Both the position numbers and the translations under genes were made by a program. Below, piece by piece: positions 1-36,909 of a stretch of 36,909 nucleotides of DNA. Positions within the stretch are counted from its first letter, which is position 1. Each line of letters starts with the position of its first letter. Origin of the DNA: Pseudomonadota bacterium (lineage in GTDB: Bacteria; Pseudomonadota; Gammaproteobacteria; Acidiferrobacterales; Acidiferrobacteraceae). The stretch is from contig JAJYQN010000091.1 in the NCBI GenBank assembly GCA_021794595.1, positions 1 to 36,909 on the forward strand, in the 5' to 3' direction. The notes under the pieces were generated by a model. That model did not search any database. It saw only the letters and a list, made by a program, of their open reading frames with translations, and was not told the DNA's origin.

Positions 1-588
1 CGCCTTGGTCGGTGTTGAAGATCTCCGGCGCCCCATAGTGCGCTAGGGCCTCCTCCAGGGCCTCGATACAGAAGTCCGCCTCCATGGTGGTCGAGAGCCG
101 CCAGGACAATACTGCCCGGGTGGCCCAGTCCATGATGGCGACCAAGTAACAAAAGCCCTGGCGCATCGGGATGTAGGTGAGATCTGTACACCAGACCTGA
201 TTGGGCTGTTCGATCGCTAAACCTCGCAAAAGATAGGGGAAAATGCGATGCCCCTGACCGGGAGTGCTCGTTTTGCGCTTAGGGTAGAGAGCCTCGAGAC
301 CCATCACGCGCATGAGTCGCTGGATGCGCTTGCGATTCACCAGGAGGCCCTCTTGTTCCAGGGCATCCCGTAGCCTGCGAGATCCCAGGAAGGGGTATTG
401 GAGATGGACCTCATCGAGGCGCTTCATCAATCGCAGATCATCCTCCGAGACCAGAGGCCTACGAGGGTAGTAGACCGTGGACCGCGCCACCGCCAAAAGC
501 TCGCACTGACGCGTCACCGGAAGTTCAGGATAATGGGGTTCGACCCTTTGGAGCCGCTTAGGCCCGGGTCCCGCCTGCGCACTCGTGC
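1..588 (-). CDS. IS3-family transposase OrfB, partial, made by -1 frameshifting
   Basis: Catalytic integrase-like half of the IS3 transposase, in the -1 frame relative to OrfA and open from the slippery site to the window edge. Reading after the slip gives VEPHYPELPVTRQCELLAVA, then STVYYPRR, the characteristic OrfB N-terminus. The HTH_21 region follows (FLGSRRLRDALEQEGLLVNR). The catalytic core starts at NQVWCTDLTYIPM, which holds the first catalytic Asp. The second Asp is in IFNTDQG at the window edge. The catalytic Glu is outside the window. No independent strong start was seen, so a fused OrfAB product is expected. Confidence 0.85.
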
Positions 589-846
589 TAAAAAATCCTT
601 CTCGACTGTCAGCTGTCCGATCTTCGCGAGCAGCATCTCGCGGTCTCCGGTAGCATCGGCGCTGGGCGCGCCCTTGCCAAAGAGGGTCGCCGCCTGATCA
701 ATCAGCTGCCGACGCCATTGCGTGACCTGGTTGGGATGGACCTGGTGTTTGGCTGCGATCTCGTGGATCGTTTTTTCTCCCGCTAAAGCCTCCAAAGCCA
801 CCTTAGCCTTGAATTGCGGGGCGTGGTTACGACGTATTTTGCTCAT
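514..846 (-). CDS. IS3-family transposase OrfA
   Basis: OrfA of an IS3-type element, 110 residues in the zero frame. It binds the IS ends and is the N-terminal half of the OrfAB transposase. The N-terminus (MSKIRRNHAPQFKAKVALEA) and the HTH around residues 20-50 (IHEIAAKHQVHPNQVTQWRR) are typical. The end shows the usual QLTVEKDFL heptad region. The last 20 or so residues after the T TTT TTA run at 589-595 do not resemble OrfA and are probably a frameshift-bypass tail. The start ATG follows AAGGAG at about ten bases' spacing. Confidence 0.88.
   Translation of the reverse strand: MSKIRRNHAPQFKAKVALEALAGEKTIHEIAAKHQVHPNQVTQWRRQLIDQAATLFGKGAPSADATGDREMLLAKIGQLTVEKDFLARVRRRDPGLSGSKGSNPIILNFR
589..595 (-). 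promoter_or_regulatory. Slippery heptamer T TTT TTA for -1 programmed frameshift
   Basis: On the minus strand the OrfA codons GAT TTT TTA contain the heptamer T TTT TTA in the correct phase (X XXY YYZ). Slipping back one base enters the OrfB frame with no stop before the OrfB homology begins. IS3-family elements are known to make OrfAB by -1 frameshifting, usually at A-rich heptamers; this U-rich type is less common in bacteria. No stimulatory hairpin was worked out. Confidence 0.6.
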
Positions 847-919
847 GGTATTCCACTCCTTATCTCGCTACTTTAGGGGCGGACGTCCACTTATTCCAGT
901 GTCCAAGAATTGGGGTCCA

Positions 920-1830
920 CTTCTATCAGGTGTACCGTTCGGTCGAGTGGATCGTACGCTGGGGCCTCGAACACCGGGTCTTGGGCCCCATCAAGGCCTT
1001 CGGGGTCGACGAGATCGCTTAGTGCCGGGGGCACAAATATCTCACGCTCGCAATCACATCGAGGCCGGCATGGTGCGTCTCTTGTGGGTGGGTAAGGAGC
1101 GTACCGTGAAGACCTTCGAGGGCTTCTTCACTATGTTGGGACAAGAGACCTGCGCGGGCATTGAGTTCGTCTGCTCAGGTCTGTGGCGACCTTACATCCG
1201 GGTGATCCGCGAGCGCTGTTCCCAGGCCATGCATATCCTCGACCGTTTCCACATCGTCGCCAAGATGAACGACGCTTTGGACGAGGTACGCGCCGAGGAG
1301 GCTCGGGCGCTTACGCGCAATGGCCGTGAGCCGATTCTAAAGAAAACCCGTTGGTGTCTCTTGAGGCGCTCCGAGAACCTCACCACCCCCCAGAAGGGGC
1401 GACTCAAAGAGTTACTGCGCTATAACCTGAAAAGCGTCCGCGCCTACCTGTTGAAGGAAGACTTCCAGCAGTTCTGGACCTACCAGTCCCCCACCTGGGC
1501 CGGCAAGTTCCTGGACGCCTGGTGCACAACCGCGTTGCGTTCGCGCATCGAGCCCATGAAGAAGATCGCCCGCATGTGCCGGCGTCATCGGGAGTTGATC
1601 CTGAACTGGTTCAAGGCCAAAGGGGCCATCTCCAACGGCATCGTCGAGGGCCTGAACAACAAGGCCAAACTGACCATCAGAAAATCGTACGGATTCCGAT
1701 CCCCGGAGATCCTGGAAATGGCTTTATATCATGCACTTGGCAAGCTCCCTGAGCCGAAGCTCACCCATGAATTTTACCGACCCGCCCGGCGGACTCTTCC
1801 TTCGGGGTCGTGCGCTTATCGAAACAGGGC
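920..1830 (+). mobile_element. ISL3-family insertion sequence remnant, split by the IS3 element
   Basis: Only the 3' part of an ISL3-type element is present. Its left part is missing at the IS3 junction (919/920) and may continue on the far side of the IS3 element, outside the window. The right end is not defined: transposase similarity stops near 1777 and the neighbouring reductase gene begins at 1848. No terminal inverted repeat could be confirmed, so 1830 is an estimate. Confidence 0.6.
921..1777 (+). pseudogene. ISL3-family transposase, 5'-truncated with nonsense and frameshift
   Basis: C-terminal DDE domain of an ISL3 transposase. The first part, in the frame of 921, reads FYQVYRSVEWIVRWGLEHR then IKAFGVDEIA followed by TAG at 1020-1022, where the family normally has a Trp codon (VDEIAW.RGH). 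The reading HKYLTL continues to about 1050, after which homology moves to the frame used by the rest (HIEAGMVRLLWVGKERT), consistent with loss of one base. From there the sequence is intact through SNGIVEGLNNKAKLTIRKSY and ends at LPEPKLTHEFY, where the family usually stops; here the frame runs on to 1921. The zinc-ribbon and HTH N-terminus is absent. It is not functional as it stands. Confidence 0.8.
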
Positions 1831-1847
1831 CTTAGTTCAGGTGCGCT

Positions 1848-2924
1848 TTAGTCCAAGGCCGGGTAATCGACGTATCCCTTGGGTCCCGGGGTATAGAAGG
1901 TGCTCATGTCCGGTGCGTTGAGTGCCGCCCCCGTTTGCCAGCGGGTGACAAGGTCTGGGTTCGCCAGAAATGGGCGCCCGACAGCGATCAGGTCGCACTT
2001 GCCAGCTGCCAGGTCGGCCTCGGCGCGGGTGGCATCGTAGCCCCCGGACAGGATCAATTTGCCGTTAAAGGCGCTACGGGCCATCGCTTTAATGGATTCC
2101 GGCACCTCTGGGGCGCCCATGGCCGAGTGATCGACCAGATGAAGGTAAACGAGTCCGCGCGTATTCAGTTCGCGTATGAGATAGGTGTAATCGGCAGTCA
2201 TGTCGTCATAGAGCGGCATGTCATTGAATATCCCAAATGGCGATAGGCGTATGCCGACGCGATCTTTGCCAATGGCTTTGATCGTCGCTTCCGCGACCTC
2301 GAGCACGAAACGGGCGCGGTTCTCGATCGGCCCCCCATAGCGGTCGGTGCGTTGATTCGAGTTTGGGCGAATGAACTGCTCGAGCAAGTAGCCGTTGGCA
2401 CCGTGTAGCTCGACCCCGTCGAATCCTGCGGTCATAGCGTTTTTTGCCGCCTGCGCATACTCCTCAATAGTGGCTTTGATATCCGCTTCGGTCATCGCTT
2501 GCGGCGTAGCGTTTGCCTTCATGCCCTCGGCATCCGTGTACATATCGCCTTTCGCCGCCACGACCGATGGCCCTAATACGCGGGCGCCAGCCGGGAGATT
2601 TAGGGGGTGACTGATGCGTCCGCAATGCATGAATTGTATGAACATCCGTGCGCCCTTGCGGTGGACGGCATCGGTAACGCGCTTCCAGCCGACGATTTGC
2701 TCGGGGGAAAATATTCCCGGTATGCGAGGATAACCAAGACCGTTGGGTGATGGGGACGTGCCCTCGCTAATGATAAGACCGGCGGCGGCACGTTGGGAGT
2801 AGTACTCCACCATGAGATCATTCGGGACATTTCCGATTGCGCGATTGCGAGTCAAAGGGGCCATGACCAGGCGATTTTGTAGCGCGAGTGATCCGAGTGT
2901 CGCTTGGGAAAATAGCATGGACAT
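1848..2924 (-). CDS. Old Yellow Enzyme-family alkene/N-ethylmaleimide reductase
   Basis: FMN-dependent TIM-barrel ene-reductase, 358 residues, the usual size for the NemA/OYE family. It reduces activated C=C bonds (N-ethylmaleimide, enones, some nitro compounds) with NAD(P)H in the cytoplasm. Visible signatures are the N-terminal FMN region (LFSQATLGSLALQNRLVMAP), the substrate and FMN motif HGANGYLLEQF, and IRPNSNQRTDRYGG. The C-terminal phosphate-binding stretch is LIAVGRPFLANPDL. The start ATG at 2924 is preceded by AAGGAG with seven bases' spacing. It stands alone, with a disrupted IS downstream and an AT-rich inverted repeat upstream that could be an operator. The physiological substrate cannot be told from sequence. 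Confidence 0.92.
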   Translation of the reverse strand: MSMLFSQATLGSLALQNRLVMAPLTRNRAIGNVPNDLMVEYYSQRAAAGLIISEGTSPSPNGLGYPRIPGIFSPEQIVGWKRVTDAVHRKGARMFIQFMHCGRISHPLNLPAGARVLGPSVVAAKGDMYTDAEGMKANATPQAMTEADIKATIEEYAQAAKNAMTAGFDGVELHGANGYLLEQFIRPNSNQRTDRYGGPIENRARFVLEVAEATIKAIGKDRVGIRLSPFGIFNDMPLYDDMTADYTYLIRELNTRGLVYLHLVDHSAMGAPEVPESIKAMARSAFNGKLILSGGYDATRAEADLAAGKCDLIAVGRPFLANPDLVTRWQTGAALNAPDMSTFYTPGPKGYVDYPALD

Positions 2925-2961
2925 GATAAGACTCCTTAAAGGTCGCCAGAAAGTTTATATC

Positions 2962-2974
2962 ATAAGTTTCTTAT
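2962..2974. promoter_or_regulatory. AT-rich inverted repeat upstream of the OYE gene (possible operator)
   Basis: Perfect inverted repeat ATAAG-TTT-CTTAT, centred about 44 bases before the reductase start codon and embedded in an AT-rich patch (2951-2976) that also carries -10-like TATAAA on the minus strand. OYE/NemA genes are often controlled by thiol-sensing repressors binding such repeats. No regulator gene is adjacent, so the role is inference. Confidence 0.35.
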
Positions 2975-3161
2975 AGGATGACTGAAGACGAAAGCCCGTT
3001 TCCAGACATCGGCAGCCAGCACCAATCATATATCCCCATCAAGGCGCATGGCAGCGTCTTAGCCACCCGCACGCGGGTCTCGCGATTCACGGCAAAAGCC
3101 TTGCCACGCGCCGCGTCCACGGCATAGTTATGATATGGCTTTCCCCGGCCCAGCCGTGGTC

Positions 3162-3167
3162 TATAAT
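3162..3167 (+). promoter_or_regulatory. Consensus -10 box TATAAT upstream of the DUF805 gene
   Basis: Perfect TATAAT about 57 bases upstream of the chosen GTG start. The -35 at 17 bases' spacing is weak (CTTTCC), so this would need an activator or be a modest promoter. Confidence 0.35.
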
Positions 3168-3223
3168 AGCGGAAGTGCCGCCAATAAGGCATGTCGCCTC
3201 AAACAAAAATGGGAGGATGCGCC

Positions 3224-3754
3224 GTGAATATGAAAGAGGCTGTTATTTCCGGTTATCGAAAAAGTTTCCAGAAACGAGGTCGTGCGACACGTTCCGAATT
3301 CTGGTACTTTTCTCTATGGTTTTTGGTCCTGGACATCGCCGACCAAGTGCTGAATCGGGTCTTTATCGCGCATGGCACCGTCGATCATTCCCCGCTCCCT
3401 GTGCTCTTTGTGGGGATGGTGTTTTCCGTGTTCGTACTGATTTCCGCGTACCCCTTGGTGGCGGTTCAAATCCGGCGTCTCCATGACGTCGGCCGGAGTG
3501 GTTGGTGGGTGGCCGCGAGCCTGATCGTGAGTGCCGTGACAGAGATCACTGTCGCCTGGGAGATGTTTACGGCCATCAAAGCGCATGCCCTTGTCCCCTT
3601 TTTGCGCTCGTTTGCGGCCGGCGATCATGTGGGGCTGCTGGTCGGGATCGTGGCGGTATTCGCTTTGGGGATTACGGTGTTCATCTTTACGGTGTTACCA
3701 AGCGAGCCACGGGAAAACGCGTATGGTCCGAACCCCCTCGCGAACGCACGCTGA
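3224..3754 (+). CDS. DUF805 family inner-membrane protein
   Basis: Small membrane protein of the DUF805 (YhaH-like) family; function unknown. The family signature is at the start: MKEAVISGYRKSFQKRGRAT followed by RSEFWYFSLWFLV. Hydrophobic segments lie near residues 33-48, 62-85, 98-115 and 142-163, with the conserved QIRRLHDVGRSGWW between the second and third. I chose GTG at 3224 because GGGAGG (3211-3216) is seven bases upstream and because the family begins just before MKEA; an ATG at 3191 in the same frame would add 11 unlikely residues. This gives 176 residues. It may be co-transcribed with the small ORF at 3915, 160 bases downstream. Confidence 0.85.
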   Translation: MNMKEAVISGYRKSFQKRGRATRSEFWYFSLWFLVLDIADQVLNRVFIAHGTVDHSPLPVLFVGMVFSVFVLISAYPLVAVQIRRLHDVGRSGWWVAASLIVSAVTEITVAWEMFTAIKAHALVPFLRSFAAGDHVGLLVGIVAVFALGITVFIFTVLPSEPRENAYGPNPLANAR

Positions 3755-3914
3755 GCCGGCACAAGAGAGCTAGGTTCCGCCAGCACAGAGGGTGTGCCAG
3801 CAGACCGTACGGGAGCGAAACGGGAAGCGCTGCTGTGAGTGCGGAAGGGTTGCGGGGCCGCGAGGATTTTAGCAATGAGAAAGGGATATCTTCCGGGAAT
3901 CAGAAGGAGGTGTT

Positions 3915-4046
3915 ATGTCAGATAGTGCGCCAGCTGCGACAAGTGCGGGGATACGTGTGGTGATCGTGATCTGCGTGGGTCTCATGGCCTGCGCCATGAT
4001 CGGTCTCGTTATCGGTGCGGTCTTTTTTACAAAACCCTATTTTTAG
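3915..4046 (+). CDS. Small single-pass membrane protein (43 aa)
   Basis: A 43-codon gene with a near-perfect Shine-Dalgarno (AAGGAGG at 3904-3910, four bases before ATG, or AAGGAGGT read one base longer). The product has a short polar N-terminus (MSDSAPAATSAGIR) and one strong hydrophobic segment, VVIVICVGLMACAMIG through VIGAVFF, ending TKPYF. This is the shape of a membrane microprotein. I recognise no family. Residues 11-40 could span the inner membrane once, with the positive Arg and Lys at the two edges. It lies between the DUF805 gene and the convergent ndh gene. Confidence 0.6.
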   Translation: MSDSAPAATSAGIRVVIVICVGLMACAMIGLVIGAVFFTKPYF

Positions 4047-4074
4047 GGGGCGAGTGCAGGGGGCCGGTCTCATG

Positions 4075-4104
4075 CCGCCCGTCTTTGCTGCCCACAAAGG
4101 GCGG
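4075..4104. terminator. Possible hairpin between convergent genes
   Basis: CCGCCC (4075-4080) can pair with GGGCGG (4099-4104), with an inner TTTG/CAAA pairing, between the small ORF and the convergent NDH-2 gene. There is no U tract on either strand, so it would be at best a weak or Rho-assisted end. Confidence 0.25.
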
Positions 4105-4128
4105 GGTAGTCTCGGGATGTCTTGATCC

Positions 4129-5442
4129 CTATTTTTTGGATGCCGGCTCCTTGTCGTAGGAGACAATGAGTCCGGCGGCCGGCCGGCGATTCATGAGGCC
4201 AGAACCCCAATCCAGGAGCGCTGCGAATCGGTTCCGAAAACCGACGAGCGCACCGATATGAAAGACTAGCCAAATCACCCAGCCGCTGAATCCGCGCGCG
4301 CTGAGACGTCCCATCCAGGGGAGATAGACCACCGCATTCATGGGTCCCAGGGCGACCATTGTTCCCAGGTCACGATAACGAAAGTTTGGATGCGGTCCGG
4401 TGCCGAGGGCGGCATTAAGGACGGCGCGCGCCGCAAAGGTCCCGCTTTGGCGCGCGAAGGGCGCATTCTGTGGCCAAAGGGCGTCTTTATGGAAGGTCAG
4501 ATCTCCCAGGACGTATACCTCGGGGTGGACTGGGATCTGGAGATTGCGGTTCACCTCTATGCGGTTACCCGGTCCTTGGCTGACCCGTAGCTTAGCGATC
4601 AGGGGCGCGGCGTGGACGCCAGCCGTCCATATGAGGAGGGGGGCCGCTAGGCATTCACCGTTATCGAGCGTCACGGTCCGGCCATCGAAGTGCTGGACGC
4701 GGCTTTTGAGGCGGACATTTACGCCTTGGGCCTCCAAGCGGGCTTGTGCGTAGGCTTGGATCGCGGGCGGGAGTGAAGGGAGAAGGGCGTCACCAGCCTG
4801 TAATAGGCTTATGGGAATCCGCTTCGTATCGAGCTCCGGGTAGTCCTTTGGAATCTCGTGTCGTACAAGATGACTGAGGGCTGCCGCGAGTTCCACCCCG
4901 GTCGGTCCGCCCCCTACGATCGCAAACGCGAGAGCAGGTATCTGCCCGCGGGGTGTTTCCATAGCCGCACGTTCAAGGGATTCCAGTATTTCAGCGCGCA
5001 GTCGAAGGCTCATCGTAAGCCCCTTCATGTCCCAGGCACGGCTTGCAAGCTCACCATTGCCGAAGAAATTGGTTGTGCTGCCGATGGCGAGTAGTAGGTA
5101 GTCATAAGCAAAGGAATCGGCGGCCGCCGTTACCGTACGGCCCGTCAGGTCGATGTCGGTGATTTCGCCCAGCACCACTCGCACATTGGGCCACTTCCGG
5201 GTACAGAAGCGGAGCGGGATCGCTATCGTCTCCGGGTCGAGTAGGCCCGTCGCCACCTGGTAGAGAAGCGGCTGGAAGACATGGTAGTTTTTCTGATCGA
5301 TCCACAGGACATCGACCGGTTGGCGCGCCAATTGCTTGACGGCGGCAAGTCCCGCGAAGCCGCCGCCGGCGACAATGACACGCGGCCGCGACTGGGATGG
5401 GTTTTTCTGACGGTCGCTAACGGTTCGTTCTCCTCTGTACAT
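4129..5442 (-). CDS. ndh: Type II NADH dehydrogenase (NDH-2)
   Basis: Single-subunit, non-proton-pumping NADH:quinone oxidoreductase on the inner face of the cytoplasmic membrane. The FAD-binding Rossmann motif VIVAGGGFAGLAAVKQLA is near the N-terminus; the NADH-binding motif FAIVGGGPTGVELAAAL is in the middle. The typical QPLLYQVATGLL and the IWTAGVHAAPL segment are present, as is YVLGDLT. The C-terminus has the amphipathic membrane-binding region (SGWVIWLVFHIGALVGFRNR). The ATG at 5442 gives 437 residues, a normal length. The frame is open up to an ATG at 5532 but those extra residues are not NDH-like. A weak TTGCGC-17-TACACT promoter read on the minus strand in the 5443-5520 gap would also favour the shorter start. 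The start has no good SD, so it is uncertain. Confidence 0.88.
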   Translation of the reverse strand: MYRGERTVSDRQKNPSQSRPRVIVAGGGFAGLAAVKQLARQPVDVLWIDQKNYHVFQPLLYQVATGLLDPETIAIPLRFCTRKWPNVRVVLGEITDIDLTGRTVTAAADSFAYDYLLLAIGSTTNFFGNGELASRAWDMKGLTMSLRLRAEILESLERAAMETPRGQIPALAFAIVGGGPTGVELAAALSHLVRHEIPKDYPELDTKRIPISLLQAGDALLPSLPPAIQAYAQARLEAQGVNVRLKSRVQHFDGRTVTLDNGECLAAPLLIWTAGVHAAPLIAKLRVSQGPGNRIEVNRNLQIPVHPEVYVLGDLTFHKDALWPQNAPFARQSGTFAARAVLNAALGTGPHPNFRYRDLGTMVALGPMNAVVYLPWMGRLSARGFSGWVIWLVFHIGALVGFRNRFAALLDWGSGLMNRRPAAGLIVSYDKEPASKK

Positions 5443-5588
5443 GAGGGCCGTGGGGAGAGATCGCGTCGGCTGTGACACGGATCTCAAGTGTACGGACCTC
5501 ACATAGCTTGCGCAAATGTCTATCGGTGGCACATTTCTAGTGTGGCCAGCCCGCCTTTAAAGTGTCCATGGGATCAGTCTTCGAGCGG

Positions 5589-7290
5589 CTACGGTAAAGG
5601 CCTATGGGGGCGCCGTACGACACCGAGCAGGCGACCGGTCTTTTTATCCGTTACCGGGAGTTCTCCTAGCGTCTCCGTCCGAAGCCGGGCCGTGATCTCG
5701 GCGGTCGTGAGAGCATTGTCTAACGCTTTACTTGGTTCCATCAGATCGCCAGCGGCCGCCGTCGCCAGGATCGGAGCGAGAGCTTGCGGATGAATCGCGC
5801 TTTCTATGCGGATACGACCAGCCAGTTGTGCGTTCTCGTTGAGTACGTAAAGAAGGCGGGGGCGGCCCGCCCGAATGGCGAGTAGACGCTCCAAGACTTC
5901 GGCATAATTGGCCGATACGGAAACGGTTATAAACTCTTGGGATAGGGGGTAGGCCGGGGTGTTCTGGTCATGAGCGGCCGTGGGGTTTGCCCCCCGCCCC
6001 TTATGAGTGCGGCCGGAGTAGACGGATCGTCTATCGATGAATCGCGCGGTCACCGAGGCACCCGCCACGATAGCGAGCATAGGAGCCATGATGGTTGTGA
6101 CGTGGTGGGTAAGTTCGAGTACGAGCACGATGGCCGCTACCGGTGCCTGCATGGTTGCGGCCAGAACGGCAGCGCCCCCGAGGACCGCATAGCTCCCCGG
6201 CGCGCCTCCGGGCCAAAGGTTGGACCAGAGATGTCCGGCTAGCGCTCCCAGCAGCGCGCCAAACGTCAAGCTTGGGGTAAATAAGCCTCCAGGAGCGCCG
6301 CTTGCCACACAGGCCGAGGTCGCCAGGGGCTTCAATACGACCAGGATCGCAAGAAGCGGCAAGCCGATGCGATCAACAAGGGCGAGCTGTGTCACCCCCT
6401 TTCCATTACCCAGTAATTGCGGGAATTTGATCGAGGCGCAGGCTAGGATCGCGAAGACGACTATGGGGGCCGCCATCGCTATTCCGCGATGGGGACGTAC
6501 TTCTTCGGCGCGAATAATGAGCTTTACAAAGAGCGACGAGGCAAGGCCGGCGATGGGCCCAAAGACCATCGCAAAAATGATCTGGGGCATGCTCAGGGCG
6601 TATGTGGGAATGAGATAGGTCGGTTTTGCGGGCATGAACAGCCAGGATACCGCGGTCGCGATAAAGGAGGTCGCGAGTGCCGGAGGAATGAGCGGCAGCG
6701 TCAATGAGCCGAGCAAGACCTCTAGCGCAAAGAGCGCCCCCCCGAGGGGGACGTTGTAGACCGCCCCCATGCCGGCCCCGGCGCCGCAGGCGACAAGCAA
6801 GCGCGTTTCGGCGGACGACAAAGCCGACCCACCGTGACAGTCGACTTGCGATCGCGGCCCCTGCTTCCTTGGGGGCCGCTTCCCGTCCGAGAGAGGCCCC
6901 CATCGCCACGATAATCACCGAGAGAACGGCTTGAGCAAGGGTCTTTGCGCTCGCCATTCGCCCTGACCGAAACCAGATGGCGTCGTCGACTTTACCAATC
7001 TTGCCGCCCGGCGTGTGCTTTAAGAGCCAGACCCCTACCGCCGCTATGACCCCTGCGAGCGAGACCATCATGACCCGGCGTAGGGCGCCTGCACGCTCCA
7101 CCGCCGATTGGAAATCCCCCGTGCGGTAGGAGTAACACAGATGTTGCACTCCGTGCAAAATCACCATAAGGACGCCGGCGGCGACTCCCGTTGCGACGCC
7201 AGTCAGTATGACGATGATCCAGAAGCGGAAGGAAAAATTGAAGGGCGGATGGCTCGATGAATCGTTTGGCTGTGGGGAAGGAAAATTCAT
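5589..7290 (-). pseudogene. ClC-family chloride channel/antiporter with CBS pair, frameshifted
   Basis: The gene starts at ATG 7290 (MNFPSPQPND) and runs through a first frame containing TM helices and the selectivity-filter region GREAAPKEAGAAIASRLSRW. Around 6820-6822 the homology jumps to another frame (SSAETRLLVACGAGAG), which continues through VYNVPLGGALFALEVL, the GAPGGLFTPSLTFGALLG filter motif and a C-terminal CBS domain pair, to the stop at 5589. One extra base in the AAA run (TTT on the coding strand) explains the shift: removing it restores WVGLSSAETR. The canonical GSGIP motif appears replaced (TPGGKIG) and GREGP reads GREAAP, a divergent filter. It could be a true mutation or a sequencing error. 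If restored it would be about 566 residues and move Cl- or another anion. Confidence 0.82.
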
Positions 7291-7790
7291 GATGGGCGTC
7301 CGATCTCTGACCTTCCAGTATCGCTGATTGCCTTGCGGCCGGGGAGGTACTCGTGGGTACCGTGGTGAGATGCGGGACGCTGCCGTTTCCTGGAATGGAC
7401 TCATTCGTTAATCCGGTATCGACGTGCCCGCGTGAACGGATAGGAAAAACAGAGGTCATACTTGTAACCGCTCGTCTTACCGAGAGGTGACCTTGCCCGT
7501 GCCCGGGTGATTGTTCGGGATCGGGTCATGGGGCCCTAATCAGAGTAAAGTGTCTTCAGTCGCCGTTCTCTAAGGGGATTTTGACCGCCTATCCTTATGG
7601 GAGGCTTGGGTTTATCGGCCGACTTCCCCATCTGCAGCCTGCGCGATGGATAAGTGGTAGCGCGGTGGCAAGCCGCCTCCTTGGGGCCCGCGATGTACGG
7701 ATGGGCCCGGTGAGGCGTGCAGTAGTGAGGTTTTGCTCGCTCCGGCGCCGTAATATTAGGCCATGATGGTCGTTAAGGAGTATTCGAAAG
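7291..7790. other. 500-base intergenic region between divergent ClC and glucoamylase genes
   Basis: It must hold promoters for both flanking genes. I see no strong -35/-10 pair, terminator, repeat or convincing small ORF. The frame of the ClC N-terminus stays open to an ATG at 7404, but those residues are not ClC-like. AAGGAG at 7775-7780 belongs to the glucoamylase start. The stretch TAATAT near 7751-7756 could be a -10 without a good -35. Confidence 0.4.
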
Positions 7791-10169
7791 ATGCCAAGGC
7801 GCGTGAACGAAGACGGTACGGCCCCCGGTTCTGCGGCGGCGTATCCCACCTGGACTACAGCGGCTAAGGACGTCGTGGGTTGTAGCCTCGGTTCCTCTCG
7901 GCTGTGGTTTACTTGTGCCCAAGGCATCGTCACCGAGGTCTATTATCCGCGTGTCGATATTCCGCAAATCAAGGACATCGGATTTATCGTAGCGGATCAA
8001 AAGGGGATGTGGATCGAGGTTCGCCGACTCGGCTCTTACACCGTAGAGTGGGAGGAGGGGGTGATCCCGGCTGTGACTGTGGTTCACCGCCATCCCCGCT
8101 TTACGCTTAGCTTGCGCCTCTGTACGGATTCTGCGCGTGATGTCTTGCTTGTGGATTACGAACTCTCGGGTGATGAGGACTTGCGGCTTTATGTCTTAGC
8201 CACGCCGCGGCCCGGGGACGGCCCGTGCCAGACCATGGCATATGCCCAGGAATGGGAAGGCCATGCGGTGCTGTGGGCCGAACAACCGCCTTATGGCCTA
8301 GCCTTCGTGGCCTGTGATCGTGACGGGCGGACGGGGTTTGCCGCGCGTTCGGTTGGCGCGGTCGGCAAAAGCGATCTTTGGCAGGACTTTAATCGCAGCG
8401 GCCGGATGACGACATCCTACACCGAGGCCGGCCCAGGCTATGTGGCGCTGGGGGGCGAATTAGTCGGTCGCGGCGGGACGATCGCAGTGGGATTGGGATC
8501 GAGTAAGGAGACGGCCGCGACCTTGGCGCTAGCCGCTCTCATGGAGGGCTTTACGACCCTCTGGCGTCGTTACTGCGCGTTGTGGCGGGCCTGGCACGCG
8601 GCGATCCCGGGACTTGTGCCCACGGCCACGGCCTCGTCCGAGACCGGGCTCTTTGCGCTTTCGGCCACCGTGATCAAGGTTCATATGGATAAGACCTTCC
8701 CCGGGGCGCTGGTTGCGAGCCTCTCTGTTCCTTGGGGGGATGTGAGTCAAAGTCGCGCCGGCTACCATCTCGTGTGGTCGCGCGATCTAGTCGAGACGGC
8801 GGGCGCCTTGGTGGCTCTTGGTGCCTTGGCCGAGGCCCGCGACGTTCTCCTTTATCTTATGGCGACCCAACAAAAGGACGGCCACTGGTTGCAGAACCAG
8901 TGGTTGGGCGGCAAACCCTTTTGGCAGGGTGTTCAGTTGGACGAGACCGGCTTTCCGGTGCTACTGGCAGCGCTCCTGGCCGACAAAAACGCCTTAGCCG
9001 ACATCTCCGTGAGCCACATGGTGCGCCAGGCGCTCGCGTTTATCGTCACAAACGGACCGGCCACGGGGCAGGATCGCTGGGAAGAGGATGGCGGTATTAA
9101 CACCTTTACGCTCGCCACCGCCATCGCGGCGCTGGTGGAAGGTGCCCAGTTTCTCGAGGGGCGGGAGCGACAGTGCGCCCTTCTGGTTGCGGATTACTGG
9201 AACAGTTGTCTCGAAGACTGGACCTATGTGCGGGCCACAAAGACCGCTTTGCGGATCGGGGTGGACGGCTATTATATCCGCACGGCACCTCCCGATGTGG
9301 CTATGCGGTCAAAAGCGCTTGCCGAGCCTTTGATCGTAAAGAATCGCGGCCATCTACTGGCCCTGCCCGCCGATGAACAGATAGCCACGGATTTCCTGCA
9401 GCTATGCCGGATGGGTCTTCGGAATGCCGATGATCCGCACATGGTCTCAAGCATTCGGGTCGTGGATGCGTTGCTAAAAACCGACACCCCGCGCGGTCCT
9501 GTGTGGCACCGTTACAATGGGGACGGCTACGGCGAGCACCCCGACGGTGCGCCGTTTGATGGTTGGGGGCGTGGGCGCGGTTGGCCGCTCCTAACGGGGG
9601 AGCGTGGGCACTATGAACTCCTGGCGGCTCGAGATGCGACCCCCTATTTGAAGGCCATGGCGACGATGACGGGCCCGGGCGGTCTGTTGCCGGAACAGGT
9701 ATGGGATAGCCCGCCCCTTCCGGAACGCGATTTGTCTCCCGGACGCCCCACCGGATCGGCCATGCCTTTGGTTTGGGCGCACGGCGAATTCATAAAATTG
9801 AGCTTAAGTGTCTCTCAGGGCGTGCCGGTGGATAGGCCGCGGGCCGTGTGGAAGCGTTATGCCGGGGAGCGGCCGCGCCCCACGTTTCAGATATGGCGCT
9901 TTCAGCAGCCGATCCCGCGCTGGGATACCCGTAAAGATCTTTATTTTCTTGTCGGAGACGAGGCGCGTCTCCATTTCGGCCACGATCAATGGCATGACGT
10001 GAAGGATCTGATGACGGAGGACTGGGGCTTGGCGCATGTCGTGGTCCTGAAAGCTAAAACCTTCGCGGGTCTGTCGCGTCTTGATTTTACCTTTTTTTGG
10101 CCGCGGGAATCCCGATGGGAGGGGCGGGATTTCCATATCGATATAGACGTTACCAAGGAGGCGATATGA
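7791..10169 (+). CDS. GH15 glucoamylase (glucan 1,4-alpha-glucosidase)
   Basis: Inverting exo-alpha-glucosidase that releases glucose from non-reducing ends of alpha-glucans, 792 residues, the size of bacterial glucoamylase/glucodextranase-type GH15 enzymes. The N-terminal beta-sandwich (about 10-270; TCAQGIVTEVYYPRVD) precedes an (alpha/alpha)6 barrel (about 290-690). Substrate and active-site stretches seen are YHLVWSRDLVETAGAL and DGHWLQNQWLGGKPFWQGVQ. The general acid is expected in RWEEDGGIN (Glu431/432) and the general base in LPEQVWD (Glu635). A C-terminal glucodextranase-like region follows (about 700-792). No signal peptide is seen, so it is probably cytoplasmic and acts on glycogen or its dextrins. 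AAGGAG lies ten bases before the ATG. Its stop overlaps the next start (ATGA), so the two are probably translated together. Confidence 0.9.
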   Translation: MPRRVNEDGTAPGSAAAYPTWTTAAKDVVGCSLGSSRLWFTCAQGIVTEVYYPRVDIPQIKDIGFIVADQKGMWIEVRRLGSYTVEWEEGVIPAVTVVHRHPRFTLSLRLCTDSARDVLLVDYELSGDEDLRLYVLATPRPGDGPCQTMAYAQEWEGHAVLWAEQPPYGLAFVACDRDGRTGFAARSVGAVGKSDLWQDFNRSGRMTTSYTEAGPGYVALGGELVGRGGTIAVGLGSSKETAATLALAALMEGFTTLWRRYCALWRAWHAAIPGLVPTATASSETGLFALSATVIKVHMDKTFPGALVASLSVPWGDVSQSRAGYHLVWSRDLVETAGALVALGALAEARDVLLYLMATQQKDGHWLQNQWLGGKPFWQGVQLDETGFPVLLAALLADKNALADISVSHMVRQALAFIVTNGPATGQDRWEEDGGINTFTLATAIAALVEGAQFLEGRERQCALLVADYWNSCLEDWTYVRATKTALRIGVDGYYIRTAPPDVAMRSKALAEPLIVKNRGHLLALPADEQIATDFLQLCRMGLRNADDPHMVSSIRVVDALLKTDTPRGPVWHRYNGDGYGEHPDGAPFDGWGRGRGWPLLTGERGHYELLAARDATPYLKAMATMTGPGGLLPEQVWDSPPLPERDLSPGRPTGSAMPLVWAHGEFIKLSLSVSQGVPVDRPRAVWKRYAGERPRPTFQIWRFQQPIPRWDTRKDLYFLVGDEARLHFGHDQWHDVKDLMTEDWGLAHVVVLKAKTFAGLSRLDFTFFWPRESRWEGRDFHIDIDVTKEAI

Positions 10170-10951
10170 TATCTATCGATTTGTCAGGAAAGCGCGCGCT
10201 CGTGACCGGATCCAGCTCGGGCTTGGGCGCAGCTATGGCGCTCATGCTCGCCAAGGCCGGGGCGCATGTTGCCGTCCACTATCGCGAGGAGGCGAAGGCC
10301 GCCGATAAGATCGTGCAAGAGATCGCGGCCCTTGGAGGTCGTGCCCAGGCGTTTTCCGCCGACATTGGAGACGGTGATGCCGTAAGCCGACTGTTCGCGG
10401 ACGTCGATAAGGCCTTAGGGGGCCTTGATATCCTGGTCAATAACGCCGGCATGGACGGGGCGCGCGAGCTCTGTGCCGCAAGCAATCCCGAGCATTGGGA
10501 GCGGGTGATTGCCGTGGATCTTCTCGGTCCGTATCGCTGCGCGCGAGAAGCGCTTTTACGTATGATCGAACGAAAGAAGGGTGTGATTTTAAACATTACC
10601 TCGGTGCATGAATTCATTCCCTGGGAGGGTTATAGCGCCTATACCTCGGCGAAGGCCGGCCTCTCGATGTTGTCTAAGACCTTGGCGCAAGAGGCCGCCG
10701 AGCACAATATTCGGGTACTGGCCTTGGCTCCCGGGGCGATCCGTACTCCCATTAACGCATCCGTATGGCAAGATCCGGTGTCTTTGAAGGACCTCGAAGA
10801 CAAGATCGCGATGGGGCGCTTAGGCGAGCCGGAGGAGATCGCCCGGGTCGTGGCCTTTTTGGTGAGCGATTTGGCGAGCTATATGACTGGCAGCACGGTG
10901 TGCGTCGACGGCGGCATGCTCATTTATCCGAATTTCCGTCACGGGGGCTAG
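10166..10951 (+). CDS. SDR-family glucose 1-dehydrogenase-like oxidoreductase
   Basis: Short-chain dehydrogenase, 261 residues. The cofactor loop is TGSSSGLGAAMA near residues 14-25, the structural NNAG follows near residue 92, and the catalytic Ser plus Tyr-x-x-x-Lys are in YSAYTSAKAGL near 155-165. The C-terminus (LASYMTGSTVCVDGGMLIYP) is like that of bacterial glucose 1-dehydrogenases. The ATG at 10166 overlaps the glucoamylase stop (ATGA) and follows AAGGAGG inside that gene, which is why I chose it over the upstream ATG at 10097. Context suggests it oxidises the glucose released by the glucoamylase to gluconolactone with NAD(P)+. That substrate is inference, since SDRs are hard to assign by sequence alone. 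An intrinsic terminator follows. Confidence 0.82.
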   Translation: MISIDLSGKRALVTGSSSGLGAAMALMLAKAGAHVAVHYREEAKAADKIVQEIAALGGRAQAFSADIGDGDAVSRLFADVDKALGGLDILVNNAGMDGARELCAASNPEHWERVIAVDLLGPYRCAREALLRMIERKKGVILNITSVHEFIPWEGYSAYTSAKAGLSMLSKTLAQEAAEHNIRVLALAPGAIRTPINASVWQDPVSLKDLEDKIAMGRLGEPEEIARVVAFLVSDLASYMTGSTVCVDGGMLIYPNFRHGG

Positions 10952-10964
10952 GGTCTGGCAAGAC

Positions 10965-10990
10965 CGGCAAGTCATTTGGTGCCGTTTTTT
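10965..10990 (+). terminator. Intrinsic terminator after the glucoamylase-SDR pair
   Basis: CGGCA (10965-10969) pairs with TGCCG (10980-10984), followed at once by six T residues (10985-10990). It lies 14 bases after the SDR stop. A smaller upstream hairpin, GGTCT/AGACC, overlaps it. Confidence 0.7.
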
Positions 10991-11126
10991 GAGGATGACG
11001 GGGTGCGCTTCATGCTACCGGCCTGAAACCAGATTCCTGTGGGTGTGGCGCGCGGGAATTTGCGCCAACCCGCCTTTATGAGACCTGTTGATTGGCAAAC
11101 CCGAGCCGGGCCTTACTCAGACAGGC

Positions 11127-14100
11127 CTAGGATTTGCCCTTGGCGAGGCGTCTGGCTCCGCCTTTTATCCATTCCTCCAGGGCGCCCGCAGGCAAGGGGC
11201 GGCTATAGTAGTACCCCTGTATCTCATCGCATTGGGCGGCGCGTAAAAAGGTCATCTGGTCTTCAGTCTCGACCCCTTCGGCAATGACGGTGAGACCGAG
11301 GTTATGGCCAAGCGTGACTATGGCCGTCGCAATCGCTGCGTCGTCCGTGTTATTGGCGATATCGCGCACGAAGGATTGGTCGATTTTGAGGGAGTCGATG
11401 TGAAAGCGTTTCAGGTAATTGAGGCTCGAGTAGCCGGTACCGAAATCGTCGATCGCAAGACGCACGCCCATTCTGTGCAGGGCTTGAAGAGTCGCTGCCG
11501 TCCTCTCCGTGTCCTCCATGAGCATGCTTTCCGTAACCTCCAGTTCCAGACATTGGGCGCTATCGTGAAGATCGGTCTCCCGTAATATTCTCTCCACGGT
11601 GGCCGGAAGGCCGGCCTCGGCGAATTGGCGGCCGGCCAAGTTGACCGCAACGCGCAGTACAGGTAGGCCCAGATCCCGCCATGCCCGGCTTTGTTCGCAC
11701 GCGGTGCGCAATACCCATTCACCAATGGCTACGATGAGGGAGCTTTCCTCGGCAATCGGAATAAATAATCCCGGAGCTACGAGTCCACGATCCGGGTGTT
11801 GCCACCGGATCAAGGCTTCAACCCCGACAAGCTCTCCGGATTTGAGGTCGATTTGCGGCTGGTAATGAAGTACAAGCTCCCCATTTTCTATGGCATGGCG
11901 AAGGCCGTTCTCGATAGCCCTTTGCTCCTGAATATGGGCGCTCATACTGGCCGTGTAAAATTGGAAGGAATTCTTACCGGCCTGTTTTGCTTTGTACATC
12001 GCCACGTCGGCGTTACGTAAAAGGCCGGTGGTATCGGTATCGTCGAACGGGTATACCGTGATGCCCATACTGGCGGTCACGTGGATTTTGTGCCCCCGTA
12101 CATCGAAGGGCTGCGCGATAGCGGCCAGGATACGCTCGGCTACCTTCGTGGCGGCATGGACCGAGTGGATATTCTGGATGAGGACCATGAACTCATCGCC
12201 CCCTTGTCGCGCCACCACATCCTCGGCTCTCGTGATCCAGTCTTCTTTGCGAATAGCGGCCGTCAATCGTTGCGCCAGTTCCTGAAGGAGGGCATCCCCG
12301 TACTCATGCCCTAAGGATTCGTTGATGTTCTTAAACGAGTCTATGTCCAGCAACAAAAGGGCGACGAGGGTATCCGCACGCCGAGCGTAGGCCATAGAAC
12401 GGCTAAGAATTTCGTGAAAGAAGGCCCGATTGGGGAGGCCAGTCAGGGCATCGTGGGTGGACTGGTGTCGCAACTCATCTTCAAACCTCTTGCGTTCGGT
12501 CATATCTTGTACGACCGACACGAACACGGAATGCTCTTTTCTTTCCGATAGATGAATCCGCGCCTCGAGCGGGTAGACCGTGCCGTCCTTGCGCCGGTGC
12601 TCGGCCTCGACCACTACGAAGGTTTTCTCGCCACGCTTTAGGGGGGCTGTGTGTTCTAAAAACTGTCCGGCGGCGAAGCTCGGCGTGATGTCGGTAGGTC
12701 TCAGCCTTTTCAACTCTTCGAGCGAGTAGCCCATGTTTTTGAGGGCCGCGGCGTTGGCAAATTCAAAAAGCAGGGACTGGGCGTCGAAGGTGTAGATTTC
12801 ATTGGGGGACTCATCAAGGATGCGCCCGAGGCGCGCCAGCGTGTCCTCGTGATGCTTGCGGGACGTGATATCCTCCACGAGCAATACGATGTAATTGAGT
12901 CTGTTATCGGCTTCGTGCACAGCGCGGGCGGCAATGCGCGCATAAACGGGGCGCCCCGATTTGTGGATGTAGGTTTTCTCGAAGATCGTTTCGTTTAGTT
13001 CCCCCGAGAGCAACATCTCCCAGGTCGAGAGGCTGCGGGGGAGATCATCGGGATCGGTGATCTTATCCCAAGAGAGCTGGAGAAGTTCGGGTCGCGTGTA
13101 GCCCAGCATGGCGCAGAGCGCGTCGTTGACTTCAATCCAGGTCTTGGAGGGGCGGGCCGCCGCCATCCCAATCATGGCCCGCTCAAAGTAGGCTCGAAAA
13201 TGCTGTTCGCTGTGCGCCACCCGCTCTTCCGCCTGGCGGCGTTCGTGTTCGCGATCGGCGTTATCGAGGGCAAACGACAGACTATTGGCCATGTCTTCCA
13301 GGATCGCGATCAGATCGCCATCAAAACTGTTGATCTGAGTGTGATACACCGTAAGGACAGCAAAGGACTTTTTTGCGCGGAGAATAGGGAACGAACCGGC
13401 GGACCGGAAATGGTAGTGTTGGGCACGGATTTGCCAGGGTTTCATGATCGCGTCGGAGGCGGTGTCGTTGGTGACCACCGAACGGCCTTCCCGAAACGCG
13501 ATACCGCTCGGACCTTGGCCTTCGGGGATATCGGGATTTGAGGAGACGGTGAGTTCCGCCAAGTAATCCAGGCCATGGCCGTAGCGGGCAATGGGCTTGA
13601 TGCGACCCTCGCTTCCGCGAATAGCGCCGATCCAGGCCATGGAAACACCACCCAGATCAACTGCCATGCGACATACCTCGTCAAAGAGGTCTTGTTCATT
13701 CCAGGGATGTCTGATGACTTGAGTGATGGCACTCAGGGCCTGGTACATTTGGCTTAATCGGAGGATGCGGGCCTCCGCTTGTTGCCGGGCGCCGATATCG
13801 CGAATCGTGATGAGGGACAGTTTTTGGCCGCGATCATCAAATGACGAGACGTGGATCTCGACCGGAATATGGGTGGCGTCACGTTTTTGCGCATACTGGG
13901 GCGCCTCTTGCGGGTAGTAGGAGGCGGCGGCGATTTCCTGGCCACGCCTCGCAGGAGTGGCCCTATAGTGGGGGAGAAGGAGGGTGATTTCTTGGCCCAA
14001 GACCTCGCGGCTCGTATAACCTAGGAGCGTTTCCGCGGCCTCGTTAAAAAGCATGATGCGATGATTTGCCGCGACACCAACCACGGCTTCGCCGATGTGG

Positions 14101-14216
14101 CGAACTGCCGCCAATGGATCAAGCGCCGACTCGTTCCTGGCGTACGTGCCGAAGCGGCCGCGGCAGCGTGAAAAGAGGCGCAATAGGCGTACGGGTCGAT
14201 CGGGGGCGTTGGTCAT
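11127..14216 (-). CDS. PAS-GAF-PAS-PAS-GGDEF-EAL c-di-GMP signalling protein
   Basis: A 1029-residue cytoplasmic sensor that may make and break cyclic di-GMP. Order, with rough positions: PAS (30-145), GAF (165-330; MAWIGAIRGSEGR), PAS (340-465), PAS (470-590), GGDEF (595-765) and EAL (775-1020). The diguanylate cyclase site is intact (RQGGDEFMVL) and an inhibitory I-site RAED sits just before it. The phosphodiesterase domain retains EALIRWQHP, the DDFGTGYSSL loop 6 region, KIDQSFV and the AEGVETEDQ Glu. Both activities therefore look possible. No transmembrane segment is seen, so input is probably an intracellular ligand or redox/gas signal through the PAS and GAF domains. The gene is convergent with the SDR and stands alone. 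The SD before ATG 14216 is weak. Confidence 0.92.
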   Translation of the reverse strand: MTNAPDRPVRLLRLFSRCRGRFGTYARNESALDPLAAVRHIGEAVVGVAANHRIMLFNEAAETLLGYTSREVLGQEITLLLPHYRATPARRGQEIAAASYYPQEAPQYAQKRDATHIPVEIHVSSFDDRGQKLSLITIRDIGARQQAEARILRLSQMYQALSAITQVIRHPWNEQDLFDEVCRMAVDLGGVSMAWIGAIRGSEGRIKPIARYGHGLDYLAELTVSSNPDIPEGQGPSGIAFREGRSVVTNDTASDAIMKPWQIRAQHYHFRSAGSFPILRAKKSFAVLTVYHTQINSFDGDLIAILEDMANSLSFALDNADREHERRQAEERVAHSEQHFRAYFERAMIGMAAARPSKTWIEVNDALCAMLGYTRPELLQLSWDKITDPDDLPRSLSTWEMLLSGELNETIFEKTYIHKSGRPVYARIAARAVHEADNRLNYIVLLVEDITSRKHHEDTLARLGRILDESPNEIYTFDAQSLLFEFANAAALKNMGYSLEELKRLRPTDITPSFAAGQFLEHTAPLKRGEKTFVVVEAEHRRKDGTVYPLEARIHLSERKEHSVFVSVVQDMTERKRFEDELRHQSTHDALTGLPNRAFFHEILSRSMAYARRADTLVALLLLDIDSFKNINESLGHEYGDALLQELAQRLTAAIRKEDWITRAEDVVARQGGDEFMVLIQNIHSVHAATKVAERILAAIAQPFDVRGHKIHVTASMGITVYPFDDTDTTGLLRNADVAMYKAKQAGKNSFQFYTASMSAHIQEQRAIENGLRHAIENGELVLHYQPQIDLKSGELVGVEALIRWQHPDRGLVAPGLFIPIAEESSLIVAIGEWVLRTACEQSRAWRDLGLPVLRVAVNLAGRQFAEAGLPATVERILRETDLHDSAQCLELEVTESMLMEDTERTAATLQALHRMGVRLAIDDFGTGYSSLNYLKRFHIDSLKIDQSFVRDIANNTDDAAIATAIVTLGHNLGLTVIAEGVETEDQMTFLRAAQCDEIQGYYYSRPLPAGALEEWIKGGARRLAKGKS

Positions 14217-14508
14217 GACGGGGTCTGCTCAAGGGCGCCGGCCCGCGCTCCATAAAAAAGGACGGTCCTCAGGGCGAAGTCATGGCTCCTTAAGGGGTAG
14301 CAGGGCTTGCGTGCCCATAGTCCCGACTGTACGGGCGGCATTCTCATGGTGCGGCCCCGGGGTTGCGGCATGGACGAGTTTTCCCCACACGTGGCTTCAT
14401 GGCGCCCTTATGCCGAGCGGCCATCAGATCAGTAAACAGTCTGGCAGGCGATGGTGTGTTGTCAAGCGCGCGCACGGTCTTGGGGGCCGATGCCGCGGCT
14501 TGGCGGGT

Positions 14509-15906
14509 TTAGATGGGGTCGGCTTGCGCGAACACCTTCAAGTCATCCTCGTTGATCACGGCGCGATCGATCTTTAGGTAGGCCACCCCTTCGTCGGCCG
14601 CTATGGCGACATCGGCCACGCCCGGGATGCGGGCGAGAGAGGCCTGAAGGGCGGGTGTGGTGCCCGGTGTCATCGCGGCCTTGAGGCGAAGCACGTAGCT
14701 CGCCAGATATTGTGGCTCTTTCATGCCGATCGCCATGGTGAGCCACACAAGGATGAGGCTGACGCTCGCTATGATATTGCCGTCTATGCCCCAGCTGCCG
14801 TAAATGGCGCCCCCCGCCGTGCCGCCCACGAAAATGCCGAGGAACTGCGAGGTTGAGTAGACGCCCATGGCCGTCCCTTTCTGATCCGCCGGGGAGGATT
14901 TTGCAACCAGGGAGGGCAGGCTTGCCTCCAGGGTATTAAAGGCGGTAAAGAACACCCAGAGACCCACGGCCATGCCGGCCAAGGATTGATCGGTAAAGAG
15001 ATAGGCGATGTTGGCAAGGGCGAGCACGCCGATAGCCCCCAAGAAAATGGCACGCATCTTGCGGCGTTTTTCGGCGACGATAATGAACGGCACCATGGCC
15101 AGAAACGCGATGACCATGATCGGGAGGTAGAGCTCCCAGCTCTTGCTGACGGGGATCCCGGTCAGGTGTGCCAACAGAATGGGCATAACGACAAAGTTGG
15201 CGGTGAGCACGAACTGCATGGTGAAGATCCCGAAGTCGAGCCGCAGCAGTTCCGGGTTCTTTAGGACCTTGCCGAAAGACGCGAGGACCACACCGGTATC
15301 GCGATGGTGACGCCGGGTCTGGGGGTTTGGCACGATCCATAGCACGATGCCAACGGCTCCTACGCCCAAGATCGCGGTGGCCCAAAATATCCCGGCAACC
15401 CCGATCCAGCTGTTGAGAATCGGCCCGAGAACGAGTCCGGCGCTAAAGGCCATGCCTATACTGACGCCTATCGTCGCCATGATCTTCAGACGGTGTTCGT
15501 CGCGGGTCAGGTCGGCCGCAAGCGCCATCACGCTAGAGGAGATGGCCCCGGCCCCTTGTATGGCGCGACCGATGATGACGCCCTCGATGGTGTGCGAGAG
15601 GGCGGCTACGATGCTGCCGCTGATGAAAAGGGTAAGCCCCATCAGGATCACGGTCTTGCGGCCAATGCGGTCCGACAGCATTCCGAGCGGGATCTGGAAC
15701 ACGGCCTGAGTGAGCCCATAGATACCAAGGGCTAGGCCGATCAGAAGCGGCGTGTGGCCTTTGAGCTCGGCTCCGTACGTGGTAAAGACGGGGAGGATCA
15801 TAAAAAGACCGAGCATGCGCACGGCGTAGACGCTGGCTAGCGAATAGGCGGTGCGCTTCTCGCGCGGCGACATGGTTTCATCGAATCCTGATCGCGTGTC
15901 CGACAT
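14509..15906 (-). CDS. MFS transporter with C-terminal YAM domain (YajR-like)
   Basis: Major facilitator superfamily transporter of 465 residues with 12 predicted membrane helices. Motif A is present after TM2 (GMLSDRIGRKTVIL). A cytoplasmic C-terminal extension of about 60 residues (LARIPGVADVAIAADEGVAY) looks like the ferredoxin-fold YAM domain of E. coli YajR, a drug/H+ antiporter-like protein. Substrate is unknown. The start ATG at 15906 follows AGGAGG on the minus strand. It is divergent from cytidine deaminase, with 266 bases between them. The 292 bases downstream up to the c-di-GMP gene hold nothing I can identify. Confidence 0.88.
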   Translation of the reverse strand: MSDTRSGFDETMSPREKRTAYSLASVYAVRMLGLFMILPVFTTYGAELKGHTPLLIGLALGIYGLTQAVFQIPLGMLSDRIGRKTVILMGLTLFISGSIVAALSHTIEGVIIGRAIQGAGAISSSVMALAADLTRDEHRLKIMATIGVSIGMAFSAGLVLGPILNSWIGVAGIFWATAILGVGAVGIVLWIVPNPQTRRHHRDTGVVLASFGKVLKNPELLRLDFGIFTMQFVLTANFVVMPILLAHLTGIPVSKSWELYLPIMVIAFLAMVPFIIVAEKRRKMRAIFLGAIGVLALANIAYLFTDQSLAGMAVGLWVFFTAFNTLEASLPSLVAKSSPADQKGTAMGVYSTSQFLGIFVGGTAGGAIYGSWGIDGNIIASVSLILVWLTMAIGMKEPQYLASYVLRLKAAMTPGTTPALQASLARIPGVADVAIAADEGVAYLKIDRAVINEDDLKVFAQADPI

Positions 15907-16172
15907 TGAAGAGTTTTCCTCCTGAGCAAGACAGGGCTACGTCCAAGGCCTTTACGAGCGTGCCATTTTTGAGTCGTCACTATACCCTAGCGGCCGGATG
16001 CCGTCGAAGTCTTGCGGCGACCAAGGCACGAAACTGACGGCCCATGCGCGCTGCTTATTCCGCGCGCTGTGATCGGGTGGGACACGTCTAGTGGGTAGAT
16101 GATATTCCGAGGTATGATCGATGATAATGCTACCGGTTTCCCTGATGATCGGAAGTCTGCTGAGGGTGGCGC

Positions 16173-16601
16173 ATGAGTAAGGCCACGTTCCCGCCGGAGG
16201 CGATGGGCCTGAGGGCTGCGGCGATCGAGGCGATGAAGCAGGCCTATGCCCCGTATTCGCGATTGGCGGTCGGGGCCGCGGTTCTTGTGAACTCGGGCGA
16301 GATTTTTGCCGGTTGTAACGTCGAGAACGCGGCTTTTCCGGTGGGTCTGTGTGCCGAGGCCACCGCCCTCGGGGCTATGGTGGCCCGTCTTGGCGGGACA
16401 CGGGTGCGAGCCGCTTTGGTCGTTGTCGAGGGCCCCGAGAAGGCCTGGCCCTGTGGGGCCTGTCGCCAACGGCTTTGGGAGTTTGCTCTCCCCGACATGG
16501 TAGTTTACGCCGCAACGCTCGCGGGCGAGTGGTCCAGTCGTCCGCTCGTTCAGTTGCTGCCCTTGGGCTTTGGTCCCCACAACTTGAAGGCAAGCGAATA
16601 G
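16173..16601 (+). CDS. cdd: Cytidine deaminase
   Basis: Zinc-dependent deaminase of cytidine and deoxycytidine to uridine and deoxyuridine, in pyrimidine salvage. At 142 residues it is the short homotetrameric type, whose zinc ligands are three cysteines. They are visible in CAEATALGAM (Cys plus catalytic Glu, in the usual C-A-E) and PCGACRQ (two Cys). The substrate-binding FAGCNVENAAF motif is intact, as is the YAPYSRLAVGAAVLV stretch near the N-terminus. The SD is weak (GAGGGTGG, about seven bases before ATG). Upstream, GATAAT near 16120-16125 could be a -10. Confidence 0.93.
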   Translation: MSKATFPPEAMGLRAAAIEAMKQAYAPYSRLAVGAAVLVNSGEIFAGCNVENAAFPVGLCAEATALGAMVARLGGTRVRAALVVVEGPEKAWPCGACRQRLWEFALPDMVVYAATLAGEWSSRPLVQLLPLGFGPHNLKASE

Positions 16602-16977
16602 CCGCAGGCGGTCTGCCGGCAGCGTAAAGACCTTGGAAGGGCTGGCGCACGGCGTCTGGGGTCTCCAAGTTCTCGCGTTACCGCTACAGTATCCCGGCCA
16701 TGACCGATGGCAAGCCCTCTATTGCAAACGACCCGCTCTCACGGTGTTACCATCGTGTTTTTGCTGTGGTCAGAGGTCTTTCGGGCGGTATCCCAGTAGG
16801 GAGCCTTAGGCGGCGAGACGCAAAGTCGCATGACGGAAAAAGCCGCACCAGCCCCTGCCGGGATGTGATGGAGGCTTCTTATCACCAGTAGCGTTGAATA
16901 CAATAAGTCTGCTCGAGCGCTGGCGTAAATAGCGAAAGACGGTTGAGGGAGATCTTGTCTTTAGGAGGAGGCGCGTT
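16602..16977 (+). other. 376-base leader region upstream of the GNAT gene, with several potential hairpins
   Basis: No convincing gene. The stretch 16785-16895 can form several small stems in one orientation: CCC/GGG around AGTA, GCC/GGC around TTA, GCGA/TCGC enclosing GACGCAAAG (16817-16825), and an outer GCGGC (16810-16814) with GCCGC (16842-16846). Two similar segments follow each other, GACGCAAAGTCGCA and GACGGAAAAAGCCGCA. This could be a structured leader RNA, but no known class fits. Confidence 0.3.
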
Positions 16978-17538
16978 ATGCATTTCCGGGATTCCCTCAC
17001 CTTCAGTTTGGCGACCGCAGCCGATGCCGAGGCGCTGGCGGAGCTTGTAAACGCCGCCTACCGTGGGACCAATGGGGAAATGGGGTGGACCAGCGAGGCC
17101 CATCTTTTGGGCGGCCAGCGCATTGACCCCGACATGGTCGCAGACCTCTTAAAAGAACCGGACAGCAGCATTGTTCTTCTCCACGTCGCTCGGCGTCTTA
17201 AGGGCTGTGTGCATGTAAAAAAGTTGAGCCCCGCGCGCGCCTACCTGGGCCTTTTTGCGATCCGACCCGACTCCCAAGGCCTTGGCCTCGGTGGTCGACT
17301 CATGACTTACGCGGAGCGCTGGGCCCGCGACCGCTGGCGGATATCGGCCATCGAGATCACCGTGATTCCCTTGCGCCGGGAACTCGTGGCCTGGTATGGC
17401 CGTCTCGCTTACCAAGCCACCGGCGAGAGTCGCCCGTTTCCCTACGGAGATCATCGTTTTGGGGTGGCAAAGCGCGACGATCTGGTGTTGAGTGTTATGC
17501 GCAAGACCTTGACCGAAGGTGATGACGGCGGCGCTTAA
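16978..17538 (+). CDS. GNAT-family N-acetyltransferase
   Basis: GCN5-related acetyltransferase, 186 residues, acting with acetyl-CoA on an unknown substrate. The fold runs from the N-terminal SLATAADAEALAELVNAAYRG (beta1/alpha1) to the acetyl-CoA pyrophosphate-binding loop RPDSQGLGLGGRLM (Q-x-x-G-x-G, about residues 98-110). VAWYGRLAYQATGESRPFPY is typical of the C-terminal part, where the WY.RLGY-type motif of amino-acid-modifying GNATs sits. AGGAGGAGG lies about eight bases before ATG 16978. The gene is convergent with the class II aldolase-like gene, with only 45 bases between stops. Confidence 0.88.
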   Translation: MHFRDSLTFSLATAADAEALAELVNAAYRGTNGEMGWTSEAHLLGGQRIDPDMVADLLKEPDSSIVLLHVARRLKGCVHVKKLSPARAYLGLFAIRPDSQGLGLGGRLMTYAERWARDRWRISAIEITVIPLRRELVAWYGRLAYQATGESRPFPYGDHRFGVAKRDDLVLSVMRKTLTEGDDGGA

Positions 17539-17583
17539 GAGGGGCCTGCCGTACGCGCCGTCTTTCCGGCCCGGTCTCCAACC

Positions 17584-18267
17584 CTAGAGGCGCGCCCGCG
17601 CCTCGCTGAGGGTTTGGATCAGGGCACTGCCCGTCGCCTCCGCGGTTTCCCCGAAGGCAATGATACCGTTGGTGTGTCCGGCCATGGCCACGATGCTCGT
17701 CTTTCGGTCCGAAAGCGTGGCTAGAAGTCTTTGCATCTCCTGCGCCATGGCTGGCGTGCCGTAGGGTATGTGGGCGGCTGTGGTCGGCAGACCCAAACGC
17801 GCGGCTTGCGACCAGATGGGGCCTGAGTGGACATGGAAAATAAAGTGCACGTCAGCCGCGATCGCATATATTGCGGCATGGGTGAGGGATTCGGAGGAGG
17901 GGGCTGCCGGGCCCTCGGCGTATAGGCGGTTGGCATCGAGATCCCAGGCTGTGACGATGCTGTAATCTTTGGCGGTCAGGACCGGCTTGCCGCCTGTTTG
18001 CGTTGCGGTGATGAGAAAGTGTTCGCGGCCTTTCGGACCTTGTCGTAGGCGCTGACTGACGTTACCGAATCCGACCCGGCCGGCGGGTGTCGTCTCTTCT
18101 CCCAGAAGCCCGAGATCAAACAGGATGCGCCGCCAGCTATTGAGGGGATCTAGGCGTGCCTTCGGTAGAGGGGGCCGTTTTTCGAAGCACAAATCAAACT
18201 TCGTCACACCCTCTTGATCGGTGCCCGGCGTTTTATCCATGGCGGCTTTTTCGTCTAGAATTCCCAT
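17584..18267 (-). CDS. Class II aldolase/adducin family protein
   Basis: Zinc-dependent aldolase/epimerase fold (FucA/AraD type), 227 residues. Metal-site motifs are visible: SSESLTHAAIY carries the conserved Glu, FHVHSG the His-x-His pair, and AGHTNGIIAFGE the third His. The GNVSQR stretch fits the phosphate-binding GN.S motif. Substrate unknown; methylthioribulose-phosphate dehydratase and fuculose-phosphate aldolase are the relatives, and the sequence does not decide. The first ATG (18267) overlaps the end of the upstream outer-membrane gene by 13 bases; a second ATG at 18240 would give 218 residues. Neither has a strong SD, so translational coupling to the upstream gene is likely. Confidence 0.8.
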   Translation of the reverse strand: MGILDEKAAMDKTPGTDQEGVTKFDLCFEKRPPLPKARLDPLNSWRRILFDLGLLGEETTPAGRVGFGNVSQRLRQGPKGREHFLITATQTGGKPVLTAKDYSIVTAWDLDANRLYAEGPAAPSSESLTHAAIYAIAADVHFIFHVHSGPIWSQAARLGLPTTAAHIPYGTPAMAQEMQRLLATLSDRKTSIVAMAGHTNGIIAFGETAEATGSALIQTLSEARARL

Positions 18268-19061
18268 CCCGCGCCGAACCCCCAGTAATTACGGTAGCCT
18301 CCTAGGGCGCCGCTCAGTCTTTGCCCGAGTTCAGCGTCGACTTCGAGGTGCCGCGTCACAAGGTACTGCACCCCGCCATCTGAATCCCAACCGCTGCCCT
18401 GACCATAGCTGGTGTGCGTTTGTCCATAGATCTCACCGTACAATTGCCAGCGGGAGCTGATTAACCAGGTGGCTGTAAAATCGGGATTGATGCTGGTGTA
18501 ACGTTGTCCGTAGCGATTGTACTGCGCCGTCGCTCCCAGCATGAGTCCGAGCCCGATGTGGGGCGTGACGTTGTAAGCGACGATACCGTTTACCGCTTCG
18601 CCCCAGCCGAGGGAGTGTGTGGAGGTCTGCCCGGGGCTTGGTGTGGTCAGAAGCACCTCTCCCGCATAGACCCAGTGCCGGGTGTAAGCCCACTCGTGCT
18701 TGAGACCTATGGTTGTGGTGCCGTAGCTTGTATGGCTGGTATGACTATTGGGCATATACGCAATATTGGGGGGGAGGAGCACAAACTCGTTGCCGTGCGC
18801 GAGCCCGAAGCGTATCTCCGCCTGGGGCGCATTCTCGCTCGCTCCGGCGCTCGTGTTGCTGTGCGCGTAGCCGCCCTCGACAATGACGCGTCCGGGCTTG
18901 ACTGCGCAGACGCTGTCGGCAACGGTCGGGCGATCGAGTTCCGCGAGAAGGCCCGAAGGACCGGCGCACGGGTCCGATATCGTGGAGGGCTGTGTTTGGT
19001 AGCGGGCTTGCGCTACCCCGGCGATGAAACATAGGCAACCGACGATCAGGGTGCGTCGCAT
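18255..19061 (-). CDS. Outer-membrane beta-barrel protein (transporter/phenol MetA-like)
   Basis: The likely start is ATG 19061, giving 268 residues. AAGGAGAGG lies just before it and the product then begins with a clean signal peptide, MRRTLIVGCLCFIAGVAQA, cleaved before RYQTQP. A longer frame to 19145 exists but would put 28 charged residues before the signal. The mature part is rich in alternating aromatic and polar residues (GGYAHSNTSAG, YGEIYGQTHTSYGQGSGW) and ends GFGAGWEF with a terminal Phe, the usual outer-membrane insertion signal. It resembles the family annotated as 'transporter' or MetA-like, function unproven. It is co-directional with, and overlaps, the class II aldolase-like gene. 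Confidence 0.75.
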   Translation of the reverse strand: MRRTLIVGCLCFIAGVAQARYQTQPSTISDPCAGPSGLLAELDRPTVADSVCAVKPGRVIVEGGYAHSNTSAGASENAPQAEIRFGLAHGNEFVLLPPNIAYMPNSHTSHTSYGTTTIGLKHEWAYTRHWVYAGEVLLTTPSPGQTSTHSLGWGEAVNGIVAYNVTPHIGLGLMLGATAQYNRYGQRYTSINPDFTATWLISSRWQLYGEIYGQTHTSYGQGSGWDSDGGVQYLVTRHLEVDAELGQRLSGALGGYRNYWGFGAGWEF

Positions 19062-19269
19062 AGGCCTCTCCTTAGGTATTTGGATTCGTGCGACCTGGTC
19101 CGGAAGTTTGGAGATTATCATAGATGTGTCATCGGCGCTTTTCATGGCCGTTTGTGGTGGCTTGCCGAGATATAGGGCAGCGCCCCCTGGCTCTGCTACG
19201 CCCGAGCCTCTATATTTCGGGGACTAGGGCGCCCGCACCGAGGCCCCGCGTTGCTAGGTTCTCCGGACT

Positions 19270-19659
19270 ATGACCCTGATTCAAAAGACGAGCAGTAGGA
19301 GCTGTGACGAGGTCGTGGCGGCCTTGAAGGAGGCGGCCTCAGGCCTAGCTATGGCTGTGGTCGCGCATATTAATGGTCAAGCGAACGCCGCAAAGCGCGG
19401 CATTCAGGTTGATTGCGATCAGATTCTCGAGATCTTCCGGCCCGATTGGGCGGTTAAGGTGTGGGCTGCCGACAAGGCCGCCGGGATCGATATTCCGCTG
19501 CGCGTTCATGTGTACGCCCAGGGTGGCAAGACCACTGTCAGTTATCGGCCACCTTCTCAGGTGTTTGCGTCCTACGCGCACCCGGATCTAACACGCCTTG
19601 GCGTTGAACTGGACGGTATTTTTGCAGCGCTTTGTGACCGGGCCCTGATCGGGGATTAG
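19270..19659 (+). CDS. DUF302 domain protein
   Basis: A 129-residue protein of the DUF302 family, of unknown function, common in sulfur- and metal-handling bacteria. The family core is seen in the C-terminal half: IPLRVHVYAQGGKTTVSYRP followed by PSQVFASYAHPDL and LGVELDGIFAALCDRAL. There is no signal peptide, so it is probably cytoplasmic. Two Cys residues (positions 13 and 49) lie in the N-terminal part. The SD is weak. It is divergent from the outer-membrane gene, with about 208 bases between them. Confidence 0.78.
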   Translation: MTLIQKTSSRSCDEVVAALKEAASGLAMAVVAHINGQANAAKRGIQVDCDQILEIFRPDWAVKVWAADKAAGIDIPLRVHVYAQGGKTTVSYRPPSQVFASYAHPDLTRLGVELDGIFAALCDRALIGD

Positions 19660-19778
19660 GGCTGGGCTCGCGGCCTTGGGGCCCGTTTGCCGGATATTTC
19701 CGCGCGGGTGTCCTATGCGGATGGGAGTCGCGCTCGGATTCCCGCACAATAAGCCTCTCGTTTGGGGACCACTGCGCC

Positions 19779-21005
19779 ATGATTTTTCCTGTGTTTGTCG
19801 CCTTGTACGGCCTCGCGCATGTCTATATTTGGCATGCGATCGTCTCCGGAGTACCTCTTCCGGTTTGGGCTCAAGGACTGCTGGCCTTTGGCTTATTGGC
19901 CTTAGGGCTCACGCCGTTTCTTGCCCGGCGCCTAGAGCGTCGGGGCTACGCCCAGCTTGGGCGTCTTTTCGCCTGGGTGGGATATACCTGGGCGGGGCTT
20001 GTCCTGTTGTTCGTGCTGGCTCGGTTCGGTACCGATCTTCTCATGGTCGTGGCTGCGGCGGCGGGTTGGTCCATGCCCGAGGGGCTTGTGCGCTCTTTAT
20101 CGCTCATTGCGACCGGGGTATTGACCGCGACGCTCGCGGTCTACTCCTTTATCGAAAGGTCGCGGGTGCGCGTGGAATTCATCGCTGTCCCCACGGCGAA
20201 GGTGACTGGCACGCCGGCCCTTTTGAAGGTCGCGCAGATCTCCGATGTCCATATCGGTTCCATGAACGGACGCCGCCGCATCCGGACGGTGGTTCGGCGG
20301 CTAAAGGAGATAGGCCCGGATGTCGTGGTTTCGACCGGAGACCTGATTGATTCCCGGGTCGGACTCGCCGTCCCAGTCACTGGGCTTCTGGCCGGCGTGC
20401 AACCACCGCTCGGCAAATTCGCCGTGATCGGCAATCATGAGTGCTATGCCGGCCTCGATTCGTCCTTGGCTTTCATGGAGCGTGCGGGGTTTACCGTGCT
20501 CCGTAACCAAGCCGTGTTGGTGCGTGGCATCCGACTCGTCGGTATGGATGACCCGGCCGCCGGTGAGGCGGCGCAGCTTGCGTCCCGAGAGCAGCAATTG
20601 TTGCGCGAGCTGCCGGATAAGGTCTTTACTATCCTTTTGAAGCATAGACCGGACTTAGTGCCGGGCTCCCATACACGCTTCGATCTTCAGCTCTCGGGCC
20701 ATACCCACAAGGGCCAGATGTTTCCGTTTGGCTTTTTGACGCGGCTTTATTATCCGACCCACGCCGGCCTCTTTCGGTTGGCGCAGGCCTCCTACCTTTA
20801 TGTGAGCCGCGGAACCGGGGCCTGGGGGCCGCCGTTTCGTTTGCTGGCCCCGCCCGAGATCACGGTTTTTACTATTGGTCAGGGGTGTCCCGACCCGGGT
20901 GGTCAGGTGGTTCCTCAGGGCCGAGAGGCAGGCGCGGCCAGGACTTCGCCCCCGCCCGCCTCGGTCACAGCTTATGCTGTTCTTAGGAGGCCTTCCCGGC
21001 GCTAG
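19779..21005 (+). CDS. Membrane-anchored metallophosphoesterase (YaeI/YkuE-like)
   Basis: A 408-residue protein with four hydrophobic N-terminal segments (about residues 2-22, 27-47, 60-85, 95-120) and a calcineurin-like phosphoesterase domain from about 145 to 365. Metal-binding motifs are complete: QISDVHIGS (DxH), STGDLIDS (GDxxD), VIGNHECYAG (GNHE), LLKHRPD and LSGHTHKGQ (GHTH). Relatives such as YaeI/YkuE cleave UDP- or lipid-linked phosphates at the membrane, but the substrate here is not known. The last 35 residues are Pro/Ala/Arg-rich and look non-homologous. The end overlaps the convergent histidine kinase gene by 23 bases. Confidence 0.87.
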   Translation: MIFPVFVALYGLAHVYIWHAIVSGVPLPVWAQGLLAFGLLALGLTPFLARRLERRGYAQLGRLFAWVGYTWAGLVLLFVLARFGTDLLMVVAAAAGWSMPEGLVRSLSLIATGVLTATLAVYSFIERSRVRVEFIAVPTAKVTGTPALLKVAQISDVHIGSMNGRRRIRTVVRRLKEIGPDVVVSTGDLIDSRVGLAVPVTGLLAGVQPPLGKFAVIGNHECYAGLDSSLAFMERAGFTVLRNQAVLVRGIRLVGMDDPAAGEAAQLASREQQLLRELPDKVFTILLKHRPDLVPGSHTRFDLQLSGHTHKGQMFPFGFLTRLYYPTHAGLFRLAQASYLYVSRGTGAWGPPFRLLAPPEITVFTIGQGCPDPGGQVVPQGREAGAARTSPPPASVTAYAVLRRPSRR

Positions 21006-22161
21006 TGGGGGTGTGAGTCTCCTCGGCCGTACGTCCCAGTAAATTCTGCGTAATCGGGAGGCGTATCCAGAACGTGGCCCCATTCGGGGTGTTGTTGCGA
21101 TATCCGATATCGCCGTCGTGCAGGACGATAAGTTCCTTACAGATGGCAAGGCCTAGGCCGGTGCTCTGTTCGTTGCCGGTTGGTTTGTTGCTTAGGGGTT
21201 GGTAGGGCTGGAACAGTCGGGCGGCATCGGGCGCCGAGAGCCCGGGCCCCTCGTCGCTTATCTCGCATACGATATGGTTGCCCTGTACTCGCGTCGTCAC
21301 CACGGCCCGGGTTCCGGGAGGACTGAATTTGATCGCGTTCCCGATCAGGTTATCTAGGATCTGAAGAAGGCGCAGTTCGTCTGCGAGTGTGTGGGGTATT
21401 CCCGGGGAAAACTTAAGCTCCAGGGCAATGTTTTTGCTGTGCGCGTACCCCGAATTGTGAGCCACCGCCTGGCGGACGATGGCCCCGAAATCAGTCGGCA
21501 ACTTTTGCAACTGGATGCGCCCGGCCCGGATGGCCCCCATGTCGAGGAGCTCGCCGATAATTTGCTGCATGTATTTGCCGGTGTCGATCAAAAGATCCAG
21601 GGCCGACTGGTCGTCGGCCGATAGGGGCTGGCCGGTGCCCGCCGCTGCGCGGACTTGGCCCGCCACGTCGAGCATGAGCATGATGGGTTTTTTGAGGTCG
21701 TGGCTTGCCGTGCGAAGGAAGTGATCGTTTACATCCTTTAGGTCTTTCAAGGTGATCTGGGTGCGTACACGCGCGCGCACCGTGCTCGCGTCGAAGGGCT
21801 TGACCACGTAATCGTTGGCGCCGTCGCGCAGTGCGGTGACGATGTTCGCGCTATCGGATGAGCCTGAAATGATGATAACCGGAAGGTGCAGGGGCGAATG
21901 CTGGGCGCGAATCTGACTGAGCAGCCCAAGACCGTCCACGTTCCCGGGGAGGTGCAGGTCAAGGAGGATGAGATCAAAGCTCCCATGGGCGAGTTTTTCG
22001 GTGGCTTCGACTGCGTCGAAGGCGACCTCCACGGCGTAGCCATCGCGCTTGAGTCCAATGGCCAAGCCCGCCCGTAGCCCGTCATCGTCGTCTACGACCA
22101 GCACCGTTCGCCGCCGTAGGTCGCGCTTTTCCGATACCGGACCAGCTACAGCAAAACTCAT
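20983..22161 (-). CDS. Receiver-histidine kinase hybrid (REC-HisKA-HATPase)
   Basis: A 392-residue cytoplasmic protein. An N-terminal receiver domain (about 15-140) has acidic pocket VVDDDDG, phosphoacceptor Asp in LILLDLHLPG and Lys in VVKPFD. It is followed by HisKA with the phosphoacceptor His in RTASHDLKKPIM, then HATPase_c with the N box LIGNAIKFSP, G1 box SDEGPGLS and G2 box STGLGLAICKEL. No transmembrane helix, so it is driven through its receiver by another kinase or by protein contacts; its own output partner is not adjacent. ATG 22161 lacks its own SD and overlaps the stop of a six-codon upstream peptide. Confidence 0.9.
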   Translation of the reverse strand: MSFAVAGPVSEKRDLRRRTVLVVDDDDGLRAGLAIGLKRDGYAVEVAFDAVEATEKLAHGSFDLILLDLHLPGNVDGLGLLSQIRAQHSPLHLPVIIISGSSDSANIVTALRDGANDYVVKPFDASTVRARVRTQITLKDLKDVNDHFLRTASHDLKKPIMLMLDVAGQVRAAAGTGQPLSADDQSALDLLIDTGKYMQQIIGELLDMGAIRAGRIQLQKLPTDFGAIVRQAVAHNSGYAHSKNIALELKFSPGIPHTLADELRLLQILDNLIGNAIKFSPPGTRAVVTTRVQGNHIVCEISDEGPGLSAPDAARLFQPYQPLSNKPTGNEQSTGLGLAICKELIVLHDGDIGYRNNTPNGATFWIRLPITQNLLGRTAEETHTPTSAGKAS

Positions 22162-22178
22162 AACTTATGATTTTTCAT
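22158..22178 (-). CDS. Six-codon leader peptide overlapping the histidine kinase start
   Basis: Minus-strand ATG at 22178 with AGGGGG seven bases upstream encodes MKNHKL, then TGA. That TGA overlaps the kinase ATG (TTATGAG). The kinase start has no SD of its own, so ribosomes ending on this peptide probably restart there. A weak TTGCCT-16-TATTCT promoter lies just upstream on the same strand. This is visible sequence; the coupling is inference. Confidence 0.45.
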   Translation of the reverse strand: MKNHKL

Positions 22179-22416
22179 GAGGATCCCCCTTGAATAAGAA
22201 TAGTCGATGAGTCCGGCTAGGCAAGCGGCAGGAGATATCTCGGAGAGAGGGCGAGGTTTCCCGCTCACAACGCCAGCTCGCCCTTCTAGGATGGCGTGAT
22301 CTAGAGGGTTATCGATGCCGGTGGTTGAGGGTGTCTCGTCGCGGCCGACGCGCAGGATCCAGGGCCCGGCCCCGCGCGGGATCCGACCCAAGCGCGACCC
22401 CGCGCCTCGCGGTATT

Positions 22417-22429
22417 TTTCAACCCATTG
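22417..22429 (+). promoter_or_regulatory. IHF-like site upstream of the sigma-54 promoter
   Basis: TTTCAACCCATTG fits the IHF consensus WATCAANNNNTTR with one mismatch, in an AT-rich stretch that runs on into an inverted repeat (22430-22442, TTTATT-A-AATAAA). It lies about 24 bases upstream of the -24 element, the usual place for IHF-assisted DNA bending at sigma-54 promoters. No experimental support. Confidence 0.4.
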
Positions 22430-22451
22430 TTTATTAAATAAACTTTCTATC

Positions 22452-22467
22452 GGGCACGGATATTGCT
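22452..22467 (+). promoter_or_regulatory. Sigma-54 (-24/-12) promoter upstream of the kdp locus
   Basis: GGGCACG-GATA-TTGCT against the consensus TGGCACG-N4-TTGCW: only the first base differs, and the obligatory GG (22453-22454) and GC (22465-22466) are exactly ten bases apart. It points to the right, toward kdp; transcription should start near 22478. That leaves a leader of about 540 bases before the first gene. The sigma-54-activator gene at 30659, in the same cluster, supports the call. Confidence 0.65.
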
Positions 22468-22922
22468 TCAGGGGTTGCCATGAGTATCCCCAGGTCCATT
22501 TGAGGGCGAGAGAAGACGCGGCATGGGTGTGCCTAGAGGCGATGGTCGGATGTTTGCGATGTCAGCGCGATTGAGTCAGTTGCGTAAAGGCGTGGGAAGG
22601 GCGGAGGCGGTGCCTTGTGCCGCCCGGGGCGCGCTTAGGCTTGCGTCCGGCACTAGGGCCATGGGGTTTGGAAGGCCGGCTTGGTGCAATGAAGGGGCCC
22701 ATCGTAGCGGCGATACTTTAGGACTCAACCCCGGATTCCGTGCTGGCGTTTTTTCAGGCCTTGGTGGGGGCTTATGGTTGCGCGATCCATCCCTGGGGCC
22801 CCGGTCTTTGAAGGAATGGCGGAGCAGATAAGACCTAGGACCGGCCCGGCATTCGTGGTAAGTTTTCCCGTCTGTCGGGTCGTAGGCACCGCTTTTCGGT
22901 ATGATTCGGTCTTTGGTCTTCT

Positions 22923-22949
22923 CCAAAACGGCCGATGCGGCCCTTTTGG
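22923..22949 (+). terminator. Strong terminator-like hairpin in the kdp leader
   Basis: CCAAAA (22923-22928) pairs with TTTTGG (22944-22949) and GGCCG (22930-22934) with CGGCC (22938-22942) around an ATG loop, with a single C/C mismatch between the two blocks. A short T-rich patch follows (TCCTTTGTTT). It is 69 bases before the first kdp-cluster ORF, so it could attenuate kdp transcription or end an RNA started at the sigma-54 promoter. Confidence 0.5.
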
Positions 22950-23017
22950 GTCCTTTGTTTCGGTGCTCGCCACATCGCGCTATGAACGAAACGGATACAA
23001 AAAGGGTGGGTGAATCT

Positions 23018-23128
23018 ATGGCTTGGATTATGGCGTTGGTGTTTGTTGCGGTCTACGGACTGCTCGCGGCCTTGGTGAAGTTTTCGGAGCGCGTCATGAG
23101 TACCCGCGAAGGGGGTTCGCATGATTGA
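23018..23128 (+). CDS. 36-residue membrane peptide preceding kdpF
   Basis: A small ORF starting at ATG 23018 with AAGGGTGGGTGA upstream. The product has one hydrophobic helix (MAWIMALVFVAVYGLLAALV) followed by a charged tail KFSERVMSTREGGSHD. Its stop overlaps the kdpF start by eight bases, which suggests translational coupling and a role with the Kdp complex. The frame is open farther upstream to 22901, but the upstream part is not membrane-like and ATG 23018 has the better ribosome site; MNET at 22982 is an alternative. I recognise no named family; it has the look of a small membrane subunit like KdpF. Confidence 0.6.
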   Translation: MAWIMALVFVAVYGLLAALVKFSERVMSTREGGSHD

Positions 23129-23201
23129 TGTCCTGCTGGGGCTAGTGATCGCGGTTGTTGCTTATCTCGTTTACGCCATTCTTTACCCGGAGCGGTTTTA
23201 G
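23121..23201 (+). CDS. kdpF: KdpF, small subunit of the Kdp potassium pump
   Basis: A 26-residue peptide, MIDVLLGLVIAVVAYLVYAI followed by LYPERF, one transmembrane helix and the LxYPE..F C-terminus of KdpF. KdpF stabilises the KdpABC complex. It starts inside the end of the preceding small ORF and stops three bases before kdpA. Confidence 0.85.
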   Translation: MIDVLLGLVIAVVAYLVYAILYPERF

Positions 23202-23204
23202 CCT

Positions 23205-24947
23205 ATGACAGCCAGTGCTTTTTGGCAGATTGCCATCGTATTGCTCGTGGCCGGCGGCCTGAGCGTCCCAGTTGGCCATTATTTGGCCCGCGTCTTCATG
23301 AACGAACACACCTTCTTAGACCCGGTTTTGGATCCGCTCGACCGTCTCGCGTACCGGATCATAGGTCGGGAGACGGTGAGTGCGCCCATGAACTGGAAGG
23401 GCTATGCGGTCAACATGCTCCTGACCAATGTGTTGATGGGGCTTTTGATTTACTTCATCCTGTTATGGCAAGGGGCCCTTCCTCTCAATCCGCTCCATTT
23501 CCCCGATCTCAATCCGTTTCTTGCCTTTAATACCGCCGCCAGTTTCATCACCAATACGAATTGGCAGAATTACGGGGGCGAATCGACTCTTTCACTCTTT
23601 AGCCAAATGGCCGCCATCACCTTCCCCATGTTTACCTCGGCCGCGACCGGGTTTGTCGTGGCGATCGGGTTTTTTCGCGCTCTGGCGTCTCGTAACGGCG
23701 GCCAAGACCTGGGCAATTTCTACCGCGACTTCGTGCGCGTCTTGACACGGGTATTTCTGCTTCCCTGTTTATTAATCACCCCCATTTTGGTGTGGCAAGG
23801 TTCTCCCGAAACCCTGGGCGCCATGGCCGTAGCCCATCTCGTGCAGGGCGGCACTCAGCACATCCCCATGGGGCCGGTGGCCGATCTCGAGGTCATAAAG
23901 CACCTGGGCACAAACGGCGGCGGATTCTTCAACGCGAATTCCGCCCATCCCTTCGAGAACCCGACGCCGCTTAGCAATCTCATAGAGACGCTTTTGATGA
24001 TGGTGACTCCGATGGCCTTGGTGATCGCTTTTGGGCGCATCGTCGGGAATAAGAAGCTCGCCCGAGTCATGTATTCCGTTATGGCATTGATGCTCGTGGC
24101 CGGAATTGTGATTGCGGTATCGGCCGAACAGGGGGGAACGCCCTTGCTCGCGCACGCGGGGCTTATGCAGCACGCCGGTCATGGGCAGGCGGGCGGCAAT
24201 ATGGTCGGCAAGGAGGTGCGTTTTGGTGTCACCCAAAGCGCCATTTTCGATACCGTCAGTACCGCCTTCACGACCGGAACCGTGAATTCCATGCTCGATA
24301 GCTACACTCCGATCGGGGGTATGGTTTCGCTCGTTCAGATGATGTTGAATTGCGTCTTTGGGGGCAAAGGGGTCGGCGCCCTCAACTTTTTGATGTACGG
24401 GATATTCGCCGTTTTTATTGCCGGCCTCATGGTCGGACGCACGCCCGAGTTTCTCGGCAAGAAGATTGAGAAGCGCGAGATCGTGTTGGCATCGCTTGCC
24501 TTGCTGATCCATCCCCTTATCATCCTCGTGCCCACGGCCTGGTCGCTCATCGCCCCCTATGGCGTGTCGTCCTTGGGGAACAGCGGCTCTCATGGCTTAT
24601 CCGAGGTCCTTTACGCCTTTACCTCGGCCGCGGCCAACAACGGCTCGGCGTTCGCCGGCCTGAACGGAAACACGCCCTGGTACAACGTAAGCCTAGGTCT
24701 TGTGATTGTGTTCGGTCGCTACGCGTCCATCATCTTTATGTTGGCTCTCGGAGGTTCACTGGCGGCAAAGCCCACCGTTCAAGAGACGGTGGGTACCCTC
24801 CGCACCGACAGCGCGCTCTTCGGTGGGTTTTGGCTGGCGACCATCATTGTCGTAGGCGCGCTCACCTTCTTCCCCGGGCTGGTCCTTGGCCCGATCGCCG
24901 AATTTTTTGCGCTCCATGCGCACCACATGCCTTGGGGGACGCGATGA
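23205..24947 (+). CDS. kdpA: KdpA, potassium channel subunit of the Kdp ATPase
   Basis: The K+-binding, channel-like subunit of KdpFABC, 580 residues with about ten membrane helices, in the superfamily of K+ transporters with four selectivity loops. Recognisable segments are [50 protein letters not shown] and [13 protein letters not shown], each at a pore loop. Together with KdpB it imports K+ at very low external concentration, driven by ATP. It overlaps kdpB by ATGA. Confidence 0.97.
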
Positions 24948-27013
24948 GCGACGCCGTACAGAAATCCGAACGCAAGGCCGAGGCCTACCATACCGAAGCG
25001 AGCGGCCTTGTCGGGCGCGCGCTCATGGACGCCTTCAGGAAATTCAGCCCTCGGGTCCAAGTTCGCAACCCCGTGATGTTTATCGTCTGGCTGTCCATGT
25101 TCGTCACCTTGGCGCTCACTTTTCAGCCGGCACTGTTCGGTAAGACCTCGGTGAGCGCCGCCTACAACGGTTTGGTGACGGCCATTCTCTTTTTCACCGT
25201 GTGGTTTGCCAATTTCGCCGAAGCCCTGGCCGAGGGTCGCGGCAAGGCTCAGGCCGATGCGCTGCGGCAGACAAAAACCGATGTCATGGCTAGACGGATA
25301 GGGCCGGACGGCACTTTCCAGACGGTGCCGGCGGGCGCCTTGCGCAAGGGTGACCGCGTACGCGTCGAGCGTGGCGACATTATTCCGACCGATGGCGAAA
25401 TACTGGAAGGTATCGCCTCGGTGGACGAATCGGCCATAACGGGCGAGTCGGCGCCGGTCTTGAAAGAGCCGGGCACTGATATGTTTTCCACGCTCACGGG
25501 CGGAACCCGGATCTTGTCGGACTGGCTGGTCTTTAAGGTCTCGGCCGATCCCGGCCACACCTTCCTTGATCGCATGATCCATTTGGTCGAAGGCGCCAAG
25601 CGGCAGAAGACCCCGAATGAGATCGCGCTCACCGTGCTACTGGCGGTGTTGAGTCTGATTTTCGTGATCGTAGTGGCCACGCTCAAGCCGCTGGCGGCGT
25701 TTCTGCACATCAATCTCGATGTGGCGACCTTGATTGCCCTGCTCGTTGCGCTGATGCCGACTACGATAGGTGCGCTCTTGTCGGCCATAGGGATAGCCGG
25801 GATTGATCGGGCCACTCGCTTTAATGTGCTGGCGATGTCGGGGCGGGCGGTAGAGGCCGCAGGCGACGTGCAGACTTTGATTCTCGATAAGACTGGGACG
25901 ATCACCATGGGGAACCGGCAGGCGACAGAGTTTGTCCCGCTGCCCGGCCATAGCGAGAGCGACGTCGCGGCGGCGGCCTTGTTGGCCTCGTGGTATGACA
26001 CGACCCCGGAGGGTCGTTCGATCGTGGCCTTGGCCGTGTCCAAGGGCGCCAAACACGATGCCGCCTGGGATCAGGCCCAGGGTGTCGATTTCACCGCCGA
26101 GACGCGTATGAGCGGCACGAATCTGGCCGATGGCCGCAAGGCGCGAAAAGGGGCGGTGGCCGCGGTAGCGCGCTACGTGCAAGAGGGGTTTAAGGGCGTT
26201 ATTCCGCCGCAACTCAAGGAGGCCGGGGAATTGGTCGCGCGCAAGGGTGCGACACCTTTGGCGCTTGCGGTCGACGGCGATCTCGTGGGGGTGATCGGTC
26301 TTTCCGATGTCTTAAAAGCTGGCATGCGTGAGCGCTTCGCCCACATGCGCAGCCTCGGTATCAAGACGGTGATGGTAACTGGCGACAACCCCATCACGGC
26401 GCGCGTCATAGCCGAGCAGGCAGGCGTCGACGACTTTGTCGCCGAAGCGAAGCCTGAAGACAAGATCCGGGTGATCCGCGCCGAACAAGCGCGTGGGCGC
26501 CTCGTGGCTATGACCGGAGACGGGACGAACGATGCGCCGGCCTTGGCCCAGGCCGACGTGGGACTTGCGATGCATTCGGGAACCGTACCGGCGAAGGAAG
26601 CGGCCAATATGATCGATCTCGATTCTGATCCGACCAAGCTGATCGACGTGGTCGCCATAGGTAAGCAGCTGCTCATTACTCGCGGCGCGCTTACGACCTT
26701 TTCGATAGCCAATGACGTCGCCAAGTATTTTGCCATGCTTCCGGCGATGTTTATGTTGGCCTTACCCGGAGTGGCGACCCTCAATGTCATGCATCTGGCG
26801 ACACCCGAGAGCGCGGTCCTCTCAGCGCTGATTTTTAACGCCATCATTATTCCGATTTTGATTCCGCTCGCCTTGCGTGGGGTGCGTTTCCAGCCCACGA
26901 GCGCGAACCGTATGTTGGCGCGTAACGTCCTTATTTATGGTCTCGGCGGTCTGATTGTGCCCTTTATCGGTATCAAGGCGATTGATCTCATCTTGAGCCC
27001 GTTCTTGCATTAG
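24944..27013 (+). CDS. kdpB: KdpB, P-type ATPase subunit of the Kdp pump
   Basis: P-type ATPase (class IA), 689 residues, close to the E. coli length. The phosphorylation site is [13 protein letters not shown] (Asp), the actuator domain motif is [11 protein letters not shown], the nucleotide-domain stretch is [13 protein letters not shown], and the hinge is [18 protein letters not shown]. The membrane helices are around residues 40-80, 215-290 and 585-685. The start at 24944 overlaps the KdpA stop. An ATG farther upstream would fall inside kdpA and is not used. Confidence 0.97.
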
Positions 27014-27023
27014 GAGAGGCCCC

Positions 27024-27599
27024 ATGCGGCAATATCTTGGCAGTGCGGTACGTTTTACGGTTCTCACGTGGTTGTTCTTTGGGCTCGGCTATCCCTTGCT
27101 CGAGGTGGGGATCAATCAGGCCTTGTTCCCTGGGCCTGCCAACGGCAGCCTTGTGCGTCTTCATGGTCGGGTGGTGGGGTCCCGGCTGATCGAGCAGCGG
27201 TTTACGGGCGCGACGTGGTTCCATGGCCGCCCCTCGGCGGTCCATGACGACCCGCGTTCGTCCGGGGGCTCAAACCTCGGACCGTTGAGCCCCAAACTCT
27301 TTCGTCATTTGTTGGCCCGCCGCCAGCGGCTCGAGCGCCGACATCCAAGCCTTGTCGGTAAGCGTTTACCAGCGGATATGATTACCAGCTCCGGCTCAGG
27401 GCTCGACCCCGATATCAGTCCGGCCACCGCCTATCTCCAGGCGCCCTGGGTGGCACGAGCCCGCGGAATCCCGGTGGCCATCGTGCGCCGTCTGGTGGCG
27501 CGCCATATACGAGGTCCGTGGCTTGGTCTTTTCGGTAACGCCCGCGTGAACGTGCTCATGCTCAATCTGGCCTTGCAGAACGCCGAACATGGCCGCTAG
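27024..27599 (+). CDS. kdpC: KdpC, accessory subunit of the Kdp pump
   Basis: Single-span periplasm-facing subunit of 191 residues that helps assemble KdpFABC and aids K+ affinity. TM1 is at the N-terminus (VLTWLFFGLGYPLLEVGINQ). Family landmarks are GSRLIEQRFTGATWFHGRPS, the LPADMITSSGSGLDPDISPA stretch with the conserved SGSGLDP, and the C-terminal NVLMLNLAL. AGGAGAGG lies six bases before the start, and the gene is ten bases from kdpB. Confidence 0.97.
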   Translation: MRQYLGSAVRFTVLTWLFFGLGYPLLEVGINQALFPGPANGSLVRLHGRVVGSRLIEQRFTGATWFHGRPSAVHDDPRSSGGSNLGPLSPKLFRHLLARRQRLERRHPSLVGKRLPADMITSSGSGLDPDISPATAYLQAPWVARARGIPVAIVRRLVARHIRGPWLGLFGNARVNVLMLNLALQNAEHGR

Positions 27600-27600
27600 G

Positions 27601-27639
27601 GCCCCTTATGCTACGATGAGGGGCTAGAAGCCCTATAAT
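27601..27639 (+). other. Two mutually exclusive hairpins and a TATAAT between kdpC and kdpD
   Basis: GCCCCTTAT (27601-27609) can pair with ATGAGGGGC (27616-27624) with one G-U; alternatively GGGCT (27621-27625) pairs with AGCCC (27629-27633). The two share bases. Directly after lies a perfect TATAAT (27634-27639), with no good -35. This may be a secondary promoter for the sensory genes, or an RNA-processing or attenuation element. The evidence is sequence shape only. Confidence 0.35.
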
Positions 27640-27677
27640 CAGGGATTGGGGAAGGCCTCGGACCGCATGCGGATACG

Positions 27678-28844
27678 ATGAGCGAAGTAGAGAATAGAGC
27701 GTCCACGGAAGAAGATATTCTGAGGACCCTGAAGGAGCGCGCCGCCGGGCGCCTCAAAATCTATATCGGGTCTGCGGCGGGGGTCGGCAAGACTTACCAG
27801 ATGCTGCTTGAGGCCCAGCGGCTGCGTAGCGAGGGTGTCGATGTGGTGCTGGGTTATATCGAGACCCACGGTCGGGCCGAGACTATGGCCCAAATCGGGG
27901 ATCTGGAAAGGGTAGCCTTACGCGAGGTTCGCTACCAGGATCGGGTCTTCGAAGAGATGAATTTGCCGGCCATCCTTGCCCGCCGGCCCGAAGTGGTCAT
28001 TGTCGACGAGCTCGCCCACACCAATATCCCCGGCACCGAGCATCCTAAGCGCTATCAAGACGTCGAAGATATCCTGAAGGCGGGTATCAACGTCATTTCG
28101 GCCGTGAATATCCAGCATATCGAAAGCTTAAACCCGTATGTCGAGCGCCTCACGGGCGTTAAGGTGCGTGAAACCATACCCGATCGCGTGCTGGCGATCG
28201 CAAGCGAGATCATCAATATCGATCTTTCGGTCGAGGATCACCGCGAACGACTGCGGCGTGGCAAGATTTATCCAACCGAAAAGATCGAAAGCGCGCTGCG
28301 TGGGTTCTTTACCCCGGAGAATCTCGCCGCCATGCGCGAAATGGCGTTGCGCGAGGTCGCAAGCAAGGTCGAGTACCAGACCGAAGAGCAACGGCTGTTG
28401 CGCGAGGCGGGCCCATTGCGCCGGCCGGACCGGGTGGTCGTCTGTTTGGGTCCCGACCACGATGCCAATTTGGCCCTTTTGCGGCGCGGCGCGCGGGTCG
28501 CCGGGCGCCTGAACGCCGACTGGTTTGCGGTGACCGTGGTGCGTCCCGAATTCGCCCCCAGCAAGGCCCTAAGTCCGGTGCGCAAGGAGTTCCTGAAGCT
28601 CGAACGTTTAGCGGAAGATTTGGGTGCCCAGTTCAGGGTTCTCGAGGCCCACAGCGTCTTGGATGCGCTCGTGACTTTCGTTGAGGAACACGGCATCACG
28701 ATGGCCATATTCGGTAAGAACCGCCACGTGGGCTGGCGGCTGCGTATCTTCAAGTGGCTGACGCTGGAATTCCTGAGCCACACGGACGGGGTGGATGTTC
28801 AAATTGTCGATACCGCGGAGCGGGACGCTCAGGCGCGTAATTAG
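27678..28844 (+). CDS. kdpD: Truncated KdpD: sensory KdpD and Usp domains only, no kinase
   Basis: A 388-residue protein matching only the cytoplasmic N-terminal half of KdpD. The KdpD domain (about 15-225) has the Walker A-like loop IGSAAGVGKTYQML and IVDELAHTNIPG; a universal-stress-protein domain follows (about 240-375; VVCLGPDHDANLALLRRG). The four membrane helices, HisKA and ATPase of full KdpD are missing; the ORF ends with a natural stop eight bases before the next gene. Short KdpD proteins are known in Anabaena and Deinococcus. Here it probably binds ATP or c-di-AMP-like ligands and controls the neighbouring kinase, which is inference. The SD is weak. Confidence 0.9.
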   Translation: MSEVENRASTEEDILRTLKERAAGRLKIYIGSAAGVGKTYQMLLEAQRLRSEGVDVVLGYIETHGRAETMAQIGDLERVALREVRYQDRVFEEMNLPAILARRPEVVIVDELAHTNIPGTEHPKRYQDVEDILKAGINVISAVNIQHIESLNPYVERLTGVKVRETIPDRVLAIASEIINIDLSVEDHRERLRRGKIYPTEKIESALRGFFTPENLAAMREMALREVASKVEYQTEEQRLLREAGPLRRPDRVVVCLGPDHDANLALLRRGARVAGRLNADWFAVTVVRPEFAPSKALSPVRKEFLKLERLAEDLGAQFRVLEAHSVLDALVTFVEEHGITMAIFGKNRHVGWRLRIFKWLTLEFLSHTDGVDVQIVDTAERDAQARN

Positions 28845-28852
28845 GATAAGTC

Positions 28853-30658
28853 ATGCTTCGATCACTCAGTAATCGCCTCATTATCGCTATCCTCGCCGTC
28901 GTGCTGCTCCTGGGCATCCTGGGGGCGCTCCTCATTTCTCGGATCAGTCATCTCGGCGAAGTCACGGGCGTCATTTTGCAAACCAACTCGCATGCGATGG
29001 CCGCGATCAGCAAGATGCGCGAGGCCAGCACCGCCTATAGCCTCTCCAACGATCATAAGACCAGGGCACGCTCGATAGCGGTCTTTGCCCGCGCCCTCCA
29101 GCGCTCTGAAGACGAGGCCCGGGCGCCCGATGTCCAACGACTACTTAATCGCCTGGAACGTGACTGGAAGAACGATAAGCACAAGCCCAGCGCCGCGCAT
29201 CTCGCGCGCGTGAAGACCGATTTGCGGGCCCTTAAGGTCGCGAGTCGTCGCGCCATAGCGCATCGCGAGACCCGCGCCATCCACTCCATCAAGGAACTAA
29301 CGATTTTCGCGGCCCTTGGGCTATCGGCCTCTTTGTTGATCGTCTTGATCCTCTCGGTTTGGATGGTGCGGCTCATTTTGCGTCCGATGCGGCAATTGGC
29401 GCGTGGTATCCACGAGTTGGGTCCCGGGGGTGGTCATCGCGAAATTGAGCGTTACGGCTTGTCGGAGTTCGACGATCTGACGCGCGAGTTCAATAGCCTC
29501 CTGCGGCGCCTCGAGAAGCATGAGCGCGGGAACACGGATAAGCTCGTCTATGAAAACGCGAAGATCGACGCCTTGATCAATTCCATAGACGATGGTCTGG
29601 TTCTCCTGGATCGTCAGGGGAAGATCCTGCACGTGAACTTCATGGCCGGCATGCTGCTGCAAACGGAACCGAATGAGCTGCTTGGACGCAACATTAATGA
29701 TTTAAACATTGCGACGCGGTTCTACATCAATCTGCGTAACGCCTTGGTCTCCCTGCGCCGCGAGGATCAGGACGAGCCTCAATATAGCCGCAACGAATTT
29801 TCCTTAACCATTCGCGGTCGTCTGCACTCCTACATCTTAAAGACCGTGCCGTTCCGTGATAAGGGGCGGAGCACGATAGGTCTTATCGTTGTGCTCCAGG
29901 ACGTGACCGAGCTAAGGCACGCCGAACATCAGAGAAGCCAGCTTCTGGCAACCCTCTCGCATGAGCTAAAGACCCCGTTGACGAGCTTGAGCCTCAGTAT
30001 CGGGACGCTGTACGAGACTGCCGCGCAGGAGCATTACCCGCACCAGATTCGCCAGCTGCTGGACGTCGGCAAAGAGGAGGTCGGACGGCTGACTATGCTG
30101 GTCGAGGATCTCTTGGATGTATCCCGCCCAGATGCGACCAGGACCAGTATCGACCTGAAGCGTTTTGAGCTCTGTGAATTCCTGAAGCGGCAGGCGCACT
30201 CATTCCGCCTGCAAGCCGATCTCCAGGATGTTGACCTGATCGTCACCTGCGTACCGGATCTCGTCGTGAACGCCGACCCCGTGAAGCTCGGCTGGGTCTT
30301 TAATAATCTGCTCTCGAACGCCTTGCGCCACACGCCTCCGCATGGCCAGATTACCCTCTCGGCCGCGGCGCTCGGGCCCGATGACGTGGTGGTTGACGTC
30401 GCCGATACAGGTAGGGGTATTCCCCCGCGGGAACTCCCACAGATATTCGAGTGGTTCACCCAGGGCGCCACCGATGCCCAGGGATCGGCAGGCATGGGCC
30501 TTGCGATCGTGCGCGAAATGGTGGAGGCGCACGGCGGCCATATCACGGTCGATTCGAAGGTCAATGAAGGGACGCGGTTTCGTATCACCTTGCCGCGCCA
30601 CCTGACCGATGCGAACCTGCCTTTGCAGCCCGTGGTACCGCTTCCAACGGGTAACTAA
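28853..30658 (+). CDS. Membrane histidine kinase with HAMP and PAS domains (KinB-like)
   Basis: A 601-residue sensor kinase. TM1 (about 8-30, IIAILAVVLLLGILGALLIS) and TM2 (about 150-172) bracket a helical periplasmic sensor of roughly 120 residues. HAMP (172-230), PAS (235-355; ALINSIDDGLVLLDRQGKIL), HisKA with phosphoacceptor His in LLATLSHELKTPLTSL, and HATPase_c with N box NNLLSNALRHTP, G1 DTGRGIP and G2 GSAGMGLAIV follow. This order, a helical-bundle sensor plus HAMP plus PAS, matches Pseudomonas KinB, whose partner AlgB is an NtrC-family regulator; the same pairing occurs here. It is not KdpD-like in its membrane part. It lies eight bases after the truncated kdpD and its stop touches the next start (TAAATG). 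Confidence 0.9.
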   Translation: MLRSLSNRLIIAILAVVLLLGILGALLISRISHLGEVTGVILQTNSHAMAAISKMREASTAYSLSNDHKTRARSIAVFARALQRSEDEARAPDVQRLLNRLERDWKNDKHKPSAAHLARVKTDLRALKVASRRAIAHRETRAIHSIKELTIFAALGLSASLLIVLILSVWMVRLILRPMRQLARGIHELGPGGGHREIERYGLSEFDDLTREFNSLLRRLEKHERGNTDKLVYENAKIDALINSIDDGLVLLDRQGKILHVNFMAGMLLQTEPNELLGRNINDLNIATRFYINLRNALVSLRREDQDEPQYSRNEFSLTIRGRLHSYILKTVPFRDKGRSTIGLIVVLQDVTELRHAEHQRSQLLATLSHELKTPLTSLSLSIGTLYETAAQEHYPHQIRQLLDVGKEEVGRLTMLVEDLLDVSRPDATRTSIDLKRFELCEFLKRQAHSFRLQADLQDVDLIVTCVPDLVVNADPVKLGWVFNNLLSNALRHTPPHGQITLSAAALGPDDVVVDVADTGRGIPPRELPQIFEWFTQGATDAQGSAGMGLAIVREMVEAHGGHITVDSKVNEGTRFRITLPRHLTDANLPLQPVVPLPTGN

Positions 30659-31831
30659 ATGCTGTCCGTTCTCATAGTAGACGATGATCGGAAGATTCGC
30701 CTGACCCTCGAGATATTCTTGGAAAGAAAGGGCTACCGGGTCCGCAGTGTGGCATCGGTCGGGGCGGCGTTGAGCGCCTTGAAGGAATTTCGGGCGGACA
30801 TTGTCCTCTCTGACCTCAAAATGGAGGGTCAAGGGGGTCTCGAACTGTTGGTGGCCATCAAGGCCGAGTATCCGACTCTCCCGGTCATTATCATGACCGC
30901 CTATGCGACCGTGGAAAAGGCGGTCGAGGCGATAAAGCTCGGCGCCACGGATTTTATCGTGAAGCCGTTCGTGCCCGCGGAAATCGAGCAAATTCTGGCG
31001 CGGAATATCCGTATGCAAGGGCTCGAGGCCGAGAACCGGAGTCTGCGCGAGGCCTTGGGCCAGGGCGAGATAGTGACGCGGTCCGAGAGCCTCAAAAGGA
31101 CCTTATCCATGGCGGAACGTTTTGCTCATAGCGAGGCGACCGTGCTGATTTTGGGAGAGAGCGGAACGGGTAAAAGCATGCTGGCGCGACGCATCCATGC
31201 CACTAGCGAGCGCAAGTCCGGCCCGTTCGTCGAGGTCAATTGCGCGAGCCTCTCGCCAACCCTTTTGGAAAGCGAGCTTTTCGGACACTGCAAAGGGGCC
31301 TTTACCGGGGCCATAAAGGATAAGGTCGGGCGTCTGGAGGTGGCCCATGGCGGCACCTTGTTTCTTGACGAAATCAGCGAATTGTCCGCCGAAGGGCAGG
31401 CCAAGATTTTACGGTTCCTTCAGGATAAGAGGTTCGAGCGCGTGGGTGAATTGGACACTCGGGTGGCGGATGCAAGGATTATTGCGGCAACCAACCGCGA
31501 TCTCCAGGATTTCGTAAGTAGGGAGGGGTTTCGGGAGGACCTGTATTATCGTTTGAGTGTCGCCGAGGTGACCATGCCCCCCTTGCGCTCGCGTCCGGAG
31601 GACGTGCCGTTTTTGACCGAGCGGTTCCTGGCGCAGGCGGCGGCCCGCAACGGCCTTTCGTCGATTCCCGTCATCGGAGATGAGGCTAAAGCCTATTTGG
31701 CCCGCTACAATTGGCCCGGCAATGTTCGAGAGCTTCAGAACGTTATCGAACGTTGTGTCATATTAGCGGGCCGCGGGTGCGTGATGGCTGAACACTTACC
31801 CGATCGTCTTTTGACGTACTCCGCGTCCTAG
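30659..31831 (+). CDS. NtrC-family sigma-54 activator lacking a DNA-binding domain
   Basis: A 390-residue response regulator. The receiver (about 1-120) has LIVDDDRKIR, phosphoacceptor Asp in IVLSDLKM and Lys in FIVKPF. The AAA+ domain (about 140-370) has Walker A GESGTGKS, the sigma-54 contact loop GAFTGA, Walker B GTLFLDE and the arginine-finger region FREDLYYRLSV. The protein ends at ERCVILAGRGCVMAEHLPDR then LLTYSAS and stops; the C-terminal Fis-type HTH present in NtrC and AlgB is absent, and the 49 bases to the next gene leave no room for it. FlgR of Helicobacter pylori is a known activator of this kind. This replaces KdpE, which is OmpR-type. It starts directly at the kinase stop. Confidence 0.92.
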   Translation: MLSVLIVDDDRKIRLTLEIFLERKGYRVRSVASVGAALSALKEFRADIVLSDLKMEGQGGLELLVAIKAEYPTLPVIIMTAYATVEKAVEAIKLGATDFIVKPFVPAEIEQILARNIRMQGLEAENRSLREALGQGEIVTRSESLKRTLSMAERFAHSEATVLILGESGTGKSMLARRIHATSERKSGPFVEVNCASLSPTLLESELFGHCKGAFTGAIKDKVGRLEVAHGGTLFLDEISELSAEGQAKILRFLQDKRFERVGELDTRVADARIIAATNRDLQDFVSREGFREDLYYRLSVAEVTMPPLRSRPEDVPFLTERFLAQAAARNGLSSIPVIGDEAKAYLARYNWPGNVRELQNVIERCVILAGRGCVMAEHLPDRLLTYSAS

Positions 31832-31880
31832 TTTCGCCACTAGCCTAGATGAGGGGCAATTCTCCTCAAGGACCCCGGTT

Positions 31881-32717
31881 TTGAAAAAACTATTGCTCGT
31901 GGTGCTTACGGCGAGCGCCATAGGGAACTCGGCTTGCGCGCGCAACCGAGAAATCGTCCATGTTGATAGTGGTGTTTCGATTGCCTATCAGCTCCTCAAT
32001 TTCAATTACGTCGAGCCGAGCGACACCTGTGCCCTGGGTGTTTGTAGCAACGCGACATCCTCCGGGTATTTCGATCGCGAGTCCGGCAACATTAACGGCG
32101 CGCGCCTGAGTGCGTCGCAATTGGATCTCGGGGGCCATCTCTACGGCCGTATCGCCTATGGCCGGGCGCAAGGCTATGTGCAATACCAGGGCTACAGCCA
32201 GGCCGGAACGCCCATCTCCAACGGGGTGTCGGCGGCTAATATGGCGGATTACTCGCTCCGCCTTGGTTCGGCCTTTTCGAGCGGGAGGGTGATGGCAATC
32301 CCGTTTGTGCAGTACGGCCGCCACTTCTGGAACAGGGTGGTGGGGGTTGGTACGTCCACGTCCTACGAGGAGGACTATCAGAACCAGTACATTGGTTTCG
32401 GGGCGCTTTTTCAGGTGGCCATGACCCGGATCTTGGTCGGGAGTCTTTATGCCATGGCCGGCCAGACTCTGAATCCCTCTATCCGGGTCCCGAGCTTGGG
32501 TTTTGCGCAGCCGCTCGGGACGGCGCCGCTCGTGAAGGCCGGGGTCCTTCTCAATCTGCGGCTTTCCCGCATCTTCGGCCTTTACGCCGGGGTTCGCTAT
32601 ACGCGCTTCTCCTACGGCCAAAGCCCACCACAGCAGTCGGGCCCCTACACGGTCATGGAACCTGCGAGCAATACGGTGATGACAAGCTATGAGGGCGGCC
32701 TGCGGCTTTTCTTTTAG
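31881..32717 (+). CDS. Outer-membrane barrel protein downstream of the two-component genes
   Basis: A 278-residue protein starting at TTG (31881), chosen because AAGGA lies eight bases upstream and because the product then begins with a signal peptide MKKLLLVVLTASAIGNSACA. The mature part has the alternating aromatic/glycine pattern of a beta-barrel (YGRIAYGRAQGYVQYQGYS, LRLSRIFGLYAGVRYTRFSY) and ends EGGLRLFF with terminal Phe. Function unknown. It is 49 bases after the regulator gene in the same direction, so it may be in the same operon and perhaps a porin whose level follows the signal. A hairpin TGAGG/CCTCA (31850-31868) lies just upstream and overlaps the ribosome site. Confidence 0.7.
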   Translation: MKKLLLVVLTASAIGNSACARNREIVHVDSGVSIAYQLLNFNYVEPSDTCALGVCSNATSSGYFDRESGNINGARLSASQLDLGGHLYGRIAYGRAQGYVQYQGYSQAGTPISNGVSAANMADYSLRLGSAFSSGRVMAIPFVQYGRHFWNRVVGVGTSTSYEEDYQNQYIGFGALFQVAMTRILVGSLYAMAGQTLNPSIRVPSLGFAQPLGTAPLVKAGVLLNLRLSRIFGLYAGVRYTRFSYGQSPPQQSGPYTVMEPASNTVMTSYEGGLRLFF

Positions 32718-32791
32718 CGGCGGCCGGGGTCCCCTGTGGGTTCGCGGGTGGTGGTACTCGAGAGGCGCAAGGGTGTTATCCTGACACACCT

Positions 32792-33418
32792 ATGAAGCTT
32801 TTTGATGTGTTCCTCACGTTCCTGGTCGTTGTCGACCCAATCGGGCTTGTTCCGATGTTCGGGGCCATAACGGCCGGGGCCAGCGATGAGTATCGGCGGC
32901 GCATGGCGGTCAAGGGGGTGTTTATCGCCGCCCTGGTCCTGCTCTTTTTCGCGGTCATGGGCTTTGCCGTGCTGCGTATACTCGGGATAGGCCTGGGGGC
33001 CTTTCGCATCGCGGGCGGTATTTTGCTGCTCTTGCTCGCGATCGACATGGTGTTTGCGCGGCACTCGGGCCTGCGGTCGACGACCAAGCGCGAGGCTGAG
33101 GAGGCCCGCAGCCGCGATGATATCTCGGTATTCCCGCTCGCGATCCCGCTGATTGCCGGTCCTGGGGCCATGACCACGCTTTTATTGATGTTATCGGCCG
33201 CCCACGGCCGTCCTGCCGCGGTCGGAGAGGTTCTTGGTACACTGGCGGCGGTCTTGGTGATTGCGCTTGGGGTGTTGCTATTGTCGGTCCGAATCCTGGC
33301 CTTTATGGGGGAGACCGGTGCCAACGTGGTCACGCGCCTGCTGGGCGTCCTATTGACGGCTTTGGCTGTGCAGTTCATTTTGACGGGCATACAGATCGGC
33401 CTGTTGCACGGCTCCTGA
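32792..33418 (+). CDS. MarC family integral membrane protein
   Basis: UPF0056/MarC-like protein, 208 residues, with six predicted membrane helices. Family features: FLVVVDPIGLVPMFGAITAG at the N-terminus with the conserved DPIG, and FPLAIPLIAGPGAMTTLLLM in the middle, where the IPLLAGPGA motif is typical. The substrate is unknown; the old link to multiple antibiotic resistance does not hold for MarC itself. The gene follows the outer-membrane protein after 74 bases and precedes the small membrane protein at 33433. Confidence 0.9.
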   Translation: MKLFDVFLTFLVVVDPIGLVPMFGAITAGASDEYRRRMAVKGVFIAALVLLFFAVMGFAVLRILGIGLGAFRIAGGILLLLLAIDMVFARHSGLRSTTKREAEEARSRDDISVFPLAIPLIAGPGAMTTLLLMLSAAHGRPAAVGEVLGTLAAVLVIALGVLLLSVRILAFMGETGANVVTRLLGVLLTALAVQFILTGIQIGLLHGS

Positions 33419-33432
33419 AGGGGAGATGGGTC

Positions 33433-33810
33433 ATGAGCCAAGTCCGGGAATTCGATGGAAATCGGGAACGAGAACTGGTCGTCGTGGCCTACGCCTTGTA
33501 TGCCGTGGGTCTTTTTGGCCTCCTGTTGCCGAGCGTGTTGGCGCTCATTCTCAATTATCAGCGCCGGGATCGCAGTGGACCCTGCTATGGGAGCCACCAC
33601 CGTTGGATGATACGGACGTTCTGGTGGGGTATTTTTTGGGGAGCCCTCGGTCTCGTCTTGTTTTTCGTGCTGGTCGGGTACGCGGTACTCGTAGTCTTGA
33701 GCATATGGTGGGTCTATCGAGTGATTCGTGGCGCGCTCGCATTGGCCGACGAGGAGCCCATGCCGCCTTCGCCGCTCCAGATCACCAATATCACCAACAT
33801 CGGCCTGTAG
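33433..33810 (+). CDS. Small membrane protein, DUF4870-like
   Basis: A 125-residue protein with three hydrophobic stretches (about residues 16-40, 62-88, 90-105) and hydrophilic loops. The pattern YALYAVGLFGLLLPSVLALI, then HHRWMIRTFWWGIFWG and VLSIWWVYRVIRG, resembles the DUF4870/TIGR-type small inner-membrane family, though I cannot place it exactly. GGGGAG precedes the start by about eight bases. It ends about 90 bases before the bidirectional terminator, with which it probably finishes the transcript begun upstream. Confidence 0.65.
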   Translation: MSQVREFDGNRERELVVVAYALYAVGLFGLLLPSVLALILNYQRRDRSGPCYGSHHRWMIRTFWWGIFWGALGLVLFFVLVGYAVLVVLSIWWVYRVIRGALALADEEPMPPSPLQITNITNIGL

Positions 33811-33898
33811 GGCGCGCTGTCTTTAAGCAAGACACGCCCCCTCGGCTGACTCAGGCCATCGGCTTGCGCAGACGGGCTGTCTTCGGGTATCGCTAGCC

Positions 33899-33925
33899 AA
33901 AAAAAGGCCGCAAAGCGGCCTTTTT
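33899..33925. terminator. Bidirectional intrinsic terminator
   Basis: AAAAAGGCCGC (33901-33911) and GCGGCCTTTTT (33915-33925) form a perfect 11-pair stem around an AAA loop. Poly-A at the left and poly-T at the right serve both strands, ending the plus-strand transcript from the left and soxB from the right. Confidence 0.9.
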
Positions 33926-33938
33926 GTCGTTTCGGCTC

Positions 33939-35753
33939 CTAGACCGCCCTTGCCGTGTCTTGGGATGAGGCCTTGGAGTGCAGGGTTTTCTTCTTAGGCG
34001 CGGGCCACGGCATGTAGCCCGGGTTATTTTGTACGCCCAGGAGTTTCGGCGTGTAGGCCTGTTCGACCCCTATGGTCTTTTTGTCCCGCAGATACTCGCT
34101 CACCACGTCCCATATCGGTTTACCCGGGTGCTTGGGGCGGTAGACGTCTGCCCATCCCGAGACTGTGTAACGCTTATTGGCCTCGATGGGCTTGCCGTTG
34201 GCAAGACGCAGGTCGGAGATGCGATGGCCGATGTTGCGCGTGGGGGCCATGGTGTAGGTGAAACCACCGACTCGCACCATGTCGCCCCCTTGCTGATAGT
34301 AGGGGTCCTTATTAAAGAGGTTATCCGCGATCTGCTCCAGCATGTTTTTGAGTTGCTTGCCGGTGTAGGTATCGAGGGTCGTGGCCGGATAGGTGATGGC
34401 GGTCTGGTTCATCACGTCTTCCATCGTGATCGGTTCGCCGGGCAGCAAGCTTGTCCCCCAGCGAAAGCCGGGGGATAGGGCGAGTTGCGCGCCCGATACC
34501 GCCAGTTGGGCGTCGATGATCAGTTGGTCGAAGGTCCCGTTGAAGTTTCCACGCCGGAAGAGTAAGCCCTCGCTTGTGGCCAAGGTCTCGGCCAGCTTGC
34601 CCTTATAGGGGGCCCGCACCTGATCAATGTAGCTGCTCATTTCGGGATCGGCGGGCAGGAGGTCTGCGAAGACCGGCATGAGGCGCGATTGATAGCCCTT
34701 GACCCGGCCGCCCCGCACATCGAGGTCTAACACCAGCAGAAATTTGGTGTTCGAGCCCGAGTTAAAGACCAAGGTGGTGCCGCCGCTGTTTTTGACCGGA
34801 ACTGGTTCGGCCTCGGCATCGTGGGTGTGGCCGCCCAGGATGACATCGATCCCATGGACCTCGCGGGCCATCTTGAGATCGACGTCCATGCCGTTGTGAG
34901 ACAGCACGGCGACGACCTGGGCGCCTTTGGCGCGCACCTCGTCGACCGTCTTTTGCATATGGGTTTGGTCGATCCCGAATTGCCAGTCGGGCACCATGTA
35001 GGCAGGATTGGCGATCGGCGTGTAGGGGAAGGCTTGTCCGATGATGGCGACCGGGATGCCATTGACCTCGCGCATCATATACGGACTGAAGACCAGAGAG
35101 CCCCAGGTCGAATTGTTGACGTTTTGGGCGAGAAACTCGATGTGACCCTTGAGTTCAGTGTCGATTGCCTCTTTGACCCGTTTGGCCCCATAGGTGAACT
35201 CCCAATGGGCGGTCATGGCGTCCACGCCCAGGAGTTTCTGGGCCCCTATCATGTCGCGGCCCTCGGTCCAGAGCGATGTCGCCGAGCCTTGCCAAGTGTC
35301 GCCGCCATCCAACAGCAGGCTGCGGCCCGCGCGCTCGCCACGCACGGTCTTCAGGAGAGTGGCGAGATGGGCGAACCCCCCGATTTTGCCGAATCGACGG
35401 GAGGCCTCTGTGAAATCGAGGTACGTAAAGGCGTTGGCGCGCCGGCCCCCGAAGGGTACGCCGAAGTACTTGAGATAATGTTCGCCCACGAGATGCGGCG
35501 GCCGGCCAAAGGCGTGGCCGACGCCAATATTGATATTCGGCTCGCGGAAGTAGACGGGTAAGAGCTGCGCATGGCAATCGGTCATGTGCAGAAGGCTCAC
35601 GTTGCCATAGACCGGCATGTGATAGAGGGGGTTGGCACCGGCCGCGGCCTCATGGATCCCGGCGGGCGATTGTTTGCGGCACGCGGTAAGGCCCGTGCCT
35701 GCGGCGCCCGCGATAGCCAGCATCTGCAAAAATTCTCGTCGTGACAAGCTCAT
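33939..35753 (-). CDS. soxB: SoxB thiosulfohydrolase
   Basis: Periplasmic di-manganese enzyme of the Sox pathway that hydrolyses the terminal sulfone from SoxY-bound cysteine-S-thiosulfonate, releasing sulfate. 604 residues with a Tat signal (SRREFLQMLAIAGAAGTGLTAC). The metallophosphatase-like motifs are all there: LLHMTDCHAQL, LLDGGDTWQGS, DAMTAHWEFTYG, AVLSHNGMDVD and ILGGHTHDAEAEP. The AHWEFTYG stretch in place of the GNHEF of 5'-nucleotidases is a SoxB hallmark. It reads leftward and follows soxA after a terminator-like hairpin, so its transcript may start in the 130 bases before it. Confidence 0.96.
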   Translation of the reverse strand: MSLSRREFLQMLAIAGAAGTGLTACRKQSPAGIHEAAAGANPLYHMPVYGNVSLLHMTDCHAQLLPVYFREPNINIGVGHAFGRPPHLVGEHYLKYFGVPFGGRRANAFTYLDFTEASRRFGKIGGFAHLATLLKTVRGERAGRSLLLDGGDTWQGSATSLWTEGRDMIGAQKLLGVDAMTAHWEFTYGAKRVKEAIDTELKGHIEFLAQNVNNSTWGSLVFSPYMMREVNGIPVAIIGQAFPYTPIANPAYMVPDWQFGIDQTHMQKTVDEVRAKGAQVVAVLSHNGMDVDLKMAREVHGIDVILGGHTHDAEAEPVPVKNSGGTTLVFNSGSNTKFLLVLDLDVRGGRVKGYQSRLMPVFADLLPADPEMSSYIDQVRAPYKGKLAETLATSEGLLFRRGNFNGTFDQLIIDAQLAVSGAQLALSPGFRWGTSLLPGEPITMEDVMNQTAITYPATTLDTYTGKQLKNMLEQIADNLFNKDPYYQQGGDMVRVGGFTYTMAPTRNIGHRISDLRLANGKPIEANKRYTVSGWADVYRPKHPGKPIWDVVSEYLRDKKTIGVEQAYTPKLLGVQNNPGYMPWPAPKKKTLHSKASSQDTARAV

Positions 35754-35880
35754 GGATGTCTCTTCCTCGTGCGTGTAATAAGAACCGGCTCTAAGGCCCC
35801 CCCGGGGAACAGGGCGGCGGTCGCAGGGCCAGTGTCAATTGTGTCTCAGGTGAGGACGGAAAAACCGCGCCTTATATTCC

Positions 35881-35912
35881 AAAAAAAAGCCGCCGGACGC
35901 GGCGGCTTTTTT
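35881..35912. terminator. Bidirectional-type terminator between soxA and soxB
   Basis: A stem of GCCGCC (35889-35894) with GGCGGC (35901-35906), flanked by eight A residues on the left and six T on the right that can add A-T pairs. It is 13 bases beyond the soxA stop on the minus strand and some 130 bases ahead of soxB. It would separate the soxZA and soxB transcripts or lower soxB expression. Confidence 0.8.
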
Positions 35913-35925
35913 GACAAAGGCCCGT

Positions 35926-36762
35926 TTAAGGGCGTTGGCTAGGTGCGCTCAGGGGGAGTCCGGTATTCATATACATCTGATAGAACTCCAGATCCCGGTA
36001 CTGAACGCTTTCCGGCTTGAAGGGTGCGGCGCCGACCTTCTTGTTGCAGCCCTGATAGCGTTTGGACAAGGTGCCGAGCGTTCCCCATGCCGAGCGGTAA
36101 GCGGGGAAGTCCACGCCTTGTCCCAGGGATGCGCTGATGATATTGCCTCGTAGCCGTTGGCCGGCGTGCCAGACGTGGCAGGTCGCGCATGAGAAGTTCA
36201 GCTGGCCGCGACGGGCCCAGAAGAACTGCTTGCCTGCATCGAAGGCCTTGACGGCACCCGGCGAATTGATCTGGACGGCTACCGGTTTCCCGTAGGAGAG
36301 GTGCTTTACGTAGGCATCGATGTCGGCCATAGGGCCCGTGGTGACATTCTTATAGGGCGCCGCCCCATTGCGAACCCGGCAGGTGTTGATGTCCATCACC
36401 AGGGTCCGGACCTCCTTGGTCGCCGAGTCCCAGTAGGGGTAGTGGGCGGCAATGCCAACGCCCCCGTTCTTAAAGCAGTCGGCATAGGTATTGCCATCCT
36501 TAAACGGCGTGTTCCAAAGCTTTTTGCCGCGATCCAAGGCAAAGGTATAGGGGGGGAACTCCATGATCTGTTTCCATTGGGCCTTCAGACCCTTTGCCGC
36601 CGGCATGGCGTAGACCCCGTTGGCAAAATCCTTAAACGGCACCGTGGGGAAACGGTTCCGGAAATAGGCTTGAAACTTGATCATGTCGGACTTTGGTGTA
36701 GCCGAGGCGACCAAAGGGAGGCAAAGGGCCGCCGCTGCCAAGACTGTGCTCAATCTACTCAT
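35926..36762 (-). CDS. soxA: SoxA, single-heme c-type cytochrome subunit
   Basis: Periplasmic c-type cytochrome of SoxAX, which attaches thiosulfate to the SoxY carrier Cys. 278 residues from ATG 36762, chosen because GAGGAG is six bases upstream; an ATG six bases earlier overlaps that site. Signal peptide MSRLSTVLAAAALCLPLVAS then ATPK. There is only one heme motif (SCATCHVW, CxxCH near residue 192), so it is the monoheme type. The catalytic cysteine is in RYQGCNKKVGAAPF (about residue 239). Two other cysteines, in DCFKNGG and NTCRVRNG, could form the disulfide found in place of the missing heme. It follows soxZ by 24 bases. Confidence 0.95.
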   Translation of the reverse strand: MSRLSTVLAAAALCLPLVASATPKSDMIKFQAYFRNRFPTVPFKDFANGVYAMPAAKGLKAQWKQIMEFPPYTFALDRGKKLWNTPFKDGNTYADCFKNGGVGIAAHYPYWDSATKEVRTLVMDINTCRVRNGAAPYKNVTTGPMADIDAYVKHLSYGKPVAVQINSPGAVKAFDAGKQFFWARRGQLNFSCATCHVWHAGQRLRGNIISASLGQGVDFPAYRSAWGTLGTLSKRYQGCNKKVGAAPFKPESVQYRDLEFYQMYMNTGLPLSAPSQRP

Positions 36763-36786
36763 TCGCATCTCCTCAAAAAGGCGACC

Positions 36787-36909
36787 CTAACTCACATGGG
36801 TCTCGGCGTGTCCCGTCATCCCCTCGTTGTCGATCCACTCGACGGTGACGAGGTCTCCGGACTTCGCATGCGGCAGTTGAACCGCGATGAGCGGGTCTTT
36901 TGAGATCGC
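36787..36909 (-). CDS. soxZ: SoxZ, C-terminal part (cut by window edge)
   Basis: Read on the minus strand from the window end, the last 40 residues are AISKDPLIAVQLPHAKSGDL followed by VTVEWIDNEGMTGHAETHVS and TAG. The KSGD.VTV.W.DN.G pattern is the C-terminal beta-strand pair of SoxZ, the partner of SoxY that carries the thiosulfate intermediate. The start is outside the window. Confidence 0.9.
   Translation of the reverse strand, partial: AISKDPLIAVQLPHAKSGDLVTVEWIDNEGMTGHAETHVS

Follow-up and report, generated by a model that had tools for sequence, protein, structure and literature searches.

The closest described counterpart of the locus studied here is the kdp operon of Desulfovibrio vulgaris, which is reported to contain genes for a KdpD-N protein, a separate kinase and an NtrC-type regulator (DVU3334-3336), with DVU3334 described as a sigma-54 regulator of kdp (PMC3333781, PMC4641369). 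Sigma-54 activators that consist of a receiver and an AAA+ domain without a DNA-binding domain have been placed in group 5 of the bEBPs, as illustrated by FlgR and CtcC (PMC7175178), and the type lacking the DNA-binding and/or signal domain was put at about 4% of sigma-54 activators (PMC3162934); few HTH-less activators are named in these reviews (PMC7175178, PMC3162934). In Salmonella, the bare AAA+ domain of DctD is described as activating many sigma-54 promoters without enhancer binding, and at glnK activated NtrC gave nearly tenfold more than this bare domain (PMC3844500). No report of an HTH-less kdp regulator was found in the literature searched, which covers few subscription journals.

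In this study, we analyzed a kdp locus in the window, by which we mean the whole stretch of 36,909 nucleotides from a member of the Acidiferrobacteraceae. Its features are listed in Table 1. The stop codon of the kinase gene abuts the ATG of the regulator gene. For kdpB, the ATG that overlaps the end of kdpA was taken as the probable start, whereas the mechanical open reading frame begins at 24830. The KdpD-N protein scored 377 bits against the NCBIfam model KdpD_non_kinase, under the cut-off of 550, and no kinase domain was found in it with Pfam; used as a query, KdpD-N had a single match in the window's genome, in a 401-residue open frame. A search of 22100-33500 against Rfam gave no match up to E = 1. 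Several neighboring genes were also noted. A 278-residue protein (31881-32717) that follows the regulator, and that looks like an exported beta-barrel by eye, had no match in Pfam or NCBIfam and was present in some relatives and absent from others. Before kdp lies a divergent gene (20983-22161, minus strand) whose product begins with a receiver and continues with HisKA and HATPase domains (Pfam); homologues were located upstream of kdp in 11 of the 16 loci (window included), 10 of them divergent. Two transposase-like frames, recognized by eye, occupy the start of the window (1-1921).

Table 1. Coordinates of the kdp-associated features in the window
Feature	Position	Strand	Basis
IHF-like element AAACAATGGGTTG	22420-22432	-	Agrees with 8 of 9 letters of the IHF consensus; lies 20-32 bases upstream of the -24 box
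Predicted sigma-54 promoter GGGCACGGATATTGCT	22452-22467	+	Equivalent box present in 12 of the 15 loci that could be scanned, window included
Leader in which a first kdp operon, since lost (kdp1), seems to have left a remnant	22468-22560	+	Likeness to kdp1 leaders of relatives, by eye
Small ORF of 36 aa that overlaps kdpF and looks hydrophobic by eye	23018-23128	+	Start recognized in 15 of 16 loci
Small ORF resembling kdpF, 26 aa	23121-23201	+	Conserved alignment block; named by eye
kdpA	23205-24947	+	ORF; named by eye; homologues in family loci
kdpB	24944-27013	+	ORF; sequence and position used for naming by eye; family loci have homologues
kdpC	27024-27599	+	Pfam/NCBIfam
KdpD-N, stand-alone KdpD sensor domain without kinase	27678-28844	+	Pfam KdpD at residues 23-231
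Sensor histidine kinase with HAMP, PAS, HisKA and HATPase domains, which is likely to pair with the regulator	28853-30658	+	Pfam; order conserved in family loci
Response regulator of NtrC type with receiver, sigma-54 AAA+ domain and lid but no HTH	30659-31831	+	Pfam/NCBIfam; end common to 15 of 15 intact family members

The regulator frame comprises 390 amino acids and has the C-terminal end ...HLPDRLLTYSAS. Pfam assigned residues 4-113 to Response_reg, 138-304 to Sigma54_activat and 310-386 to AAA_lid_14, and revealed no HTH at E <= 0.001; none was found at E <= 0.01 in L042, the family member of a third genus. The receiver contains DDD (residues 8-10), SDLKM (51-55) and VKPF (101-104). Walker A (GESGTGKS, 166-173), GAFTGA (213-218) and Walker B (TLFLDE, 233-238) are all intact in the AAA+ domain, as is the WPGNVREL stretch at 352-359. 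Only 49 bases separate the regulator stop from the next start (31881), and no continuation into an HTH was seen by eye in the three frames of the 150 bases behind the stop; a domain hidden in another frame was rejected on this basis. The original prediction of a frame with receiver, Walker A, GAFTGA and Walker B that ends after the AAA+ domain, with no Fis-type HTH encodable behind its stop, was thus borne out. With a receiver carrying the phospho-acceptor site, a sigma-54 AAA+ domain carrying both Walker motifs and GAFTGA, and no DNA-binding domain, the protein matches the architecture of bEBP group 5 (receiver and AAA+, no D domain). The solved structures nearest to it by sequence were NtrC1-type proteins.

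KdpD-N was sought in 60 genomes including the window's own, 22 of which had a match. Within the same family, 17 of the 18 genomes (own included) contained a match at no less than 79% identity, and none was found in the remaining one (G007, 85% complete). Comparison of the kdp surroundings of the 16 other family genomes with the window showed that the regulator gene directly follows the kinase gene in every locus reaching that far, and that it is linked to kdp and the kinase in 15 of 15 loci. All 15 intact orthologues, which come from three genera and include the window's own, are 388-392 amino acids long, with C-termini that differ in position by only a few residues. Thus, the absence of the HTH is real and conserved across the family; both a sequencing error hiding a longer C-terminus and a stop codon confined to one strain with HTH-bearing orthologues elsewhere, either of which would have undermined the prediction, were ruled out by this common end. 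Two of the 17 KdpD-N-bearing family genomes lack an intact regulator: the sequence of L027 stops inside the kinase gene, and in L032 (10106-11333; genome 77% complete) the regulator gene is broken mid-gene into two frames. GAFTGA is present in 14 of the 15 family members; in one species (L029, 10063-11235) it is replaced by EAFTGA, and the genome of this species (L128) retains a good sigma-54 box. Judging from dN/dS values of 0.04-0.10 (nine pairs), the regulator is kept under purifying selection.

Outside the family, a KdpD-N scan of the genome contig collection yielded 79 loci from the best 80 matches, seven of which were family members already counted. Among the other 72 kdp loci, 33 matched the regulator over at least 200 aligned residues; after removal of L070 and L084, which were other kinds of activator, a receiver/AAA+ NtrC-type protein was present near kdp in 31 of these 72 loci drawn from the best 80 matches. 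The remaining 39 had no regulator match, several of them being on short contigs. Thus, the claim that an NtrC-type regulator at kdp is unusual did not hold, given these 31 loci and the Desulfovibrio precedent (DVU3334-3336), whereas the absent HTH, the other part of the original observation, was confirmed. All 31 regulators extend 47-56 residues past the end of the window protein, which is the size of an HTH, and 30 of them are full length (L080 is cut at a contig end). HTH_8 was detected by Pfam in each of the nine that were tested (L102 just at the cut-off). In a class-wide search with NF038185, matches at E <= 1e-60 came from 43 of 369 genomes, and not one exceeded the curated cut-off.

In a midpoint-rooted maximum-likelihood tree of 49 proteins, the 15 family regulators formed one clade (100/100). 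Its sister group consisted of 15 regulators from kdp loci that carry an HTH and bear the labels Thermodesulfobacteriota, Myxococcota, Chlorobiota, Pseudomonadota and Aminicenantes; the joint clade had support of 99/96. Since the family regulators are sister to these 15 HTH-bearing proteins, a single loss of the HTH in the common ancestor of the sampled family members is probable, and it is the simplest reading of the tree. The remaining 15 regulators from kdp loci, with the labels Bacteroidota and Ignavibacteriota, were placed elsewhere, and therefore the kdp-linked NtrC-type regulators do not form one clade. The four paralogues in the window's own genome branched outside the family and sister clade. 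In this genome (92% complete), rpoN was matched once and PF00158 seven times, with five of the PF00158 matches strong and two weak. Four of the five strong activators carry HTH_8, one strong activator being NtrC above the curated cut-off, and only the kdp regulator is without it.

We then searched the family loci for a -24/-12 box in the DNA that precedes their first kdpA (L027 was too short and L039 was left out), using scoring weights of our own with a maximum of 19.9. A near-consensus box precedes kdp in 12 of the 15 scannable loci, the window included. Ten boxes score at least 18, compared with 0.23 expected from resampled sequences of all 16 regions, and two further ones (L132 and L138) score 17.9; that of L138 was chosen among four sites at 16.2 or more by its likeness to the other loci in context. 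In eight loci the box is located on the plus strand 229-275 bases before the first kdpA, and in four loci without kdp1 (L136, L137, L138 and the window) it lies 530-923 bases before kdpA. No box was found in L134, L135 or L140, and no site in their locus sequences reaches 17.8. The regulator is intact in the genomes from which L134 and L135 come (L031 and L033) and split in that of L140 (L032). A sigma-54 box directly before kdpA was first considered and recognized only in L042 and L040; most boxes are farther upstream, before kdp1 or its former place. Here kdp1 is a second kdpABC set, found just before the described kdp operon in seven relatives (L127-L133), and the window looks as if kdp1 had been deleted and its promoter kept. 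A block before the second kdp operon, TTCGTGGTA..TTTT (22850-22880), is conserved across the genus; it had no Rfam match, and it was rejected as a sigma-54 promoter, with GG and GC just 8 bases apart in most species and the GC lost in others.

One-mismatch sigma-54 sites were not enriched genome-wide (62 versus 98 for the reversed pattern), and therefore the case for sigma-54 control rests on the conserved position of the box. A 500-base scan of the non-family kdp loci likewise showed no enrichment, with p <= 0.05 in two of 26 entries with a regulator and in five of 19 without. In the sister clade (15 loci; 27 regions upstream of kdpA or the regulator; 14,156 bases), no site scored 18 or more, against 0.07 expected. 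Because the HTH-bearing sisters have no strong box, the scan did not confirm that sigma-54 controls kdp across the wider clade; on the other hand, this absence fits the idea that strong boxes in the family might compensate for the lost tether.

Upstream of the box, the best or tied-best match to the IHF consensus within 100 bases was a minus-strand element at -31 or -32 in all 12 box loci; in L138, L139 and the window a site on the plus strand scored equally well. The mean score of the minus-strand element was 7.4 standard deviations above that of other positions, a figure inflated by shared ancestry, and the element was individually significant (p <= 0.05) in five of the 12 loci. The window's genome has three HU/IHF-family matches. 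Beyond -60, anchored pairwise identity was at shuffle level both in the genus group (L128, L129, L130 and L132) and in all 12 loci together, and L131, L133 and L138 were more alike than chance at -400 to -160. A Gibbs search of -300 to -60 in nine of the 12 box loci reached 13.7 bits (shuffle mean 12.5, maximum 13.0; eight shuffles with four starts each versus six starts for the real set), compared with 17.3 versus 11.5 in a positive control that included the promoter. The best motif was common to L131, L133, L138 and the window, where it lies at 22194-22207, about 35 bases before the divergent gene; it may be the promoter of that gene or an enhancer. Taken together, the identity and Gibbs analyses of the box loci revealed no clear enhancer upstream of the kdp box, although one may exist. 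The original interpretation of an enhancer-free sigma-54 switch is thus supported in part, by the lasting absence of the HTH and by a predicted sigma-54 promoter heading the kdp operon.

Given the domain content of the regulator, the conserved absence of the HTH, the kinship with HTH-bearing kdp regulators, the purifying selection and the conserved box, we think it probable that the regulator is a phosphorylation-controlled sigma-54 activator that acts on its own kdp operon from solution, its HTH having been lost and the promoter replacing the tether. For such a mechanism we infer the signal, the phosphorylation, the activity, the operon as a single transcript, the enhancer-free action and the role of IHF. 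KdpD-N would inform the kinase of potassium shortage, and the kinase would phosphorylate the receiver of the regulator. The AAA+ domain would then form a ring and contact the RNA polymerase-sigma-54 complex from solution through GAFTGA, opening the promoter at 22452-22467 and thereby driving kdp and the regulator itself. The near-consensus box, perhaps with adjacent bound IHF, would substitute for enhancer tethering. What counts against this proposal is the lack of a box in L134, L135 and L140, the EAFTGA in L029, the missing genome-wide enrichment of sites, the upstream motif slightly above its shuffles, which may be an enhancer, and the lack of strong boxes in the HTH-bearing sisters. A further and more tentative suggestion, which we regard as possible though somewhat short of even, is that a kinase-controlled activator works from solution beside four HTH-bearing activators with a single sigma-54, and that its specificity resides in the promoter (box and IHF-like site) and not in an enhancer.

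Several other explanations were weighed. An artefact or a decayed gene, arising from a sequencing error or a recent stop codon, is extremely improbable in view of the end shared by all 15 intact members and the low dN/dS of the regulator. It also seems unlikely, though worth considering with four HTH_8-bearing activators in the same genome, that the HTH-less regulator assembles into a mixed ring with one of them, which would supply the DNA contact, in the way that FleT is described to join with FleQ (PMC11999139). The weak motif at -145 to -258 in L131, L133, L138 and the window could be the enhancer for such a ring; however, identity beyond -60 is at shuffle level in the genus group, and the genome's own paralogues fall outside the clade of the regulator. 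Moreover, FleT is described as lacking a signal domain and as inactive alone (PMC7175178, PMC3162934), whereas the regulator has an intact receiver and an adjoining kinase.

Alternatively, another DNA-bound protein, such as IHF or whatever binds 22420-22432, might bring the regulator to the promoter, a quite unlikely arrangement in our view, although the element keeps a fixed register in 12 of 12 box loci and the genome has HU/IHF-family matches. IHF normally bends DNA instead of binding activators, the element may only aid polymerase binding, and its significance by itself in only five of 12 loci, together with the inflation of the register statistic by close relatives, further weakens this reading. 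We give little credence to the view that the regulator serves other targets or another output while kdp is controlled differently. Three of the 15 scannable loci have no box, two of them with an intact regulator, which would favor it; yet the linkage to kdp and the kinase in all 15 loci, the purifying selection and the box that stands before kdp in 12 of the 15 argue against it, and the third boxless locus, L140, comes from the genome with the split regulator, which fits a joint loss if there is no assembly error.

NtrC-type kdp regulators and bEBP group 5 were both known, and what appears to be new, as far as the literature searched goes, is a kdp regulator of the HTH-less form. This form is kept in 15 of 15 intact loci from three genera, and in the window's genome it occurs beside four HTH-bearing activators. 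An untethered activator in such company raises the issue of cross-talk, which would be either tolerated or prevented by promoter design. If the proposal is true, potassium shortage might spill over to other sigma-54 promoters, for which a pilin-like gene in L154, picked out by eye, is a candidate, or there might be insulation of an undescribed kind. As the HTH-bearing sisters are known and the promoters can be compared across species, both the replacement of the enhancer and the avoidance of cross-talk are directly testable.

Compared with KdpD/KdpE of Escherichia coli, the window shares a potassium-responsive type of kdpFABC control, but its KdpD-N has no kinase part, the single genome match of the KdpD-N query is not a full-length KdpD kinase, and none of the seven region proteins scanned with Pfam is an OmpR-type regulator. 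FlgR is devoted to flagellar control. By description, Helicobacter FlgR and Chlamydia CtcC resemble the window regulator in having a receiver and an AAA+ domain and no DNA-binding domain, whereas CtcC is described as controlling development and the window regulator is linked to kdp (PMC7175178, PMC3162934, PMC7482065). FlgR is also described as the sole activator of this class in Campylobacter and other Epsilonproteobacteria (PMC3162934), in contrast with the four additional strong activators, all with an HTH, in the window's cell. FleT of Rhodobacter/Cereibacter is likewise an AAA+ activator that has no HTH and shares its cell with further activators, but it is reported to lack a signal domain as well and to activate in complex with FleQ and not alone (PMC11999139, PMC7175178). 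The kdp locus of Deinococcus radiodurans has a truncated KdpD-N with a separate kinase and regulator; that regulator, however, is described as KdpE-like (23.9% identity to E. coli KdpE) and encoded in an oppositely oriented operon (PMC5716572). The closest likeness is with DVU3334-DVU3336, where kdp is accompanied by an NtrC-type regulator of the sigma-54 class and by a sensor split into a K+ sensor/UspA protein and a kinase of its own (PMC3333781, PMC4641369); the window has the same linkage of kdp with KdpD-N and a separate kinase and, by sequence prediction in 12 of 15 scannable family loci, a sigma-54 promoter at kdp. The difference is that DVU3334, which we liken by its description, has a published binding motif upstream of kdp that is conserved in two other species and from which a Fis-type HTH may be presumed, whereas the window regulator has no HTH.
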